Position numbers and translations under genes: made by a program. From Terasakiella sp. SH-1 (lineage in GTDB: Bacteria > Pseudomonadota > Alphaproteobacteria > Rhodospirillales > Terasakiellaceae), in NCBI RefSeq assembly GCF_004564135.1, contig NZ_CP038255.1:1210501-1274500 (forward strand): a stretch of 64,000 nt of DNA, in the 5' to 3' direction. A model generated the notes under the pieces. The model made no database searches. It had not been told where the DNA came from and was given only the letters and a program-made list of their open reading frames with translations. Each line of letters starts with the position of its first letter. The stretch's first letter is position 1. Positions 1-64,000 of the stretch are shown piece after piece.

Positions 1-957
1 TTTTGAAAAGAGGATTTTATCAAAGAGGGGTTGAGGCAAACGTTTGACCAACTGACTGAGCAGAAACACAACGATAAAGGCAAACAGGAAGCGGGCAATT
101 AAGATACCGCTCAGGTCCGCACCCAGGGCAAAGATCAGCAAGGTATCTTCCAAGGCACTGTGGAATAAACACATGAAGCTTAAGGAAAGGAAAATATCCT
201 GTTTTGACATGTTGCCCTCTTTGGCTTCGCGCAGGATTAAGGCCCCGCCATATCCCAGACCCAGCACAACACCGATAAGTGTGACCGGAATAGCGTGATT
301 GGAGATGCCGAGAAGGCTAAGCAGGGGGGAGAGTACTTTGGAAATCAAGTCATTGATTTTTAAATCTTCAAAGGCTTTTAAGACAATGACAAGGGCAAGG
401 ATAATCCAGAAAATAGTGAAGAGGGAGATTGCGCTGTCAATAGCCCATTCCTGCCATGTCGCATTTGCTTCGGTAGCTGGGAGCCAATCAATATGGGCAG
501 GCTCGCTCAGCATGTTGAAAGAGCTGTAAAAGACATTCAGGATCGCGCCTAATGCCATAGCCCCTGCGACACGCAAAGCCGTTGTTGCGGTGAAGCTTGG
601 CCCGGCTTTTTGCACGATGCGTTGTTCAATCGGCAGGCTGTGGGCAATCAGGATCATGGTGCCCAGTACGGTGACTTGGGCGATGGTCATGGGGGCTTCG
701 GGCAGCAGGGTGACAAGGGCCACCATGGCGGCATAGATATTGACCAGCATGGCGGTTGTCCAGATGATCCCGGCTTCTGGTGGCAGGCCAACGAGGTCCA
801 TGAAGGGGGTGAAGATTTGGGCGATAACTTCAATCATGCCAAATTCCACGCCAAGGCGAACAAGGATCATAATCGGGACCATGACTTTGAGAAGTTCCCA
901 GTAAAGGGTAACACTGTCGCAAACAGGCTTTTTAAACCAGTTGATAATCGGGAGCAT
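1..957 (-). CDS. Gate-domain (nucleoside recognition) membrane protein, 3' end outside window
   Basis: An open frame of 319 codons runs from ATG at 957 to the left edge without a stop, so the C-terminus is missing. The translation is very hydrophobic, with about eight membrane segments, and has the small-residue-rich helices of the nucleoside recognition or Gate family (spore maturation A/B, YjiH-like). Such proteins are inner-membrane carriers of uncertain substrate. The gene diverges from the Lrp-type regulator that starts at 1055, so that regulator probably controls it. Plus-strand frames inside it are shadows. The family call is by pattern only; the substrate is unknown. Confidence 0.75.
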   Translation of the reverse strand, partial: MLPIINWFKKPVCDSVTLYWELLKVMVPIMILVRLGVEFGMIEVIAQIFTPFMDLVGLPPEAGIIWTTAMLVNIYAAMVALVTLLPEAPMTIAQVTVLGTMILIAHSLPIEQRIVQKAGPSFTATTALRVAGAMALGAILNVFYSSFNMLSEPAHIDWLPATEANATWQEWAIDSAISLFTIFWIILALVIVLKAFEDLKINDLISKVLSPLLSLLGISNHAIPVTLIGVVLGLGYGGALILREAKEGNMSKQDIFLSLSFMCLFHSALEDTLLIFALGADLSGILIARFLFAFIVVFLLSQLVKRLPQPLFDKILFSK

Positions 958-1040
958 GATCTGTGGTCCTCATTCCAATTGAAGATGAAGGGACCATAAA
1001 TGAAAGTGCAAAGAATTTGTGGTCAAATATTGTTGGTTTG

Positions 1041-1055
1041 TGCAATATTATTGCA
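1041..1055. promoter_or_regulatory. Perfect 15-bp palindrome at the start of the Lrp-type gene
   Basis: TGCAATATTATTGCA is a perfect inverted repeat with a central T; its last base is the first base of the ATG at 1055. It lies between the divergent Gate-protein gene and the regulator gene. AsnC/Lrp proteins commonly bind such TGCAA/TTGCA dyads and repress themselves, so this is a candidate autoregulatory operator. This is inference from position and symmetry. Confidence 0.45.
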
Positions 1056-1486
1056 TGGATAAGATTGATCAGAACATTCTCGGCTGCCTTCAACAAGATG
1101 CAGACATTACAAATGCAGCTTTGGCAGAAAAGGTAAACCTGTCCCCCAGCAGCTGTTTGCGCCGGGTTCAGCGTTTGAAAAAAGATGGGGTCATTCAGAA
1201 AACGGTTGCCATTATTGATGACAAAATATTGGGCAAAAATCTGAAAGCAATTGTCGAGGTTGATCTGGATCGCCATGGCGCACAAGCTCAGGCCGCTTTT
1301 CGTGACTCTATTAAAAAAGAAAGTGCCGTGGTTCAAGCCTATAGCATTACAGGGGAAAGTGATGTGCTGTTGGTGATGCATTTGGCGGACATGGAAGAAT
1401 ATCAGCAGGTCTGTGACAAGCTGTTTAACCATGATCCGAATGTCATGCGGTTTCGCACCTCTTTTGCAATGGAGGTGCTTAAGTAA
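1055..1486 (+). CDS. Lrp/AsnC family transcriptional regulator
   Basis: A 143-residue protein with an N-terminal winged helix-turn-helix (about residues 2-60, with MDKIDQNILGCLQQDA and LSPSSCLRRVQRLKKDGVI) followed by the RAM ligand-binding and oligomerisation domain (about 65-140). The length is typical for the family. I start at ATG 1055, because the longer frame from GTG 1019 adds a non-homologous leader. It diverges from the membrane transporter-like gene ending at 957, which suggests amino-acid or metabolite-responsive control of that gene. The leucine dehydrogenase at 1913 is a further possible target. The ligand is unknown. Confidence 0.9.
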   Translation: MDKIDQNILGCLQQDADITNAALAEKVNLSPSSCLRRVQRLKKDGVIQKTVAIIDDKILGKNLKAIVEVDLDRHGAQAQAAFRDSIKKESAVVQAYSITGESDVLLVMHLADMEEYQQVCDKLFNHDPNVMRFRTSFAMEVLK

Positions 1487-1489
1487 CTT

Positions 1490-1813
1490 TTATTCAGCGT
1501 GACCACACACGCCATAAATCGCCAGATTATAGAGGAAATCATTCAGGCGATCCTGATCGTCAAAAAAACGCAGGCCACAACTTTGCCCGCTGGACCAGAT
1601 GACGGTTGCGTCCAGTTCATTCAGGAAGGGCAGGTCAATTTGTACTTCACTATCTTTATCCAAAGTGGAGGCTGCAAGAGTGATCTTTGCGCCCCCTTTA
1701 GAAATATCCAGAACTTGCGCAGGGTGAGAGGTATTCTCACACAAAAGGTTTGCCATCACATTGATCGCATGCCTTTTACTTTGGCGGTGGTCCATATTAA
1801 TGGTGTGTCCCAT
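1490..1813 (-). CDS. PilZ domain protein
   Basis: A 107-residue single-domain protein. The N-terminus holds the c-di-GMP-binding arginine-rich element (HRQSKRHAI) and then DISKGGAKI, matching the PilZ RxxxR...D/NxSxxG pattern. A strong ribosome site AGGAGGAG lies before ATG 1813. PilZ proteins bind c-di-GMP and act as effectors of motility, polysaccharide or adhesion; the partner cannot be told from the sequence. It is convergent with the Lrp gene (3 bases apart). A degenerate-GGDEF/EAL protein at 31617 in the same window belongs to the same signalling system. Confidence 0.85.
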   Translation of the reverse strand: MGHTINMDHRQSKRHAINVMANLLCENTSHPAQVLDISKGGAKITLAASTLDKDSEVQIDLPFLNELDATVIWSSGQSCGLRFFDDQDRLNDFLYNLAIYGVCGHAE

Positions 1814-1912
1814 ATGCTCCTCCTGCTCTCTGTATTTAATTTACATAAAATTTAAACTAAATTAAGAAAAACAGCAACGCTAAATTCCCTTCTGGTTGAT
1901 GTGTTTTCTGAT

Positions 1913-2965
1913 TTATTCAGCCGCTTGAGCCTCAAAAGGGCCTTTAAAACGTTCTTCTGCCATGTGGTCTGCAATGATTGAGGGCGGGAGGTTCTGCTTG
2001 TCTGAGCGTTGGAAGATCTCAAGTAAGGTGTCGTAGATTTTACTGATTTTGGCTTTTACAATCTCAACATCATAGTCTTCTGTTTCGTGGGCAACATTAA
2101 TCAGGCCCCCGGCATTAATCACATAGTCAGGGGCATAGAGAACCCCCATTTCCTTTAAGGCTTCCCCGTGATGATCCTGAGCCAGCTGGTTATTGGCAGC
2201 CCCGGCAATGATGGTGGTTTTGAACTGTTCAATAGTCTGGTCATTGACTGTCGCACCAAGCGCACAAGGGGCATAGACGTCAACGGCCTGGCTATAGATA
2301 TCGTCCAACCCGACAATCTGTGCGCTAAATTCATTTTCAACCCGTTGGAGAGATGTTTTGTTAATATCGCATACGACCAGTTTGGCCCCGGCTTCATGCA
2401 AATATTTACACAGATAATAGCCAACGTTTCCGACACCTTGTACGGCAATGTGCAAGCCTGTCAGGTCGTCTGTTTTCAATTGATGTTTAACAGCTGCTTT
2501 CAGCCCCAGAAAAACCCCAAGGGCGGTGAGGGGGGAGGGATTACCGGACCCGGTTGATTTACCGCGTACATGGCGGGTGCTTTCTCGGATATAGTCCATA
2601 TCTGTCACTGTGGTGCCGACATCTTCTGCGGTAATATATTTTCCGTTTAACCGTTCAATCACCCGGCCAAAAGCACGCATGAGGTCTGGTGTTTTTATCT
2701 TTTTGGCGTCACCAATGATGACGGACTTTCCACCGCCCAGATCAAGGTCGGCAACAGCAGCCTTGTAGGTCATCCCTTTGGACAGGCGCAAGACATCGGT
2801 CACGGCATCCTGCTCGTTGTCATAATTCCAAAAACGAGACCCGCCAAGGGCAGGGCCACGGTTGGTGTTATGTATGGCGATAATGCATTTTAATCCGGTG
2901 GCTTCATCACAGCCAAAGACAACATTTTCGTGCCCGTCGAAATCGGGGGCGGTAAAGACAGACAT
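1913..2965 (-). CDS. Leucine/Glu/Phe/Val dehydrogenase family protein
   Basis: A 350-residue NAD-dependent amino-acid dehydrogenase that reversibly deaminates a branched-chain (probably leucine) amino acid to its 2-oxo acid. The catalytic lysines are at residues 68 (GMTYKAA) and 80 (LGGGKSV), the same numbering as in known leucine dehydrogenases. The Rossmann motif GVGNVG is at 177-182. AGGAG precedes ATG 2965. The nearby Lrp-type regulator fits amino-acid-responsive control. The length is usual for the family. Specificity between Leu, Val and Phe cannot be fixed by eye. Confidence 0.92.
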   Translation of the reverse strand: MSVFTAPDFDGHENVVFGCDEATGLKCIIAIHNTNRGPALGGSRFWNYDNEQDAVTDVLRLSKGMTYKAAVADLDLGGGKSVIIGDAKKIKTPDLMRAFGRVIERLNGKYITAEDVGTTVTDMDYIRESTRHVRGKSTGSGNPSPLTALGVFLGLKAAVKHQLKTDDLTGLHIAVQGVGNVGYYLCKYLHEAGAKLVVCDINKTSLQRVENEFSAQIVGLDDIYSQAVDVYAPCALGATVNDQTIEQFKTTIIAGAANNQLAQDHHGEALKEMGVLYAPDYVINAGGLINVAHETEDYDVEIVKAKISKIYDTLLEIFQRSDKQNLPPSIIADHMAEERFKGPFEAQAAE

Positions 2966-3036
2966 GATTGCGCTCCTGTATTTTATTTATGAACCAATCT
3001 TTATTTTATGTGAGGATTCAATAGGGTTTTTCAAGG

Positions 3037-3146
3037 GGTAAAATTACCTAAATTGTTGTTTTTTAAGGTAATTGTTGGCAATGCAGCAATTGAAATGAAC
3101 TTGCGCACCAAGGTGATTTTTTCTAATTTTCTTAACTGTGGTAATT
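3037..3146. promoter_or_regulatory. Repeated GGTAATT-type motifs in divergent intergenic region
   Basis: The 298-base gap between leucine dehydrogenase and the cobC-like gene holds a palindrome GGTAAAATTACC at 3037-3048 and further GGTAATT half-sites at about 3067 and 3140. They lie between divergent genes, so operator function is plausible. No riboswitch-like B12 box was seen. AT-rich sequence makes chance occurrence possible. Confidence 0.25.
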
Positions 3147-3263
3147 TCATATGAAATTTTATTTCACTTTTATAATTTGTCTTGCTTGAGTGGGCGAATA
3201 GACCATGCTACCCATTGCGTCAAATCAACGCTTCATAAAAGAAAATTACACGGGAGATCGGCC

Positions 3264-4265
3264 TTGGCAGTCTTTCACGGCGGCAACTTAGCGGCTGCAA
3301 CACAGCAATTTGGGGTGCCAATTGAGGAATGGGTCGATTTATCAACGGGAATTAACCCGCACCCATATCCGATTCCTGACCTTGAAAAAGACCTCTGGGG
3401 GCGCTTGCCCGATCAGCATTTGTTGCAGGATTTAAAAGAGGCGGCAGCTTCTTATTATGGTGTGGATTGCGCAAATAAAGTGATCCCTGTTTCTGGGACA
3501 CAGACACTTTTACAAATTCTGCCTCATTTGTTTGAGAAAACAAAAAAGGTCCGCATTGTCGGTCCAACCTATAAAGAACATGCCTACTGCTGGGGCCTGG
3601 CCGGACATGATGTGAAAGAAGTCCCTCTTTTGTCACAGGCGGAAGCTGAAGGCGATATTGTTATCGTTGTGAACCCGAATAATCCAACGGGTGAGATTTA
3701 TATGCCGGAGGATTTGTTGGCTTTGGCGGCGCGCCAACATGCCAAAGGGGGCTCTTTAATTGTGGATGGGGCCTTTATGGATTGTATGCCCGATATTGAC
3801 CTTTCGCAGCATGTTGGGTGTGAAGGGCTGATGGTTCTACGTTCCTTTGGAAAGTTTTTTGGTCTGGCTGGTATTCGCTTGGGCTTTGTATTGGCTGCTG
3901 GTTCGATCTCACAACGTTTAAAAGACGGTATTGGTCCCTGGGCTGTAAATGGTCCAGCTATGGAAATAGGGCGTTGTGCCTTTCGTGATGATGTATGGAT
4001 TGAACAGACCCGTGTTGATTTAGAGGATGCACAAAAGCGTCTGGATATGCTTTTACAAGCAGGCGGGCTTGAAGTTGTCGGGGGAACTTCCTTATTTCGA
4101 TATTGTTTTCACCCTAATGCCGGGCAAGTTTTTGAACAACTGGGCAAGGCAGGTATCTTGACCCGGCCTTTTGCAGACCAGCCGCAACATTTGCGCATAG
4201 GCTTACCTGCTTCGGAGCAAGGTTGGTCAAGATTGAAGAAAACTTTAGATAAAATCCATTTGTGA
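3264..4265 (+). CDS. cobC: CobC/CobD-like threonine-phosphate decarboxylase (PLP aminotransferase fold)
   Basis: A fold-type I PLP enzyme related to CobC/CobD, which makes (R)-1-aminopropan-2-ol phosphate, the linker of the cobalamin nucleotide loop. The N-terminal HGGNLAAATQQFG and DLSTGINPHPYP are characteristic of this subfamily; VNPNNPTG and the PLP-lysine region SFGKFFGLAGIRLG are also present. I choose TTG at 3264 (333 residues), preceded by GGGAG at good spacing; the longer frame from 3138 carries 42 unrelated residues. A B12-dependent ribonucleotide reductase (27299-30961) gives a use for the cofactor. No other cob genes are nearby. Confidence 0.85.
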   Translation: MAVFHGGNLAAATQQFGVPIEEWVDLSTGINPHPYPIPDLEKDLWGRLPDQHLLQDLKEAAASYYGVDCANKVIPVSGTQTLLQILPHLFEKTKKVRIVGPTYKEHAYCWGLAGHDVKEVPLLSQAEAEGDIVIVVNPNNPTGEIYMPEDLLALAARQHAKGGSLIVDGAFMDCMPDIDLSQHVGCEGLMVLRSFGKFFGLAGIRLGFVLAAGSISQRLKDGIGPWAVNGPAMEIGRCAFRDDVWIEQTRVDLEDAQKRLDMLLQAGGLEVVGGTSLFRYCFHPNAGQVFEQLGKAGILTRPFADQPQHLRIGLPASEQGWSRLKKTLDKIHL

Positions 4266-4334
4266 TATAGATCACTGATCTACAATTTGATATGCTTTAT
4301 TGTCTTTTCAGATAAAATGCTAAAGGTTACACAG

Positions 4335-4538
4335 ATGGCTCTCTTTGAAGTTGAAATTTATAATGAACTGGTGAAACAAGCCGTACAAAATGACGAGCCT
4401 GCTGAATATAGTGATGATTGGGCAGATATCCGTTTTATTGAAGTCAGTGCACGTGATGAAATGGATGCACGCCGCAAAATTTTGACGAAATACCCAAAAG
4501 ATCGCGGCTTTATTATTCGGAGTATTTCACCTGCCTAG
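4335..4538 (+). CDS. Small acidic protein, paralogue A
   Basis: A 67-residue protein starting at ATG 4335 (AAAGG upstream). I do not recognise a family. It shares an alignable pattern with the next gene: FEVEIYNELVK against FEIGIYNRAVR, then SDDWADI against GDEWADV, and YPKDRGFIIRS against YPPEKGFVIQS. It is likely a soluble single-domain alpha/beta protein. The function is unknown. The tandem position suggests duplication. Confidence 0.7.
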   Translation: MALFEVEIYNELVKQAVQNDEPAEYSDDWADIRFIEVSARDEMDARRKILTKYPKDRGFIIRSISPA

Positions 4539-4650
4539 GGTCAGGACCTATTCATTTACTGAGTTTGGCGACACATCAATTAAATCTTAATAAAGTGGTC
4601 TTACCATTATTCATGAGATTAGAGCGTGAATAAATCAGGAGAGTAGGACC

Positions 4651-4899
4651 ATGTTTGCTGTTGCAACCGGAAACCAGAAAACCTTTGAAATCGGTATCTA
4701 CAATCGGGCTGTGCGTGATTGTGTGAAGGAAAACGACCATCATCTGGACTTTGGGGACGAATGGGCTGATGTTCATTACCAGAACATCGTGGCTGATACC
4801 CAGGATGAAGCACTAGTGCTGATTACAGACCGTTATCCACCGGAAAAAGGCTTTGTTATCCAATCTTGTACAGAAGCGCATTATAGCCGTAAGTTTTAG
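4651..4899 (+). CDS. Small acidic protein, paralogue B
   Basis: An 82-residue protein with the same core as the 67-residue gene just upstream (FE-x-x-IYN, D-x-WAD, YP-x-x-x-GF-x-IxS), plus a nine-residue N-terminal and a short C-terminal extension. GGAGAGTAGGACC precedes ATG 4651. There is a 112-base gap after paralogue A, so it may be separately expressed. Neither copy is recognised by me as a named family. It is convergent with the GH114-like gene. Confidence 0.75.
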   Translation: MFAVATGNQKTFEIGIYNRAVRDCVKENDHHLDFGDEWADVHYQNIVADTQDEALVLITDRYPPEKGFVIQSCTEAHYSRKF

Positions 4900-4911
4900 G
4901 CCATAATAACT

Positions 4912-6003
4912 TTACTGTGCGCGTTCTTCGTCCAGCTTGTCCGGGTTGTCAAAAAATTCGTAATTTTCAACCCCGTCGAGCAGGATACCGTCATAGCCTT
5001 CTTTCATGATACCATACATGAAGGACATGTTATGGCCGTAAAGAACCTGATGCCAGCTGGGATGCCAGTATTGTACAAGGTACTTGTCGGAACTGGAGGG
5101 GGCCAAGTCCAAAATCCAGGATGGATTGCCCATGCGCCAGCTATCTTGCCAGTAAAAGGCTCCGACATCAGCAGCGCCGATATCGAGATAGGCGAGAACA
5201 GGGCGGCGTGCGCCCGTCTTTTTAAACTGCATCTTGCGCACGTTATGACGCCCCAATGTGGTGGAACGGCGGTGGAAGACCGGGGTGATAACCATATCGA
5301 AATTTGTGTTATGCACTTTCATCGCATATTCTTCGCGTGTGCCAAAACGTGAAGAGTCATTGATGATCAGATAGTTTTTGATGGATTGTGCATTGGTAAC
5401 GGTATGGGAGTTTTCGCGAAAGGGGCGTTTGGGCCAGTTGGCAATCTTGTTATTGCGCAAGCCCATCCCCGGTGCCACATAGGGAACGAATTTGTTCTGG
5501 GCAGCTGTACGAATGGCCTTGTCCACATCTTTGGGCTTTGAGGCATAATCCAGTGTGAAGACGTTGAGCCCGGTATCACGGGCAATTTGCAGTTCTTCTA
5601 AAATACCTTTTTGTTCTTTTTCTGTCAGGGCTTCACCGAAAGCGTCCATGCCATAAGATAGATGCGGCTGGATAATCCCATCAATGGTTTGCAGATAAAC
5701 GGAACTGGGAGCACTGATCAGCTGGTCAACATCAATAAGCTGGGTGAGCAAACCACGTCCGCCATAGGTCAGTACCAGAAAATCACGTTTGAATTTACGG
5801 CCATATTTGGAAATGTTCTGGACCAGCTTGCGCATCTCAGCGGCATAGTCCAGTGATGGTCCGGAATAGATGGCCTTGGATGGATCGTCATCCCCATCAG
5901 TCAGGACTTTACCTTGAGAGGTGACTTGTGCCACAGCGCCTGTTGCCATGAAGGACAGGGCAAAGGCCATTGTTGCACATTTTTTCCACACCGTGAGTTT
6001 CAT
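4912..6003 (-). CDS. Secreted endo-alpha-1,4-polygalactosaminidase-like protein (GH114/TM1410)
   Basis: A protein of about 363 residues with a Sec signal peptide (TMAFALSFMATGAVAQ) and a TIM-barrel pattern of the GH114/TM1410 family. The late motif GYDGILLDGVENYEFFDNP carries the conserved acidic residues, and FLVLTYGGRG and YLDIGAADVGAFYW are other strand ends. GH114 enzymes cut galactosaminogalactan-type polysaccharide; the substrate here is unknown. The start could be GTG 6012, ATG 6006 or ATG 6003; I chose 6003 for ribosome-site spacing. It lies 11 bases after the upstream oxidoreductase and is probably cotranscribed with it. Confidence 0.75.
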   Translation of the reverse strand: MKLTVWKKCATMAFALSFMATGAVAQVTSQGKVLTDGDDDPSKAIYSGPSLDYAAEMRKLVQNISKYGRKFKRDFLVLTYGGRGLLTQLIDVDQLISAPSSVYLQTIDGIIQPHLSYGMDAFGEALTEKEQKGILEELQIARDTGLNVFTLDYASKPKDVDKAIRTAAQNKFVPYVAPGMGLRNNKIANWPKRPFRENSHTVTNAQSIKNYLIINDSSRFGTREEYAMKVHNTNFDMVITPVFHRRSTTLGRHNVRKMQFKKTGARRPVLAYLDIGAADVGAFYWQDSWRMGNPSWILDLAPSSSDKYLVQYWHPSWHQVLYGHNMSFMYGIMKEGYDGILLDGVENYEFFDNPDKLDEERAQ

Positions 6004-6014
6004 CATATCCACAC

Positions 6015-7133
6015 TTAGCTGAGATCCAGTTTCCGTACGACCTCTCTTGCAATGGCAAGGCTGGAGGTCAAGCCCGGTGACTCTATTCCAAAGAGGTTTA
6101 TAAAACCTAAAATACCATGTTCTTGAGGGCCTTGGATAAGGAAATCTTTGGCTTCCTCATCGGGCTTTTGGATTTTGGGGCGCACGCCAGAATAATCAGC
6201 ATGCAGATCACCTTCTTTCAGCTCAGGCCAGTAGGCACGAATGGCATCGTAAAATTTCTCACCTCGTTTGGAGCAGACATCATAATTAATATGGTCACCA
6301 TTTTCGAGCCATTCAACATCAGGGCCAAAACGGGCTTGTCCGCCCATATCCAAAGTTAAATGCACGCCCAGACCTGCCTTTTCAGGTACGGGGTAGATCA
6401 GGTGGGAAAAGGGGGCTTTGGTGGCAAGTGAGAAATAATTGCCCTTGCAATAATAATCTTGTGGGATATCTGGTGCAGGAAAGCCCTGAATTGTACGTGC
6501 TAATTTAATGGCATTTAAGCCGCTGCAATTGATTAGAAGTTCGGTGAAAATTTCCATGGGGGAATCTCCTCCAACCTGAAGTGTCACGCCTGTCTCTGTA
6601 AGCCGGCCTGATAAAACCGGACTGTTCAGGGCAAGCATAGCCCCATGTTCTTCGGCATCCCCCAACAGGGATAACATATAGGCATGGGTATCAATAATCC
6701 CGGTGGAAGGGGATAAAAGGGCGGCTTCGGCCTTGAGAGCAGGTTCTGCCTTGTAAGTTTCTTCTTTATTAAGCCAGATTAAATCATCCACCCCGTTTTC
6801 TTTTGCTTTTTGTTGGATGGATTTCAGGGTGTCGATTTGTTCTTTTGAGGTCGCAACAATCAGTTTACCAAGTTTTTTATAGGGGACACCATGGCTGTCA
6901 CAATAGTCATAAAGCAAATGTTTGCCTTCGACGCATAAGCGGGCTTTGAGGCTGTTTTTAGGATAATAAATGCCAGCATGAATGACTTCGCTGTTGCGTG
7001 AGCTTGTGCCCATGCCAATGGCTGTTTCAGCCTCAATAATGATGACTTCTTTCCCGGCTTTTGCCAGTTCACGGGCGCAGGCAAGCCCGACAACACCAGC
7101 GCCAATGACGATGGCTTGAACGCATTCACTCAT
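6015..7133 (-). CDS. FAD-dependent oxidoreductase, L-2-hydroxyglutarate oxidase-like
   Basis: A 372-residue DAO-superfamily flavoprotein. The FAD-binding motif [14 protein letters not shown] lies at about residues 12-25, followed by [15 protein letters not shown], which is typical of LhgO/L-2-hydroxyglutarate dehydrogenases. The C-terminus has [24 protein letters not shown], the second FAD-contact region. It probably oxidises a 2-hydroxy acid and passes electrons to quinone or oxygen at the membrane. AGAGGAA precedes ATG 7133. Confidence 0.85.
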
Positions 7134-7197
7134 TTGATTAATTCCTCTTATGGCCTGATGCTAAATATAGGGGAAAGTTATGAAAAAAATAAATAAT

Positions 7198-8157
7198 TTA
7201 TTGAATGATTTGTCCACCTTTTGAAAAGGCATGATAGACGAAGGCAAATTCAATAAAATAGACGATATCTTTGCCATTTTGTGTTGCTGTGACATTGCCA
7301 ATATCACGTCCTTTTGCAATCAACCGGCCATCAAGGGCGCTGTTTTGTCCCGCACTCCAACGAAAAACAACGTCATTTGGGGCTTTAATCTCACCGCGTT
7401 CTCTAAGAAGGGCAAGAGAATAGGCAATGTCGCGTTTTTGTGTGGTGATGACGCGTTGCATAGGGTTGATCCCATCAGGGAGTTCCCCCTTGTATAAAAA
7501 CGGGTAGCCTTTTTCATAGCCTGCATATGGGTTTATCCCGTAATTGCGCATTCTTGGGTTTGTCGGGACAAGAATGGGAGCATTGGGGCCTGCGCGTTTT
7601 TTATAATTGGCAAAGCTTTCTATACGTGCGGGCAGCATTTCCAGTTCTTTGCCTGCCAGTGTCCCCATAATTGCAACCCCCATTGCCTGCTGGAAAAAGC
7701 TTTCGGTTTGGCGATCATACATCACAAGGTCGGAATGGCGCAGCCGCCCTGTGGTGCCAAAATCCAGAATCTGGCCTTCAAGTGTCCGGTTAAAGACAAT
7801 GGCAGCATTACACAGGGGGCAGTAGGTAACAGTGATCGGCTGGCCTGCCAAATGATCATTGACGATTTCATGCCACATGAGAATGCGCAAAGGATAGGCT
7901 TTATATTGCCCGTTGATTTCTATGCCGATGACTGGTTCTGTTTCGGTTAGGTCGACATCATGGGCAGGCTTGAACAGGGGGGTGTCAATGGCGGGGATTG
8001 CATCACGGGGCACACCGCCTGACAGGATTTCTTTATAAGGAACAGTGGTTTTGGAAAAGTCTGCTTTTGGGAACTCGCGCTGCCATTGCATCACATCTGC
8101 AATGGCAGCTGTCGCAAACAGCATAAGGGAGATAAAAAGGAAAATACGCGTTAACAT
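7198..8157 (-). CDS. DUF3179 domain protein, exported
   Basis: A 319-residue protein with a signal peptide (LFISLMLFATAAIA) and a DUF3179 body. The signature is present: YPLRILMWHEIVND, then VTYCPLCNAAIVFNR with a CxxC pair, and the LVMYDRQTESFFQQ segment. The CxxC in an exported protein hints at a metal or thiol role, but the family's biochemical function is not established. It lies 64 bases upstream of the oxidoreductase on the same strand. Confidence 0.85.
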   Translation of the reverse strand: MLTRIFLFISLMLFATAAIADVMQWQREFPKADFSKTTVPYKEILSGGVPRDAIPAIDTPLFKPAHDVDLTETEPVIGIEINGQYKAYPLRILMWHEIVNDHLAGQPITVTYCPLCNAAIVFNRTLEGQILDFGTTGRLRHSDLVMYDRQTESFFQQAMGVAIMGTLAGKELEMLPARIESFANYKKRAGPNAPILVPTNPRMRNYGINPYAGYEKGYPFLYKGELPDGINPMQRVITTQKRDIAYSLALLRERGEIKAPNDVVFRWSAGQNSALDGRLIAKGRDIGNVTATQNGKDIVYFIEFAFVYHAFSKGGQIIQ

Positions 8158-8240
8158 CTATACACCATATCTGTGGCCCTGATATATGATCGCAAGTCGT
8201 TTGATCTCAGGCAAATCACAATGGCGTGTATATGTTTTAC

Positions 8241-8576
8241 TTACAAATGCTGTTGATGGGGATCTCCGGGAACTTCATTGATACTCATGATCCGGTTGAA
8301 CGAAGAGATTTCCAATACTTTGTGAACCTGATCTCTGGCATTTCGAACATGAAAATTGATGTCATGATGTTCAAAAAGTTCATGCGCCTGCATCAGAAGT
8401 CCCAGCCCAGCTGAATCAATGTAGATACAGTCAAATAAATCAAAAATGCAGGTTTCAGGCTTGTTGGTCACAATATTGTCGATCATGGAACGGAAAAGCT
8501 CACTATCAAGGAAGCTTATTTTTCCAGATAGATAGACAACGCAGTCACTTTCTATTTCTCGGATGCTGATTTCCAT
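8241..8576 (-). CDS. STAS domain protein (anti-sigma factor antagonist type)
   Basis: A 111-residue single STAS domain. The phosphorylatable serine sits in the canonical loop IDSAGLGLLMQA. I start at ATG 8576, preceded by GAGGG at good spacing. Members of the SpoIIAA/RsbV group bind an anti-sigma factor or kinase when unphosphorylated. No partner serine kinase or sigma factor is adjacent, so the pathway is unknown. Confidence 0.85.
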   Translation of the reverse strand: MEISIREIESDCVVYLSGKISFLDSELFRSMIDNIVTNKPETCIFDLFDCIYIDSAGLGLLMQAHELFEHHDINFHVRNARDQVHKVLEISSFNRIMSINEVPGDPHQQHL

Positions 8577-8661
8577 TTTTAGACCCTCTATTTGAGTTAC
8601 TACTAAAGGATACAATAAGATGGGCGAGAAATAAATTCGGACTGTTACGTAGTTTGGTGAT

Positions 8662-9129
8662 TTATTCGGGGGACAAGCCTTTTTCTTTTAAGACACGATG
8701 GGCTTTTTCTGTGGCGGACTCGCGTTTTTTACTATCCAGATCAGCAATATAGTCAATCACACTCTGTGCCACGGCATTGTAGGTTTGCGGTTTCTTTTCT
8801 TCCAGCGCCATCGTGTAGATTCCGCTACAGTTTTTCTGTGCCAGATCATTTTCCTTTTCCCACTTCTTTTCAACCAGTTTGATGAAGCGCGTGAGATAGC
8901 CCGGCTGGGTTGCTTCGATCCCTTCACGATTGGCAAAATGATGGATCAGGTTGAGCATGGTTTCCACTTTGTCGGAACGATCCAGTTTCTTAAACACACT
9001 GGTACAGCCAATGGCGCTATAGAGAAACCCTTCTTCTTTGCTGACATGTTCGCTTTGCCACAGGATAAAGGCTGAAACACCGCCAAAAAGAGCGAGAAAG
9101 GCGAGGACGAACAGGATGGATTTTTTCAT
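8662..9129 (-). CDS. Hypothetical membrane-anchored or secreted protein
   Basis: A protein of about 155 residues starting at ATG 9129, with an N-terminal hydrophobic segment (ILFVLAFLALFGGVSAFILW) that is a signal peptide or anchor. The rest is a charged, helical domain with two cysteines (IGCTSV, KNCSGIY) that may form a disulphide. I do not recognise the family. It diverges from the molybdopterin oxidoreductase. Confidence 0.65.
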   Translation of the reverse strand: MKKSILFVLAFLALFGGVSAFILWQSEHVSKEEGFLYSAIGCTSVFKKLDRSDKVETMLNLIHHFANREGIEATQPGYLTRFIKLVEKKWEKENDLAQKNCSGIYTMALEEKKPQTYNAVAQSVIDYIADLDSKKRESATEKAHRVLKEKGLSPE

Positions 9130-9243
9130 GATAGGGCTCAACCGAAAATTAGATTGGGCAGACCCTACTGTGTTCCTTGCCAAAAGACAAGTAATCACAC
9201 TACATTACAAACACATAATAATATTGAGAAGATCCCTTGTCCC

Positions 9244-11298
9244 ATGTGTGCTGAATTCGTTAAATCCGTCTGTCCCCATGATTGCCCGAGCGTATGCCCG
9301 CTGGAGGTGGAACGTCTGGGCGATAACCGTATTGGCAAGGTGAAGGGGAGCCCGGATAACCCATTTACCACAGGGATTATCTGCGGGAAAGTGTCGCGCT
9401 ATAGTGAACGTCTCCATCATGCTCATCGCCTGCTGTATCCAATGAAGCGGGTTGGGCCGAAGGGGGCGGATAATTTTAAGCGTATTAGCTGGGATGAAGC
9501 CTTAAATACAGTGGCGCAAAATTTGCTGCGTGTTGAAGAAGATTATGGGGCTGAGGCAGTTTGGCCGTTTTTTTATGCGGGTACCATGGGGCATGTCATG
9601 CGTGACGGGATTAACCGTTTGCGTCATGCCAAAGGCTACAGCGGGATGCAAGGTACCTATTGTGTCGCCCTGAGCGGGCCGGGCTGGGAAGCCGGGTGTG
9701 GCGCAAAGCGTGGTACAGATGTACTGGAAATGGAAAAATCCGATCTGATTGTGATCTGGGGGCTCAATGCAGTGTCCAGCCAAATCCATCTGATGACCCA
9801 TGTAATTAACGGTATTCGCAATGGGGCGAAGCTGGTGGTGGTTGACCCCTATCAGAACAAAACAGCAGACAAGGCCCATCTCCATATTCCCTTAAGACCG
9901 GGAACGGACGGGGCGCTGGCTTGTGCGGTGATGCATGTCCTGTTTAAGGAAGGGTATGCAGACCGGGACTATCTGGCAAAATATACTGATGTCCCCCACG
10001 AGCTGGAAGCCCACCTGAAAACAAAAACACCGGCCTGGGCTGCCGATATTACAGGGGTGCCTGCCCATACCATTGAATCTTTTGCGCGTCTTTATGGCAG
10101 TTCAAAAAAGACCTTCTTGCGTGTTGGTCATGGGATGACGAGATCGCGCAATGGCGCACACAACATGCACGCCGTTTCTTGCCTGCCTGCAGTGACGGGG
10201 GCGTGGCAATATGAAGGTGGAGGGGCCTTGTATGGGCAGGGGGATCTTGCCAAACTGGATACGACCTTGATTGAAGGCAAGGATGTGCGCGATTCAAAGG
10301 TGCGTGTTTTGGATCAATCGCGCATTGGCGAAATTTTGACAGGACATGAAGGGGCGCTTCATGGTGGGGCAGAAGTAAAGGCCCTGTTTATTCAAAATAC
10401 CAATCCCGTTGCTGTGGCCCCGGATACCTCAAAGGTGCGAAAAGGCTTTATGCGTGAAGACTTGTTTGTGTGTGTGCATGAACAGTTTATGACGGAGACA
10501 GCCAAGCTTGCCGATATCGTCTTGCCTGCGACGATGTTTCTTGAACATGATGACCTTTATACAGCCAGTGCTCATTGTACGTTACAGGTTGCGAAATCTG
10601 TTATGGCAGCACCGGGGGCTTGTAAATCCAATCATGAAGTGATTTGTGAGTTGGCAAAACGTGTGGGGGCAAAGCATCGTGGCTTTGATCTGAGTGCGCT
10701 GGAACTGGTGGAAGAAACCTTAAAAACATCGGGCTACCCAGTAGCATCTGAGATTATTGCCAAGACCGGGCATGACCTGACCTTGCCGTTTGAAGAAGCG
10801 CATTTCCTCAATGGCTTTGCCCATCCTGATGGAAAATTTCGCTTTAAACCCGATTGGTCATCCTTGGGGGTACGGGGAAAAGAGATGCCAGCCTTGCCTG
10901 ATCATTGGGATGTGATTGACGAAGTGACAGAAGATAAGCCGTTTCGTTTAATTACACCGCCTTCTCAAAACTTCCTGAACTCAAGCTTTAGTGAAACCAA
11001 AACATCACGGATTAAAGAGCGTTGTCCCGAAGCTTTGATCAATCAGCGTGTGATGCGCAAGTTAGGTTTGGTTGAAGGTGATCTTGTACGTATTGGTAAT
11101 GACCAAGGCAGCGTGTTGCTTAATGCTGTTGCAGCCAAGAACCAGCATGAAGATACAATTGTGGTTGAAGGCATTTGGCCCAATTCCTCCTTCCTTGAAG
11201 GGCAAGGCATTAATAGTCTAACATCAAGTGAGCCGGGCTATCCCAATAACGGGGCAGTCTTTCATGATACAGCAGTGTGGTTGAAGGCACATAAATAA
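9244..11298 (+). CDS. Molybdopterin oxidoreductase
   Basis: A 684-residue bis-MGD molybdenum or tungsten enzyme. The N-terminus binds a [4Fe-4S] cluster through CPHDCPSVCPLEVE plus a fourth cysteine in TGIICGKVSRY. The molybdopterin domain follows, and the C-terminal MGD-binding beta-barrel holds RLITPPSQNFLNSSF and GDLVRIGNDQGS. It has no Tat signal, so it is probably cytoplasmic. It belongs to the BisC/DMSO reductase superfamily; the substrate is unknown. I choose ATG 9244, where the cluster motif begins; the longer frame from 9154 adds unrelated residues. Its stop overlaps the mipZ start (TAATG). Confidence 0.9.
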   Translation: MCAEFVKSVCPHDCPSVCPLEVERLGDNRIGKVKGSPDNPFTTGIICGKVSRYSERLHHAHRLLYPMKRVGPKGADNFKRISWDEALNTVAQNLLRVEEDYGAEAVWPFFYAGTMGHVMRDGINRLRHAKGYSGMQGTYCVALSGPGWEAGCGAKRGTDVLEMEKSDLIVIWGLNAVSSQIHLMTHVINGIRNGAKLVVVDPYQNKTADKAHLHIPLRPGTDGALACAVMHVLFKEGYADRDYLAKYTDVPHELEAHLKTKTPAWAADITGVPAHTIESFARLYGSSKKTFLRVGHGMTRSRNGAHNMHAVSCLPAVTGAWQYEGGGALYGQGDLAKLDTTLIEGKDVRDSKVRVLDQSRIGEILTGHEGALHGGAEVKALFIQNTNPVAVAPDTSKVRKGFMREDLFVCVHEQFMTETAKLADIVLPATMFLEHDDLYTASAHCTLQVAKSVMAAPGACKSNHEVICELAKRVGAKHRGFDLSALELVEETLKTSGYPVASEIIAKTGHDLTLPFEEAHFLNGFAHPDGKFRFKPDWSSLGVRGKEMPALPDHWDVIDEVTEDKPFRLITPPSQNFLNSSFSETKTSRIKERCPEALINQRVMRKLGLVEGDLVRIGNDQGSVLLNAVAAKNQHEDTIVVEGIWPNSSFLEGQGINSLTSSEPGYPNNGAVFHDTAVWLKAHK

Positions 11299-12059
11299 TG
11301 TCAGCACATGTAATTGTCTTTGGGAACGAAAAAGGTGGTACCGGGAAATCCACCGCTGCGATGCATGTCATTGTTGCCTTGCTGGATCAGGGCTTTCGGG
11401 TGGGCAGTGTCGATCTGGATATCCGTCAGGGTACCTTGTCGCGCTATGTGGAAAACCGCGCACAATCTGATCGTGATTTAAAGGTGCCTAATCATGTCCG
11501 TATCACAGGAGATGACGGTGTTTTTCAGCAAACGATAGAACAGTTGTCTCAAAGCGTTGATGTCATTGTCATTGATACACCGGGCCATGACAGCGCACTG
11601 GGTGTCTTGGCCCATACTTATGCCGATACGTTGATCACACCGTTAAATGACAGTTTCATTGATATGGATGTTTTGGCGCTGGTGGATGGGCAATCCCTTA
11701 AAATCAAACGCCCCAGCCATTATGCTGAAACTGTTTGGAAGCAACGTCAGGTGAAAACCATGAAAAAGGCCGGGGCCTTTATGGATTGGATCGTGATGCG
11801 TAACCGCTTAAGCCATTTGGATGCGCGCAACAAACGGGAAATGGAAGTCTTATTGGAAGAGTTTTCCAATCGCATGGGCTGTCGCATTGTTTCCGGTTTT
11901 GGGGAGCGGGTGATTTATCGTGAACTTTTTCTTAAAGGATTGACCATGATGGATTTTGAAGGTGATGCCTTGTCCATGTCCCATCTGGCTGCCCGTCAGG
12001 AAGTCCGCAATTTGGTCGAAGCCATTCGCAATGGCCCGAACCCGGCTAAAGAAGAGTAG
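11298..12059 (+). CDS. mipZ: MipZ, division-plane positioning ParA-family ATPase
   Basis: A 253-residue P-loop ATPase with a deviant Walker A EKGGTGKST at residues 11-19, DLDIRQGTLSRYVENR after it, and VIVIDTPGHDS as Walker B. These are hallmarks of MipZ, which forms gradients from ParB-bound poles and inhibits FtsZ away from midcell. The gene is diagnostic for alphaproteobacteria. It overlaps the molybdopterin gene by TAATG, an unusual operon partner for a division gene. Confidence 0.9.
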   Translation: MSAHVIVFGNEKGGTGKSTAAMHVIVALLDQGFRVGSVDLDIRQGTLSRYVENRAQSDRDLKVPNHVRITGDDGVFQQTIEQLSQSVDVIVIDTPGHDSALGVLAHTYADTLITPLNDSFIDMDVLALVDGQSLKIKRPSHYAETVWKQRQVKTMKKAGAFMDWIVMRNRLSHLDARNKREMEVLLEEFSNRMGCRIVSGFGERVIYRELFLKGLTMMDFEGDALSMSHLAARQEVRNLVEAIRNGPNPAKEE

Positions 12060-12069
12060 GGGCGATAGC

Positions 12070-12576
12070 ATGTTTCATTTGATACTTCTTTTCTTTGCAC
12101 TTGGTGTTTTATATTTTTTGGCAAGATGGTATGTGCGCGCTCATCCGCGTGATGTGATCCGGGTGTTTAAATGGATTGCGATTGCCTTTGTTGCTTTTTT
12201 GATCATTCGCTTGCTATTCAGTGGGAAGTTTTGGCTGGCGGTTGCTGCTTTACCTGCCCTTTTTGTCTGGTTTGAGAGATTTCGCACGGTCTTTCATGTG
12301 GGGCGCACCTTGCGTAACTGGTTTTATGGCACGCCAGACCCCCGTCAACAACAGAGCCAGCAACAGCAATCCTATCAGGAACCACCGCAAGCAGACCCGT
12401 CTGTTATGAGCCGTGAAGAAGCGCTGGACCTTTTTGGTTTGGCAGAAGGAGCTGGGGAGGCTGAAATTAAAGCAGCCTATCACCGCCTGATTTCCCAAGT
12501 GCATCCAGATCGTGGTGGGTCTGATTATTTAGCCGCAAAAATCAATCAGGCACGAGATGTGTTGCTCAATGATTAG
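12070..12576 (+). CDS. Membrane-anchored DnaJ-domain protein
   Basis: A 168-residue protein: two or three N-terminal membrane segments (about 2-16 and 35-75), a Gln/Pro-rich linker and a C-terminal J domain with the HPDRGG motif. The layout matches bacterial TIM14/DjlA-like co-chaperones that recruit DnaK to the membrane. It starts at ATG 12070, 10 bases after mipZ. Conserved linkage of mipZ with this type of J protein in alphaproteobacteria is my recollection and was not checked. Confidence 0.85.
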   Translation: MFHLILLFFALGVLYFLARWYVRAHPRDVIRVFKWIAIAFVAFLIIRLLFSGKFWLAVAALPALFVWFERFRTVFHVGRTLRNWFYGTPDPRQQQSQQQQSYQEPPQADPSVMSREEALDLFGLAEGAGEAEIKAAYHRLISQVHPDRGGSDYLAAKINQARDVLLND

Positions 12577-13990
12577 GCTTTTGTTTTTGTTGGGGCTGGT
12601 CATTTTTGCCCTGCCTGCACAGGCGCGTGATTTTTGCGATATGAATACAATGTTAGCTTCTTATAAGGCTGCGTATAATCGCAAAAAACTGGGGGATCTG
12701 GATGGGGCACATCATAGCTTTTTAAAATTGGCAAAAGCGGCAATTGCCCCCGCCCAGCGCCATGTCGCACAATATTACTTTGAAGAATCTCGTGAAGATA
12801 TGGCGCTGGAAAAAGCCATCATGTGGGCACAGCTGGCTGCTTGGGGTGGGGATGACAAGGCGCAGAAACTGCAGGAACAGGCCGTTGAATCTGCACGTTA
12901 TCGGGTGTCTGAGGCAGGATTGCGCTGGGCTAACGACTGGAGGCCCGAAGAAACAAGTTGCTTTAATGGGACGTTGAGCGAACAAGATGATGACCTTCAA
13001 GCTGTTGGGCGTTTTCCCGTTGTTCGCCATGAGGAACTGGACGAAGAGGTCTTTGCTGCCTTTGTTACTCGGCTGAATGAGGCCGTGGCCATTGTGCCCA
13101 AGGTGGCCCCCTATTTTACCCCTCTTCTTGATTTGATCCCGGCCTTTCATGTTATTGAGGGGGAGGGCAGTGATCGTTTTATTCAATGGGATGAAGACCG
13201 TGATTGGCTGACCATTTCAGCAGGCTATCTTGGGGATTTATCTGCGCGGCAACTCAGTTACAGCCTGATTTTGGCGGTACAACGTCGTCTTTTTTCCTTG
13301 ATTAAGGATGCTAAATTTGAAGATCAGATCGGTACAAATTATGGGGCGATCAAGCTTTACGGTTCCCTTTACGGTGATGTGAAGACCAAACGGTTTCTTA
13401 AGGAGCTTCATGAGGCCATCAAGACTGCACGTCTGTTGCCCGTTGTCTTGCGTGACAAGGTGAATTATCTCAATGAAATCCACTATATGCCGCCGTCGCG
13501 CTATCAACGTTCACGTTATTCCAACAGTAAGCATTTTGCCATTTATGACCATAAACGCAGCAAGCCGGAAAAGCGCATCATGATGGTGATGCAGAAAATG
13601 GCTTTTGAAGAAACCGATCAACTGGTGTTGGAGCTGGTACGCGCCGGTCATCAGGCCCAGCAGCACACATGGATTGAGGGGCTGAGTGCTCAGGTCGATG
13701 GCAAGGGACGGGAAAATGCAATCCTGAAAGCCCTGGAAGGGGATATGGAGGCTGCGGCAAAGGCTTTTACCCGTTCAACGACCAAGCGCAAAAAGGAAGT
13801 GGAAGACTGGGAACGCCTTGGCCCGGATGGTATCAAGGCGCTTTATTGTGATACGGTTTTTTATCAGACAAAGGCGGCGATTGCCTTGAAAATTCATGAA
13901 AACCGCTTTAGTCGCACGGTGAAAATGAACAACTGTACAAAGGCTCGCAAAGCGTGGCGGGCCTATATGGATGAACAAGCAAAAAAATAG
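12569..13990 (+). CDS. Exported protein with Sel1-like repeat region, unknown function
   Basis: A 473-residue protein with a signal peptide (IRLLFLLGLVIFALPAQA). An N-terminal helical section (about 30-110: LGDLDGAHHSFLKLAKAAIAP, AQRHVAQYYFEESRED, AIMWAQLAAWGGDDKA) resembles Sel1/TPR repeats. The middle part (about 200-330) is unassigned, with a region that looks like a degenerate peptidase fold lacking an obvious HExxH. It overlaps the J-protein gene by 8 bases. Periplasmic location is inferred. Confidence 0.65.
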   Translation: MIRLLFLLGLVIFALPAQARDFCDMNTMLASYKAAYNRKKLGDLDGAHHSFLKLAKAAIAPAQRHVAQYYFEESREDMALEKAIMWAQLAAWGGDDKAQKLQEQAVESARYRVSEAGLRWANDWRPEETSCFNGTLSEQDDDLQAVGRFPVVRHEELDEEVFAAFVTRLNEAVAIVPKVAPYFTPLLDLIPAFHVIEGEGSDRFIQWDEDRDWLTISAGYLGDLSARQLSYSLILAVQRRLFSLIKDAKFEDQIGTNYGAIKLYGSLYGDVKTKRFLKELHEAIKTARLLPVVLRDKVNYLNEIHYMPPSRYQRSRYSNSKHFAIYDHKRSKPEKRIMMVMQKMAFEETDQLVLELVRAGHQAQQHTWIEGLSAQVDGKGRENAILKALEGDMEAAAKAFTRSTTKRKKEVEDWERLGPDGIKALYCDTVFYQTKAAIALKIHENRFSRTVKMNNCTKARKAWRAYMDEQAKK

Positions 13991-14078
13991 TGTCACTTTC
14001 CATGTCGGTTTACTTGCTTTACAGAGTGCGCTGTGGCACAAAACCGTGTCTAGAAAAGTTTATGTCTAGGGGAAAACT

Positions 14079-14954
14079 ATGACCAAGCCTGTCAGGAAAG
14101 CGGTGTTCCCGGTTGGGGGACTAGGTACACGCTTCCTTCCGGCAACCAAAGCAATGCCCAAAGAGATGTTGCCGGTTGTCGATAAGCCTTTGATTCAATA
14201 CGCTGTTGAAGAAGCTATTGAAGCCGGGATTGAACAATTTATCTTTGTGACCGGACGCGGTAAATCTGCGTTGGAAGATCATTTTGATCATTCTCACGAG
14301 CTGGAAGATACGCTTCATGAAAAAGGCAAGGATGAGATTCTTCAAACCGTTCGCGATATCCTGCCCAAGCCGGGGTCTGTTTTCTATACTCGTCAAATGA
14401 AACCCAATGGGTTGGGCCATGCGGTTTGGTGCGCCAAGGAATTGATCGGTGATGAACCTTTTGCGGTTCTGCTCGCCGATGATCTCGTTTTGGCACAGGG
14501 GCAATGTTGCTTAAGCCAGATGATCGACGTTTATAATGAAACGGGCGGTAATGTGGTTGCCATCGAAGAAGTACCGCGTGAAGAAACCAACAAGTATGGT
14601 GTTCTTGATGTGACAGCGGATGATGGCCGTATTGCACAAGCCAAAGGCTTGGTTGAAAAACCAGCCCCGGAAGATGCGCCGTCAAATCTCTCTATCATTG
14701 GTCGTTATATCTTGCAGCCTGATGTGTTTGCCCAGCTGGATAAACAAGAACGTGGCGCAGGTAATGAAATTCAGCTGACGGATGCTATGGCCAACACCAT
14801 CCCGGATGTGGACTTTAGAGGTTTGCGTTTTGAGGGACGTCGTTATGACTGCGGCTCAAAAGTCGGTTTTATCGAAGCCAATCTCGGTTTTGCACTGGCG
14901 CGTGATGATATGCGTGATCGTGTACAGAAAATCATTTCTGATTTGAATAAATAA
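14079..14954 (+). CDS. galU: UTP-glucose-1-phosphate uridylyltransferase
   Basis: A 291-residue nucleotidyltransferase making UDP-glucose. The N-terminal FPVGGLGTRFLPATKAMPKEM is the signature nucleotide-binding loop with its catalytic Lys; LADD carries the metal-binding Asp and LVEKP follows. The length is typical. The next gene, ugd, oxidises the product to UDP-glucuronate, so the pair feeds exopolysaccharide or lipopolysaccharide synthesis. Confidence 0.96.
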   Translation: MTKPVRKAVFPVGGLGTRFLPATKAMPKEMLPVVDKPLIQYAVEEAIEAGIEQFIFVTGRGKSALEDHFDHSHELEDTLHEKGKDEILQTVRDILPKPGSVFYTRQMKPNGLGHAVWCAKELIGDEPFAVLLADDLVLAQGQCCLSQMIDVYNETGGNVVAIEEVPREETNKYGVLDVTADDGRIAQAKGLVEKPAPEDAPSNLSIIGRYILQPDVFAQLDKQERGAGNEIQLTDAMANTIPDVDFRGLRFEGRRYDCGSKVGFIEANLGFALARDDMRDRVQKIISDLNK

Positions 14955-14983
14955 TTTTGACTATAACGCGTTAAGGAAATCCC

Positions 14984-16300
14984 ATGCGTATTGCAATGAT
15001 CGGTACCGGATATGTTGGACTTGTCTCCGGTGCATGCTTCTCAGAGTTTGGTACAAATGTCATTTGTGTCGATAAAGACGAAACGAAAATTAACAAGCTG
15101 CATGACAACATCATGCCGATTTTCGAGCCGGGCCTTGATAAGCTGGTTGAAAATAACGTGTCCGGTGGTCGTCTTGAATTTACGACGGATTTGAAAGAGG
15201 CCGTTAAAGGGGCGGATGCGGTCTTTATTGCAGTGGGCACACCAACACGTCGTGGGGATGGTCATGCAGACCTGTCTTATGTCTATGCCGCGGCAAAAGA
15301 AATTGCGGAAGCTATGGATGGTTATACGGTTGTTGTCACAAAATCTACGGTGCCGGTGGGCACAGGCGATGAAGTCGAAAAAATTATTCGCGAAACGCGC
15401 CCGGATGCAGAATTTGATGTGGTGTCCAACCCGGAATTCCTGCGTGAAGGTTCTGCGATTGAAGATTTTATGCGCCCGGACCGTGTGGTGATTGGTACGA
15501 TGAGCGAGCGTGCGCAAGAAGTGATGCGTCAGCTTTATCGCCCCCTGCATCTGATTGAAACACCGATCCTGTTTACAGAACGTCGCACGTCTGAGCTGAT
15601 CAAATATGCCGCGAATACGTTCTTGGCGGCCAAGATCACTTTTATTAACGAAATTGCTGATCTGTGTGAAAAGGTTGGTGCTGACGTTCAGGCCGTTTCC
15701 AAAGGTATTGGTCTGGATGGTCGTATTGGCAAGAAATTCTTACATGCTGGTCCCGGTTATGGTGGGTCTTGTTTCCCAAAAGATACATTGGCTTTGGTAA
15801 AAACAGCCCAGCAATATGACAGCCCGTTGAAGATCATTGAAACAGTTGTGGATGTGAATGCAGAACGTAAGCAAAAAATGGCAACAAAAGTCATTGAAGC
15901 CTGCGGTGGTTCTGTTGAAGGCAAGAAAATCGCTGTTCTCGGCGTGGCCTTTAAGCCGAACACAGATGATATGCGTGATTCACCGTCTTTGGATATTATT
16001 CCGGCCTTGCAAAAGGCTGGGGCTGAAATCCATGCGTTTGACCCGGAAGCTATGGGTGAAGCAAAAGAGATGCTGCCCGGTGTTCAGTGGCAGGAAAATT
16101 CTTATGACACGATGACTGATGCGGACGCTTTGGTCATCATTACGGAATGGAATGAATTCCGCTTGTTGGATTTGGAACGTGTAAAAGAGTTGGTTAAGTC
16201 CCCGGTTATGGTGGATTTACGTAATATCTATAATCGCCAGGAAATGAAAGATGCAGGCTTTGCTTATAGCTGCATCGGCCGTGCCCCGCTGGCAGATTAA
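14984..16300 (+). CDS. ugd: UDP-glucose 6-dehydrogenase
   Basis: A 438-residue NAD-dependent enzyme. The Rossmann motif GTGYVGLVSG is at residues 7-16, the catalytic cysteine lies in GYGGSCFPKDTLAL, and the C-terminal UDP-binding domain has GVAFKPNTDDMRDSPS. AAGGAAATCCC precedes ATG 14984. It sits 29 bases after galU. A terminator-like hairpin follows at 16322. Confidence 0.96.
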   Translation: MRIAMIGTGYVGLVSGACFSEFGTNVICVDKDETKINKLHDNIMPIFEPGLDKLVENNVSGGRLEFTTDLKEAVKGADAVFIAVGTPTRRGDGHADLSYVYAAAKEIAEAMDGYTVVVTKSTVPVGTGDEVEKIIRETRPDAEFDVVSNPEFLREGSAIEDFMRPDRVVIGTMSERAQEVMRQLYRPLHLIETPILFTERRTSELIKYAANTFLAAKITFINEIADLCEKVGADVQAVSKGIGLDGRIGKKFLHAGPGYGGSCFPKDTLALVKTAQQYDSPLKIIETVVDVNAERKQKMATKVIEACGGSVEGKKIAVLGVAFKPNTDDMRDSPSLDIIPALQKAGAEIHAFDPEAMGEAKEMLPGVQWQENSYDTMTDADALVIITEWNEFRLLDLERVKELVKSPVMVDLRNIYNRQEMKDAGFAYSCIGRAPLAD

Positions 16301-16321
16301 TCAGACGAATTGACGAAATGA

Positions 16322-16350
16322 GCCCCTGCTAATTGCAGGGGCCTTTTTAT
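16322..16350 (+). terminator. Rho-independent terminator after ugd
   Basis: The stem CCCCTGC/GCAGGGG (16323-16329 and 16335-16341) has a five-base loop and is followed by CCTTTTTATTT. It ends the galU-ugd unit. Read-through to the mutase gene 46 bases later is possible. Confidence 0.85.
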
Positions 16351-16395
16351 TTAAAGAGAGATACCTGTCTAACAGGGAAACAGGATGAGATCAAA

Positions 16396-17775
16396 ATGAC
16401 GACAATCAACCCAAATATCCTTCGTGAATATGACATCCGTGGCATTGTTGGTGACAATTTTACTGAAGAGGTTGTTGAAACATTGGGCCGCGCCTTTGGT
16501 ACGCGTATTAAACGTGCAGGCGGGTCTTCTGTAGCTGTGGGGTATGATGGTCGTCTCAGCTCTCCGGGGTTGGCAGCAGCGGCTGTGCGCGGCTTGTCTG
16601 CCTGTGGTCTGACGGTTTATGAAGTTGGCCGTGGTCCAACGCCGATGCTGTATTATTCCACATATGCGTTGGAAGCTGATGCGGGCCTGATGATTACGGG
16701 CTCACACAACCCGCCTGATTACAACGGCATGAAAATGATGCTGTCCGGTCTGTCTTTCTTTGGCGCTGATATTCAGGATTTGGGGCGCATTGCAGTTGAA
16801 CAGGATTTTGAAACAGGGCAGGGCAGTTCTGAGCAGCGCCCAATGTTGACGCAATATGTGGAACGTATTACGTCTGATTTCAAAGCCGGGCGTGATCTTA
16901 AGGTTGCGTGGGATGCAGGCAATGGTGTGGCTGGTGAAGCCATGACCATGATGTGTGAGAAACTGCCGGGCGAACATCACCTGATGTTTGCTGATATTGA
17001 TGGCACGTTCCCGAACCACCACCCAGACCCAACTGTGGAAAAGAACCTGAAAGATTTGAAAGAAGCGGTTGCGTCCAAAGGCTATGACCTTGGGATTGCT
17101 TTTGATGGGGATGGTGACCGTATTGGCGTGATTGATAGTCAGGGCCGTGTTCTTTGGGGTGATCAGTTGATGGTGATCTGGGCCAAGGAAATCCTGTCGC
17201 GCAATCCCGGTGCGACGATTATCGCTGACGTGAAAGCCTCTCAAGCCCTGTTTGATGAGGTTGAGCGCATGGGCGGCAACGGCTTGATGTGGAAAACAGG
17301 CCATTCTCTAATCAAATCCAAGATGAAAGAAGAAGGTTCTCCTTTTGCTGGGGAAATGAGCGGCCATATCTTCTTTAAAGATGGGTATTACGGTTTTGAT
17401 GATGCGCTGTATGCAGCGATCCGTTTGATATCGATTCTCACCCAAGCGGATGAAACACTGGATCAAATGCTGGATGCCATCCCAAAAATGGTGAATACAC
17501 CGGAACTGCGTTTTGATTGCCCGGAAGAACGTAAATTCATTGTGGCAGAAGAGGTGAAGCAACGCCTGGGTAATGCAGAAGGTGTTCAAGTTATTGATGT
17601 GGATGGTGTACGTGTTCTCAATGAAGATGGCTGGTGGCTTTTGCGTGCCTCTAATACGCAGCCTGTCCTTGTTGCGCGTTGTGAGGCGAAGGATGAAGCA
17701 GGGCTTGAGCGTTTGAAAGAAAGTTTGAAGCAACAATTGCTTGCCAGTGAAATTACACCGCCAGCCGATTTATAA
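16396..17775 (+). CDS. Phosphomannomutase/phosphoglucomutase
   Basis: A 459-residue alpha-D-phosphohexomutase of the AlgC/ManB type. Catalytic serine in [13 protein letters not shown]; metal loop FDGDGDRIG; sugar-binding GEMSGHIFF; phosphate loop in the C-terminal domain ([15 protein letters not shown]). I start at ATG 16396 ([11 protein letters not shown] follows); the frame from 16333 reads through the terminator. It interconverts hexose 1- and 6-phosphates and so supplies GalU. Confidence 0.94.
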
Positions 17776-17844
17776 ATTGAAACCCACGGTTTCGTATTGT
17801 AAAGTGTAGACCTCTAATAAGTGAATGTTTTAGGGTTCTAATTT

Positions 17845-18240
17845 ATGTCGAAGCAGGTTGAAAACTGGCTCCATGTTATGATCATTGATGATCAGGAGGA
17901 AATGCGGAAAATTATCCGTAAGCTTCTGAACAGTTGTAACATTGATAAAGTCAGTGAAGCAGCCAATGGCAAAGAAGCATTGGGCATTATTTTACAAGAG
18001 GACTATCCCCGTCCTGACGTGTATATCGTGGATTTGCATATGGACGAAATGGACGGTATGGAATTTATTGCCAATCGCCGTCGTAAAAAAGACCGTGCCC
18101 CCATCATTTTATTGACGGGGGAAACGGATGAATTCGTTTTGAATGTTGTGAAGCAGGCCGGGGCAAACCATATTTTGCACAAGCCAGTTTCTGCACCGGA
18201 ACTGGTGAAGGCAATTCGGGCTGCTATCAGCGCGATGTAA
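17845..18240 (+). CDS. CheY-like single-domain response regulator
   Basis: A 131-residue receiver domain with all key residues: the acidic pair D15-D16, phospho-acceptor D63 (YIVDLHMDEMDG), T91 (LLTGETDE) and K113 (LHKPVS). There is no output domain, so it works by protein interaction, as in chemotaxis or a phosphorelay. No kinase is next to it. It is convergent with the carboxypeptidase gene. Confidence 0.92.
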   Translation: MSKQVENWLHVMIIDDQEEMRKIIRKLLNSCNIDKVSEAANGKEALGIILQEDYPRPDVYIVDLHMDEMDGMEFIANRRRKKDRAPIILLTGETDEFVLNVVKQAGANHILHKPVSAPELVKAIRAAISAM

Positions 18241-18251
18241 TTTACGCCTTA

Positions 18252-19442
18252 TTAGCGCTTGTTCATAGCCACCTGTGTGCCTTTGGAACGAAAGACCATA
18301 CAAGGCTGGCGCATTTTCTTTAGTGCCTTACAGGCGCGATAGGCTTCACGTTTTTCAACGCCGACCACACGGGCACGATAGACTTTTTTACTGCCATTTT
18401 TCAGCGGAACGACTTTGGTCTGTGCGCCGCTTAGATAACTAGGGGCCCGTTTGATTGCAGCGATGGCTTGGGTGCGGGCTTTTTTAACGGTGTTAAAGGC
18501 ACCAACTTGCACCCCCCAAGCTGTAGAACGACGTTTAGCAGCAATTTCAACAGCGCGTTTTTTCTGCGCCGCTTTCTTTTTCTTATTATAGGCCGCCATC
18601 ATTTTGGGATCAATTTTGGTGAAGCCTCTGTCAAGAATACGGGCCATGATCGCATTGCGTTGATTTGCGGTTTTACCCCCAAAAACCACACCAATCAAAC
18701 GGTGCCCACCACGATTAACAGAAGAGACCAGATTAAAGCCAGCTGCGCGGATATAGCCGGTTTTGATACCGTCCATTCCGTCATATTTTTTCATCAGCTT
18801 GTTATGGTTGCCGTAGGTGCGCCCTTTATAAGACCATTTTTGCGTTTTGAAATATTTGTAATATTGCGGAAAACGTTTCCAAAGCTCATTACCAAGTTTT
18901 GCCATGTCACGTGCTGTGCTGAGCTGACCGCGATTCGGCAGGCCAGAGGCATTGCGGAAATTGGTTTTCGTCATGCCAATGGCATGTGCGCGTTTGGTCA
19001 TAGCCTTGGCGAATTCCCATTCGGTTCCACCAAGGGCTTCGGCGACAACAGTAGCAACATCGTTGGCTGATTTGGTAACAAGCGCATAAATGGCATCTTC
19101 TGCCCGGATATGGCTTCCTGCTTTCAGGCCAAGGCGAGAGGGCGGTTGCCAGGTTGCGCGACGAGACACACGCATTTTTGTATTAAGGGTGATTTTCTTT
19201 TGTTCAATGGCTTCAAACAGCATGAACAAAGTCATCATTTTGGTCAGAGAGGCTGGGTAATTACGTGTATCGGCATTGACAGAATGCAGCACATGCCCTG
19301 TATCCGCATCCATCACAAAAGAGGCGTATTTCGCATGGGAATGCGATGACACAAGGATGCCAAACACCAAGGCCGCGAACAGGGCAATCCCCATTGGGCG
19401 TTTAAAAGGCGATGAGAAATTTATTTTATCTATCATTTTCAT
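18252..19442 (-). CDS. D-alanyl-D-alanine carboxypeptidase with C-terminal SPOR domain
   Basis: A 396-residue class C penicillin-binding protein. Signal peptide about 17-37; catalytic SLTK at residues 65-68; SAN near 125; KTG in DGIKTGYIRAAG. After a basic linker (KKKKAAQKKRA) comes a SPOR domain (WGVQVGAFNTVKKARTQ...), which binds denuded septal peptidoglycan. The enzyme trims pentapeptides in the periplasm, probably at the septum. A second D,D-carboxypeptidase without SPOR is at 43132. Confidence 0.92.
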   Translation of the reverse strand: MKMIDKINFSSPFKRPMGIALFAALVFGILVSSHSHAKYASFVMDADTGHVLHSVNADTRNYPASLTKMMTLFMLFEAIEQKKITLNTKMRVSRRATWQPPSRLGLKAGSHIRAEDAIYALVTKSANDVATVVAEALGGTEWEFAKAMTKRAHAIGMTKTNFRNASGLPNRGQLSTARDMAKLGNELWKRFPQYYKYFKTQKWSYKGRTYGNHNKLMKKYDGMDGIKTGYIRAAGFNLVSSVNRGGHRLIGVVFGGKTANQRNAIMARILDRGFTKIDPKMMAAYNKKKKAAQKKRAVEIAAKRRSTAWGVQVGAFNTVKKARTQAIAAIKRAPSYLSGAQTKVVPLKNGSKKVYRARVVGVEKREAYRACKALKKMRQPCMVFRSKGTQVAMNKR

Positions 19443-19552
19443 CGTTGTGGAGCCTATCTCATTGCGCGATAATCGTCGATATTTTTTCAGTTATTATTCA
19501 GTTTGCCTATAGTTTGATAAGAAAAGGTAAAGATTGGTCAGGAGTTTTAAAA

Positions 19553-20215
19553 ATGTTTATCTGCCGTGCAATATTTGCCTTCTTGTTGGTCATTTTTGCC
19601 GCCTCCTGTACCTATCAAGGGGCATCGGATAATCCGGTTGCGCGCAAGTTTACCTGGTTCAGCTATATCAATGGGGACGATATACGCAAGGCTTGTGCCA
19701 GCTTGGGTGGGGATCGTTACCGTTTTGTCTATAACGGGATTTATCAATATCAAACCCGCACCTATGATGTATTTGGCTTGTCTAAAAAACTGTCTATGCA
19801 GGTCAGAGGTCCATCCAATTTAAAAAAACTGGATATACAAGACTTTTTTGCTCCCTGGCGCGGGGTGAGTGAACAATTACAGGTAAGCGATAAGGTGCTT
19901 GCCCATTTGAAAAAGGCACTGATTGAAAGTGCTGCGCTGCAACCGCCACCTCAGGGCTTAAGGTTGTATTCCGATCAGTTTTATTGGACTGTCATTGCCT
20001 GTGTTGAGGGAGACATTTACTTCAATGCTTATAAATGGCCGTCCCAACGTTGGGATCAGATCCTGTTTGATGATGTGTTGCTTTCCCTTGATGTAACGGG
20101 CGTTCCCTTTGAAGAACCGAGGGTTTTATCCACCCTGGATATTTGGGGAAGCTTGTCGGATGCTAACCCGTTTTTAATTCAGGTGGGGCAGAACGGGCTT
20201 GTCGGTTTTGAATAG
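19553..20215 (+). CDS. Putative lipoprotein of unknown function
   Basis: A 220-residue protein with a lipobox (FLLVIFAASC) near residue 17 and AGGAG before ATG 19553. The mature part has no motif I recognise. Six cysteines are too few and scattered for a named fold. It is expected in the outer or inner membrane facing the periplasm. The gene stands alone between the carboxypeptidase and the phasin. Confidence 0.7.
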   Translation: MFICRAIFAFLLVIFAASCTYQGASDNPVARKFTWFSYINGDDIRKACASLGGDRYRFVYNGIYQYQTRTYDVFGLSKKLSMQVRGPSNLKKLDIQDFFAPWRGVSEQLQVSDKVLAHLKKALIESAALQPPPQGLRLYSDQFYWTVIACVEGDIYFNAYKWPSQRWDQILFDDVLLSLDVTGVPFEEPRVLSTLDIWGSLSDANPFLIQVGQNGLVGFE

Positions 20216-20353
20216 AAGGGGTGCTTTGTTGCGCTGCAAAAATTTCTTATTGACCTTACGATGAAGTATGGTATTGTGAAGTTAATGCTGCAATGCAAAA
20301 CGCGTTCAGCGAGTATTTTGGAAAACAATTCGTTTTCACTGAAGAGGTTGATC

Positions 20354-21136
20354 ATGTCTACTACAGAAAACAAAGCACCCGCTGGACAAGCTAAGCCTGC
20401 GACTGCTCGTAAGGCCCCAGCTCGTAAAGCTCCGGCTGCAAAGGCTGCGCCAAAAGCTCCAGCCGCCGCGAAAGCTCCAGCTGCGAAAACAGCTGCAAAG
20501 CCTGCACCTGAAGCAAAAACAGCAGAAAAAGTTGAAACGAAGCCGCAAGCAGCTGAGAAGGCACCTGTTGCCAAAACAGCTGCCCAGCCTGCGCCTAAAG
20601 CAAAAGTTACTGCGCAAGAAGAAGCCCCGGCTTTTGATATGCAGATTGAAAAAATTTCTACTCAAATTCAAGAAGGTTACAACGAAATGTTTGAATTCGG
20701 TAAAGAGCAAATGGAAAAATTCTTTAAATTCGACAACATGGACGCTTTTAAAAACATGGATGCTTTCAAAAATGTTGACGCATTCAAATCTGTTGAAGAT
20801 GCAATGACTTTCTCTAAAGACAATGTAGACGCTTTTGTTAAGTCTTCTTCTATCGCTGCCAAAGGTGTTCAGGACGTTGCCAGCCTTGTTGCTGAAATTA
20901 CAAAATCTTCTATCGAAGAAAATGTAGCGGCTTCTAAGAAAATCTTCGAATGCAAAACACCGCAAGAAGCTGTTGAGCTGCAAACAGAAATGATGAAAGC
21001 TGGTTATGACAAGATGCTGGCTGATGCAACACGTATCTCTGAAGCTTCTACAAAGATTGCAGAAGAAGCTGTTAAGCCGTTGCAAGCACGCTTTGAAGCT
21101 GGCGTTGAAAAAATCAACGAAACAACAGTTGCTTAA
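20354..21136 (+). CDS. Phasin with Ala/Lys/Pro-rich N-terminal tail
   Basis: A 260-residue protein in two parts. Residues 1-100 are a low-complexity AKAPA-type tail resembling histone H1/PhaF segments that bind DNA. Residues about 105-260 are an amphipathic helical phasin domain (MFEFGKEQMEKFFKFDNMDA and KSSIEENVAASKKIFECKTP). Short internal repeats of NMDAFKN/NVDAFKS are visible. Phasins coat polyhydroxyalkanoate granules; the basic tail could tether granules to the nucleoid. Start ATG 20354 with AGAGG. A strong terminator follows. Confidence 0.85.
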   Translation: MSTTENKAPAGQAKPATARKAPARKAPAAKAAPKAPAAAKAPAAKTAAKPAPEAKTAEKVETKPQAAEKAPVAKTAAQPAPKAKVTAQEEAPAFDMQIEKISTQIQEGYNEMFEFGKEQMEKFFKFDNMDAFKNMDAFKNVDAFKSVEDAMTFSKDNVDAFVKSSSIAAKGVQDVASLVAEITKSSIEENVAASKKIFECKTPQEAVELQTEMMKAGYDKMLADATRISEASTKIAEEAVKPLQARFEAGVEKINETTVA

Positions 21137-21164
21137 TCCAAGCACTATTTAAAGACAGTTTTTA

Positions 21165-21200
21165 AAATGCCCGATTGGTTTGCCCGATCGGGCATTTTTT
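21165..21200 (+). terminator. Rho-independent terminator after phasin gene
   Basis: An 11-bp stem AAATGCCCGAT/ATCGGGCATTT with an 11-base loop, followed by TTT. It is a strong terminator suited to a highly expressed granule protein gene. Confidence 0.9.
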
Positions 21201-21282
21201 ATGCTTAAGGGGTTTCATCATCTGGAAAACCGACTAATATTATAAGGGCCGAACTGAATAGAATTCCAAATGGTTAGGAAGA

Positions 21283-21609
21283 ATGAGTAACAAAGACCAT
21301 AAATATGACGACGACGGTGATGTAGGTATTGCGGTCAAAACCCGTTCTAAAACAAAAAAACCGTCTATGTATAAGGTGTTATTATTAAATGACGATTATA
21401 CGCCGATGGAATTTGTCGTTCATGTGCTTGAACGTTTCTTTGGTAAAGACCAGGAAGAAGCAACGCAAATTATGTTGCATGTCCATACCAAGGGGGTCGG
21501 GGTCTGCGGCGTCTTTACCTATGAGGTGGCAGAGACCAAAGCCTCTCAAGTGATGGACCTGGCGCGACAGCACCAACATCCGTTGCAGTGTTCAATCGAA
21601 AAAGATTAG
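21283..21609 (+). CDS. clpS: ClpS, ClpA adaptor
   Basis: A 108-residue N-end-rule adaptor that delivers proteins with destabilising N-termini to ClpAP. Core motifs are present: [20 protein letters not shown] (binding-pocket Asn-Asp) and [23 protein letters not shown]. It lies 30 bases before clpA, the usual pairing. The aat gene at 35209 in this window supplies the leucyl/phenylalanyl tags ClpS reads. Confidence 0.96.
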
Positions 21610-21639
21610 TCATATAATTAAGAAAAGAAGGGAACTTAC

Positions 21640-23955
21640 ATGCTATCAAGAAATTTAGAACAAACCCTTCATCGCGCTCTGGCGATTGCCAGTGATCACC
21701 GCCATGAAATGGCAACACTGGAACATCTCCTGCTTGCCTTGATTGATGACTCGGATGCGGTGGCTGTCATGCGGGCCTGTGATGTGTCTGTTGAACATTT
21801 GCGCGAAGATTTATCTGTTTTTCTGGAAGAAGAATTGAATGAGCTGAAAAGCGATACGCCGGTTGAGCCTTCGCCAACAGCCGGGTTTCAGCGCGTGGTC
21901 CAACGTGCTGCCATTCATGTGCAATCTTCTGGCCGCGAAGAAGTGACCGGGGCCAATGTTCTTGTTGCGCTGTTTTCTGAGAGGGAATCCCATGCGGTTT
22001 ATTTCCTTCAGGTTCAGGAAATGACCCGTTTGGATGCGGTCAATTATATCTCTCACGGGATCGCCAAAGTCCCGGGTATGTCCGAAGAACGTCCGGTTCA
22101 TGGTGCAGACATGGACGGGGAAGATGAAGAAGGTTCTAATGAAGATGGGGCCAAGGCACTGGATGCTTATTGTGTTAACCTCAATGAAAAAGCATTGGAA
22201 GGCAAGATTGACCCGTTAATTGGGCGCACGGCTGAGCTGGAGCGTACCGTACAGGTTTTATGTCGTCGCAGTAAAAATAATCCCCTTTATGTGGGGGACC
22301 CCGGTGTGGGCAAAACCGCCATTGCCGAAGGTTTGGCCCTTCGCATTGTGAAAAAGCAAGTGCCGGAAGTTCTGGACGAGGCGGTGATCTATGCCTTGGA
22401 TATGGGCTCTTTGCTGGCTGGGACACGCTATCGCGGGGATTTTGAAGAACGGCTCAAGGCGGTGGTGAAAGAGCTGGAGAGTCGGCCCCATGCGGTTCTC
22501 TTTATTGATGAAATTCATACGGTCATTGGGGCTGGGGCCACAAGTGGTGGGGCGATGGATGCTTCTAACCTGCTGAAACCGTCTTTGGCTAGTGGGGCGT
22601 TACGCTGTATTGGGTCGACCACTTATAAAGAATATCGTGGGCATTTTGAAAAAGATCGCGCTTTGGTCCGCCGCTTCCAAAAAATTGATGTGGCCGAACC
22701 ATCTGTGGAAGATGCGATAAAAATCCTGCGTGGCCTGAAACCCTATTATGAAGAGCATCATAAGGTACGTTATACCAATGATGCGCTGAGTGCTGCCGTG
22801 GAATTGTCGGCACGTTATATCGGTGATCGCAAGTTACCGGATAAGGCCATTGATGTGATTGACGAGGTTGGCGCCTCGCGCATGTTGTTGCCCGAAAGCA
22901 AGCGCCGCAAGACGGTGACGGTCAAGGATGTGGAAGATACGGTCGCCAAAATTGCCCGCATCCCGCCGAAGTCTGTGTCGACCGATGATAAGGAAACGCT
23001 TCGCTCCCTTGAAAATGATCTCAAGCGTATGGTCTTTGGTCAGAATGAAGCGATTGATCGTTTGTCTACTGCGATTAAACTTTCTCGCGCAGGTTTACGT
23101 GAACCAGACAAGCCGATTGGCAGCTATCTGTTTTCTGGCCCAACAGGGGTTGGGAAAACGGAAGTGGCCCGCCAGTTGTCACGCACCTTAGGTGTGGAGT
23201 TGCTGCGTTTTGACATGTCTGAATATATGGAACGCCATTCCGTTTCCCGCCTGATCGGCGCACCACCGGGATATGTGGGCTATGACCAAGGCGGTTTGTT
23301 AACCGATGGGGTGGATCAGCACCCCCATTCAATCGTGTTGCTTGATGAAATTGAAAAGGCGCATCCAGACCTGTTTAACATCCTGTTGCAGGTGATGGAT
23401 CATGGCAAGCTGACGGATAACAATGGCAAGACCATTGATTTCAGAAATGTCATTTTGATCATGACGACAAATGCCGGGGCGGCTGATTTGGCGAAAAATG
23501 CCATTGGCTTTGGCCGGGAAAGTCGGGAAGGTGAAGATAAAGAAGCCATTGAAAAGCTCTTTACCCCGGAATTTAGAAACCGCCTGGATGCAATTGTACC
23601 CTTTGCTCATCTGGCACCGGAAGTAGTGGGGAAAGTGGTCGATAAATTTATCATGGAGCTGGAAGGTCAACTGGCTGATCGTGGCGTTGAATTCCAACTG
23701 ACCCCTGCGGCGCGGAAGTGGCTGGGGACAAAAGGCTATGATAAACATTACGGTGCGCGTCCTTTAAGCCGTGTGATTCAGGAGCATATCAAGAAGCCAC
23801 TGGCCGAAGAATTGCTCTTTGGCAGTTTGGTTACAGGGGGCTTGGTGAAGGTTAAGGTCGAAGATAATAAACTGGCCTTTGAGTTTCCTCAGGATGATTT
23901 GGAGAAAAAGCCAAAGCGCAAACCCAAAAGTAAAGTGCCGGAAACGGTAAAATAA
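21640..23955 (+). CDS. clpA: ClpA, ATP-dependent Clp protease ATPase subunit
   Basis: A 771-residue AAA+ unfoldase. N-terminal Clp repeats (about 1-145), then two AAA modules with Walker A GDPGVGKTAIAEG and GPTGVGKTEVARQ, Walker B LFIDEIHT and VLLDEIEKAH. It unfolds substrates into ClpP. It is directly downstream of clpS. The C-terminal tail (KKPKRKPKSK) is basic. Confidence 0.96.
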   Translation: MLSRNLEQTLHRALAIASDHRHEMATLEHLLLALIDDSDAVAVMRACDVSVEHLREDLSVFLEEELNELKSDTPVEPSPTAGFQRVVQRAAIHVQSSGREEVTGANVLVALFSERESHAVYFLQVQEMTRLDAVNYISHGIAKVPGMSEERPVHGADMDGEDEEGSNEDGAKALDAYCVNLNEKALEGKIDPLIGRTAELERTVQVLCRRSKNNPLYVGDPGVGKTAIAEGLALRIVKKQVPEVLDEAVIYALDMGSLLAGTRYRGDFEERLKAVVKELESRPHAVLFIDEIHTVIGAGATSGGAMDASNLLKPSLASGALRCIGSTTYKEYRGHFEKDRALVRRFQKIDVAEPSVEDAIKILRGLKPYYEEHHKVRYTNDALSAAVELSARYIGDRKLPDKAIDVIDEVGASRMLLPESKRRKTVTVKDVEDTVAKIARIPPKSVSTDDKETLRSLENDLKRMVFGQNEAIDRLSTAIKLSRAGLREPDKPIGSYLFSGPTGVGKTEVARQLSRTLGVELLRFDMSEYMERHSVSRLIGAPPGYVGYDQGGLLTDGVDQHPHSIVLLDEIEKAHPDLFNILLQVMDHGKLTDNNGKTIDFRNVILIMTTNAGAADLAKNAIGFGRESREGEDKEAIEKLFTPEFRNRLDAIVPFAHLAPEVVGKVVDKFIMELEGQLADRGVEFQLTPAARKWLGTKGYDKHYGARPLSRVIQEHIKKPLAEELLFGSLVTGGLVKVKVEDNKLAFEFPQDDLEKKPKRKPKSKVPETVK

Positions 23956-23997
23956 CTGTTTGCTACCCAAACAAAATATGTCTTAATAACATCAATT

Positions 23998-24023
23998 GTC
24001 ATCCCCGCTTTGTCGGGGATGAC
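23998..24023. repeat. REP-like palindrome, copy 1
   Basis: GTCATCCCCG and CGGGGATGAC form a 10-bp stem around a six-base loop, between clpA and the CoA-transferase gene. A related copy with the same GTCATCCC/GGGATGAC core lies at 62194-62224. Such dispersed palindromes are common in alphaproteobacteria. It may also end clpA transcription, though no long T run follows. Confidence 0.7.
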
Positions 24024-24052
24024 GTGTTTTGATGATGAAAGTGGCGTTTTCC

Positions 24053-25147
24053 ATGTTTAATAATTGCTTAGATGGTTTACTGGTTTTAGATCTGTCCCAA
24101 TATATTCCCGGTCCTTTTGCCACCATGACCTTGGGGGATTTAGGGGCGGAGGTGATTAAGATTGAACCGCCCTTTGGTGATCCGATGCGCCATGCCTTTA
24201 TGGAAGGTGAAGACGGAATTTCACCGCTTTACAAGCAATTGAATGGAGGCAAGAAAGTCGTCAAACTCGACCTGAAAACTCAAGAGGGGAAAGAGGCTTT
24301 ACGCCAGCTTGTTAAAAAAGCCGACGTGCTTTTGGAATCTTTTCGCCCCGGTGTGATGGGGCGCTTGGGCTTTGATCCTGCGACCTTGAAAGACTTGAAC
24401 CCCACACTGGTTCATTGTGCTTTGTCCGGTTATGGTCAAACCGGGCCTTATGCACAGACGGCGGGGCACGATATGACGTATGTTGCCTTAACCGGGGCCT
24501 TATCCCAAACAGGTCATGCCGACAGTGGCCCTGTCCCCATTTTCCCGCCGCTGGCAGATCATAGTGGGGCCATGCAGGCGGTAAATTCTATTTTAGCAGC
24601 CCTGTTTCGCCGGGAACGTACAGGGCTGGGGGCGTTCATTGATGTCAGCCTGTTTGAAGCGGCCTTAAGTTGGAATTATCTGAGCCTGACCCCTGCGGCC
24701 CATGGTCAGGTTGACAAATGTGGACAAGGTGAACTGACAGGTGGTGGTGCGGCCTGGTATGCGATTTATGAAACAAAAGATAATCGCCATTTTGCCTTCG
24801 CCCCGATTGAGCCAAAGTTCTGGCAGAATTTCTGTACTGCGATTGGGCGTGAAGACTTACTTGCCCGTCATATGGAACCTCAACCCCAGACGGACCTCAT
24901 TCAAACGTTGCGAGATTTGTTTAAGGCAAAGACATTATCTGAATGGTCGGAAATTCTCTTACCCGCAGACTGTTGTATGGAACCGATCCATCGCCCTGAT
25001 GAGGTGTTAAACCATCCTCATGTCGAAGAACGCCAAATTGCTTTTGGTCATGAAATTCGCTACCCGGCTTGGGTCGATGGCTTGCCGCCGGTGGAACGCC
25101 AGCCTATGGTGGAATGTGAAATTACGGATTTATTATCAGATCAGTGA
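24053..25147 (+). CDS. CaiB/BaiF family CoA transferase (alpha-methylacyl-CoA racemase-like)
   Basis: A 364-residue type III CoA-transferase family protein. The start of the domain (LLVLDLSQYIPGPFATMTLGDLGAEVIKIEPP), ESFRPGVMGRLGF and HDMTYVALTGAL are typical. A catalytic Asp in the GHDMTY segment is consistent with racemase or CoA transferase activity. I start at ATG 24053; upstream in-frame ATGs at 24032/24035 directly follow the palindrome. It overlaps the end of the convergent gene at 25141. Confidence 0.85.
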   Translation: MFNNCLDGLLVLDLSQYIPGPFATMTLGDLGAEVIKIEPPFGDPMRHAFMEGEDGISPLYKQLNGGKKVVKLDLKTQEGKEALRQLVKKADVLLESFRPGVMGRLGFDPATLKDLNPTLVHCALSGYGQTGPYAQTAGHDMTYVALTGALSQTGHADSGPVPIFPPLADHSGAMQAVNSILAALFRRERTGLGAFIDVSLFEAALSWNYLSLTPAAHGQVDKCGQGELTGGGAAWYAIYETKDNRHFAFAPIEPKFWQNFCTAIGREDLLARHMEPQPQTDLIQTLRDLFKAKTLSEWSEILLPADCCMEPIHRPDEVLNHPHVEERQIAFGHEIRYPAWVDGLPPVERQPMVECEITDLLSDQ

Positions 25148-25455
25148 TTGATGGCGTAACGAAGCCAGCCTCGGATATTGTTAATGGCCAGATCCTTGGA
25201 CAGGGCCTTGCTGTGACGGGTGAACAGGTCTTGGGTCGCTTCCAGGCGTTCTAGCGCTTCTGGGTGAAAACCATAATCGGATCGGTTTTCGGTTTCTGCT
25301 TTATCAATGTAATTTTTGGTGAGATCGTGCAGCGCACCTAATGTTTCCAGAACATCGTCAACCTTGCCGCCTTCTTCAAGCGTATGACAGATTTCATCAA
25401 CGAGTTTTGTAACTTTAGGATAGGTTACAAACAAAAACGGCTCTTGTTTATCCAT
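25141..25455 (-). CDS. Hypothetical helical protein
   Basis: A 104-residue, mostly helical protein with a charged surface. AAGAG precedes ATG 25455. I do not recognise the family; it may be a conserved alphaproteobacterial small protein. Its last seven bases overlap the convergent CoA-transferase gene. No signal peptide or cysteine motif. Confidence 0.65.
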   Translation of the reverse strand: MDKQEPFLFVTYPKVTKLVDEICHTLEEGGKVDDVLETLGALHDLTKNYIDKAETENRSDYGFHPEALERLEATQDLFTRHSKALSKDLAINNIRGWLRYAINH

Positions 25456-25548
25456 GTGACGCTCTTATTTTTCTTAGGCATTTATTTGTCAATCAGTACG
25501 TTAGTACTATGTGGTATATTTACACTAGGGACAAGGGGTTTCTTGGCT

Positions 25549-26676
25549 TTATTTATAGGGGCTGAATTTTGAGAGTTCTTGCATTTCCAGTTCATTGACT
25601 TTCCGGTCATGATCCAAAAAATCTACAAGTGCAGTTTTAAAGCCGGGGTCAGCCACCCAATGGGCGCTGTAGGTTTCAACGGGAAGATAGCCGCGTTGAA
25701 TTTTATGTTGCCCTTGTGCACCGGCTTCGACCCGTTTAAGCCCGTGGGTGATGGCATACTCAATGGCTTGATAGTAACAGGTTTCAAAATGGAGGAATTT
25801 ATAGTCTTCCAGGCATCCCCAATAGCGCCCATACAGTGTTTCTGAACCTTTCAGGTTTAAGGCACCTGCAACAATACGGTTGTCTTTAAGTGCGAGGATA
25901 AGAATGGTGCTTTTTCCAAGCCGTTCCCCTAATAGGGTGAAAAAATCACGGTTTAAATAAGGATGGCCCCATTTACGCCCAGAGGTGTCCATATAAAACT
26001 GATAAAAAGCATCCCAATGTTGAGCTTCCAGGGTGTTTCCATTCAGAATTTGAAATTCAATACCTGCTTCTAAAACTGCCTTGCGTTCTTTGCGAATAGA
26101 TTTGCGCTTGCGCGAAGATAAATGAGCAAGAAAGGCGTCAAAATCAACATAACCCTGATTGTTCCAATGATATTGGTGCCCTGTACGTGGCAAGAGCCCG
26201 TGGTCTTGTATCAAATCCCATTCATTCTTTTGGGCAAAGGTAATATGGAGAGAGGAAATTTGTAGTTCTTTGGCCCGTTCAATCATGGCTTTTAGAAGAG
26301 TTTCTGTATGTTTGGCTGTTGCATCCGGGCAGGACATGAGGCGCTGCCCTGTCACAGGGGTGAAGGGAATGGCACATTGGAGTTTGGGATAATAGCGCCC
26401 ACCAGCACGTTCATAAGCTTCGGCCCAGGACCAGTCGAAAACATATTCCCCATAGGAGTGGCTTTTAAGATAAAGCGGGCAGCAGGCTTTAATTTTATCC
26501 TCGTCATAAAGCACGAGGTGTTGTGGCATCCATCCGGTTTTAGGCTGGACGCATTGGCTGTCTTCCAAGGCGGAAAGGAATTGGTGACGGCCAAAAGGTT
26601 CATCAGCGCCAACACATTGATTCCAATCTGAGGCGCTGATATCAGAAATCTTATCTAAGCGTTCAACCTTAAGCAA
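25549..26676 (-). CDS. FemAB/GNAT-related protein (COG3146, DUF482)
   Basis: A 375-residue protein of the peptidogalycan biosynthesis/recognition family, related to FemAB-type acyltransferases. Characteristic parts: CCPLYLKSHSYGEYVFDWSW, SSRKRKSIRKERK, GRYWGCLEDYKFLHFETCYY and AGAQGQHKIQRGYLP. The substrate is unknown. The start at 26676 would be TTG and overlaps the ridA stop by 8 bases, implying translational coupling; the exact start is uncertain. Confidence 0.85.
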   Translation of the reverse strand: MLKVERLDKISDISASDWNQCVGADEPFGRHQFLSALEDSQCVQPKTGWMPQHLVLYDEDKIKACCPLYLKSHSYGEYVFDWSWAEAYERAGGRYYPKLQCAIPFTPVTGQRLMSCPDATAKHTETLLKAMIERAKELQISSLHITFAQKNEWDLIQDHGLLPRTGHQYHWNNQGYVDFDAFLAHLSSRKRKSIRKERKAVLEAGIEFQILNGNTLEAQHWDAFYQFYMDTSGRKWGHPYLNRDFFTLLGERLGKSTILILALKDNRIVAGALNLKGSETLYGRYWGCLEDYKFLHFETCYYQAIEYAITHGLKRVEAGAQGQHKIQRGYLPVETYSAHWVADPGFKTALVDFLDHDRKVNELEMQELSKFSPYK

Positions 26677-27139
26677 ATTCGAAGATACCGTCGATTTCGA
26701 CAGAGATACCTAAGGGCAGGGAAGCCACACCAACAGCAGCGCGTGCATGTTGCCCAACCTGATCACCAAACACTTCAACCATCAGGTCAGACGCCCCGTT
26801 GATGACCAATGGCTGATCTGTAAATTCCGGTGTCCCATTCACAAAGCCACCAAGCTTAACCACGCGTGTGATACGGTCCAAATCCCCATCTAGGGCATTT
26901 TTAACCTGTGCAATCAGGTTAAGGCCACACAGGCGGGCAGCGGCAATGCCGTCTTCGACGCTCAGGTTTTCACCCAATCGACCAATATATTTTAATTCCC
27001 CATTTAACATGGTGATTTGGCCGGAGACATGGATGAGGTTTCCACTCATCACATAAGGGACATAATTTGCCACTGCCTTGTTTGCAGTGGGCAGGGTGAT
27101 GGCGAGGTCTTGTAAGCGTGCCTCAATTTTGCCAGCCAT
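26669..27139 (-). CDS. RidA family protein (YjgF/YER057c/UK114)
   Basis: A 156-residue protein of the RidA superfamily, longer-form subgroup. Motifs: NYVPYVMSGNLIHVSGQI, RLCGLNLIAQVKNAL, RITRVVKLGGFVNG and ARAAVGVASLPLGISVEIDGIFE. The Arg of the imine-binding site (RAAVG) is present, so enamine/imine deaminase activity is likely. AAGGAATTAAAAA precedes the ATG. Probably cotranscribed with the FemAB-like gene. Confidence 0.9.
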   Translation of the reverse strand: MAGKIEARLQDLAITLPTANKAVANYVPYVMSGNLIHVSGQITMLNGELKYIGRLGENLSVEDGIAAARLCGLNLIAQVKNALDGDLDRITRVVKLGGFVNGTPEFTDQPLVINGASDLMVEVFGDQVGQHARAAVGVASLPLGISVEIDGIFEFA

Positions 27140-27231
27140 TTTTTAATTCCTTTTTCAAATGCTTCTGTATTCAATTTAAGAGAAGTCTTTGAAAGAACAA
27201 GTGGTTATTTATGAAATTTTGAATTGAGAGC

Positions 27232-27270
27232 AAAAAAGAAGGGGAAGGTACCCAATTTGTACACTTCCCC
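27232..27270 (-). terminator. Rho-independent terminator after nrdJ
   Basis: On the minus strand GGGGAAG pairs with CTTCCCC (27241-27247 and 27264-27270) with an inner GTAC-type extension, followed by TTCTTTTTT. It lies just past the nrdJ stop. Confidence 0.75.
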
Positions 27271-27298
27271 TAAGTCTTCGCTTAAAAGCTAAGATCTT

Positions 27299-30200
27299 TT
27301 ATGAACAGCCAGATGTGGACCCGCAGGTCACGCATTTCAGGCATGTGCCGTTACGTACCAACGTGAAGTTGCCGCATTCCGGGCAGGCATCGCCTTCATA
27401 GCCCTTCATGCGGGCTTCACGGATTTGTTCCAGCTTTTGATCTGTTTCTTCAAAGATGTCTGGCTCGCCATCAATGCTGGCAGCAGCAGCCAAGTCCGCC
27501 GTGCCGCTGGCGCCAGCCCCACTAACCGCCCCACCTGTTGGGGTACCTTCTGATCCTTCTGCATCCTTGCCTTTAAAGACGAGGAAGCGGCCACGCATAT
27601 AACCTTGAGAGGCCACGCGTTCGATCATCTGGTTTGCTTGCTTGGTTTGATCTTCCGGCAGTTCAGACTGGGATTCGCCTTCACCAACGGTGTCATGATG
27701 CAGGTCATCCGGCTTGATATGGGCCAGATCGTTACGGTCCATATAGGAAACGGCCAGTTCACGGAAAATGTAATCCAGAACAGAAGACGCCATTTTGATG
27801 GTATCGTTCCCTTCGACCATACCGCTTGGTTCAAAGCGGGTGAAGGTGAAGGCTTCGACAAATTCATCCAGCGGTACGCCATATTGTAGGCCAAGGGAAA
27901 TACCAATGGCAAAGTTGTTCATCAAGGAACGGAAAGCTGCGCCTTCTTTATGCATGTCAATGAACAGCTCGCCCAGTTGGCCGTCTTCATATTCACCTGT
28001 GCGCAGGTAAACCTTGTGTCCGCCAACGGAAGCTTTCTGCGTATAACCTTTACGACGGTTTGGCAGTTTGCGACGTTTGGCAACAACGCGTTCAACGATT
28101 TTTTCAGCAACAATTTCAGCTTGCTTGGCTGCGGGTTGATCAGCCACAGCTTCGGCTAGTGTTTCTTCGGCCTCATCATCTTCAAGGATTTGAGCTTGCA
28201 GTGGCTGGGACAGCTTGGAGCCATCGCGATAAAGCGCATTGGCTTTCAGGCCCAGTTTCCAAGACAGGAGGTAAGCTTCCTTACAATCTTGCACCGTGGC
28301 GTTATTGGCCATGTTGATTGTTTTGGAAATGGCACCGGAAATAAAGGACTGGGCCGCTGCCATCATGCGGATATGGCTTTCCACAGACAGGAAGCGCTTG
28401 CCTTTGCGACCACAAGGGGTGGCACAATCAAAGACAGGCAAGTGCTCGTCTTTCAAGTGTGGGGCACCTTCCAGTGTCATGGAACCACAGACATAGGTAT
28501 TGGCATTATCAATGGCTTCTTTGGCGAAACCAAGTTCAGCCAGCATGTCAAACTCCGGCTTATCCAGCTGTTCTGCACTAAACCCTAGTTTCTTGATACA
28601 GAAGTCTTCGCCCAGTGACCATTTGTTGAAGGCAAACTTGATGTCAAAGGCGTCTTGCAGGGCTTTTTCCAACGCCTCAATCCCGGCATCATCAAAGCCT
28701 TTTGCACGCAGTTGATCATGTGTCAGGTGGGCAGAGCCTTTGAGGGTGCCATGACCAACCGCATAACGGATCATGTCGTTGGCTTGTTCTTCACTATAGC
28801 CCAGTTTGATCAGGGCTTGGGGCACAATACGGTTGATGATTTTGAAATAACCGCCACCAGCCAGTTTCTTGAATTTTACCAAGGCAAAGTCCGGCTCAAT
28901 CCCGGTTGTGTCACAATCCATGACCAGACCGATTGTCCCTGTCGGGGCAACAACGGAAACTTGGGCATTGCGGAAACCATGTTCGTTGCCCAGTTCCAAT
29001 GCACGGTCCCAGGCCCGGCGGGCTGATTCGACCAGCTCTCCTTCCGGGCAGTTGGCTGCATCAAGGGGAACCGGCAGAACGGACAGACCTTCATAATCGT
29101 CTTTTAAGCCTTGGGCTGCGCGACGGTGGTTGCGAATAACACGCAGCATATGGTCTGCGTTGTTCTGATAACCGGGGAAGGCACCAAGATGCTGGGCCAT
29201 TTCTGCAGATGTGGCATAAGCTTCACCTGTCATCAAGGCCGTGATGGAACCACACAGGGCACGGCCTTCCGGGCTGTCATAAGGCAGGCCGGATGCCATC
29301 AGCAAACCACCGATATTAGCAAAACCCAAACCAAGGGTGCGGTAGTCATAAGATAGTTTGGCAATTTCCTTGGACGGGAACTGGGCCATCAAAACGGCGA
29401 TTTCCAGTGTTACAGTCCAGATACGTACCGCGTGTGAGAAACCTTCCACATCGAAGCTGCCATTTTCACGGGTGAATTGCAGCAGGTTGAGCGAGGCCAG
29501 GTTACAGGCGGTATCATCCAGAAACATATATTCTGAACAAGGGTTGGACGCATTGATGCGACCATCAGATGGACAGGTGTGCCATTCGTTAATGGTGCTG
29601 TCGAACTGGATACCCGGATCGGCGCAGGCCCATGCGGCATAGCCGATGTTTTCCCACAACTCTTTGGCCTTGATGCGTTTGTTTACGCTGCCATCTCTCC
29701 GATTGATCAGTTCCCATTCGCCATCTGCAAGAACCTTGTTCAGGAACTCGTTTGACACACGAACGGAGTTGTTGGAGTTCTGACCGGCAACGGTCATGTA
29801 AGCTTCGGAATCCCAGTCGGTGTTGTAAGCCGGGAATTCGATATCTGTATAGCCTTGTTTGGCAAATTCGATGACACGCTGAATATAGTTTTCCGGGATC
29901 ATTACTTTGCGGGCAGAAATGATGGCTTTTTTCAGCGGTTTGTTTTTCTTGGCATCAAAGGCATCTTCGCTGTCGCCTGCTTCCACGCACGCTTTCATCA
30001 CCTCACCTAGATGGGTTTGGGCGAGTTTAGAGCCAGCAACAAGGGCGGCAACTTTTTGTTCTTCTTTAACTTTCCAGGTAACGAATTCTTCAACGTCGGG
30101 GTGATCCACGTCCACGACTACCATTTTGGCAGCACGGCGGGTTGTTCCACCAGACTTGATGGCCCCGGCAGCACGGTCTCCGATTTTCAAAAAGCTCATC

Positions 30201-30961
30201 AGGCCGGAAGATTTGCCCCCACCAGACAGCGGCTCACCTTCACCACGCAGGTTGGAGAAGTTGCTCCCGGTACCAGAGCCATATTTAAACAGACGCGCTT
30301 CGCGAACCCACAGGTCCATGATCCCGCCTTCATTCACCAGATCATCCTGAATGGACTGAATGAAACAAGCGTGCGGCTGTGGGTGCTCATAAGAAGATTT
30401 GGAGCGCACCAGCTTACCTGTTTTAAAGTCAACATAGTGGTGGCCTTGGGCCGGACCATCAATGCCATAGGCCCAGTGCAAGCCTGTGTTAAACCATTGC
30501 GGGGAGTTCGGTGCACCCATCTGCGCACAAAGCTGGTAGCGCATTTCATCGTAATAGGCACGCGCATCAGTTTCGCTATCGAAATAGCCACCTTTCCAGC
30601 CCCAGTAAGTCCAGGTACCAGCCAAACGGTCAAAAACCTGTTTTGCTGAGGTTTCGCCACCAAAACGATCTTCATCATTCAATGATTTCAGGGCATCCTG
30701 ATCAGGTTCACTACGCCAAAGCCATTGCGGGACGTCTTTTTCTTCAACCTGTTTCAGTTTGGCGGGAACGCCAGCCTTGCGAAAGTACTTTTGAGCCAGA
30801 ACATCACAGGCAACCTGTGACCAGCTTTCAGGTACATCCAGATCGTTAGCCTGAAAAACAATAGAACCATCCGGGTTACGGATTTCGCTTGTTGCTTTAC
30901 GAAAGGCAATCCCATCGTATGGTGATTTATCTTGGTGCGTGAAATGACGGTTGATACGCAT
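27299..30961 (-). CDS. nrdJ: Vitamin B12-dependent (class II) ribonucleoside-diphosphate reductase
   Basis: A 1220-residue adenosylcobalamin-dependent reductase making deoxyribonucleotides with or without oxygen. N-terminal segment, then the ten-stranded barrel with [20 protein letters not shown] (active-site Asn/Cys/Glu region) and VVAPTGTIG; a C-terminal TSCPD-type domain ([22 protein letters not shown]) and a CxxC-rich tail ([13 protein letters not shown], then CLKCVTCG). AGGGGTATA precedes ATG 30961. The length and domain order match alphaproteobacterial NrdJ. A 655-base leader without genes precedes it. Confidence 0.96.
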
Positions 30962-31616
30962 TATACCCCTGTATGCCTCTTACCTTTTGAATTGAGCGGC
31001 GGAAAAAATGATCATTATCTTAATTGGTTTTCGTGCCCCAGGCGGTGCGACATACAACAGTATTTGGCGTTTGCCGTCGCAGTGGGCACAAGATGTAGAA
31101 CATTTTCCAAAAAGGATTTCAAGGTACTACGAAAGTATAGTTTAGTGATGTTGCGTATATGTAATGACTGTAATCATAAGCCGGCAGCCGATTCCCGATG
31201 AAGCCGATCTATGAAAAAAAAATTATAAAAAAAAGGTCTTGAAACCGGCCAAGTCTGGCAAAATATCCGCAAGCCCTTGTGTTTGCTGATGATATTGCCT
31301 ACTAGGTTTGGTGGTCTGTATTGCGCCTGCACAAAATATAGGAAAACCCTGTAGAGAATCGAAAAATGAGGGAAGTTATGCTTAAAAAATAGGCAAAGCG
31401 AAGAGGGGGAACCCTCCAGAATCGCACCTTGAACCAAAGCATCTTTATCGCGAATTAAACGATACTAAAGTGCAGAAAACCAATGTTTTCACTAGCTTTG
31501 TGCTGTAAAATTGAATAGAAAATAAAATAGAAAACTCAGGGCTGACTGTAAAAGCTGTGGTATGGTGGCGCTCTCTCTTGAATGAGAGAGAAAATTAAAT
31601 ATAAGAAAAACGGGAT
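30962..31616. other. Gene-free intergenic region upstream of nrdJ and the EAL gene
   Basis: 655 bases between two divergent genes. No convincing coding frame; the 87-codon minus-strand frame at 31174-31437 lacks a ribosome site and protein-like composition. Near nrdJ (31050-31085) a nested inverted repeat TGCGAC...GTCGCA encloses GGCGTTTGCC. Near the EAL gene CTCTCTC/GAGAGAG (31571-31590) forms a 7-bp stem. I could not find a clean cobalamin riboswitch B12 box or NrdR boxes. Confidence 0.5.
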
Positions 31617-33407
31617 ATGGTGTCTGGAACATATAGCGGAGATGCTGATTTTGGGGGAAGTGAATCAGTTTCCGATTTAAAAAAGCAGATTAATGTGTTG
31701 CAGGACGCATTAAAAACATCTGAAAATCGCCTTGGAGAGATGATGGGCAATCTCCCGGTGACGTTGTTTCGTTTGGAACGTAGCAGTGATGGCACCATTT
31801 CCTTTCCATATATCAATGCGGGCTCAGCAGCACTGATGGGGGCAGACAGTGAAGGGTTGCTGGCAAATCAGAATGGCTTTTTAGGTCTTTTAAGTACACA
31901 GGATAAATTCAGGCTGATGCGTTGCCTGAGCCGATCCATTAAAAAGCAAACCCCTATTGATGAAGAAATATGCCTGAATGTCAGCGCACTGAATAAAGTG
32001 TGGGTGCGTGTATTTGCCAATATTCATGAAATGAACGAGGATAAAACTGTTTGGGACGGCGCGGCTATTGATGTGAGTGGGCAGCATATGCTGGATGAGC
32101 GCCTGCATTATCTGGCTTATCATGATGAAACCACCAAATTACCCAATCGCTTGGCAATGGAAGAATATCTCAATGGCTTGTTTGCACAGCCTGTTGAAAC
32201 GTCTTTTGCTGTCTTGGCCCTTGCAATTGATCGGCTTGATCTGGTCAATGATACTTTGGGGATGGAAACAGCCAATCGTTTGGTGATTACGGTTGCTGAA
32301 CACCTGCAAAAAATGTTGCCTCACGGGACATTCTTGGCCCACCCACGTGCTGAAAACTTCTGTATCGTCTGGGAAGGTTTTGACAGTGACCAAGAGGTGG
32401 CGAATATTTCCAACAAGATCCTGGAGGCATTGAAAATTCCTTTTGATATTGGGGCACGTCAGCTGGATATCAGTGTCAGTCTGGGGATCAGTATTGCTTA
32501 TAGGGACGGTGAGGATGCAGATGCCCTTATGATGAATGCGGATACGGCCATGCGCCGGGCGCATTTGACATCACCGGGGGGCTATCGTTTCTATGTCGAA
32601 GAAATGAATACGCGGGCCTTGCGGGTTTTGGCTTATGAAAACCGTTTGAGAAAGGCAATTTCCAATAAGGAGTTTGTTCCCTTTTTCCAACCTTTGGTCA
32701 ATATCCAGACTGGGGAAATTGCGGCGATGGAAGCTTTGGCCCGTTGGAAGCATCCAAGACTGGGCCTTGTGGGGCCGGGGGAGTTTATCCCGGTGGCTGA
32801 AGAGGCTGGTCTTATTGGTGAGATTTGCCATCAAATTCTTTATAGCACATGTGCGACGGCGAAAAAATGGCTGGATGACGGGCTCAAGCCCATTCCGTTG
32901 GCGGTGAATATTTCCTGGCGTCAATTTGCCCAGCCAGAACGTTTGTTATTATTGATGAACCGGGTCCTTCAGGAAACAGGTATGCCACCAGAACTGGTTG
33001 AGTTGGAATTAACGGAAAGCTCTGTGATGGAAGAGCCGGATTCTGCTATTCGGACCCTGAATGACTTACGCGAGTTTGGGGTCACGGCATCTATTGATGA
33101 TTTTGGGACAGGGTATTCTTCCTTGTCCTATTTGAAGCGTCTGCCAATTTCCAAGCTGAAAATTGACAGGGCCTTCATTCATGAGGTGACTGAAAATGAG
33201 CGTGACGGCGCAATTGTCGATGCGATTATTCAATTGGCCCGTGCGTTGGGATTGAAGACGGTTGCCGAAGGGATTGAGACCCGCCAGCAATATGAATATC
33301 TGCGTAACAAGGGATGTGATTTTGCTCAAGGGTTCTTTTTCAGCAAGCCGGTTCCGGCGGAGGAAATGGAGAAAATGCTGATCAAAGGAAGCTTTCCAAC
33401 CTCGTAA
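31617..33407 (+). CDS. PAS-like/degenerate GGDEF/EAL protein, probable c-di-GMP phosphodiesterase
   Basis: A 596-residue soluble protein. An N-terminal coiled coil (SDLKKQINVLQDALKTSENR) leads to a PAS-like domain (about 40-165), then a GGDEF domain (about 170-320) whose signature reads RAENF, so cyclase activity is doubtful. The EAL domain (about 345-590) keeps EALARWKHP, the Asn of AVNISWRQF, IDDFGTGYSS, KIDRAFI and TVAEGIET, so hydrolysis of c-di-GMP is expected. Its counterpart effector may be the PilZ protein at 1490. Confidence 0.92.
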   Translation: MVSGTYSGDADFGGSESVSDLKKQINVLQDALKTSENRLGEMMGNLPVTLFRLERSSDGTISFPYINAGSAALMGADSEGLLANQNGFLGLLSTQDKFRLMRCLSRSIKKQTPIDEEICLNVSALNKVWVRVFANIHEMNEDKTVWDGAAIDVSGQHMLDERLHYLAYHDETTKLPNRLAMEEYLNGLFAQPVETSFAVLALAIDRLDLVNDTLGMETANRLVITVAEHLQKMLPHGTFLAHPRAENFCIVWEGFDSDQEVANISNKILEALKIPFDIGARQLDISVSLGISIAYRDGEDADALMMNADTAMRRAHLTSPGGYRFYVEEMNTRALRVLAYENRLRKAISNKEFVPFFQPLVNIQTGEIAAMEALARWKHPRLGLVGPGEFIPVAEEAGLIGEICHQILYSTCATAKKWLDDGLKPIPLAVNISWRQFAQPERLLLLMNRVLQETGMPPELVELELTESSVMEEPDSAIRTLNDLREFGVTASIDDFGTGYSSLSYLKRLPISKLKIDRAFIHEVTENERDGAIVDAIIQLARALGLKTVAEGIETRQQYEYLRNKGCDFAQGFFFSKPVPAEEMEKMLIKGSFPTS

Positions 33408-33489
33408 CACTTGAAGAAACAGGCGTGATCGACTAAAAATATAAGGGTAATTTCTCGCGTGCTTTTACAGCTTTACAAGGGGATGTGAT

Positions 33490-33843
33490 ATGACAATCGG
33501 AACCCGACTTTATACTTGGTTGAATGGTACGTTGGTGGGGACCGACGAATTCGGGAATAAATATTATCACAATAAAAAGAAGCTTCAGGGCCGGGAACGT
33601 CGCTGGGTTGTGTATAAAGGTATTGCTGAAGGGTCAAAAGTCCCGGCAGAATGGCACGCCTGGTTACATCACACTGTAGATGACCCGCTGACCGAAGAAG
33701 CAACACAGGCCAAGCAATGGCAGAAAGAGCATGTGCCGAACCTGACGGGAACTGAAAATGCCTATTACCCTCAGGGGGATGCACGTCATGGCGGTAAGCG
33801 TGCGGCTGCGACAGGGGATTATGAGGCTTGGCAACCAGAATAA
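33490..33843 (+). CDS. NDUFA12-like NADH:ubiquinone oxidoreductase accessory subunit
   Basis: A 117-residue protein of the NDUFA12/B17.2 family, found in complex I of mitochondria and alphaproteobacteria. LVGTDEFGNKYYHNK, RERRWVVYKG and VPAEWHAWLHH are the hallmark stretches. It sits upstream of mlaD and DUF2155 genes, a usual alphaproteobacterial neighbourhood. A terminator follows. Confidence 0.93.
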   Translation: MTIGTRLYTWLNGTLVGTDEFGNKYYHNKKKLQGRERRWVVYKGIAEGSKVPAEWHAWLHHTVDDPLTEEATQAKQWQKEHVPNLTGTENAYYPQGDARHGGKRAAATGDYEAWQPE

Positions 33844-33880
33844 GGGTTTGAACTTTCACAGGTTTGACCCTAAAATCGGC

Positions 33881-33907
33881 GGGCGCTTTTTCAGGCGCCC
33901 CTTTTTA
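33881..33907 (+). terminator. Rho-independent terminator after NDUFA12 gene
   Basis: GGGCGC (33881-33886) pairs with GCGCCC (33895-33900) over an eight-base loop, followed by CTTTTT. Confidence 0.8.
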
Positions 33908-33923
33908 TGAGTAGGAGGTTTGT

Positions 33924-34394
33924 GTGACATATTCATCGCGCAGGGAAAAAATTGTAGGCGGGCTGACGTTCTTGGCCTTGGTTATTGCAATTTTTGCTTC
34001 CTACGGTGGCGCTGATAGCGCAGTGGATGAAAGCATCTATCAGGTTTCTGCAACCTTTGGCCGGATTGATGGCTTGGCAGAAGAGGCCGAAGTCCGTATG
34101 GGTGGAGTACTGATCGGTCAGGTGATGAAGGCGGATTTAGACCAGAATTACCGCGCTGTTGTCACTATGGGGATTCATAAAGATGTGAAACTGCCACTGG
34201 ATACCTCGGCAGCGATTCAAACCGACGGCTTGTTCGGGGCAAAGTTCATTGAACTGGAACCAGGGGGCGAAGAAGAAATGATGGTTAATGGCAGTGTGAT
34301 TGATATGGCGCAAAGCTCTGTCGTTGTTGAAGAATTGCTGGAACTGATTATTTCAGAAGGCAAATCCAAACGTGCGCAACAACAAGACCAATAA
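33924..34394 (+). CDS. mlaD: MlaD-type lipid-binding protein, copy 1
   Basis: A 156-residue MCE-domain protein with an N-terminal membrane anchor (KIVGGLTFLALVIAIFASYG) and the MCE core (YQVSATFGRIDGLAEEAEVRMGGVLIGQV ... GLFGAKFIELEPGG). GTG 33924 has AGGAGG upstream. MlaD hexamers bind phospholipid in the periplasm as part of the Mla ABC system. The ATPase and permease genes are not nearby. A second MCE gene follows after 21 bases. Confidence 0.88.
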   Translation: MTYSSRREKIVGGLTFLALVIAIFASYGGADSAVDESIYQVSATFGRIDGLAEEAEVRMGGVLIGQVMKADLDQNYRAVVTMGIHKDVKLPLDTSAAIQTDGLFGAKFIELEPGGEEEMMVNGSVIDMAQSSVVVEELLELIISEGKSKRAQQQDQ

Positions 34395-34415
34395 ACAGGA
34401 ATAGGAACGTTCATC

Positions 34416-34877
34416 ATGATGGGTAAGAATATTGTTGAAACAGTCATGGGCGGTGTGGTGTTGCTGGTCGCTGCCGGGTTTCTGTTTATTGCTTTGAACA
34501 CAGCACAAGTGAAATCGGTTGAGGGCTATACGGTCGAAGCAGCTTTTCTGAAAATTGGTGGTCTGCAAAAGGGCAGTGATGTCCGCATGAACGGGATTAA
34601 AATCGGTACGGTACAAGAAAGCCGTCTGGACCCGGAAACCTATGATGCGGTTGTTGCCATGAGCATTCGCCCGGACTTGAAACTACCTGCTGATACGGTG
34701 GCTTCTGTTGTCAGTGGTGGTTTGATCGGTGGTAAATATGTGCGTTTGGAGCCGGGGGCTGATCGTGAGAATTTTGTTGCTGCAGGTGGCCGACTGGAAA
34801 ATACCAAAGATTTCAAATCTCTTGAAGATCAGGTGGGTGAAATCATCTTTTTGGCCACAGGTGGTGAGGACCAATAA
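34416..34877 (+). CDS. mlaD: MlaD-type lipid-binding protein, copy 2
   Basis: A 153-residue MCE-domain protein. Anchor: VMGGVVLLVAAGFLFIALNT; core: YTVEAAFLKIGGLQKGSDVRMNGIKIGTV and GGLIGGKYVRLEPGA. It aligns over its full length with copy 1 (both keep RMxGxxIGxV and KxxxLEPG), so this is a tandem duplication. It is followed two bases later by the DUF2155 gene. Which copy works with MlaEF, or whether they form mixed hexamers, is unknown. Confidence 0.9.
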   Translation: MMGKNIVETVMGGVVLLVAAGFLFIALNTAQVKSVEGYTVEAAFLKIGGLQKGSDVRMNGIKIGTVQESRLDPETYDAVVAMSIRPDLKLPADTVASVVSGGLIGGKYVRLEPGADRENFVAAGGRLENTKDFKSLEDQVGEIIFLATGGEDQ

Positions 34878-34879
34878 TA

Positions 34880-35287
34880 ATGTTAAAACGCTTTATCCTA
34901 GCTTGTAGCCTGCCGATGACTTTTGCCCCCGTGGCGTTGGCTGAACCTTATGATACGGTTGTTTTACAAGGTTTGGATAAAGTAACGGCGCGAGTTTCCC
35001 GTTTGGAAGCCCGTGTGGGGGATTTTATTAAATTTGGTAATCTGGAAATTGTCGCGCGCACGTGTGATAAGCGCCCGCCAACAGAAACACCGGAAAGTGC
35101 AGCCTTTCTTGATATTGCAGAAGTGAAGCCTGGGGAGCCTGCAAATGAAGTTTTTCGCGGGTGGATGTTTGCGTCCAGCCCAGCGTTAAATCCAATGGAG
35201 CATCCGGTCTATGACGTCTGGGTTCTGGACTGTAAGAACATGTCTTCCAACTCAGAAGCAAGTTCATCTTCTATCGGGTCTGAATAA
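34880..35287 (+). CDS. DUF2155 domain exported protein
   Basis: A 135-residue periplasmic protein with a signal peptide (ILACSLPMTFAPVALA) and the DUF2155 core (VLQGLDKVTARVSRLEARVGDFIKFGNLEI, then RGWMFASSPALNPMEHPVYDVWVLDC). Two cysteines (VARTCDKRP, VLDCKN) may form a disulphide. Linkage to mlaD and aat is common in alphaproteobacteria. Its last 79 bases overlap the convergent aat gene, including the serine-rich tail. Confidence 0.88.
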   Translation: MLKRFILACSLPMTFAPVALAEPYDTVVLQGLDKVTARVSRLEARVGDFIKFGNLEIVARTCDKRPPTETPESAAFLDIAEVKPGEPANEVFRGWMFASSPALNPMEHPVYDVWVLDCKNMSSNSEASSSSIGSE

Positions 35288-35892
35288 AAAGTCAGCACGG
35301 GAATTTGCAGGGCTTCATCAAGAAGAAGGTGATAGGCCCGACGTGGAATTTCAATGGCCCCCAGTGTTTCTAAATGTTCTGTGACAAATTGGGTATCAAG
35401 CAAGCTGTAACCAGACAGGCGTAAACGGGCAACCAGATGCATCAGGGCGACTTTAGAGGCATTGGGGCGTCTGGAAAACATACTTTCCCCAAAGAAGCCT
35501 GCCCCCAGTGATACGCCGTACAGCCCGCCGACAAGTTCGTCACCTTCCCAACATTCTACGCTATGGGCACAGCCCATCTGAAAAAGTTCGTTATAAAGGC
35601 GAAAGACATCTTCATTCATCCAGGTGTCAGGACGAGTTTCGGTGCTTTCAGCACATTTTTCCATGACACCGAGGAAGTTCGTATCACACCGTACATCAAA
35701 TTTCTTTTGTCGGATGGTTTTATAAAGGCTTTTTGAAATTTTCATCCCGTCCAACGGGAAAATACCGCGCAGTTCCGGATCGACCCAAAAGAGGTCCTCG
35801 GCATCACGGGTTTCAGCCATGGGAAACACGCCTGCGGCATAAGCACGCAGCAAAGTTTCTGCCGTAATCACGTATCTTTCGCTTCTATCCAT
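35209..35892 (-). CDS. aat: Leucyl/phenylalanyl-tRNA-protein transferase
   Basis: A 227-residue enzyme that adds Leu or Phe to N-terminal Lys/Arg, marking proteins for ClpS-ClpAP (genes at 21283-23955). Motifs: LLRAYAAGVFPMAE, ELRGIFPLDGMKISKSL, HSVECWEGDELVGGLYGVSLGA and FFGESMFSRRPNASKVAL. The C-terminal tail is slightly long and lies in the overlap with the DUF2155 gene. Confidence 0.95.
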   Translation of the reverse strand: MDRSERYVITAETLLRAYAAGVFPMAETRDAEDLFWVDPELRGIFPLDGMKISKSLYKTIRQKKFDVRCDTNFLGVMEKCAESTETRPDTWMNEDVFRLYNELFQMGCAHSVECWEGDELVGGLYGVSLGAGFFGESMFSRRPNASKVALMHLVARLRLSGYSLLDTQFVTEHLETLGAIEIPRRAYHLLLDEALQIPVLTFYSDPIEDELASELEDMFLQSRTQTS

Positions 35893-35936
35893 AGGATAAA
35901 TATATGGGATGATTGGATAAATTCAAGGAATAGGGG

Positions 35937-35977
35937 GAAAAAGAAAAACCGCCATTTCCGAATTGGAAATGACGGTT
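35937..35977 (-). terminator. Rho-independent terminator after accC
   Basis: A stem of about 12 bp with one mismatch (35947-35959 against 35965-35977), loop AATTC on the minus strand, followed by TTTTTCTTTTT. It ends the accB-accC unit. Confidence 0.85.
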
Positions 35978-35983
35978 GTCTTT

Positions 35984-37327
35984 TTAATCTTCAAGGCCGA
36001 CAAACTTTTCCAGCCATTTGATATCGTAATCCCCATTAATGAAGTCCTGATTTTCCAGAAGCTTCTGATGAAGAGGGATGGAACTTTTAATACCGCCGAT
36101 GACATATTCGCCAAGGGCACGACGCAGACGCATCAAACATTCGTTCCGATTATTGCCATGAACAATCAGTTTGGCAATCATGCTGTCATAATGTGGTGGG
36201 ACGGAATAACCGCTGTAAAGGGCAGAATCAACACGTACACTCAGGCCACCTGGGGCATGATAGTCGGTAATTTTACCCGGACAGGGCATGAAGTTTTCCG
36301 GGTCTTCTGCATTGATACGACATTCGATGGAATGACCATGGAATTTGATATCATCTTGTGTCATGCCTAGTGGGGCACCAGACGCCACACGGATTTGTTC
36401 CCGGCATAAGTCCAGACCTGAAATCATTTCAGAAATTGGGTGTTCCACCTGTAAACGTGTGTTCATCTCAATAAAGAAGAACTCACCATCTTCATATAGG
36501 AATTCCACCGTGCCCACGCCACGATATTTCATCTTACGCATGGCATCGGCAACGGTTTCACCGATTTTATTGCGCTGTATGTCATTCAGGGCAGGTGAGG
36601 GGGCTTCTTCCAAAACCTTTTGGTTACGGCGTTGCAAGGAACAATCACGTTCACCCACATGAACCGCATTGCCATGGGTATCACACAGAACCTGAATTTC
36701 AATATGGCGGGGCTTTTGAAGGAACTTTTCAATGTAAACGTCCGCATTACCAAAGGCAGCAAGCGCTTCGGTACGGGCTGTTTTCCAGTTAACTTCCATT
36801 TCGTCGGCATTGCGTACAAGCTGCATACCGCGGCCACCGCCGCCTGCTGTGGCTTTTACGATAACCGGGTAACCGAACTCTTCACCAATCTTCAGGGCTT
36901 CTTCAACCGTATCAACAGACCCGGCGGAACCAGGAACAATTGGCATGCCTGTTTGTTCTGCAATCTGTTTTGCGGTGATTTTATCACCCATCTGACGGAT
37001 ATGTTCTGGTGTCGGGCCAATAAAGGTAAAGCCGTGTTCTTCTACCATTTCGGCAAAATTGGCATTTTCTGACAGGAATCCATAGCCCGGATGGATGGCA
37101 TCCGCCCCGGTAATCGTCGCAGCAGACAGGATGGCCTGAATATTCAGGTAACTGTCTTTGCTGGGAGCAGGGCCGATACAGACGGCTTCGTCAGCCAAAC
37201 GCACATGCATGGCATCTGCATCGGCTGTAGAATGAATAGCCACTGTTGAAATACCCATTTCCTTACAGGCACGATGGATACGCAGGGCGATTTCACCACG
37301 GTTGGCAATCAGAACTTTTTCAAACAT
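35984..37327 (-). CDS. accC: Acetyl-CoA carboxylase, biotin carboxylase subunit
   Basis: A 447-residue ATP-grasp enzyme that carboxylates biotin on AccB. ANRGEIALRIHRACKE at the start, ATP-binding KATAGGGGRGMQLV, catalytic EMNTRLQVEHPISEMISGLDL. ATG 37327 lies 12 bases after the accB stop; the longer frame adds MVLP only. The length is standard. Confidence 0.97.
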   Translation of the reverse strand: MFEKVLIANRGEIALRIHRACKEMGISTVAIHSTADADAMHVRLADEAVCIGPAPSKDSYLNIQAILSAATITGADAIHPGYGFLSENANFAEMVEEHGFTFIGPTPEHIRQMGDKITAKQIAEQTGMPIVPGSAGSVDTVEEALKIGEEFGYPVIVKATAGGGGRGMQLVRNADEMEVNWKTARTEALAAFGNADVYIEKFLQKPRHIEIQVLCDTHGNAVHVGERDCSLQRRNQKVLEEAPSPALNDIQRNKIGETVADAMRKMKYRGVGTVEFLYEDGEFFFIEMNTRLQVEHPISEMISGLDLCREQIRVASGAPLGMTQDDIKFHGHSIECRINAEDPENFMPCPGKITDYHAPGGLSVRVDSALYSGYSVPPHYDSMIAKLIVHGNNRNECLMRLRRALGEYVIGGIKSSIPLHQKLLENQDFINGDYDIKWLEKFVGLED

Positions 37328-37339
37328 GGGCAAAACCAA

Positions 37340-37789
37340 TTATTCGATAATGAACAGGGCGTCACCGAATTCCACAGGTGCACCGGAGTTCACCAGAATG
37401 CGGGAAACCTTACCTGCTTTCGGGGCGTGGATCGGGTTGAAAACCTTCATGGCTTCAACAAGGCACAGGGTTTGACCTTCTGTGACGGAATCGCCAACAT
37501 TGACAAAGTTTGGTGAATCCGGATCCGGGGACAGGTAAGCAACACCCACCATCGGTGATGTTACAGCACCGGGGTGGTTGGATGCATCAGCCTCATCTTG
37601 TGCGGGAGCAGCCGCAGCACCAGCCACGGGTGCTGCCGCAACAGGGGCAGCAGTAGCATTTACAGTAACGTTTTTGGCAACACGAACGTGCCAGTCATCC
37701 TGACCATATTCGATTTCTGTCAGACCGGTATCGTTAAGCAGCTCTGCCAGTTCGCGAACCAGTTCGCTATTGAATTTATCCTTAGCCAT
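37340..37789 (-). CDS. accB: Biotin carboxyl carrier protein
   Basis: A 149-residue carrier. An N-terminal domain, then an Ala/Pro-rich flexible hinge (TAAPVAAAPVAGAAAAPA), then the biotinyl domain with the biotinylated lysine in EAMKVFNPI. It is the first gene of accB-accC, in the order aroQ, accB, accC on the minus strand. Confidence 0.97.
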   Translation of the reverse strand: MAKDKFNSELVRELAELLNDTGLTEIEYGQDDWHVRVAKNVTVNATAAPVAAAPVAGAAAAPAQDEADASNHPGAVTSPMVGVAYLSPDPDSPNFVNVGDSVTEGQTLCLVEAMKVFNPIHAPKAGKVSRILVNSGAPVEFGDALFIIE

Positions 37790-37807
37790 TATAATTGATT
37801 CTCTTCA

Positions 37808-38251
37808 TCAGCGACTTGAAAGGAGGCGACAAACAGCTTGCACCGCCAATTGATACCCATGTGTGCCCAGGCCGCAAATGACCCCATTGGCAGATTTGGA
37901 TACAAAAGACGTGTGGCGAAACTCTTCGCGCTTGTGAATGTTTGAAAGATGTACTTCTACAACGGGTTTTTCAACAGCCTGCAAGGCATCGTGGATCGCC
38001 ACGGATGTATGTGTATAGGCCGCTGGATTAATGACAATCGCATCAAAATTATCCCGAGCTTCCTGAATCCAGTCGATCAGGTCGCCTTCATGATTAGATT
38101 GGCGAAAATCAATCTCAACACCTTCGCCCTGTGCTGTTGCCAGACATAACTGTTCAACATCTGCTAAGGTTTCATGACCGTAGATTTCCGGTTCACGTTT
38201 GCCCAGCAGGTTGAGGTTAGGACCATTTAGTATGAGAATCTTATTCGACAT
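37808..38251 (-). CDS. aroQ: 3-dehydroquinate dehydratase, type II
   Basis: A 147-residue enzyme of the shikimate pathway. [19 protein letters not shown] with the catalytic Arg and Tyr, [16 protein letters not shown], and [17 protein letters not shown] with the catalytic His region. I start at ATG 38251 (family length 145-150); ATG 38260 is an alternative. It lies 18 bases upstream of accB, a conserved alphaproteobacterial linkage. Confidence 0.96.
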
Positions 38252-38393
38252 CGTTATCATTAGAAATGTTTGCGAAATAGTACTGGCTTTATAGCATGCC
38301 TTGCACAGCTTGCAATCTTTCTTTAATCGCCCTCTTGCACTTAAGAAAAGGCTCGTACATACTCGGGCAAATTTTTAAGCTTATGGATAAAGA

Positions 38394-38600
38394 ATGAACG
38401 TCATTGTTAATGGTGAAGAAAGAACACTTTCTCAAACGCAATCTGTAGAACAATTCCTTGTTGAAATTGGGCTCGATCCCAAAAAGGTTGCCGTAGAACG
38501 CAATTTGGAAATCGTCCCGAAATCAGAATTTGCAACACAGATGCTGGATGATGGCGACAAGCTTGAAATCGTACATTTTATTGGTGGAGGGTCTCAGTAA
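38394..38600 (+). CDS. thiS: ThiS sulfur carrier protein
   Basis: A 68-residue ubiquitin-like sulfur carrier for the thiazole ring of thiamine. [11 protein letters not shown] at the start and [12 protein letters not shown] at the end. Canonical ThiS ends in Gly-Gly; here Ser-Gln follow the glycines, so removal of two residues may be needed before thiocarboxylation. The stop overlaps the thiG start (TAATG). No TPP riboswitch motifs were seen upstream. Confidence 0.93.
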
Positions 38601-39379
38601 TGAGCGACACATTTGAAATTGCCGGACAAACATTTAATTCCCGCTTGTTGGTCGGGACGGGTAAATATAAGGATTTCGACGAAACCAAATTGGCGATTGA
38701 AGCCAGTGGGGCTGAAATCGTTACGGTCGCTGTGCGTCGTGTAAATGTCAGTGATCCAAGCCAACCCATGCTGGTTGATTATGTTGATCCGAAAAAATAT
38801 ACCTATCTGCCCAACACCGCAGGCTGTTTTACCTGTGATGACGCCGTGCGCACCTTGCGTCTGGCCCGTGAAGCTGGTGGTTGGGACTTGGTGAAGCTCG
38901 AAGTTTTGGGCGATCAGGCGACCCTTTACCCCAATATGCCGGAAACCTTGAAGGCCGCTGAAATGCTGATCAAGGAAGGTTTTAAGGTGATGGTCTATTG
39001 TTCGGATGATCCGATTGCAGCCAAGCAGCTGGAAGATATGGGCTGTGTGGCGATTATGCCGTTGGGCTCACTGATTGGCTCCGGTCTGGGGATTTTGAAC
39101 CCGGTTAATATTCAGATCATCAAACAAAATGCCAAGGTTCCCGTGTTGGTCGATGCTGGTGTGGGTACAGCGTCGGATGCAGCCTATGCTATGGAACTGG
39201 GCTGTGATGGTGTGCTGATGAATACAGCGATTGCGGCGGCGAAAGATCCGATTGCCATGGCACAAGCCATGAAACTGGCTGTGGAATCCGGTCGTTTGGC
39301 ATTTAAAGCAGGGCGTATGCCCAAGAAGCAATATGCGGATCCTAGTTCGCCGACATCCGGGTTGATTGAGACGAAATAA
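38600..39379 (+). CDS. thiG: Thiazole synthase
   Basis: A 259-residue TIM-barrel enzyme forming the thiamine thiazole phosphate from DXP, dehydroglycine and ThiS thiocarboxylate. [15 protein letters not shown], the Schiff-base lysine in [10 protein letters not shown], and [15 protein letters not shown] and [17 protein letters not shown] phosphate-binding loops. It overlaps thiS and the next gene by TAATG. thiO, thiF and thiH are not here. Confidence 0.96.
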
Positions 39380-40095
39380 TGATCAGGCTGGGCATGTTGA
39401 CCTGCGGTGCTTTTGATGATGAAACCATCGGAAGCAAATATGAAGGCGATTATGTCGATTTCTTTTACCGTGGGTTTACTGCTGCGGGGCGGGAGTTCTC
39501 TTATAAAAACTATCATGTTTTTGAAGATGAATTCCCTGACACGATTGAAGAATGTAATGCCTGGTTGGTGACAGGTTCTAAAAATGGAGCCTATGAGGAT
39601 TTACCCTGGATTCATAGGCTTCAGTCTTTTGTCAAAAAATCCTATGATGCCCAAATTCCCCTAGTTGGTATTTGTTTTGGCCATCAGCTTTTGGCACAAG
39701 CCCTTGGTGGGAAAGTGGAAAAGGCCAAGGCTGGCTGGGGGATTGGTGTTCAAAAATATACACTGTTTGAACCCCTTGGCGGGATTGAGGGCAATTGCTT
39801 GAAACTTTATGCCATCCATCAGGATCAAGTGGTGAAACTGCCGCCACAGGGCAGGGTGATTGCGTCAACGGATCATTGCCCAATTGCGGCTATTCGTTAC
39901 CAAGGTCCGGCGGTTTCCTTTCAGCCCCATCCTGAATTTACCAAAGAGTTTGAACATGATTTGGTCAAACGCAATATCGGGGTGAATTTTTCAGAAAAAC
40001 ATGGTCAGCAGGCTCTGGATAGTCTGGAGACTGAGAGTGTACAAAACCGTGAAGTCATGGCGTATATCGCTGACTTTATAACGGACTATATTTGA
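39379..40095 (+). CDS. Class I glutamine amidotransferase-like protein
   Basis: A 238-residue stand-alone GATase domain. The nucleophile elbow GICFGHQLLAQALGG holds the catalytic Cys, and HPEFTKEFE supplies His/Glu. NAWLVTGSKNGAYEDLPW is typical of the GMP-synthase-like, YfeJ-type group. The substrate is unknown. It overlaps thiG at its start and the DUF218 gene at its stop (TGATG). Confidence 0.9.
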   Translation: MIRLGMLTCGAFDDETIGSKYEGDYVDFFYRGFTAAGREFSYKNYHVFEDEFPDTIEECNAWLVTGSKNGAYEDLPWIHRLQSFVKKSYDAQIPLVGICFGHQLLAQALGGKVEKAKAGWGIGVQKYTLFEPLGGIEGNCLKLYAIHQDQVVKLPPQGRVIASTDHCPIAAIRYQGPAVSFQPHPEFTKEFEHDLVKRNIGVNFSEKHGQQALDSLETESVQNREVMAYIADFITDYI

Positions 40096-40886
40096 TGTTT
40101 TTCTATCTTTCCAAAATTCTGTGGTGGTTTATGGACCCCGGCAATGTGCTATTTATCGGCTTGTTATTTGGCACTTTATTATTATGGACCAAATGGGTAC
40201 GTATAGGCAAAACTCTTTGCTTGTTATCCTGTGTCTATTTTTTGATTGTCGGTGTGTTGCCTGTCGGGACATTTTTACTGGATATTTTGGAACAACGTTT
40301 CTCAAAACCAGACGTAATGCCACAGCATGTTGATGGTATTGTTGTTTTAGGCGGGGTTGTTAATATAAAGAAGACGGTCAAAACGCAGCAGCTTTCGTTG
40401 ATGAAAACCCGTGAGCGTGTTGATGTTTTACCTGAGTTGACAAAAAGATACCCCAAGGCCAAGGTTCTATTTACATCTGGGTCAGCAGAGCTTGTGGATA
40501 ATGAGGTGAAAGAAGCTGATCTTATTAAGCCTTATTTAGAAAAAATTGTCGCAGACCCATCGAAGCTGATTTTTGAAAACCAATCGCGCAACACCATTGA
40601 AAATGTCATTAATAGTAAGAAGCTTGTGAAACCTCAAAAAGGGGAAACTTGGTTGTTGGTGACATCAGCGTCTCATATGCCAAGGTCCGTGGGGATTTTT
40701 CGCAAGCAAGGATGGGATGTGACACCTTATCCGGTCAATTATGTGGTGGGGAATTATTATCTCTACGATATTGAAGTGTTTTTGAGGAAAGGTTTAACCC
40801 GATTACGTACACCTCTTCACGAATGGTTAGGGCTTTTGGCTTATTATCTGACAGGTAAAACGTCGGCATTTTTCCCGGCACCTTAA
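40095..40886 (+). CDS. YdcF/ElyC family (DUF218) membrane protein
   Basis: A 263-residue protein. Two N-terminal membrane helices (about 2-25 and 35-60) precede a DUF218 domain: DGIVVLGGVV, KVLFTSGSAEL, ENQSRNTIENV and LVTSASHMPRSVGIFRKQGWDVTPYPV. ElyC-like members act in envelope polysaccharide metabolism. The next gene is a lytic transglycosylase, in keeping with a cell-wall role. Start ATG 40095 overlaps the previous stop. Confidence 0.9.
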   Translation: MFFYLSKILWWFMDPGNVLFIGLLFGTLLLWTKWVRIGKTLCLLSCVYFLIVGVLPVGTFLLDILEQRFSKPDVMPQHVDGIVVLGGVVNIKKTVKTQQLSLMKTRERVDVLPELTKRYPKAKVLFTSGSAELVDNEVKEADLIKPYLEKIVADPSKLIFENQSRNTIENVINSKKLVKPQKGETWLLVTSASHMPRSVGIFRKQGWDVTPYPVNYVVGNYYLYDIEVFLRKGLTRLRTPLHEWLGLLAYYLTGKTSAFFPAP

Positions 40887-40900
40887 TGAATGAGGATCAA

Positions 40901-42094
40901 ATGATTGATAAGAAAAGATTTTTGAAGGCTGGCGCGTTAGCAGGGGCTTTGTTGTTTAGTTCAATGTTACCGGCGCATTCTCAAGAAGATTATCAATCCT
41001 GGCTGAAAAACTTCCGCCAGACAGCTGCGCAACAAGGTATTTCCCAAAAAACACTGGATGCGACGCTTAAGGGCCTGACACCTAATAAGCGGGTGTTGGA
41101 ACTGGATCGTCGTCAGCCGGAATTTTCTCTGACATTTTGGAAATATCTCAATAACAGTATTTCAGAAAAGCGAATTAAACGCGGGCGTGACTTGCTGAAA
41201 AAACATGCAGCTCTCTTTAATAAAGTGCATGCGAAATACGGTGTACAGCCTCGCTTTCTCGTGGCTTTTTGGGGGCTGGAAACAAACTTTGGGGATTACA
41301 CAGGTGTGTTTCCATTGATCCAGTCTTTGACCACGCTGGCCCATGATGAACGCCGTCGTGAGTTTTTTACCAAGCAATTGATCACAGCCTTGGAAGTGAT
41401 GGATCGTGGTGATATCCCTTATGATGTGAAGGCATCCTGGGCAGGGGCCATGGGCTATTGTCAATTTATGCCGACAACCTACAAGGCTTATGCCGTTGAT
41501 GGGGATGGAGATGGCAAGCGTGATATGTGGAACAGCCTGCCGGATGTTTTTTATTCAGCATCGAATTTTTTGTCTGAGTCAGGCTGGCAACCGGGTGAGA
41601 CCTGGGGACGGGAAGTGAAAATTCCGAAAAGTTTTAATCTGGATCTGACAGGCTTGGGAACGAAAAAGCATATTAGCGAGTGGGCAAGACTTGGCATTGT
41701 CAATATTGATGGCAACTCCTTGCCCAAGGCAGATATTAAAGCATCGCTTATAATTCCTGCCGGCTATAAGGGGCCTGCATTCTTGGTCTATGAAAATTTC
41801 AGAACGATTCTGGATTGGAATCGCTCAAACTTTTATGCCATTGCGGTTGGGCATCTGGCAGACCGTCTGGTTTGGAAAGGCCCATTGCAAAGCCCGCAAT
41901 ATAAAGAAACCCCTTTAAGCCGTGCGCAAACCCTGAAAATTCAGGCTCGCCTGAATGCGATGGGCTATAGCGTTGGAAAACCTGATGGAATTGCCGGCTC
42001 TCGTACACGTAAAGCCATTAAAGCTTTCCAGAAAAAGCATGGAATTCCTGCTGACGGGCATCCCAGTGTTGAACTTTTGGGCCTGTTGAAATAA
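40901..42094 (+). CDS. Lytic murein transglycosylase (MltB family) with peptidoglycan-binding domain
   Basis: A 397-residue periplasmic enzyme. Signal peptide (GALAGALLFSSMLPAHS); catalytic domain with the Glu of FWGLETNFGDYTG, GAMGYCQFMPTTYKAYAVDGDGD and a C-terminal PG_binding_1 domain (about 330-395: RAQTLKIQARLNAMGYSVGK). GAGG five bases before ATG 40901 favours this start over ATG 40886, which overlaps the upstream stop. It cleaves glycan strands to anhydromuropeptides. Confidence 0.92.
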   Translation: MIDKKRFLKAGALAGALLFSSMLPAHSQEDYQSWLKNFRQTAAQQGISQKTLDATLKGLTPNKRVLELDRRQPEFSLTFWKYLNNSISEKRIKRGRDLLKKHAALFNKVHAKYGVQPRFLVAFWGLETNFGDYTGVFPLIQSLTTLAHDERRREFFTKQLITALEVMDRGDIPYDVKASWAGAMGYCQFMPTTYKAYAVDGDGDGKRDMWNSLPDVFYSASNFLSESGWQPGETWGREVKIPKSFNLDLTGLGTKKHISEWARLGIVNIDGNSLPKADIKASLIIPAGYKGPAFLVYENFRTILDWNRSNFYAIAVGHLADRLVWKGPLQSPQYKETPLSRAQTLKIQARLNAMGYSVGKPDGIAGSRTRKAIKAFQKKHGIPADGHPSVELLGLLK

Positions 42095-42161
42095 GCGATG
42101 ACTTGAAGCTTTCAAAATTGGACAGTATTGTAGGCAAATGCTTGAAACCGGGATTATTGAA

Positions 42162-43130
42162 ATGAAGAAACTACTGCGTCCGCGCACCGCCCTTTATGCC
42201 ATGATGGCAGCTGTTTTATTAAGCGGTTGTGCTGAGACACGTTTTCTGGCCACCTCTGCCAAGAAAGTTGGTGGGGCACCTGCGGTCAGTGGTCACTATA
42301 AGGTCGGCAATCCTTATCAAATCCAAGGGGTCTGGTACTACCCAGCCGAAGACTACGATTATGTGGAAACAGGCATTTCATCCTGGTATGGCCCGAAATT
42401 CCATGGCAAGCCGACAGCCAATGGCGAAGTGTTTGATATGAACCTGGTCAGCGCCGCCCACCGCACCTTGCCAATGCCCTCTCTCATTCGGGTGACAAAT
42501 CTGGAAAATGGCCGCTCACTGGTTGTTCGTCTGAATGATCGCGGACCTTTTGCACATGGTCGTATCCTTGATATGTCACGTCGTGGCGCACAATTGCTTG
42601 GCTTTGAAAAGCAGGGAACGGCACGGGTACGTGTTGAGCTTTTGAAAGAACAAAGTCTGGCCCTCAAAAACTCTCTGGTTAATCAGGTTGCAGGTAACAA
42701 TGCGCCGATTAAATCAGGCGGGATGCAAAAACCGATGGTGAGTGCACAAAATCTTTCTGTGCCAAACGGGGCGCAAGCCGCACCGCCTGCACCAACGCAA
42801 ACTGTTCTGGCCCCACAGCAATCTTCCTGGGCGAACCCGCAACAGGTCCAGCAGGCAGATACCTCTATTCGCACTTATGCCGTGACACCAACGCGTATGT
42901 ATATTCAGGCAGGGGCCTTTTCACGTTATGAAAATGCCAACCGGGTAAAGGCTGCTTTGTCTTCGGTTGGGGATGTGGAAGTGTCTCAGGTACTGGTGAA
43001 CGGGCGTGATTTCTTCCGTGTGCGTGTCGGCCCGCTACAAAATGTGAATAAGGCTGATCAGCTTTTAAATGAAGTCATCAATGCTGGCTATCCATCTGCA
43101 AAAATTATTGTTGAAAAAGGAAAAGGCTAA
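42162..43130 (+). CDS. rlpA: RlpA-like lytic transglycosylase lipoprotein with SPOR domain
   Basis: A 322-residue protein with lipobox LLSGC near residue 23, the double-psi beta-barrel RlpA domain (GISSWYGPKFHGKPTANGEV ... MNLVSAAHRTLPMPS, VVRLNDRGPF with the catalytic-type Asp), a Gln/Pro/Ala-rich linker and a C-terminal SPOR domain (MYIQAGAFSRYENANRVKAAL). RlpA cleaves denuded glycans at the septum. It is followed one base later by a D,D-carboxypeptidase. Start ATG 42162 rather than 42138 because it gives a standard lipoprotein signal. Confidence 0.93.
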   Translation: MKKLLRPRTALYAMMAAVLLSGCAETRFLATSAKKVGGAPAVSGHYKVGNPYQIQGVWYYPAEDYDYVETGISSWYGPKFHGKPTANGEVFDMNLVSAAHRTLPMPSLIRVTNLENGRSLVVRLNDRGPFAHGRILDMSRRGAQLLGFEKQGTARVRVELLKEQSLALKNSLVNQVAGNNAPIKSGGMQKPMVSAQNLSVPNGAQAAPPAPTQTVLAPQQSSWANPQQVQQADTSIRTYAVTPTRMYIQAGAFSRYENANRVKAALSSVGDVEVSQVLVNGRDFFRVRVGPLQNVNKADQLLNEVINAGYPSAKIIVEKGKG

Positions 43131-43131
43131 A

Positions 43132-44280
43132 ATGGGTCTGCGCTCAACCTTTCTTGCGACTGCGTTTACTGCATCTCTTCTGGCATCAACGTCTCACGCG
43201 ATTGATACATCAGCGCGTGAAGCTTTCATGATTGACATGAAAACGGGGCATATCCTGTTGGAGAAAAACCCGGATGTGTCTATGCCGCCCGCTTCCATGA
43301 GTAAATTGATGACTCTCTATTTGGTGTTTGAGCGTCTTAAAGACGGGCGTTTGACACTGGATGACAAATTCACGGTTTCTGAGCGTGCTTGGCGCAAAGG
43401 TGGGGCGGCTTCTGGCAGTTCCACCATGTTTCTGGAGCCGCGCCAAAAGGTCCGTGTGGAAGACCTGATCAAGGGGATTATCATTCAATCTGGTAATGAT
43501 GCCTGTATTGTTGTTGCCGAAGCGGTTGCTGGGTCTGAGAAGAATTTTGCTGTGGAAATGACGGAAAAAGCCCGTGAACTGGGCATGGAACATTCCACTT
43601 TTTCCAATGCAACTGGCTGGCCGGACCCCGGTCAACGTATGACACCGCGTGACTTATCTATTCTGGCAGAAGCCTTGATTACCGAATTTCCCGAATATTA
43701 TAAGTTCTTTGCAGAAAAGAATTTTAAATATAACGGCATTCGTCAAAGCAACCGCAATCCACTTCTTTATAAGACAATGGGTGCAGACGGTTTAAAAACA
43801 GGGCATACATCCGAAGCCGGATATGGACTGACTTCTTCAGCAGAACGTGATGGCCGTCGTTTGATTCTGGTGGTCAATGGCCTAAACAGCGTTCGTGCGC
43901 GTTCCAGTGAATCTGAACGACTGATGGAATGGGGGTTTCGTGAATTCAATAACTACTCTCTCTTTAAAAAGGGGGAGGAAGTGACGCAGGCTGAACTTTG
44001 GCTTTCTGATAAGCAGTCTGTGGCGTTGTTGATTGATCAGGATGTGGAAGTGACCCTACCACGCAAAAGCCGTCGCAAGATGAAAGTTTCCGTTCAATAT
44101 GACGGTCCGATTCCAGCACCTGTGAAAAAAGGTCAGGAACTGGCGAAAGTTGTCATTACGGCACCGGATGTAAAAGATATTGTTATCCCGCTTTATGCGG
44201 CGGAAGATGCAGAACGTCTTGGCTTTGTCGGTCGTCTTGGTGCGGCACTTAAGTCCATTATCTGGGGTGTGACCGGGTAA
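43132..44280 (+). CDS. D-alanyl-D-alanine carboxypeptidase (PBP5/6 type)
   Basis: A 382-residue class C PBP. Signal peptide 1-23; SMSK at residues 55-58; SGNDA (SxN) around 118-124; KTGHTSEAGYG; then the PBP5 C-terminal beta domain and an amphipathic tail (RLGAALKSIIWGV) for membrane attachment. It trims the terminal D-Ala of pentapeptides. AAGG precedes ATG 43132, and the stop overlaps tmk (TAATG). It is the second such enzyme in the window. Confidence 0.94.
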   Translation: MGLRSTFLATAFTASLLASTSHAIDTSAREAFMIDMKTGHILLEKNPDVSMPPASMSKLMTLYLVFERLKDGRLTLDDKFTVSERAWRKGGAASGSSTMFLEPRQKVRVEDLIKGIIIQSGNDACIVVAEAVAGSEKNFAVEMTEKARELGMEHSTFSNATGWPDPGQRMTPRDLSILAEALITEFPEYYKFFAEKNFKYNGIRQSNRNPLLYKTMGADGLKTGHTSEAGYGLTSSAERDGRRLILVVNGLNSVRARSSESERLMEWGFREFNNYSLFKKGEEVTQAELWLSDKQSVALLIDQDVEVTLPRKSRRKMKVSVQYDGPIPAPVKKGQELAKVVITAPDVKDIVIPLYAAEDAERLGFVGRLGAALKSIIWGVTG

Positions 44281-44918
44281 TGACACGGGGGAAGTTCATT
44301 ACCCTTGAAGGCGGCGAGGGGGCTGGTAAAAGCACGCAGGTTCGTCTTTTAAAAGAAGCCCTTCAACGCCAAGGTCTTGAGGTGGTGATTACCCGTGAGC
44401 CTGGTGGTAGCATTGGTGCCGAAGAAATTCGCAATCTGTTGGTCACAGGTGAACCGGGCCGTTGGGACGGTATGACTGAGGCCCTGTTGAATTTTGCCGC
44501 GCGTCGCGATCATTTTGCTAAAACCATTTGGCCTGCGTTAGATGAAGGCAAGTGGGTGATCTCAGACCGTTATGCAGATTCGACCATTGCTTATCAAGGT
44601 TATGGACATGGCTTGGATATGACTGCCCTTTATCAGCTATGGGATATTGCCATTGATGGGTTTCGCCCGGACCTGACTTTTGTTCTTGATTTACCTGTTG
44701 AAGTCGGGCTGGAACGGGCATTGGGGCGTGGGGACGGGGAAGACCGTTATGAAAAAATGGCCACTCAGTTTCACCATGACTTACGTGCAGGCTTTTTGAA
44801 AATCGCAGCCAAAGAGACAGATCGCTGTTGTGTGATTGATGCTACCCGTTCTATCGAAGATATTCAGGCTGATATGCAAACTGCATTGTGCCGTCGTTTT
44901 GAGATCACTTTGTCATGA
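44280..44918 (+). CDS. tmk: Thymidylate kinase
   Basis: A 212-residue kinase converting dTMP to dTDP. P-loop GGEGAGKSTQ at residues 11-20, DR(Y/H) motif in ISDRYADSTIAYQGYG and the LID region RGDGEDRYEK. The order dac-tmk-holB-metG-tatD is a well-known alphaproteobacterial cluster. The stop overlaps holB (ATGA). Confidence 0.96.
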   Translation: MTRGKFITLEGGEGAGKSTQVRLLKEALQRQGLEVVITREPGGSIGAEEIRNLLVTGEPGRWDGMTEALLNFAARRDHFAKTIWPALDEGKWVISDRYADSTIAYQGYGHGLDMTALYQLWDIAIDGFRPDLTFVLDLPVEVGLERALGRGDGEDRYEKMATQFHHDLRAGFLKIAAKETDRCCVIDATRSIEDIQADMQTALCRRFEITLS

Positions 44919-46030
44919 GTACGGATGACAAAACCTCACCTCGTAATTCTACGGTCTTGCTCGGTCATTCTGAGGCCGAAAAGACACTATTAGACAGCTA
45001 TAACTCCGGTCGCATGCATCATGCCTGGTTAATTACTGGGCCACGTGGCATTGGTAAGGCAACATTGGCTTATAGTTTTGCCCGTTTTCTTTTAAAACAT
45101 GGCAAGCCCGGTGGGGCCGATGAAGGTGATAGCCTGTTTGGCGATGCGCTTCCCGCAGCTGAGCCGGATAGTCTACAAGTAGATGTTGAAGACCCGATCT
45201 ATCGCCGTATTGCTGCCAGTGCCCATGGCGACCTGATGACCATTGAACGCGAATTTGATGAAAAGAAAAATCGTTTCAAGGGTGTGATCGGCGTGGACCG
45301 GGTGCGTGGCGTAGGTTCTTTTCTTGGGAAAACATCTGCCGAAGGCGGCTGGCGTGTGGTGATTATTGATGCGGCTGATGAAATGAACCGCAATTCCGCC
45401 AATGCGGTGTTGAAGGTTTTGGAAGAACCGCCGGCGCAAGCTGTGTTGATTTTGCTGGCCCATAATCCCGGCAAGCTATTACCAACGATCCGTTCACGTT
45501 GTCGTACACTCACATTGAATAGTCTCAGTGATGAAACGATTGTCCAATTGATGGCACAACATTGCCCCGATTCGTCTGAACAAGAGGCTTTGGAGCTGTC
45601 AAAACTGGCCGAAGGCAGCTTTGGTCGCGCTTTATCTTTATATGAAGAAGGCGGCTTGGACCTACATCAACAGCTGACAAAACTGCTTTCAACATTACCG
45701 CAATTAGACGTGGAAGCCTTGCATAAGCTGGCAGACAAGATGGCAAGGGCAGGGGCCGATGATGCCTTTCGCACTCTTGGTGACCTCTTATGCTGGTGGT
45801 TAGGACGCTTGATCTCTCAAGGGGCACGGGGTAAGACCTCAGGGCTTGGCTTGAATGATGCTGATGATGCGCTGATGCTTCGTGTGCTGCAATCTGCGGA
45901 CGTGAATGCATTAATGGATGTTTGGTCAAAAGTGGGATCACATTTTGATCAGGCACTCAGCGGCAATCTGGATCGCAAGCAAGCCTTGCTGAATTCTTTT
46001 CTCGCGCTTGAAGGCGCAATGAGAAAGTAA
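44915..46030 (+). CDS. holB: DNA polymerase III delta prime subunit
   Basis: A 371-residue clamp-loader subunit. AAA+ domain with GPRGIGKATLAYSFARFLL, DAADEMNRNSANAVLKVLEEPP and the SRC motif IRSRCRTL. The length and order fit HolB. It overlaps tmk by 4 bases and touches the next frame. Confidence 0.94.
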   Translation: MSTDDKTSPRNSTVLLGHSEAEKTLLDSYNSGRMHHAWLITGPRGIGKATLAYSFARFLLKHGKPGGADEGDSLFGDALPAAEPDSLQVDVEDPIYRRIAASAHGDLMTIEREFDEKKNRFKGVIGVDRVRGVGSFLGKTSAEGGWRVVIIDAADEMNRNSANAVLKVLEEPPAQAVLILLAHNPGKLLPTIRSRCRTLTLNSLSDETIVQLMAQHCPDSSEQEALELSKLAEGSFGRALSLYEEGGLDLHQQLTKLLSTLPQLDVEALHKLADKMARAGADDAFRTLGDLLCWWLGRLISQGARGKTSGLGLNDADDALMLRVLQSADVNALMDVWSKVGSHFDQALSGNLDRKQALLNSFLALEGAMRK

Positions 46031-46089
46031 TGTCTTGGGGCCAGTCCCTAAAAAACACACCGTTTGACTTTATATTGGAGACCCCAACC

Positions 46090-47814
46090 ATGGGTGCGAC
46101 ACCTTTTTACATCACAACGCCGATCTATTATGTGAATGACAAGCCGCATATCGGTCATGCCTATACGTCGCTTGCCTGTGATGTAATGGCCCGTTTTAAA
46201 CGTTTGGATGGCTATGATGTAAAGTTCCTGACCGGGACGGACGAACATGGACAAAAGGTGGAAAAGTCTGCCAATGCCAAAGGCGTTGATCCGCAAAGCT
46301 TTACCGACGGTGTGTCGCAGAATTTCCGCGATCTGGCTCAATTTATGGGCTATACCAATGATGACTTTATCCGCACAACGGAAGAGCGTCATAAAAAAGC
46401 CTGCCAGGCCCTGTGGACAACCTTGCAGGAAAAGGGCGATATCTATCTGGGTGGCTATGAAGGTTGGTATGCGGTTCGCGATGAAGCGTTCTATACGGAA
46501 GATGAGCTTGAGAAAAAGCCCGATGGCACACGTATTGCCAAAGCATCCGGTGCGGAAGTGGAATGGGTGGAAGAACCCAGCTATTTCTTCAAACTTTCAG
46601 CCTATGAAGATCAACTGCTGAAATATTACGAAGACAATCCGGATTTCATCTTGCCCAAATCACGTCGCAACGAAGTGATCAGTTTTGTGAAAGGTGGGCT
46701 GCAAGACCTTTCCGTTTCCAGAACGACTTTTAAATGGGGTGTGCCTGTTCCTGGTGACGATGACCATATTATGTATGTGTGGATGGATGCGCTGACAAAC
46801 TATATGACGGCTGTGGGCTATCCCGATCAGGAAGCGGAACAATATAAAAAATATTGGCCTGCTGATGTCCATATGGTGGGTAAAGATATTTTGCGTTTCC
46901 ATGCGGTTTACTGGCCGGCCTTTTTGATGGCGGCAGGCCTGCCTTTGCCCAAGCGTGTGTTTGCCCATGGCTGGTGGACGAACGAAGGTCAAAAGATTTC
47001 CAAATCATTGGGCAATGTGATTGACCCGATTGATCTAGTGAATAAATACGGCTTGGATCAGGTGCGTTATTTCATGTTGCGTGAAGTCCCGTTTGGTAAT
47101 GATGGGGATTTTGCCCATTCTGCTATGGTTTCACGTATGAATGGCGAGCTGGCAAACGATCTGGGGAACCTGTCCCAGCGTGTGTTGTCCATGATCGTGA
47201 AAAACTGTGAAGAAGCTATCCCGACACCACAGGCTTATACAGCTGAAGATCAGGAAATGTTGAATCAAGCTTATGGCTTGTTGGGCACCGTGCGTGAAAG
47301 TATTGAGGTTCAGTCTTTCAATGATTCTATTGAGAAAATCTGGCTGGTGATCCGTGCGGCCAATGGTTATGTGGATCATCAGGCCCCTTGGAAGCTGAAA
47401 AAGGAAGATCCGGAACGTATGGGCACGGTGCTTTATGTACTGGCTGAAACCATTCGTAACGTGGCCTTGATGCTGCAACCGTTGATGCCGGCCAGCATGG
47501 ATAAAATGCTGGGCCTGTTGGAAGTTGCCGAGAGTGATCGCGCATTTGCGTCTTGTGGTGAGGCAGGTGCCTTGAAACCGGGGACAGTCCTTGAAAAGCC
47601 GGAAGGGGTCTTCCCGCGCTTTATTGATCATGAAGAGCTGGAAAATTCCTATGAAGGGAAAGATGGCACGTTCTTGATCAAACGAGCACTGCGTCAAAAC
47701 CCGAAAAATAAAGAAACGGTTTTTGAGATTGAATTTGCAGATGGCAAGACGGAAGAGCTGCTGTCAACGGATTTGGAAAAAGCGAAAGAGAAGGGGGCTT
47801 TGACGCAAGTCTAA
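46090..47814 (+). CDS. metG: Methionyl-tRNA synthetase
   Basis: A 574-residue class I synthetase. HIGH-type motif HIGHAY near residue 22, KMSKS-type motif KISKSLGNV, and an anticodon-binding helical domain. No zinc-binding CxxC...CxxC insert is evident, so it fits the short alphaproteobacterial form. About 60 residues after the usual end (FLIKRALRQNPKN...) are a C-terminal extension unlike the tRNA-binding EMAP domain. I start at ATG 46090 (GGAG upstream); the longer frame from 46030 overlaps the holB stop. Confidence 0.95.
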   Translation: MGATPFYITTPIYYVNDKPHIGHAYTSLACDVMARFKRLDGYDVKFLTGTDEHGQKVEKSANAKGVDPQSFTDGVSQNFRDLAQFMGYTNDDFIRTTEERHKKACQALWTTLQEKGDIYLGGYEGWYAVRDEAFYTEDELEKKPDGTRIAKASGAEVEWVEEPSYFFKLSAYEDQLLKYYEDNPDFILPKSRRNEVISFVKGGLQDLSVSRTTFKWGVPVPGDDDHIMYVWMDALTNYMTAVGYPDQEAEQYKKYWPADVHMVGKDILRFHAVYWPAFLMAAGLPLPKRVFAHGWWTNEGQKISKSLGNVIDPIDLVNKYGLDQVRYFMLREVPFGNDGDFAHSAMVSRMNGELANDLGNLSQRVLSMIVKNCEEAIPTPQAYTAEDQEMLNQAYGLLGTVRESIEVQSFNDSIEKIWLVIRAANGYVDHQAPWKLKKEDPERMGTVLYVLAETIRNVALMLQPLMPASMDKMLGLLEVAESDRAFASCGEAGALKPGTVLEKPEGVFPRFIDHEELENSYEGKDGTFLIKRALRQNPKNKETVFEIEFADGKTEELLSTDLEKAKEKGALTQV

Positions 47815-47825
47815 GTCTGTTTGTC

Positions 47826-48605
47826 ATGCTGGTTGATACCCATTGCCATCTCGATTTCCCTGATTTTAAGGATGATTTTGATCAGGTTCTTGCCAATGCC
47901 AAGGATGCTGGCGTTGGAACCATGGTGACTATCTGTACCTATGTGACCCGTTTTGAACAGGTTCTGGACATTGCCAAGCAGCATGACAACATCTTTTGCA
48001 CCGTGGGGATTCATCCTCATAATGCAGAAACGGAACCGGAAGTCAGCGTTGAAGACCTGACAAAAATGGCGAGTCATCCCAAGGTCATTGGCTTTGGGGA
48101 GACCGGATTGGATTATTTTTATGAACATAGTCCACGTGAAACTCAACAAGCTCAATTCAAAACGCATATCCAAGCTGCGCGTGAGTTAGGATTACCCGTT
48201 ATCATCCATACGCGCGAAGCAGAAGCTGATACGTTGGCGATTATCGAAGAAGAAATGGCGAAAGAGCCTTTTTCTGGGCTTATCCATTGCTTTTCTGCCT
48301 CTAAAGAGTTTGCAGATCGTGTGGTGGAGCTGGGGCTTTATATCTCTATATCCGGTATTGTCACCTTCAAAAAAGCGCAAGAACTTCGTGATGCAATCGC
48401 TGATGTCCCGCTGGATCGCTTGTTGGTGGAGACAGATGCGCCTTATTTATCCCCCATTCCATATCGTGGCAAGCGCAATGAGCCTGCTTATACGGCTCAT
48501 ACAGCGGCCAAGGTGGCAGAAGTGAAGGGGGTAAGCGTGGAAGAGTTCACCCAGCAAAGTACGGACAATTTCTTCCGTCTGTTTGCTAAGGCAAAACGGG
48601 GCTGA
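47826..48605 (+). CDS. TatD family metal-dependent hydrolase
   Basis: A 259-residue TIM-barrel deoxyribonuclease. Metal ligands in VDTHCHLDF, GIHPHN, GFGETGLDYFY, IHTREAE, HCFS and ETDAPYLSP. It follows metG as in most bacteria (YcfH-type). It acts on DNA 3' ends or as a D-aminoacyl hydrolase; the physiological substrate is uncertain. Confidence 0.94.
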   Translation: MLVDTHCHLDFPDFKDDFDQVLANAKDAGVGTMVTICTYVTRFEQVLDIAKQHDNIFCTVGIHPHNAETEPEVSVEDLTKMASHPKVIGFGETGLDYFYEHSPRETQQAQFKTHIQAARELGLPVIIHTREAEADTLAIIEEEMAKEPFSGLIHCFSASKEFADRVVELGLYISISGIVTFKKAQELRDAIADVPLDRLLVETDAPYLSPIPYRGKRNEPAYTAHTAAKVAEVKGVSVEEFTQQSTDNFFRLFAKAKRG

Positions 48606-48606
48606 T

Positions 48607-49380
48607 ATGCGTATTACGATCCTGGGATGTGGGCCATCAGGTGGCGTGCCCGGGATCGGGCCTTATTGGGGAAAGTGCGATCCTCAAAACCCCAAAAACC
48701 GCCGTTTACGGCCCTCTATCCTCATTCAGGATCATGATGTATCTCTACTAGTGGATACGTCACCAGACCTAAGACAGCAGCTTTTAAGCGTGGATTATGG
48801 CCGCATTGACGCGGTTCTTTATACCCATGGGCATGCGGACCATCTTCATGGCATTGATGATCTGCGTAGTGTCAATCGACAACAAAATGAAGCGATTGAT
48901 ATCTACCTTAACCAAGAAACACTGGATCATATTGAGCAGCGTTTTGGCTATGTGCTGGAGCCTTTGGCTGAAGGTGCAGATATGTTTTATAAGCCGGTTC
49001 TGATCCCGCATCTGGTGGTGCCGGGAACTGCGTTTGAAGTTAAAGACCTGTCTGTGATGCCAATTTTGCAGGATCATGGCTATTGCGAGACCATTGGATA
49101 TCGTATTGGTGATTTTGCCTATTCCACAGACGTCGTAAATATGGCTCCTGAGAGCTTTGAGCTGCTGGCAGGGGTAAAGACCTGGGTGATAGGAACGCTC
49201 ATAGACACGCCTCATACGACCCATGCAGACGTGGATAAGGCGCTTCGGTGGATTGAGCGTATAGGCCCTAAGAAGGCGTTTTTGACCCATTTAGGTAGTG
49301 CATTGGACTATCAGACGCTGACAGAGACGCTACCGTCACATGTGCGCCCATGTTTTGATGGGCTGCAAATAGAGCTGTAA
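48607..49380 (+). CDS. MBL-fold metallo-hydrolase (PhnP-like)
   Basis: A 257-residue metallo-beta-lactamase fold protein. The metal-binding motif THGHADHLHGIDDLR and the later QDHGYCETIGYRIGDFAYSTDV and FLTHLG supply the ligands. The N-terminus ILGCGPSGGVPGIGPYWGKC is typical of the PhnP-like group often found after tatD in alphaproteobacteria. PhnP hydrolyses cyclic phosphodiesters; no phn genes are nearby. It is the last chromosomal gene before the dif site. Confidence 0.9.
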   Translation: MRITILGCGPSGGVPGIGPYWGKCDPQNPKNRRLRPSILIQDHDVSLLVDTSPDLRQQLLSVDYGRIDAVLYTHGHADHLHGIDDLRSVNRQQNEAIDIYLNQETLDHIEQRFGYVLEPLAEGADMFYKPVLIPHLVVPGTAFEVKDLSVMPILQDHGYCETIGYRIGDFAYSTDVVNMAPESFELLAGVKTWVIGTLIDTPHTTHADVDKALRWIERIGPKKAFLTHLGSALDYQTLTETLPSHVRPCFDGLQIEL

Positions 49381-49741
49381 GCGCTCTAGATTCATCTTCC
49401 TGATTCTTGTTTTGCTAGACTCATCTCAGTGATTCTATTTCTGCACCTTGGTGAAAATAGGGGGCTGTTTGAGTGTTTTTTCGCTTAAGCGCGAACGCAT
49501 TTTATTGAGTTAATTCACTCTGAGTTTTTCTGTTTTCTTTAGCTGAAAATGAGCTTCTTTCTAAGCATCAATTTACGTGAAGTTTGTTTGAGAAATAGAT
49601 GGCTGAATCGCAAGGGTAGAAAAGTTAAACTGTTTTTTGCGTATCAAAATCAAAGAAATCCATTCTTATTATTGGGCGGTTAATAATGCTAAATTCCACA
49701 TCTAATACCATCTAAGTCATTGATATATTATGTATATAAAA
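49381..49741. other. Gene-free chromosomal region leading to dif
   Basis: 361 AT-rich bases after the MBL gene. I see no coding frame. The segment ends in an inverted repeat that abuts dif. A GC-poor, untranslated stretch is usual near the replication terminus site. Confidence 0.6.
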
Positions 49742-49757
49742 AATATACATAATATAT
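49724..49757. repeat. Perfect 15-bp inverted repeat overlapping the XerD half of dif
   Basis: ATATATTATGTATAT (49724-49738) and ATATACATAATATAT (49743-49757) are exact reverse complements separated by AAAA. The right arm includes the XerD-binding half and centre of dif; the left arm is therefore an inverted spare XerD half-site. Confidence 0.8.
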
Positions 49758-49769
49758 ATTATGCGACAA
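49742..49769 (-). other. dif site (XerC/XerD recombination site), left end of prophage (attL)
   Basis: Read on the minus strand: XerC half TTGTCGCATAA, centre TATATA, XerD half TTATGTATATT. It matches E. coli dif at about 20 of 28 positions, with GCATAA-TnTATA-TTATGT intact. The XerD half faces the chromosome and the XerC half faces the prophage. The 17 bases TATATATTATGCGACAA (49753-49769) recur exactly at 61023-61039. It should mark the chromosome dimer resolution site in the terminus region. Confidence 0.82.
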
Positions 49770-49894
49770 TGTATCACTATTTGCGCCGCCGCCATTCTTA
49801 AACCACCCTCTCTTTGTCTGTTGAGATTTTACTTTAACTTACAACCATCGCGTTATGATTGTGGTTCAAATAAGTATCTTTGAAAAAGCTTAAT

Positions 49895-49960
49895 GCGGCA
49901 CTTACACCAGAAGAAAAAATTAAAACTTTTGGTGTTTAAAGTGCCGCTAATTTTTTTTTT
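49895..49960 (+). terminator. Strong hairpin with T run upstream of the left-end regulator
   Basis: GCGGCACTT (49895-49903) pairs with AAGTGCCGC (49939-49947), with further pairing of ACCA/TGGT inside, followed by TAATTTTTTTTTT. It stands only 19 bases before the GTG of the next gene. It could stop transcription entering across the attachment site or act as an attenuator. Confidence 0.75.
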
Positions 49961-49978
49961 GATTGTGGAGTGATTTCT

Positions 49979-50479
49979 GTGTTTGAAGAGCTTGATTTTC
50001 GATTTTCTAATGCTCTTTCGTCTTTCGACGCTGAACAGTTGCAGATTCTTGCAGCCTATTATCGGGCCATGGCAGACCAATTTGACGCACGCGCTCAACA
50101 ACTCATTGATTACCCCTCCAGTCCTCCAGTCTGTAAAAGATTTGCCAAAGAAGTACGCACGCGAATTGTGAACGGTCAGGATTTAGAAGACGCACTGGAG
50201 GACTGTGAACGCTATTTCCAAGTAGATCAGAGACTATTCAAAGCTGATTTTTTCCGGTTCTATGGAGAAAATGCCATTGAGAAAGCCGTTGCAGATCGTC
50301 CTGCCAATGTGAACAAACGGATTATAAAAGCCTTCAAGGGTGGCCTTACACGTCAACAGCTGGCAGATACGTTTCAAATGCCCAAAGGTGAAATTAGCCA
50401 GATCATAAAGACATGGCAGAACCGGAATAAACAGACCCTACCCTATGACAAAGGTCCCGACTGGTGCTATGAGGCATAA
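49979..50479 (+). CDS. Prophage HTH-containing regulatory protein
   Basis: A 166-residue protein. I choose GTG 49979, eight bases after GGAG; GTG 49970 is an alternative. The N-terminal half is helical (DAEQLQILAAYYRAMADQFDARAQQL). The C-terminal half has a helix-turn-helix: GGLTRQQLADTFQMPKGEISQIIKTWQNR. It is the only plus-strand gene at the left end and is convergent with the structural operon. It is likely a transcription regulator of lysogeny or late genes. Not recognised as a named family. Confidence 0.75.
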   Translation: MFEELDFRFSNALSSFDAEQLQILAAYYRAMADQFDARAQQLIDYPSSPPVCKRFAKEVRTRIVNGQDLEDALEDCERYFQVDQRLFKADFFRFYGENAIEKAVADRPANVNKRIIKAFKGGLTRQQLADTFQMPKGEISQIIKTWQNRNKQTLPYDKGPDWCYEA

Positions 50480-50481
50480 AA

Positions 50482-50513
50482 AAAGAGCGTTGCCCATTAC
50501 AGCAACGCTCTTT
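50482..50513. terminator. Bidirectional terminator between regulator and structural operon
   Basis: A perfect 12-bp stem AAAGAGCGTTGC/GCAACGCTCTTT with an eight-base loop. It lies between the stops of convergent genes, with A/T-rich tails on both sides. Confidence 0.9.
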
Positions 50514-50544
50514 CAAGTTTAGGAGATTACCGTGTCAAAAACGG

Positions 50545-50676
50545 TCAGCTTTTAACCTTCACCACACGACCACCTGGCATATACTTGAAGCCTTTTTTAA
50601 GTTTGCCGTTTTTGTCCAGTGCATTCATCTTTTGAGCCGCTGAGAACTTATTGCGGAATTTCTTTTTACGTGCCAT
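50545..50676 (-). CDS. Small basic phage protein (43 residues)
   Basis: ATG 50676 overlaps the stop of the previous gene (TAATG). The 43-residue product begins MARKKKFRNKFSAAQKM and ends RVVKVKS. It is strongly basic (Lys/Arg about one third) with no membrane segment, so nucleic-acid or membrane-surface binding inside the virion is plausible. It is the last gene of the structural operon. Unknown family. Confidence 0.75.
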   Translation of the reverse strand: MARKKKFRNKFSAAQKMNALDKNGKLKKGFKYMPGGRVVKVKS

Positions 50677-50903
50677 TAGCCGCGCCCCTTCTCTTTCATA
50701 AACATGGAAGCAAGACCGAAAATCAGAGTTGCAACACCGAAGAGTGGGCCACCTGTTGCAAATGAAGTCCCGGCATCAACGGCGACTTCTACGCCTTGGG
50801 CTACTTGCGGGTTATCAAATAGTTGGGCCACGCCTAAAGCTGCAACGCCCATACCGCTGATCGTTGACGGTTCTGACACACGTTTTACAAATTCGTTATC
50901 CAT
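50676..50903 (-). CDS. Small phage membrane protein (75 residues)
   Basis: A 75-residue protein with one or two Gly/Ala-rich hydrophobic segments (ISGMGVAALGVAQLF and GPLFGVATLIFGLASMFM) and a basic end KEKGRG. This composition is typical of small virion-membrane proteins of corticovirus-like phages or of holins. It is coupled to the next gene by TAATG. Confidence 0.75.
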   Translation of the reverse strand: MDNEFVKRVSEPSTISGMGVAALGVAQLFDNPQVAQGVEVAVDAGTSFATGGPLFGVATLIFGLASMFMKEKGRG

Positions 50904-50913
50904 AACTTTGTCC

Positions 50914-51066
50914 TTAGTTTAAAAGTTTCAAATATTTTAAAGCAGTTTCCAAAACGGCCATTCGTTCTTTCATAGAAACCATTTCAGGCAGTAACCAAGA
51001 TAAAATCCCGGCGGTTACCACAGAAGCCAGATGACCGCTGGCTTGAATAAGTTTTAAAAAATCCAT
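50914..51066 (-). CDS. Small phage membrane protein (50 residues), possible holin-like
   Basis: I start at ATG 51066, which overlaps the upstream stop (TGATG) and follows GGGGGAAAG. The 50-residue product has a membrane helix (LASVVTAGILSWLLPEM) followed by a coiled-coil-like segment (KERMAVLETALKYLKLL). A longer frame to 51099 overlaps the upstream small gene. A lysis or virion-membrane role is inferred from the neighbouring hydrolase. Confidence 0.7.
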   Translation of the reverse strand: MDFLKLIQASGHLASVVTAGILSWLLPEMVSMKERMAVLETALKYLKLLN

Positions 51067-51173
51067 CAGTCTTTCCCCCAGTTGACCAGAAGCCACCAAA
51101 TAAAGGAGATAGCGGCCATCATTTTAATCAGGCCGTGTTGTGGGTTTTTTGCTGGTAAAATTACGGCGCCCAT
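51066..51173 (-). CDS. Small phage membrane protein (35 residues)
   Basis: A 35-residue product starting MGAVILPAKNPQHGL with a membrane helix (IKMMAAISFIWWLLVNW) and KD at the end. Its ATG overlaps the upstream stop (TAATG) and its stop overlaps the downstream ATG (TGATG). The unbroken chain of overlaps makes it likely to be translated. Confidence 0.7.
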   Translation of the reverse strand: MGAVILPAKNPQHGLIKMMAAISFIWWLLVNWGKD

Positions 51174-51373
51174 TATTTTTTTCTCCGAAACTTAAAATAG
51201 GCCCAGACCCCTACCGCGCCGATCCCGGCAACGATGTATTTTGTGCGTGCGCCTTTTCGTTCATCAGCTGTTACAGGGTCATCATCAGGCCCTTTCATAA
51301 CCTGATAGGTTCCAGCAGCACCTAAGCCGACTAAACCAATTACTTTTGCTGCTGCCCAAAATAATGCTGGCAT
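51173..51373 (-). CDS. Phage two-helix membrane protein (66 residues)
   Basis: A 66-residue protein with two membrane helices (FWAAAKVIGLVGLGAAGTYQV and YIVAGIGAVGVWAYFKF) separated by a charged loop (KGPDDDPVTADERKGAR), ending RRKK. Coupled both ways by TAATG. Likely in the virion inner membrane or part of the lysis module, as it is next to the cell-wall hydrolase. Confidence 0.75.
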   Translation of the reverse strand: MPALFWAAAKVIGLVGLGAAGTYQVMKGPDDDPVTADERKGARTKYIVAGIGAVGVWAYFKFRRKK

Positions 51374-51867
51374 TAGGCAAGCCCCTTATAGAATTCATGA
51401 CCGCCAGCCGTGTAACTTGCCACATGGCCTACTGCCCAGTTCGCATACAAGCCACGGACCTTATAATGGTAAACATCATATCCGATGTGGTTCGGCATCG
51501 TTCCGGCCATGGCTTCACCAGCAATTTCATAAGCCAGATTAAAAACATCATTGTCCCCTGGCATAAGCTTTTCGATCTTTGAACGGTTTGGATCGTTATA
51601 ATTCCAGCATGAGAACTGCCATGGTTTCAGGCAAACACTTGCAATGTCATTCCCCCACCAGCCACCACGATTGACACGGTTTAAAATTACCTGAGCAACA
51701 CACTCCATACCGTGACGGCCTTCCCCGCGTGCTTCACCATATAAAGTCCGGGCCATAGTCAGGCGTATTTGTTCGTTTGGCTTATATTCTGTTTGTTTGT
51801 CCATTTGACTTGCTCCAAAGATCAGCGCCGCCGCACCGACGGCTATCAGCAACGCTTTCTTACTCAT
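51373..51867 (-). CDS. SleB/CwlJ-type cell-wall hydrolase
   Basis: A 164-residue peptidoglycan hydrolase of the Hydrolase_2 family (PF07486). An N-terminal membrane anchor (ALLIAVGAAALIFGASQM) is followed by the catalytic domain: TLYGEARGEGRHGMECVAQV with the catalytic-type Glu, ILNRVNRGGWWGNDIASVC and WQFSCWN. In tailless phages such virion or lysis enzymes open the peptidoglycan during entry or release. The stop overlaps the downstream start. Confidence 0.9.
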   Translation of the reverse strand: MSKKALLIAVGAAALIFGASQMDKQTEYKPNEQIRLTMARTLYGEARGEGRHGMECVAQVILNRVNRGGWWGNDIASVCLKPWQFSCWNYNDPNRSKIEKLMPGDNDVFNLAYEIAGEAMAGTMPNHIGYDVYHYKVRGLYANWAVGHVASYTAGGHEFYKGLA

Positions 51868-51904
51868 TTTGTTTTCACCGGATCAGAACCGGGCTTGATA
51901 CGTT

Positions 51905-52843
51905 TTATTGCCATTGTACCCATACCCCATAAATTTCATTTGAAACCCCGGCGGTTCCCTCAAAGCGCCAAACGATTTGCGTCCCAGCCACCCCTGTAAA
52001 AGGAATGTCGCAGGTTGAAATGTTTAATTCCCCTTCATTTGGAAACCACGCAGAACCCTGCGCCTCAACAGTAGAGGCACTGGCAAAAGTGACGCCATTA
52101 TCGCGTGAGATTTTAACCACACCGTCCAGTGCGACAGAATGCAGCAGAACCAGCCGCGCCGTAGATGGGCTTTCAGTCGCATCCTGCGCAACCCCTTGGA
52201 GGACCAAGGCCGGGTTATTCGCTTCAAAAACACGCCATTCTGCCATGTACCAATTCGCCTCAGCGGGGGACGTGTTGCCTGTTGGAATTAAGCGCCAATG
52301 CTTATGCGCCCCGACACTGGACCAAGAAATAGTCTTATCCGTCCCACCTGTTACGTTTGGAGTAAATTGTGTCCAGTCCGTCCCATTATCAGAATAAGCC
52401 ACATCAAAAGCAGACACATACTGGTTGCCGTAGCTTGTTGTCTGGTCCAGAAACATTTCAACAATTTCTTTGTCAGCCGCAAAGGATTGCTGCAAGTAAA
52501 TCCCATTCAGATAGTGATTGATCCCATCTACAGCAAACCCCGTAGACATATCCTCGTCATACAAACGAGAAATAGGGGTTCCACTTGGGGCATTACTTGC
52601 ATCTGTTGACGCCGAAGCAACATTAACCAAGGCGCTATTCACAGAGTATTTACCCGCCGAATAGACATGACCGGAACAAGCCCCGGTATTCATGCCCATT
52701 TCATCGCTAAATTGGTCCGCAAAGCCATCGACCATTTTGGAAATCGACCAGCCGTTATCAACCATTTGACGTAGGAAGTTTTCAGCCGCTAATTGGCGGG
52801 CCACCGCATCATAGGAAACACCGCCACCTGTTGAGCCAGACAT
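51905..52843 (-). CDS. Candidate receptor-binding spike with discoidin-like (F5/8C) domain
   Basis: A 312-residue, beta-rich protein. Residues about 65-215 resemble a discoidin/F5/8 type C domain: YSDNGTDWTQFTPNV is the classic SxDGxxW-like strand, and HKHWRLIPT the later strand. The N-terminus has a helical attachment-like part (VARQLAAENFLRQMVDNGW), and the C-terminus is another beta domain. Discoidin domains bind glycans or lipids, so a vertex spike binding host surface sugar fits. It starts directly after the upstream stop. Confidence 0.65.
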   Translation of the reverse strand: MSGSTGGGVSYDAVARQLAAENFLRQMVDNGWSISKMVDGFADQFSDEMGMNTGACSGHVYSAGKYSVNSALVNVASASTDASNAPSGTPISRLYDEDMSTGFAVDGINHYLNGIYLQQSFAADKEIVEMFLDQTTSYGNQYVSAFDVAYSDNGTDWTQFTPNVTGGTDKTISWSSVGAHKHWRLIPTGNTSPAEANWYMAEWRVFEANNPALVLQGVAQDATESPSTARLVLLHSVALDGVVKISRDNGVTFASASTVEAQGSAWFPNEGELNISTCDIPFTGVAGTQIVWRFEGTAGVSNEIYGVWVQWQ

Positions 52844-53392
52844 TTAGAATTCCTCCAGAACATAAACATCAACCGTACCAGTGGCGGCAATCCCATAAAT
52901 ATCGCTTTTACTTTGATCCAGCACAAACTCACTTGAAATCGGATAGCCCTTTGTTGTCGTATCTACATCACTTTCACCTATAAAGATTTCAGCATTATTC
53001 TTAGGCTTAAGCACCAGTGAAAAGCGCCCTGCCCCAGATGAAATCAAAGTTGGTACACTGGATACTGTGACTTTACGCCCTTTGGCTGTTGTGCCCCGTT
53101 TGATTTCTAAATCATCAAGAAGGGTGCGCCCATCGTAGTAATCATCATCAGTACAAAGAACCGTAATCGTATTCGGCGCTGTATGGATATTCTTGATCTC
53201 AAATTCATCAAAACCACCCTCAGGGCTACGTTTTGATTTATTTTCAGACTGAATACGCCGTTCACCACCAAACCCTTGTTCAAAAGGCCCGTCTGCGCTC
53301 AATACAATGAAGTGACGCCCACCTTCTGAAACGCGCCAAATTTGGCCCGGTTGCAAAGTTTGCGTATCACGATAATTGCGACGATCACCCAT
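52844..53392 (-). CDS. Beta-rich phage structural protein, candidate penton or spike base
   Basis: A 182-residue protein, mostly beta by composition (GQIWRVSEGGRHFIVLSADG, FSLVLKPKNNAEIFIGESDV, VDVYVLEEF). The last part resembles a small jelly-roll-like domain seen in many phage fibre or penton proteins, but I cannot assign it. It stands between the spike candidate and a tail-anchored membrane protein, so vertex function is a reasonable inference. The start overlaps the previous stop by one base. Confidence 0.6.
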   Translation of the reverse strand: MGDRRNYRDTQTLQPGQIWRVSEGGRHFIVLSADGPFEQGFGGERRIQSENKSKRSPEGGFDEFEIKNIHTAPNTITVLCTDDDYYDGRTLLDDLEIKRGTTAKGRKVTVSSVPTLISSGAGRFSLVLKPKNNAEIFIGESDVDTTTKGYPISSEFVLDQSKSDIYGIAATGTVDVYVLEEF

Positions 53393-53766
53393 TAATCTTT
53401 ACCCCAAAATAACCACATTGCAAAAAGAGATACCCCTGTAAAAAGAAGCCCTTTAACCGTCATTTCAGCCATTTCCTTGGCGTCATTCTCGGTCTTTTCT
53501 TCTGCAATTTTTAAACTTTCAATAGACAGTTTTTCTGCCAGATCACGCGAGGCTGTCATGACATCCCGTGATAAATCCATAGAAGCTTCACCCAAAGCTT
53601 GCGCAAGGTTCAGCCCGTTCGGGTCCATCGCTTCAATGATCACGTCACCCGCACTTGAAGCAATGCCGCCATTTTCCAAAATCTGACGAGTGTCATAGAT
53701 ATCATCGTCATAAGTTGTTGTTGTCTGGTTGGATGAACTGGATTGACTTGAAGACTTAGAACCCAT
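53392..53766 (-). CDS. Phage protein with C-terminal membrane anchor (124 residues)
   Basis: A 124-residue protein: a low-complexity Ser/Gln/Thr N-terminus (KSSSQSSSSNQTTTTYDDD), a helical middle (about 55-100) and a C-terminal membrane helix (GLLFTGVSLFAMWLFW). The tail-anchored layout matches two neighbouring genes, and suggests proteins that link the virion membrane to the capsid. Unknown family. Confidence 0.75.
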   Translation of the reverse strand: MGSKSSSQSSSSNQTTTTYDDDIYDTRQILENGGIASSAGDVIIEAMDPNGLNLAQALGEASMDLSRDVMTASRDLAEKLSIESLKIAEEKTENDAKEMAEMTVKGLLFTGVSLFAMWLFWGKD

Positions 53767-53768
53767 GA

Positions 53769-54176
53769 TTAGAACCTGTAGACTTCTTCAGCCAGCTTTG
53801 CACCAGCCGCACGCAAAGCACGACCAACGGCCCGATTTGACGTGTGCGCACGCATATGCTGGCAATTCTTATTCTTCATTTCTTGGATCAAGGCAGGCAT
53901 AGCCCGTTTCAGGCCGTTTCGTGTGCCTACCAATGATGCACCCGCCTGAATAACCAACTCACGTGCCTGTCCCACAGGATCAACCCATAGGCAACAATAT
54001 CCAAGACGTTCAGCAGGAGAAACGGCCATATCAATGACCGCGAAAAGAACGGTACTGCCACGCGCAACCTCAGTTTTCAAATCGGCAATTGAATAGGTCG
54101 GATCGTTTCCAATAGCCTCAGCCATTTTACGTTCCGCTTCTTCATTCCAATTTGCACGTTGAAGAACAACACTCAT
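53769..54176 (-). CDS. GNAT-like protein in phage structural operon
   Basis: A 135-residue protein with the sequence pattern of an N-acetyltransferase fold: LFAVIDM...ERLGYCCLWVDP (strands 2-4), ELVIQAGASLVGTRNGLKRAMPALIQEMKNKNCQHMRAHTSNRAVGRALRAAGAK... (helix, strand and final elements; the full run is at residues 70-135). The acetyl-CoA loop Q/RxxGxG/A is not clear (ASLVGTRNG), so activity is uncertain. It overlaps the upstream gene by 4 bases. It may modify virion or host protein, or serve as a structural variant. Confidence 0.6.
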   Translation of the reverse strand: MSVVLQRANWNEEAERKMAEAIGNDPTYSIADLKTEVARGSTVLFAVIDMAVSPAERLGYCCLWVDPVGQARELVIQAGASLVGTRNGLKRAMPALIQEMKNKNCQHMRAHTSNRAVGRALRAAGAKLAEEVYRF

Positions 54177-54406
54177 TTTTTCTTTTTTCCCTTGCTAAGC
54201 CAAGAGGTCGCGACAAAGGCAACCAATGCGAAAATCGCAATTTTGCCTAATTCAGTCGTGACACCACTTGTTTTGTAATTGAATGGCATGGAGACGCCGG
54301 ATGTGCGCGAACCGATATCATTTTGACCTCGGTTCGAGCTTTCCGCACGGCCAGCTGCCATTGAACTATTCTGGAAGGACCATCCCCCACCGCCAGTAGG
54401 TTCCAT
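54173..54406 (-). CDS. Phage protein with C-terminal membrane anchor (77 residues)
   Basis: A 77-residue protein with a Gly/Ser-rich N-terminus (EPTGGGGWSFQNSS) and a C-terminal membrane helix (IAIFALVAFVATSWL) followed by SKGKKKK. Same tail-anchored design as genes 53392 and 54418. Probably a virion membrane protein. The stop overlaps the GNAT-like start (ATGA). Confidence 0.75.
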   Translation of the reverse strand: MEPTGGGGWSFQNSSMAAGRAESSNRGQNDIGSRTSGVSMPFNYKTSGVTTELGKIAIFALVAFVATSWLSKGKKKK

Positions 54407-54417
54407 CTCAAAGCCCC

Positions 54418-54732
54418 TTATTTCGACAGGAACTTAAAGATTGCGATACCACCAACAATAATCCCGATGATCACGCCGATCTTTTCCAATGAAAGAGGTT
54501 TCTTCGTTGGATTTGACCAGTCTGACTGCATCCAGTTTGGATTTGCAGTGTCGCCCACCGTTGGCGGAGGCGGCATTGAGTTATTTGAATTATATGCAGA
54601 TGAAAGTTCCATCTGTTTTTTGTTCAAATCCCATTCAGCCGCCGTTTTTCCAATTTCCAGAATATCCTGAAAAATAGAACCGCCACCGGAGATCGTGCTA
54701 CCACCGCTAAAACCTAAATAGTTTGAAAGCAT
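54418..54732 (-). CDS. Phage protein with C-terminal membrane anchor (104 residues)
   Basis: A 104-residue protein: Gly/Ser-rich start (YLGFSGGSTISGGGSIF), helical middle (DILEIGKTAAEWDLNKKQME), Pro-rich stretch and a C-terminal membrane helix (GVIIGIIVGGIAIFKFL). It starts 12 bases after the major capsid protein gene. A likely membrane-capsid linker. Unknown family. Confidence 0.75.
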   Translation of the reverse strand: MLSNYLGFSGGSTISGGGSIFQDILEIGKTAAEWDLNKKQMELSSAYNSNNSMPPPPTVGDTANPNWMQSDWSNPTKKPLSLEKIGVIIGIIVGGIAIFKFLSK

Positions 54733-54744
54733 GACAGCACCCCT

Positions 54745-55641
54745 TTACTTTTTGTCTGCAAAATCCATCGGATTGTAGAGCGTTTCACAGACATAGCGGA
54801 CCGTACCTGATACAGCGCCTTCAACGTTTGTATCGGTGTTCCACCACTTGGACGTATCAACAATATCCTGCGGACGGTTGCCCGCAAAATCAATGTGTGT
54901 GTAACCAGCTTGAGGAACACGGCCAGAGGTTCGGTAAGACGCAATATCTGCCAGATATGGCAAATGTGCCTTTTCCATTTCAAAAATATCTGTACGGTTT
55001 GTACGAATTTTGAAACGATCAATATCCGTGCTTGCAATGTGCAGAGCCTTGAGGCCACGCTGCATACCGTCTAGATAATCTTCTTTCAGGTTATGGACGC
55101 CGGATGTTGTAAATTGCAGTTCACCGCCAAGAACGCGAATGATTTCACCAACAGGCTGGTTACCACCGGAATAAACAGCATGACGTGTCTCCAATGTGTA
55201 AACAAACGCACCAGCTTTAAGTTTCAGCTTAATTGTAACCTTGGAAAGGTCACTTGTACCCAAGCCTGCACCGTCTTCGGCATTGATGACTTCTTTACCA
55301 TCGCTCACCTGATCCATATACGGCAAGGCATGAATGATAGGGAAAATACCGTTATCATCTTCAAGAGGAAAATCAGTGTATTTCAAAATACAATCAATGT
55401 ATTCAGAGCCTGTGCATTCAATGATTGTATGCGTCCCCATGCGAGAGGATGAATCGCCTTTAATCTTGAATTCCACTTCTTCAATGTGGGTACGCATCTG
55501 AGCAATGGTTGCAGGCACGCCGTCAATTGTCAGCGTATTCATATGCAAAGCATATTTAACATCGGTATCACACATAAGTGTAGCGTTACCGCCCGGTGTT
55601 ACATGCTCCCAATCATCACCAGTAAGGACATATTTACTCAT
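54745..55641 (-). CDS. Candidate major capsid protein (double jelly-roll type)
   Basis: A 298-residue soluble, beta-rich protein with a strong ribosome site (AAGGAG). The size is close to PM2 P2 (about 270) and FLiP MCP (about 330). The position after the packaging ATPase, the lack of a signal or membrane segment and features such as HTIIECTGSEYIDCILKYTD, the mid-protein LKLKAGAFVYTLETRH and the late GYTHIDFAGNRPQDI (a pattern seen in related phage coat proteins) support the call. Fold assignment is inference; structure prediction would decide it. Confidence 0.65.
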   Translation of the reverse strand: MSKYVLTGDDWEHVTPGGNATLMCDTDVKYALHMNTLTIDGVPATIAQMRTHIEEVEFKIKGDSSSRMGTHTIIECTGSEYIDCILKYTDFPLEDDNGIFPIIHALPYMDQVSDGKEVINAEDGAGLGTSDLSKVTIKLKLKAGAFVYTLETRHAVYSGGNQPVGEIIRVLGGELQFTTSGVHNLKEDYLDGMQRGLKALHIASTDIDRFKIRTNRTDIFEMEKAHLPYLADIASYRTSGRVPQAGYTHIDFAGNRPQDIVDTSKWWNTDTNVEGAVSGTVRYVCETLYNPMDFADKK

Positions 55642-55653
55642 GTAAATTACTCC

Positions 55654-55791
55654 TTACAGATAGCCGTTTACAACATCAGTGGCGGTACCATAGTTACCGT
55701 CAAAAATGAAACGCTTAATCGCGCTGCAAACCACAAACATAATACCAAAAGCGGCCCATGCCTTAGGATTTTTCAAAGAGCCAAAGCCCAT
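55654..55791 (-). CDS. Small phage membrane protein (45 residues)
   Basis: ATG 55791 follows GGAG at seven bases. The 45-residue product starts MGFGSLKNPKAW, has a membrane helix (AAFGIMFVVCSAI), then KRFIFDGNYG and ends VVNGYL. It is the first gene after the operator-like palindromes at 55883-55919 and immediately before the major capsid gene. Probably a virion membrane protein. Confidence 0.75.
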   Translation of the reverse strand: MGFGSLKNPKAWAAFGIMFVVCSAIKRFIFDGNYGTATDVVNGYL

Positions 55792-55882
55792 ATCTTTTCT
55801 CCAAAATTCAAACCAAAATCAGCCCACTCCCCGTGTGGGTTAAGTGAGCTGATTTCGCCGGAACGGGAGACTTTTATCAAAC

Positions 55883-55919
55883 GGTCTAATAGACCTATGG
55901 GTCTAATACCTATTAGACC
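55883..55919. promoter_or_regulatory. Paired palindromes of GGTCTA type upstream of the capsid genes
   Basis: GGTCTAATAGACC (55883-55895) is a palindrome around a central base. It is followed by GGTCTAATA-CC-TATTAGACC (55900-55919), whose arms are perfect inverted repeats. A matching GGTCTATTAGACC lies at 57519-57531, and a half-site GGTCTAATA is at about 55980. The spacing and gene positions suggest operators for late genes, or processing sites. Inference. Confidence 0.5.
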
Positions 55920-56581
55920 TAAATCGGAGGAACTAACTCGACGTCACCACCCTCATAATAGAGGTGATAATAGTCTTTTAGGTCTAATACACCCTTTTCG
56001 ATATCTTCGTTATCATCACACATGGCTGCAACGGCTTTGGCTGCATTCTTACCAGAGACCTTAAAGGTACATACACGGTCTACGTTTTCACGGAAATCAG
56101 TAGAAATTCGTTGAGGGCGTTGTGTTGAATAAATGATGCTGATGCCAGATTCCCGTCCCATGGTAATCGCCTCAAGCAAGCCAGTACCAAATGGATATGG
56201 ATCATGTAACGGATTAGCCATATGGGCTTCATCAATGAACAGCGTAAACTTTTCATCACTATCCAGTTCCATATAGGGCCGCTGAATTTTGAAAATTAAT
56301 TTACAAAGTTCATGCATTTCCTGACGACCATTTACCGCATCTGGGAAATACAGAATACGAAAGTTCCCATCCCGGTTATCTACAAGCACGTCAACCAGAT
56401 CGGCGAGACTTGTCGCGAAATACATGTTGTTATCATCAGCAAAACGTTTCCATGAAGCCGAACGTTTAAAATCAACAACCAACAAACGGTCATTGTTTAT
56501 AAGTTCATGTTGGGCATAATACGATTTACCGGACCCTTTTTTGCCGATAATTGCCATAAGTACCCCATCACGATCCTGCAT
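55919..56581 (-). CDS. Genome-packaging ATPase, FtsK/HerA type
   Basis: A 220-residue P-loop ATPase, the size of PRD1 P9 and PM2 P9 packaging ATPases. Walker A GKKGSGKS at residues 13-20, Walker B FTLFIDEAH, and the downstream Q in IIYSTQRP. I start at ATG 56581 (AAGGAG nine bases upstream); the open frame continues to 56956 but that part is in the other gene's frame. Alternative reading as an inovirus Zot protein is less likely, since no membrane segment follows. Confidence 0.85.
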   Translation of the reverse strand: MQDRDGVLMAIIGKKGSGKSYYAQHELINNDRLLVVDFKRSASWKRFADDNNMYFATSLADLVDVLVDNRDGNFRILYFPDAVNGRQEMHELCKLIFKIQRPYMELDSDEKFTLFIDEAHMANPLHDPYPFGTGLLEAITMGRESGISIIYSTQRPQRISTDFRENVDRVCTFKVSGKNAAKAVAAMCDDNEDIEKGVLDLKDYYHLYYEGGDVELVPPI

Positions 56582-57200
56582 GATCTGTGTCTCCTTCTCG
56601 GTATTCAATTTCTTCTGATTGAGGTGTAATAGGGCGTTCTTCGGCTGTTTCTTGTGTTTTAGCCTTCCCTTTTTGTCCCATCTTACGTTCAATGCGTGCC
56701 TTCTTTTTGGCTTTGAGTTCGGCAATAATATCGGACACCACAGGTCCTGCACCGTAATACAAAACAAAGATGTCTTTAATATCGTCACTTGCAAAGAGTT
56801 TAAGAACAGGCTCAAGCGTAGGATTAGCCAAACGACGATGGACAACTTCACAGGCATCGAAGAAGTCTTGGTTATTTTTATCAATTTCCAAAGACTCAAG
56901 TTTCCCGATCTTCGATAAGAAGTAGGTGATTTTGATAACATTTTTATGAAACTCATCTACCGGGTAATGCGCCATGATTTCTGCGCGCACCCTGTCCGTT
57001 ATATCGCCACCAGTCGTACTGGAGACATTGGCCGGATCGTCTGCCTCAAGTGGCAGATCGCCATAAATAATTTTTGAACCTTCAACGCGAATGTTTGACC
57101 ATTCGTCAGGTTCAGAGACCTCTAAAGGCTCCACGACTTCCTGTGGTTCGGACTGTTCCTGTGTTGTCGTCGGTTTGGGTTTGCTTCCAAAGGGCCACAT
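56568..57200 (-). CDS. Phage protein of unknown function (210 residues)
   Basis: A 210-residue protein with an acidic Pro/Glu/Thr-rich N-terminus (KPTTTQEQSEPQEVVEPLEV), a helical middle domain (about 75-160) and a charged coiled-coil-like C-terminus (ELKAKKKARIERKMGQKGKA). GGAGTAGAAAACG precedes ATG 57200. It overlaps the packaging ATPase start by 14 bases and the zinc-ribbon gene's 3' end by 89 bases. It may work with the ATPase in packaging. Unknown family. Confidence 0.7.
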   Translation of the reverse strand: MWPFGSKPKPTTTQEQSEPQEVVEPLEVSEPDEWSNIRVEGSKIIYGDLPLEADDPANVSSTTGGDITDRVRAEIMAHYPVDEFHKNVIKITYFLSKIGKLESLEIDKNNQDFFDACEVVHRRLANPTLEPVLKLFASDDIKDIFVLYYGAGPVVSDIIAELKAKKKARIERKMGQKGKAKTQETAEERPITPQSEEIEYREGDTDHAGS

Positions 57201-57450
57201 CGTTTTCTACTCCGTTAAGTTCGTTTTGATCTTGATCATCTAAAAGAAAAGGCTGCACAGCATGTTTTTGAATGTCCTGTGGCCGCGTGAACTTGTTGGA
57301 AAACAAATGTCTATCGTTGCAATCTTCAATATCGTTATTGCAGTTGTAATAAATCCTTGGATTTTTTTCGGAATTGTATTGGTACAGTTGCAGTACCTTC
57401 CCACAGGACGGACATTTAACGCCCCACCCTGTTAGTTTCTTTCCTGCCAT
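57112..57450 (-). CDS. Phage zinc-ribbon protein
   Basis: A 112-residue protein with an N-terminal treble cysteine pattern: VKCPSCGKVLQLY (CxxC) and IYYNCNNDIEDCND. This suggests a zinc ribbon and nucleic-acid binding. The C-terminal 45 residues are acidic and Gln/Thr-rich and are encoded partly in the 89-base overlap with the next gene. A palindrome GGTCTATTAGACC lies about 70 bases upstream. Regulatory role inferred. Confidence 0.7.
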   Translation of the reverse strand: MAGKKLTGWGVKCPSCGKVLQLYQYNSEKNPRIYYNCNNDIEDCNDRHLFSNKFTRPQDIQKHAVQPFLLDDQDQNELNGVENDVALWKQTQTDDNTGTVRTTGSRGAFRGL

Positions 57451-57518
57451 TTTTGACTACCTTATTCAGAGCAGTCCGCCGATCAGGAATATATTACAAC
57501 TGAAAAATTAACAAAAAC

Positions 57519-57531
57519 GGTCTATTAGACC
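57519..57531. promoter_or_regulatory. Palindrome GGTCTATTAGACC
   Basis: A 13-bp palindrome (arms GGTCTA and TAGACC around one base) between the zinc-ribbon gene and the upstream small gene. It is the same element as at 55883-55919. Confidence 0.5.
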
Positions 57532-57734
57532 TCAATTAGATCATATCCTTGCCATTTTAGGGGCCTAATTGCCCTATTCCATGTCCCAACAGCTTTATCG
57601 CTTGTTTTACAGCCAGGTCCTTCTGCATAGCATCTTTTGCAAACGACTTTCCTTAATTGACCTAAGATTTGTAGCTTTGCATCACCACCACAAAAGGGAC
57701 ATTTCCTAAGTTTTCTATTCGGCGTCATTGACAT
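57525..57734 (-). CDS. Lar-like zinc-finger protein (restriction alleviation type)
   Basis: A 69-residue protein with the Lar pattern: LRKCPFCGGDAKLQIL, VVCKRCYAEGP and AVGTWNRAIRP. The two CxxC pairs bind zinc. Lar proteins modulate type I restriction in Rac prophage; here the true role is unknown. It overlaps the end of the Rep gene by 20 bases. ATG 57734 or 57728 could be used; I chose the former. Confidence 0.8.
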   Translation of the reverse strand: MSMTPNRKLRKCPFCGGDAKLQILGQLRKVVCKRCYAEGPGCKTSDKAVGTWNRAIRPLKWQGYDLIEV

Positions 57735-58923
57735 ATCGGTATCTTTCAAAGGCAAGATCAATTTTTCTCTTATGTTCTGGGTCAGACCATATCATCTCAA
57801 CGGTTTCTTTCACCAGTTCATTCAAAGTTTTTGCCTGAAAATCATAGTCCTGTGTTTCCAAAACGACCAAAGAACGCAAGGTTCCTGCTGCATTCCGTTT
57901 CATTTGATCGCTTAGCTCAGTTTTTCTACCGTGCACCTGTACTTTCAATGGTATCGGCCAATAAGACTCCCCAGCCGCGTCCCAGCATTCATCCCATAAT
58001 GGGTGGTTAGGCCATCGTGAACGGTTGGTGTCGTTGGTCGGTTGCGCCAGCCGCCGCCGTTCTAAACAGTCCTTGAGCAATGCATCCTTATTCTCCATGA
58101 ACTGTTCGTAAGTCTGGATACCTCTACGTTTCAGGTATCCTTTGCCATTAAAGCGTAATTCCACACGCCAGATATGATCAAAGCTATCTAAAACTAAGCC
58201 ATATTCATTTCTGTTCCATAAATCCAACATCCAAGTTTTTTTGGAATTCTCACGGATTTCACGCCCTTTATCGTAAATTTGGACTTGTAAGGATTTCAAT
58301 GTTCCTACTGTTAATGTCTCTGTTCGTCCGCCCGATCCGAACGCTGACCACTGTAATTCTGATATATTGTTTGGCAATTCAGTCATTTTGCCGCGCGTAC
58401 CATTTTTTACTCTTGAAAGACAGACAAACTGGTCATGCATGGCCGCACTAATTTCATTGGTTAATTCTTCGGAATGAAAGTCAAAAGCCCAATGAATGGA
58501 TGACATACGTATCCAGTCTGTTCCCTTGGGTATCCCAAGAAAACGGGCAATTTTTTGAGCTTTTGCCCTTAAGCTATCAGGCGTAAATTCCCAAAGGGCT
58601 GCTGAACGATATTCTATGGTCAAAATCCACCCATCCATATCGCGTGAACGGATTTTGATCATAAAATGATTGTTCAACATAACAAAGACAGCGCCACCGC
58701 CACCTTTCCCCTGCATTTGGAAGGTTTCTCCGCAAATTTCAAAGGGGGTAAGCCCTTTGCCTCGTTTGCACTTCCCTTTTGCCTCTTCTTGCATCCCTTC
58801 CAGCCATTCCCAAATATAGTCTGTAATTCCAATATCAAAGGTCTCAATGAGGGTATCTACACCTTGCGCAAGTAGGGTCGCATAATCCGCTTGAAAGGAT
58901 TGATTGAGTGCGTTTGCTGACAT
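57715..58923 (-). CDS. Phage replication initiation protein (rolling-circle type)
   Basis: A 402-residue initiator. The arrangement resembles the Rep_trans/RstA-type family (PF02486): WIRMSSIHWAFDFHSE (metal or acidic strand), LQVQIYDKGREIRENSKKTW (Tyr-containing strand) and IWRVELRFNGKGYLKRRG. AAGGAAAATCC precedes ATG 58923, with a GC-rich hairpin 27 bases upstream. It should nick the replicative form for rolling-circle replication. A HUH motif is not evident, so this is not a PM2 P12-like protein in sequence. Confidence 0.75.
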   Translation of the reverse strand: MSANALNQSFQADYATLLAQGVDTLIETFDIGITDYIWEWLEGMQEEAKGKCKRGKGLTPFEICGETFQMQGKGGGGAVFVMLNNHFMIKIRSRDMDGWILTIEYRSAALWEFTPDSLRAKAQKIARFLGIPKGTDWIRMSSIHWAFDFHSEELTNEISAAMHDQFVCLSRVKNGTRGKMTELPNNISELQWSAFGSGGRTETLTVGTLKSLQVQIYDKGREIRENSKKTWMLDLWNRNEYGLVLDSFDHIWRVELRFNGKGYLKRRGIQTYEQFMENKDALLKDCLERRRLAQPTNDTNRSRWPNHPLWDECWDAAGESYWPIPLKVQVHGRKTELSDQMKRNAAGTLRSLVVLETQDYDFQAKTLNELVKETVEMIWSDPEHKRKIDLAFERYRYVNDAE

Positions 58924-58949
58924 TGGATTTTCCTTGGTATGTATTTGGT

Positions 58950-58977
58950 GTACCCCCTGTTAGACGGTCGGGGGTAC
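58950..58977. repeat. GTACCCCC/GGGGGTAC hairpin before the Rep gene
   Basis: GTACCCCC (58950-58957) and GGGGGTAC (58970-58977) form a perfect 8-bp stem with a 12-base loop containing TAGACGG. No T run follows on either strand, so it is not a simple terminator. It could be a replication origin hairpin or a translational operator bound by the SSB-like protein. Confidence 0.5.
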
Positions 58978-58982
58978 AGGTA

Positions 58983-59177
58983 TCAATTTATTAAAGTTGA
59001 ATGAGGTTCGGAAAGATGCAATTTTAAATTGCGAATATCAATCTCTTTTTTTCCCTGACAATCACCAAAAAGGAAGTCGAGTTCTGCCTGTGTTTCTGGG
59101 TCATATAGAGGGTGGGTCGATGCAGGGGGAACTGCATCGACTTGCTTACGTTTAAAGAGTTTGCTTAACCACTTCAT
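58983..59177 (-). CDS. Small phage protein (64 residues)
   Basis: I start at ATG 59177, with GAGG six bases upstream; the longer frame to 59372 overlaps the SSB-like gene. The 64-residue product starts MKWLSKLFKRKQVDAVPP, a basic amphipathic start, and has an acidic part (DPETQAELDFLFGDC). Unknown family. It lies between the SSB-like gene and Rep. Confidence 0.7.
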   Translation of the reverse strand: MKWLSKLFKRKQVDAVPPASTHPLYDPETQAELDFLFGDCQGKKEIDIRNLKLHLSEPHSTLIN

Positions 59178-59184
59178 GACGACC

Positions 59185-59643
59185 TCAGTACGGAATTTCA
59201 TCTTCGGTACTTGGATCGAATGAAGAGCCAGAGTTCCAATCCGGTCTTGGTCCATTGCCAGCCGAGCCGCCAGACGTCCCTGCATTCGCAGTAGAGGCAC
59301 CAGAGCCGTTTCCCCCTGCCTTTTTGCGTGGCGGTTCCCAAACAAGGCGATACGTGTCCTGCCCGGCTGCATATCCGGTCATAAATAGCTTTTCAGGCCA
59401 ATCTAAGCTGGCAAGGTTCACATTCAGGACTTTTTCTCCCGTGTTCGGCAGGACGCCAAATTTGGCAGTTCCAAGCTCCCAGCCTTCCATATCTTCAACG
59501 ATATATCGTGGGATACGGTCATTGCCTTGCTCGTATTCAGGATTGTCTTTCAGAACAAAGTTGACGATTTCTTTTTTCCAAACACGAACACGACCTTTCA
59601 GTTGGCCTTCTGGCGTGATGTGGATTTTGCCGATTGCGGGCAT
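59185..59643 (-). CDS. DUF736/SSB-like protein with acidic C-terminal tail
   Basis: A 152-residue protein. Residues 1-105 resemble a DUF736/OB-like domain (IGKIHITPEGQLKGRVRVW, FGVLPNTGEKVLNVNLASLDWP). Then a Gly/Ser/Asn-rich linker, and a final acidic tail STEDEIPY like bacterial SSB tails that dock partner proteins. A strong AAGGAG precedes the ATG. A single-stranded DNA-binding role fits the neighbouring Rep gene. Confidence 0.7.
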   Translation of the reverse strand: MPAIGKIHITPEGQLKGRVRVWKKEIVNFVLKDNPEYEQGNDRIPRYIVEDMEGWELGTAKFGVLPNTGEKVLNVNLASLDWPEKLFMTGYAAGQDTYRLVWEPPRKKAGGNGSGASTANAGTSGGSAGNGPRPDWNSGSSFDPSTEDEIPY

Positions 59644-59689
59644 GTTTAGACTCCTTGTCTGTCATTGAGTAGGGGTGCGGCCTGTAGGC

Positions 59690-59840
59690 CGGGTAGCCTA
59701 AAGGCTTCTTGTGATGGACGTTTTTGAGGAGGTGGGGGAGAGGCCGGAGTTCGACGCCAATGCCTGTCCCCCTCCATCACAGTCAGCCGCGCGCGGGGCT
59801 ACCAACACCGCAACGCTTCGGATGCCTTGCGGCAAAACAA
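59690..59840. other. GC-rich structured non-coding stretch
   Basis: Between the SSB-like gene and the next gene, 250 bases hold no convincing CDS on either strand. It is rich in short inverted repeats (GGCCTGTAGGCC just before, AGCCTAAAGGCT, GGAGGTGGGGG against CCCCCTCC). The base composition differs sharply from the flanks. It may be a replication origin for complementary or leading strand, by analogy with ssDNA-phage intergenic regions. Confidence 0.4.
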
Positions 59841-59869
59841 AAGCCGGATACGCATCTGCGTACCCGGCT
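59832..59869 (-). terminator. Terminator-like hairpin on the minus strand
   Basis: A stem of about 12 bp with one mismatch: AGCCGG-A-TACGC and GCGTA-C-CCGGCT around a four-base loop (59842-59869), followed on the minus strand by TTTTGTTTTG. It lies just past the stop of the 78-residue gene, separating early from replication genes. Confidence 0.75.
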
Positions 59870-59893
59870 GTAAAACTGGATAATGAATGTTGT

Positions 59894-60130
59894 TTAGTTT
59901 TCGGTTTTGAACACTTTTGTTTTTTCAAGGACGCGAAGACGCTTGCCTTTTCCTGCAAGCGCAGTTCTAGCAAGTTCCCACCAACGATGTGGCATTTCTT
60001 GCCTTTCCCAACTGGAGCGCCCATGACAAGCTTCGAGTTCACCGTCATCCCACAGTACCACCGTGAATGTCAGTTCTTCCTTCGGATCGTACAGCTTGGC
60101 CTTCACTCCCAACGTCATCTTTTCTTTCAT
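59894..60130 (-). CDS. Small phage protein (78 residues)
   Basis: A 78-residue protein starting at ATG 60130. Contains LYDPKEELTFTVVLWDDGELEACHG, then basic GKGKRLRVLEKTKVF. No known family. A longer frame begins with TTG at 60154. It overlaps the end of the upstream gene by 86 bases. Confidence 0.55.
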   Translation of the reverse strand: MKEKMTLGVKAKLYDPKEELTFTVVLWDDGELEACHGRSSWERQEMPHRWWELARTALAGKGKRLRVLEKTKVFKTEN

Positions 60131-60335
60131 GTGGCTTGTCCCAGTCAAAATCAAAACTAATGTCTGTATGACTGTACACTCGCCCCGTTAATTCTTCGAG
60201 ACGAAAAACGAAAGACTGGAGGCTATCGACAATTTCTTTGTGGAGTTTTTCAGATTTATCAAAATTCTTCCCGTCAGGATCGACAGGCATCACAACCCGT
60301 ACACGGCCACCAATGGTATTTGTTTTTGATTTCAT
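60045..60335 (-). CDS. Small phage protein (96 residues)
   Basis: A 96-residue protein starting at ATG 60335 (GGGGAAAGAG upstream). TIGGRVRVVMPVDPDGKNF at the start and a helix KSEKLHKEIVDSLQSFVFRLEEL in the middle; the C-terminus is highly charged. Unknown family. It is the first gene of the minus-strand operon, facing the divergent regulator at 60614. The longer frame to 60548 is unlikely. Confidence 0.6.
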   Translation of the reverse strand: MKSKTNTIGGRVRVVMPVDPDGKNFDKSEKLHKEIVDSLQSFVFRLEELTGRVYSHTDISFDFDWDKPHERKDDVGSEGQAVRSEGRTDIHGGTVG

Positions 60336-60516
60336 CTCTTTCCCCTTTTGTTGCTTTTGTCGGCAACACGGGGAAGGAAGAAAGTCGGCGGACTTTGGGT
60401 TACAGCTTATACGGGGTGCCGTGGCCCGGCCCCCTACTTTTGTGTCTCCCTTCCCCGCGAAGTTCGACAGATCAGAAGCCAAAAGCGAAGCCTTGGACCT
60501 CCATACCCACCAATGA

Positions 60517-60584
60517 CACTTGGCAAGTGCCCAGAGCCAACCACACAACGATTCACCTTGTCAATGGCAAGTGACGCTTGCCAT
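60517..60584. promoter_or_regulatory. Operator-like repeats between divergent prophage promoters
   Basis: CACTTGGCAAGTG (60517-60529) is a palindrome around G; ATGGCAAG-TGACG-CTTGCCAT (60564-60584) is an 8-bp inverted repeat. Both hold TGGCAAGTG, 44 bases apart. They stand in the 278-base gap between the operon and the Cro/DUF3693-like gene, as expected for lysogeny operators. Confidence 0.55.
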
Positions 60585-60613
60585 AATTCATTCAGACAGA
60601 TAAGGAGCTCAAA

Positions 60614-60967
60614 ATGAAGACTATTGATGAGTACATTGACAAAGCAAAAGAGCTAAACAGCTTTCAATCAGACCGCGAACTAGGTCGCGCATTAGGTTTT
60701 AAAGGAAATCCAGTTAACAATTGGCGTACTAAGCGTACATGGCCTGCTGAAGGTACTATGATCGAACTTGCAAACCTTGCAGACGTCCACCCAGAAATAG
60801 CCCTCTTGGATTTGGGCATTTGGCGGTCCGAAGGACAGGCTTCTGTAGTCTATACACACATGAAAGAGTTACTTGAGACTATGCCTAATAAGCTTATGAG
60901 TTTATTGGCTTTTGCTGCGTTTCTACCGCTTTTTAATCCTAGTCCCCTCACCCGTAGGGACATCTAA
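60614..60967 (+). CDS. Phage regulator with HTH (DUF3693-like) and C-terminal membrane segment
   Basis: A 117-residue protein. The N-terminal helix-turn-helix region (TIDEYIDKAKELNSFQSDRELGRALGF, NPVNNWRTKRTWP, MIELANLADVHPEIALLDLG) resembles DUF3693 proteins found in filamentous phages. The C-terminus has a hydrophobic segment (NKLMSLLAFAAFLPLF). AAGGAGCTCAAA precedes the ATG. Likely repressor of the minus-strand operon. In the circular genome it would lie upstream of the 49979 gene. Confidence 0.75.
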   Translation: MKTIDEYIDKAKELNSFQSDRELGRALGFKGNPVNNWRTKRTWPAEGTMIELANLADVHPEIALLDLGIWRSEGQASVVYTHMKELLETMPNKLMSLLAFAAFLPLFNPSPLTRRDI

Positions 60968-60983
60968 ATATATATGTGGTGCA

Positions 60984-61039
60984 TTGTCGCATCATGTATA
61001 GGTAATGTACGGTAGTACACCCTATATATTATGCGACAA
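60984..61039. repeat. Head-to-head pair of dif-like sites (attP(+)-like hairpin) at the right end
   Basis: On the plus strand TTGTCGCATCA-TGTATA-GGTAATGTAC (60984-61010) is followed, inverted, by the right dif-like site ending TTATGCGACAA (61039). The XerC halves are 10 of 11 identical and the centres differ by one or two bases. Together they form a 24-bp imperfect stem with a tiny loop. This resembles the folded attP(+) of CTXphi. Confidence 0.7.
61012..61039 (-). other. dif-like site at the right end of the prophage (attR)
   Basis: On the minus strand the XerC half TTGTCGCATAA and centre TATATA are identical to the left dif, but the XerD half (GGGTGTACTAC) is degenerate. With XerC cutting between the XerC half and centre, the outer half is chromosomal and the rest phage-derived, consistent with XerC-driven integration. 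Confidence 0.75.
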
Positions 61040-61160
61040 AAAATGATGATGGAAACGTGAGTTGCTGTGGTCTCTATCCTTCTTAACGTGAAGTGATTTT
61101 ACTTTAACTTTGCCCTTCGCTTCGTAGTTGCGATGCAAATAGATGTACTGAAAAATGCTT
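61040..61160 (+). other. Diverged copy of the prophage left-end sequence outside the right junction
   Basis: GATTTTACTTTAACTT at 61095-61110 also occurs at 49825-49840, in both cases exactly 62 bases after the GCGACAA of the att site. Similarity continues after it (GCAAATAG...TGAAAAATGCTTAGTG against TTCAAATAA...TGAAAAAGCTTAATG). No gene is seen here. It suggests a relic of an older related prophage or captured chromosomal flank. The rest of the gap to mazG (61161-61296) shows nothing further. Confidence 0.6.
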
Positions 61161-61296
61161 AGTGTTTTTATCGTGGCTTGATTCTATATGCGGACTTTGT
61201 TGTTGAGTTATCGACTTCGGGCTTTCTTGAGGGGCAAAACTCAGGCATGGTGCGCTTCAAATATTTCTTTTGTTTTGAACGCGTGGAGCTTCAATC

Positions 61297-62133
61297 ATGA
61301 CAAAATTTGACAGTGCGTCATTTGATAGTGAAATCACTCGCCTGCTGGCGATCATGGCAAAATTGCGTGATCCAGAAAATGGCTGTCCATGGGATGTGGA
61401 ACAGACTTTTGCGACGATTGCGCCTCATACCATTGAAGAAGCTTATGAAGTCGCTGATGCGATTGAGCATCAAGATTGGCCTCACTTGCAAGAAGAACTG
61501 GGTGATCTTTTGTTGCAGGTGGTTTTTCATGCGCAGATGGCGAAAGATGAAAACCTCTTTGAGTTCAATGATGTAGCAAAGAATATTTCCGATAAAATGG
61601 TGCAGCGTCATCCCCATGTGTTTGGTGATGAAGTCATAGAAAGTGCTGAAGCACAGACGGTTGCATGGGAGCAGTTGAAAGAAGAAGAACGTAAGGCAAA
61701 AGCAGTAGAAAAAGGTGCTCATCCCCCTTCTGCTTTAGACGGTGTTTCACCAGGATTGCCTTCTATGACGCGAGCGATGAAATTGCAAAAGCGGGCTGTG
61801 CGTGTTGGCTTTGACTGGCCGGATGTGAATGGGGTTCTGGATAAGATTAGAGAGGAGTTGGCTGAAGTCGAAGAAGAGGTCCGTGAGGTTAATTTATCAC
61901 AAGATCGTATCAAGGATGAAATTGGTGACTTGCTCTTTACAGTTGTGAACCTGGCGCGATGGGCGGAGGTTGACCCGGATAGTGCTTTGCGTTCCTGTAA
62001 TGCTAAGTTTGAACGCCGCTTCAAGTCGATGGAAGCAGGGGTGCGGGCGACTGGAAAAGAGGTGTCAGAGGCCGCCCTAGAGGAGATGGAGAGCTTCTGG
62101 CAACTGGCTAAAGCAGATGAGAAAAAACTTTAA
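61297..62133 (+). CDS. mazG: Nucleoside triphosphate pyrophosphohydrolase
   Basis: A 278-residue protein with two MazG repeats. Repeat 1: CPWDVEQTFATIAPHTIEEAYEVADAI with the EExxE metal site and ELGDLLLQVVFHAQMA; repeat 2: IREELAEVEEEVREV and DEIGDLLFTVVNLARW. It removes aberrant NTPs. GGAG eight bases before ATG 61297. It is the first chromosomal gene on the right of the prophage. Confidence 0.96.
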   Translation: MTKFDSASFDSEITRLLAIMAKLRDPENGCPWDVEQTFATIAPHTIEEAYEVADAIEHQDWPHLQEELGDLLLQVVFHAQMAKDENLFEFNDVAKNISDKMVQRHPHVFGDEVIESAEAQTVAWEQLKEEERKAKAVEKGAHPPSALDGVSPGLPSMTRAMKLQKRAVRVGFDWPDVNGVLDKIREELAEVEEEVREVNLSQDRIKDEIGDLLFTVVNLARWAEVDPDSALRSCNAKFERRFKSMEAGVRATGKEVSEAALEEMESFWQLAKADEKKL

Positions 62134-62193
62134 TAATGAACTCTATCTATTTGTTTTAATTTGATTTGTTTGTTTAGTTGAAGTGATTTCTTG

Positions 62194-62224
62194 CCGTCAT
62201 CCCGCACTTGATACGGGATGACGG
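62194..62224. repeat. REP-like palindrome, copy 2
   Basis: CCGTCATCCCG and CGGGATGACGG form an 11-bp stem with a nine-base loop between the convergent mazG and dehydrogenase genes. It shares its core with the copy at 23998-24023 and may act as a bidirectional terminator. Confidence 0.7.
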
Positions 62225-62236
62225 ATAAAGCAAGAA

Positions 62237-63100
62237 CTAATCTCTTAAAAGTTTGATCAAAGAGGATGTATCCCAACGCCCTCCCCCCATGCGCTGAACC
62301 TCTTTATAGTACTGGTCAATGATCCCGGTGATGGGTAAGGCGCTACCATTTTTACGTGCTTCATCCAAGGCGAAACCAAGGTCCTTTCGCACCCAGTCAA
62401 CGGCGAAACCAAAGTCAAATTGGTCGTCAATCATGGTGTGCCCTCGGTTTGAAAGTTGCCACGATCCAGCAGCTCCTTTTGAGATTACATCGACAACTTG
62501 TTTGGGGTCCAGTCCGGCTTTTTCGGCAAAGGCTAATCCTTCTGAAATAGCCTGAACAGCCCCAACGAACGTGATCTGATTAACCATCTTGGTCAATTGC
62601 CCTGCCCCAATCTCTCCCATAAGGGTGACAGCTTGGGCATAACATTCTTGCACGGGCTTGGTTTTATCAAAGTCGCTTTGTCGTCCACCGCACATGATGG
62701 TGAGGATGCCGTTTTCAGCCCCTGCTTGCCCACCAGAGACGGGTGCGTCCATGAAAGATAATTCTGCCTCTTGAGCAGCCCCAAGCATCTCGCGAGCAAC
62801 TTCGGCAGAGGTTGTGGTGTGGTCCACAAAGATGGTGCCTTTATCCATAGCTTGAAATGCGCCATTTTCACCGATACAGATGGCACGCAAATCATCATCA
62901 TTGCCAACACAGGCAAAAACGATCTCAGCCCCTTTGGCAGCTTCGGCTGGTGTCTTACCAAATGTGCCACCATATTCGGCCACCCATTTTTCAGCTTTGG
63001 CTGTTGTGCGATTGTAAACGCAGACCTCATGGCTACCTTTTTGCAAGTGGCCTGCCATGGGATAGCCCATCACGCCGAGACCAAGAAATGCGACTTTCAT
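62237..63100 (-). CDS. 3-hydroxyisobutyrate dehydrogenase family protein
   Basis: A 287-residue NAD(P)-dependent beta-hydroxyacid dehydrogenase. Rossmann motif GLGVMGYPMAGHL at residues 7-19, substrate-binding DAPVSGGQAGAENG, catalytic Lys in GAGQLTKMVNQI, and the C-terminal KDLGFALDEARKNG. It may be 3-hydroxyisobutyrate dehydrogenase, tartronate semialdehyde reductase or another family member; specificity is unclear. Confidence 0.9.
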   Translation of the reverse strand: MKVAFLGLGVMGYPMAGHLQKGSHEVCVYNRTTAKAEKWVAEYGGTFGKTPAEAAKGAEIVFACVGNDDDLRAICIGENGAFQAMDKGTIFVDHTTTSAEVAREMLGAAQEAELSFMDAPVSGGQAGAENGILTIMCGGRQSDFDKTKPVQECYAQAVTLMGEIGAGQLTKMVNQITFVGAVQAISEGLAFAEKAGLDPKQVVDVISKGAAGSWQLSNRGHTMIDDQFDFGFAVDWVRKDLGFALDEARKNGSALPITGIIDQYYKEVQRMGGGRWDTSSLIKLLRD

Positions 63101-63176
63101 CTCTAACCCTTTCTATATTTGAATTGTGAAAAGTATAGGCAGACGTCAGGTTAACGCAATGCGCGTTACTGGGTAG

Positions 63177-64000
63177 TCAGGTGAAATCTGCAATAAGGTC
63201 CATAAAAACGGCGCTGTAGCGTTCCAGCTTGGTTTGCCCTACCCCTGAGAGGTCTAAGAAGTCAGAGGCACTCTGTGGGCGTTTTTTTGCCATTTCAATC
63301 AGGGTTGCATCGGCGAAGATGACATAAGGCGGCACTTCTTGTTCTTCGGCCAGGTTTTTGCGCAGGGCGCGTAAGGCTTCAAACAGCGCTTTATCATCTT
63401 CGCGTTCCAGAATGATACTGGATTTAGTTTCGCGTTTTGTTTTGCTGCGTGAGCCCCGCCCATCGGGGTCTTTGCGCATCAGAACCGTCTGTTCACCACG
63501 CAGGACAGCGCGGACATCCGGGCCAAGTTTAAGCCCGCCGTATCCTTCGATGTCCATCCGGACAAGCCCAAGGGCAATGAGCTGGCGAACGATGGAGCGC
63601 CAGCTATCACGTTTAAGCTCTTTCCCAATGCCGTAGGTGCTAACCTGATCATGGCGAAAGCGCGTGATCTTGTCGTTTTCTTCACCTAACAGCACATCAA
63701 TGATATGGCCTGCGCCAAAACTTTCCCCCGTGCGATAAATACAGGACAGGATTTTTTGGGCGGCTACAGTACCGTCAAATGTGTCTACCGGTGTCTGGCA
63801 GGTATCGCAATTGCCACAAGGGTCTGCCATTTGGTCGCCAAAATATTCAAGCAAGACCTGACGGCGACAACGATGGGTCTCACAATAAGCCAAAAGCGCA
63901 TCAAGTTTTTGACGTTCAATATGTTTTTGGCGTTCTGGGAGTTCTGAACTTTCGGTAAACTGGCGCAGCTTTGTCACATCTTGCAGGCCATAAGCCATCC
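63177..64000 (-). CDS. recQ: RecQ DNA helicase, C-terminal part (gene continues beyond window)
   Basis: About 274 residues reach the right edge without a true start, so the helicase core is outside. The zinc-binding domain CRRQVLLEYFGDQ...CGNCDTCQTP, the RQC winged helix (AAQKILSCIYRTGESFGAGHIIDVL, GIGKELKRDSWRSIVRQLI) and an HRDC domain (LFEALRALRKNLAEEQEVPPY, RPQSASDFLDLSGVGQTKLE) are all visible. RecQ unwinds DNA in recombination repair. Confidence 0.94.
   Translation of the reverse strand, partial: MAYGLQDVTKLRQFTESSELPERQKHIERQKLDALLAYCETHRCRRQVLLEYFGDQMADPCGNCDTCQTPVDTFDGTVAAQKILSCIYRTGESFGAGHIIDVLLGEENDKITRFRHDQVSTYGIGKELKRDSWRSIVRQLIALGLVRMDIEGYGGLKLGPDVRAVLRGEQTVLMRKDPDGRGSRSKTKRETKSSIILEREDDKALFEALRALRKNLAEEQEVPPYVIFADATLIEMAKKRPQSASDFLDLSGVGQTKLERYSAVFMDLIADFT

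Follow-up and report, generated by a model that had tools for sequence, protein, structure and literature searches.

A putative PM2-like tailless prophage in the dif site of Terasakiella sp. SH-1 has an attachment site with unusual features

How can a phage occupy the site at which chromosome dimers are resolved without its host losing dif? We met this question in a 64,000-nucleotide stretch of the Terasakiella sp. SH-1 chromosome (the window), where an 11.3-kb prophage at 49742-61039 sits in dif. Judged from its sequence, the block is probably a temperate phage of the order Vinavirales, tailless and of the membrane type, most like clade A and lysogenic in this strain, a reading that we hold at a probability of roughly 0.88.

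The ends of the block were examined for traces of its insertion. The left end, attL, is an intact dif on the minus strand (49742-49769; TTGTCGCATAA-TATATA-TTATGTATATT), a dif-like 28-mer composed of a XerC arm (49759-49769), a centre (49753-49758) and a XerD arm (49742-49752). At the right end, attR (61012-61039, minus strand), the XerC arm and centre are intact (61023-61039) and match those of attL at 17/17 positions, while the degenerate XerD arm (61012-61022) matches at 4/11; for the arm and centre repeat, 300 Markov shuffles gave at best 14/17. In 5/5 congeners the site is empty, with a single uninterrupted dif preceded by the same upstream gene and, in a comparison by eye, followed in 5/5 by the same downstream gene. 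The ends point back to an empty dif, and the original prediction of an 11.3-kb block between two dif-like sites was borne out. At attL the XerD arm comes from the host and the XerC arm from the phage. Searched with a loose dif pattern, the whole chromosome (3,832,570 bp) yielded 12 matches with at most 3 mismatches, against 8 for the reversed-pattern control. The left site departed from the pattern at 1 position and the remaining 11 matches had 3 mismatches each, one of these being the left site itself on the opposite strand. GC skew showed no sharp flip around the locus and so gave no independent sign of the terminus.

We then considered which recombinase could have placed the element there. 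Scans with one or more family libraries covered 22 of the 24 ORFs, and none of these matched a family of tyrosine recombinases, portals or tail proteins; the predicted absence of these genes, and of an integrase of the phage's own, agrees with these scans. Three features of a Xer-exploiting element (IMEX) were found, namely no recognised integrase, a dif-like attP and insertion in dif. The best equivalog model of one host gene is XerD (324.5 bits, slightly under the cut-off of 329.6) and that of a second is XerC (307.7 bits, slightly under 335.15), and host XerCD is the likely catalyst of integration. Weighing against an integrase-free reading, tailless prophages at dif in a Vibrio survey regularly had integrases. 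So does the weak recombinase resemblance of a 112-aa ORF with weak zinc-ribbon matches (57112-57450, minus strand), which is weakly like a recombinase zinc ribbon (PF13408, 7.7e-4, under cut-off) and like phrog_95 'integrase' (0.0044 over 37 residues).

The structural genes, all on the minus strand, bear on what kind of phage this is. The 298-aa product of 54745-55641, which had been put forward as a candidate capsid protein, matches PF25513 P2_C at 4.8e-11, over the cut-off, and appears to be the PM2 P2-type major capsid protein (MCP) expected in Vinavirales. A profile built from it and nine relatives matched PM2 P2 (2vvf) at 5e-59, a likeness at the level of sequence; the 298-aa protein alone gave no relevant phmmer match in the PDB. 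Near it lies the FtsK/A32-like packaging ATPase also expected in that order (55919-56578, 219 aa), matching phrog_2666 at 2.6e-24 and otherwise giving weak tblastn matches. The Walker-type ATPase foreseen from the letters alone is thereby upheld, and iterated profiles of both proteins reach PM2, NO16 and Jorvik. The best PHROG of the ATPase carries the label 'terminase large subunit'; the original prediction had listed no terminase. Similarity of the ATPase to Zot is weak (PF05707, 0.016; phrog_197, 1e-4) against that to phrog_2666.

The genes run in the order ATPase, P7 position, MCP, P3 and P8 positions, GNAT position, spike position and hydrolase, in agreement with the PM2 and Jorvik records and with the published description (PMC9502842). 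Several of these proteins are named from gene position alone: the P7 (55654-55791, 45 aa), P3 (54418-54732, 104 aa) and P8 (54173-54406, 77 aa) candidates, each with one TM-like segment, and a 135-aa protein at the GNAT acetyltransferase position (53769-54176), which has relatives in other elements and a weak acetyltransferase match (0.24). They are followed by a 124-aa relative of PM2 gp j (53392-53766; iterated profile to PM2 7076-7915, 3.9e-6), a 182-aa structural candidate with iterated-profile relatives elsewhere, including NO16 6232-6783 (52844-53392), and a 312-aa protein with an F5/8 type C match (51905-52843; PF00754, 5.9e-7), whose role as spike (P1) is assigned by position. The predicted SleB-type cell wall hydrolase was recovered at 51373-51867 (PF07486, 2.6e-15). 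At the lysis/holin position (50545-51373) lie four small ORFs of 43, 75, 61 and 66 aa, two of them with a TM-like segment, and phmmer found relatives of the 43-aa and 75-aa proteins in other elements. A 210-aa protein at the position of PM2 ORF h (56568-57200) is related to proteins encoded upstream of the ATPase in L044 and L067. The original prediction of many one- or two-helix proteins was overstated, as a hydropathy scan found one TM-like segment in 6/24 ORFs and two in 0/24. Could the block be a decayed or domesticated prophage that forms no particle? The element is known here from its genes alone, and the relatives compared are too distant for a selection test; against this view, the main reading frames are open and follow the expected order, and each end can still be recognised. 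We regard decay as unlikely.

Replication genes gave a different kinship. The putative initiator (57715-58923, minus strand, 402 aa) is of the Rep_trans/inovirus type, matching phrog_1159 at 1.3e-8 and inovirus Reps by tblastn at 1e-4, and bears a YDK motif with an invariant Y217. Rep_trans proteins have been reported in the order Vinavirales (PMC9502842), and the Rep in the window is alike. A rolling-circle-type Rep had been predicted, and a Rep-like protein is indeed present; its homologues are of inovirus type, and it is the only gene of the element with such likeness to filamentous-phage initiators, the capsid and ATPase being PM2-type. This Rep would be accounted for if an integrative plasmid or an inovirus-like element had acquired a capsid gene, yet the block holds not a capsid gene alone but a series of genes of Vinavirales type, and inovirus traits are wanting among the 22/24 ORFs scanned, where no filamentous coat family was matched, as they are in the weak Zot match. 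We consider such an origin barely credible.

The same Rep bears on kinship with FLiP and PhiCjT23, the icosahedral ssDNA phages. A filamentous-phage-type Rep is also reported for the FLiP group (PMC5894146), PhiCjT23-like prophages are described at dif, and the attachment site of the window's element is able to form a hairpin. However, none of 16 iterated profiles matched a FLiP ORF at 1e-4, whereas PM2, NO16 and Jorvik match in MCP and ATPase; moreover, the Rep profile did not reach the Rep of FLiP, nor those of NO16 and PM2. The PM2 Rep is of the HUH type. Because FLiP capsids are reported to be extremely diverged (PMC5894146), the profile miss is a weak negative, and for the same reason it is the positive P2_C match that weighs more heavily against FLiP. 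A FLiP/PhiCjT23-like phage at dif is accordingly rated very improbable. FLiP kinship was rejected on the Rep and ORF profiles, and of the 'PM2/FLiP-like lysogen' first proposed the PM2 half stands: by its predicted proteins the prophage is PM2-like, not FLiP-like.

The remaining genes are regulatory or accessory candidates. A 117-aa P16-like HTH regulator (60614-60967, plus strand; phrog_638, 1.3e-11) gave an iterated profile reaching PM2 gp c and NO16 gene 6. A 169-aa protein (49970-50479, plus strand) with weak, sub-cut-off HTH and sigma-factor matches is possibly a regulator. A Lar-like restriction alleviation protein lies at 57525-57761 (minus strand; PF14354, 3.2e-8; phrog_599, 1.3e-8), and beside Rep a 152-aa protein (59185-59643, minus strand) matches DUF736 at 0.0055, under cut-off; that it binds ssDNA is only a guess.

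Within the Vinavirales, the MCP tree joined the window to L067 (support 96/84). The pair belongs to a group of same-class prophages comprising 11 rows (81/95, with the fork drawn open) and lies apart from the PM2/NO16 group (96/96). Jorvik and YY fall outside the 11-row group, as do three same-class elements (L066, L069 and L073); the tree was built without a named clade A reference sequence. SleB was matched in 6/11 rows (the window, L044, L045, L046, L064 and L067), some of the SleB-less rows being contig ends. As in clade A, SleB here replaces P5, its gene lying between the spike position and the lysis genes. The nearest described group is the proposed Vinavirales clade A. The window MCP forms a long branch (1.75) and shares no more than 29% identity with any of the 27 others compared, on which basis a new genus is plausible from the capsid sequence. 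Among 50,697 phage records none matched it at E<=1. Queries with the single MCP, ATPase and Rep confirmed no close relative in viral contigs, and a scan of genome contigs gave two.

How might such an element enter dif and stay? The attP lies just 3' of the P16-like gene. Circular phage DNA would be integrated by host XerC/XerD at this attP, in which the XerC arm and central hexamer TATATA equal those of dif and a proper XerD arm would be lacking. Because of that missing arm, integration would leave one perfect dif, at which chromosome dimers could be resolved. The other junction should serve poorly in the FtsK-driven XerD reaction, which would hold the prophage in place as in the gonococcal island. 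XerC-first as the sole pathway was dropped because TLCphi and GGI sites with the same arm pattern are described as XerD-first. In 10/10 elements with both ends found, among them the window's, the dif centre and one recombinase arm are common to both ends and the other arm differs. A clear dif stands at one end in nine of them (the window and 8 others), the tenth, L070, being atypical with a less clear dif end. Mirror classes keeping the XerC arm or the XerD arm are both represented, with L045 excluded from the counts as its dif scores 23.8 or 20.3 by orientation; on the weakly supported MCP tree, arm class switches at least five times over 16 labelled tips.

The attachment site in the window carries a second, inverted dif-like copy (60984-61002, plus strand) that pairs with 61021-61039 at 17/19 positions, the sole inverted repeat of its type in the window (19-nt arms, loop 5-60). 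Its fold z is -5.2/-5.6. As at CTXphi, an inverted pair of dif-like sites is thus able to fold; centres incompatible with dif unless folded, the other CTXphi feature, were not found. Speculatively, this copy may let folded single-stranded DNA from rolling-circle replication integrate as in CTXphi. Among the 9 other elements, no 15/17 match lay within 400 bp of either junction, and at 13/17 there were two inverted matches (L051 and L066). The L066 match is L066's own dif. As a general trait the inverted copy was rejected, since among 10 elements only the window's has one.

A second peculiarity is a phage copy (49807-49895, plus strand) of the host block flanking dif (61078-61164, plus strand), whose colinearity was equalled by 1/500 shuffles. 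Both contain the 13-nt core TTTACTTTAACTT (49828-49840 in the phage copy, plus strand; 61098-61110 in the host block), which occurs exactly twice in the whole chromosome. The flank pattern was seen in 6/6 genomes of the genus and in 1 other among 317 genomes of the order. RNAalifold on 7 sequences found no conserved pair, and Rfam gave one sub-threshold match, located elsewhere. As a general trait the flank copy was rejected, as the 9 other elements showed none (p 0.38-0.98). Accidental, functionless capture of host DNA, for which integration at dif offers occasions through imprecise exchange and which fits presence in 1/10 elements, has a chance only a little short of even; against it, the core and its exact 69-nt distance to the dif arm are kept in both copies although the sequence between has diverged. 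The copied motif hints at a possible unrecognised accessory sequence of dif in Terasakiella.

Taken together, we tentatively propose, with more doubt than belief, that Vinavirales may share a device in which attP, 3' of a P16-like repressor, holds the dif centre and exactly one arm, in two mirror classes, so that the host would regain a perfect dif and the other end would be hard to excise. Here two refinements would be added to it: a CTXphi-like inverted copy, serving single-strand integration, and a flank-motif copy keeping the normal neighbourhood of the rebuilt dif. If true, such a site would give a testable answer on integration for many Vinavirales prophages, explain how one can sit in the dimer-resolution site without the host losing dif, and make sense of the dif-like site in PM2 and the phages closest to it.

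Much of this has precedent, and the novelty first claimed was overstated: published work on NO16 (PMC9966536), Jorvik (PMC10589892) and clade A (PMC9502842) precedes it. SleB-bearing alphaproteobacterial Vinavirales are already described as clade A, proposed 'Mestraviridae', which has, like the window, an alphaproteobacterial host, SleB at the PM2 P5 position and a PM2-type MCP and ATPase; the same paper states that, one transposase-bearing group apart, the mechanisms by which most prophages of the order integrate 'remain unclear' (PMC9502842). Vibrio phage NO16 ('Asemoviridae') is likewise tailless and temperate (~10.6 kb), with dif-like sites and XerCD proposed (PMC9966536). Its site retains the XerC arm and centre, as does the window attP, but its capsid lies elsewhere on the MCP tree, its Rep is missed by the Rep profile and its host is a Vibrio. 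Rhodobacter phage Jorvik is also alphaproteobacterial, has no predicted integrase and has been proposed to use XerCD, but it integrates in a RuBisCO operon and has a short unrelated replicase and other lysins (PMC10589892). Its structural gene order is similar to the window's, and with our dif matrix no 28-nt dif-like site in Jorvik scored above shuffles. Because dif/XerCD use by tailless membrane phages had been proposed in print for NO16 and Jorvik (PMC9966536; PMC10589892), the kind of element is already known. Corticovirus PM2 shares the gene order, the capsid family and a one-armed dif-like site 3' of a P16-like gene, but keeps the XerD arm rather than the XerC arm and has a Rep of another family; its dif-like site had been noted previously (PMC9966536). 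TLCphi and the gonococcal island difGGI, elements unrelated to the window's, have a dif-like XerC arm and centre with a divergent XerD arm, as here, and the excerpted description mentions no inverted second copy (PMC5357621). The CTXphi attP, as described, has two inverted dif-like sites able to fold, like the window's, but these are 90 bp apart with incompatible centres (PMC4246890), whereas ours are 18 nt apart with the centre of dif itself. Phages of this kind are known, and it is the attachment site of this prophage that has unusual features.

The prophage at 49742-61039 is bounded by two unequal dif-type sites. Its left end (attL, 49742-49769) is a complete dif-type site, while the right end (attR, 61012-61039) carries an identical XerC arm and central hexamer beside a degenerate XerD arm. 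From the junctions we deduced the host dif, which on the minus strand reads TTGTCGCATAA-TATATA-TTATGTATATT, and the phage's own attachment site (attP), TTGTCGCATAA-TATATA-GGGTGTACTAC. Arm and centre agree between the ends at 17 of 17 positions; the best of 300 Markov shuffles reached 14. One uninterrupted dif lies at the same locus in 5 of 5 genomes of the genus, and GC skew drops near the prophage, without a sharp flip. On the host's XerD side of dif (49725-49755) there is also an inverted second XerD-like arm (ATATTATGTATAT...ATATACATAAT), and a comparable inverted arm was seen by eye at the dif loci of five congeners (L025-L029). A scan of the host's own genome for the phage integrase family PF00589 gave 21 matches, 20 of them above the cut-off, and none of the 21 fell within the window.

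Including the window, 25 stretches were scanned, 24 of which were chosen around capsid genes. Eleven sites went into the dif matrix, several taken from the very loci that it was used to scan. Both ends with a common core were found in 10 of the 25: the window's element and stretches L044, L045, L048, L050, L051, L065, L066, L067 and L070. In these ten all 6 positions of the centre are common to the two ends; one arm agrees at 8 to 11 of its 11 positions, the other at no more than 2 to 8. Arm plus centre reach 14 to 17 of 17, and between 0 and 3 of the 300 shuffles did as well. The likeness of the second site is partly a result of selection, as similarity was the criterion in looking for it. 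Nine of the ten elements have a clear dif at one end (matrix score at least 23.6), and none of these nine clear cases has two intact dif sites, an absence that is not a product of selection. The better site of L070 scores 13.0 and has an atypical centre. Specifically, the XerC arm is kept in the window's element, L048, L050, L051, L065, L066 and L070, and the XerD arm in L044 and L067; L045 is ambiguous. Of the 15 stretches that remain, L068 has a site at each end whose centres differ by one base, the ends of L064 have just 13 nt in common, and L049 breaks the rule, its centres differing and its dif-like end being turned towards the regulator gene. The rest were cut by a contig end, were one-sided or had no dif-like site. 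At the L049 junctions (G424:C10, 3868-3895 and 13886) the XerC arm is common and the centres are unlike, one being perhaps 8 bp; an 8-bp centre is known in plasmid cer/psi sites.

Eight isolated phage records were scanned for a dif-like site with the same matrix. NO16 has the XerC-arm form, and PM2, Cr39582 and GXT1010 have the XerD-arm form; no site scored above shuffles in Jorvik, YY, D526 and PG21. Single scores in isolated phages are only moderately above chance (PM2 scores 18.7, and the highest of 60 shuffles 19.6). The dif-like site of PM2 had been pointed out earlier in a passage of PMC9966536. Position does agree, however: in 14 of 19 elements with a P16-like regulator gene (60614-60967 in the window), the site lies no more than 69 bases before or 102 bases after the end of that open frame, and its degenerate arm is turned towards the gene; 4 of the 19 have no site within the searched stretch, and L049 contradicts the positional rule. 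Since the outer arm of a prophage is host DNA, only the inner arm is informative here.

Next to the right end, 60984-61002 is an inverted dif-like copy that pairs with 61021-61039 at 17 of 19 positions, the sole such inverted repeat in the window (19-nt arms, loop 5-60). The stretch has a fold z of about -5, with 0 of 200 shuffles equally stable, and nothing comparable to the inverted copy was seen in nine other elements. At its left end the phage contains a block that is colinear with the right-hand dif flank of the host, at offsets 37 and 38 (1 of 500 shuffles was equally good); the nine remaining elements gave no such block (p 0.38-0.98). The core of the block, TTTACTTTAACTT, is present at exactly two places in the chromosome, one of them in the phage, while the control occurs once, and each copy lies 69 nt from a TTATGCGACA. 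The core preceded by TTATGCG was found in all 6 genomes of the genus and, among 317 genomes of the order, in 1 other, there without dif-like context. At each of the 6 dif loci of the genus, the core (window 61098-61110) stands at a near-constant distance from the XerC arm. Our guess is that the block is a putative dif accessory sequence or promoter element.

The capsid protein (54745-55641) matched Pfam P2_C at 4.8e-11, above the cut-off. As a lone query it matched no relevant PDB chain; a profile of this protein and nine relatives, some closer to PM2, matched PM2 P2 at 5e-59. PM2 and Jorvik have the same gene order around the capsid gene. The best match of the ATPase was phrog_2666 (2.6e-24), labelled terminase large subunit, and NO16 and tailless viruses of archaea have ATPases weakly similar to it (24% identity, with E values between 0.001 and 0.4). 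Taken singly, the replication protein (Rep, 57715-58923) matched no Pfam family. Against phage records, tblastn matched it to three, including filamentous-phage Reps (1e-4 and 3e-4). In an 11-sequence database, a profile of five group Reps recovered two of those three records (9.6e-18 and 2.5e-12) and missed the Reps of PM2, NO16, Jorvik and FLiP. Rep_trans was matched by 4 of 12 aligned Reps, counted without itemising the members. Because the capsid, ATPase and gene-order matches point one way and the Rep matches another, the element is, as judged from sequence, of mixed make-up, with PM2-like virion genes and a filamentous-phage-like replication gene. Passages of PMC9502842 describe replication genes as often swapped in Vinavirales and a SleB-type lysin, the type carried here, as known from alphaproteobacterial members. 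A Lar-like restriction alleviation gene (57525-57761), which overlaps the end of the Rep gene, is apparent antirestriction cargo. Several prophage genes were named from position alone. A sub-threshold Rfam match to the suhB/mmgR sRNA lies at 50470-50550 on the minus strand (24.5 bits, cut-off 41).

In a capsid tree of 28 proteins, the window's capsid pairs with that of L067 (support 96/84), and L044 joins them. All three belong to a group of 11 rows, made up of prophages from the same class (81/95, fork drawn open). PM2, GXT1010 and NO16 form a separate group (96/96), and L066, L069 and L073, also of this class, stand outside the 11-row group, as do Jorvik and YY. On these comparisons placement in Vinavirales is well supported, and membership of the proposed alphaproteobacterial clade A is likely but unproven; the long branch and a top identity of 29% would fit a new genus or a higher rank.

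Terasakiella sp. SH-1 is described in PMC6819731 as a magnetotactic alphaproteobacterium. A scan of genome contigs located two capsid relatives, one in Magnetovibrio blakemorei and the other in a Magnetospira MAG. Matches to the capsid profile turned up in 7 of the 317 genomes from the order (one match partial) and in 11 of the 385 sampled from the class, and matches to P2_C in 10 of the 398 sampled from the phylum; the single capsid protein as query matched 4 of 199 relatives. Each count includes the window's own genome. One genome (G439:C1) has two PM2-like capsid loci, L047 and L076, with a profile score of 122.2 bits each; the dif matrix scan gave neither a good dif-like site.

In TLCphi and difGGI sites, according to the review text on them (PMC5357621), the XerC arm and centre are good and the XerD arm is divergent, recombination proceeds by XerD and then XerC, and the GGI is called a clue to how such elements remain integrated. 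The attP of the window's phage has the same arm pattern, and we infer that integration would follow the same route, XerD first and then XerC. XerC could conceivably act first at this attP. With the prophage in place the host retains one perfect dif. At sites of the TLCphi and difGGI kind, FtsK disrupts the divergent complex. The mirror form, in which the XerD arm is kept, has no description in that text on TLCphi and difGGI (PMC5357621). By our literature search the one-armed rule and its mirror class may be new, and supplementary att figures for NO16 and Jorvik may show parts of them. Finally, the geometry of the window's inverted pair is like that of the CTXphi attP, but unlike the latter its centre fits dif without folding.
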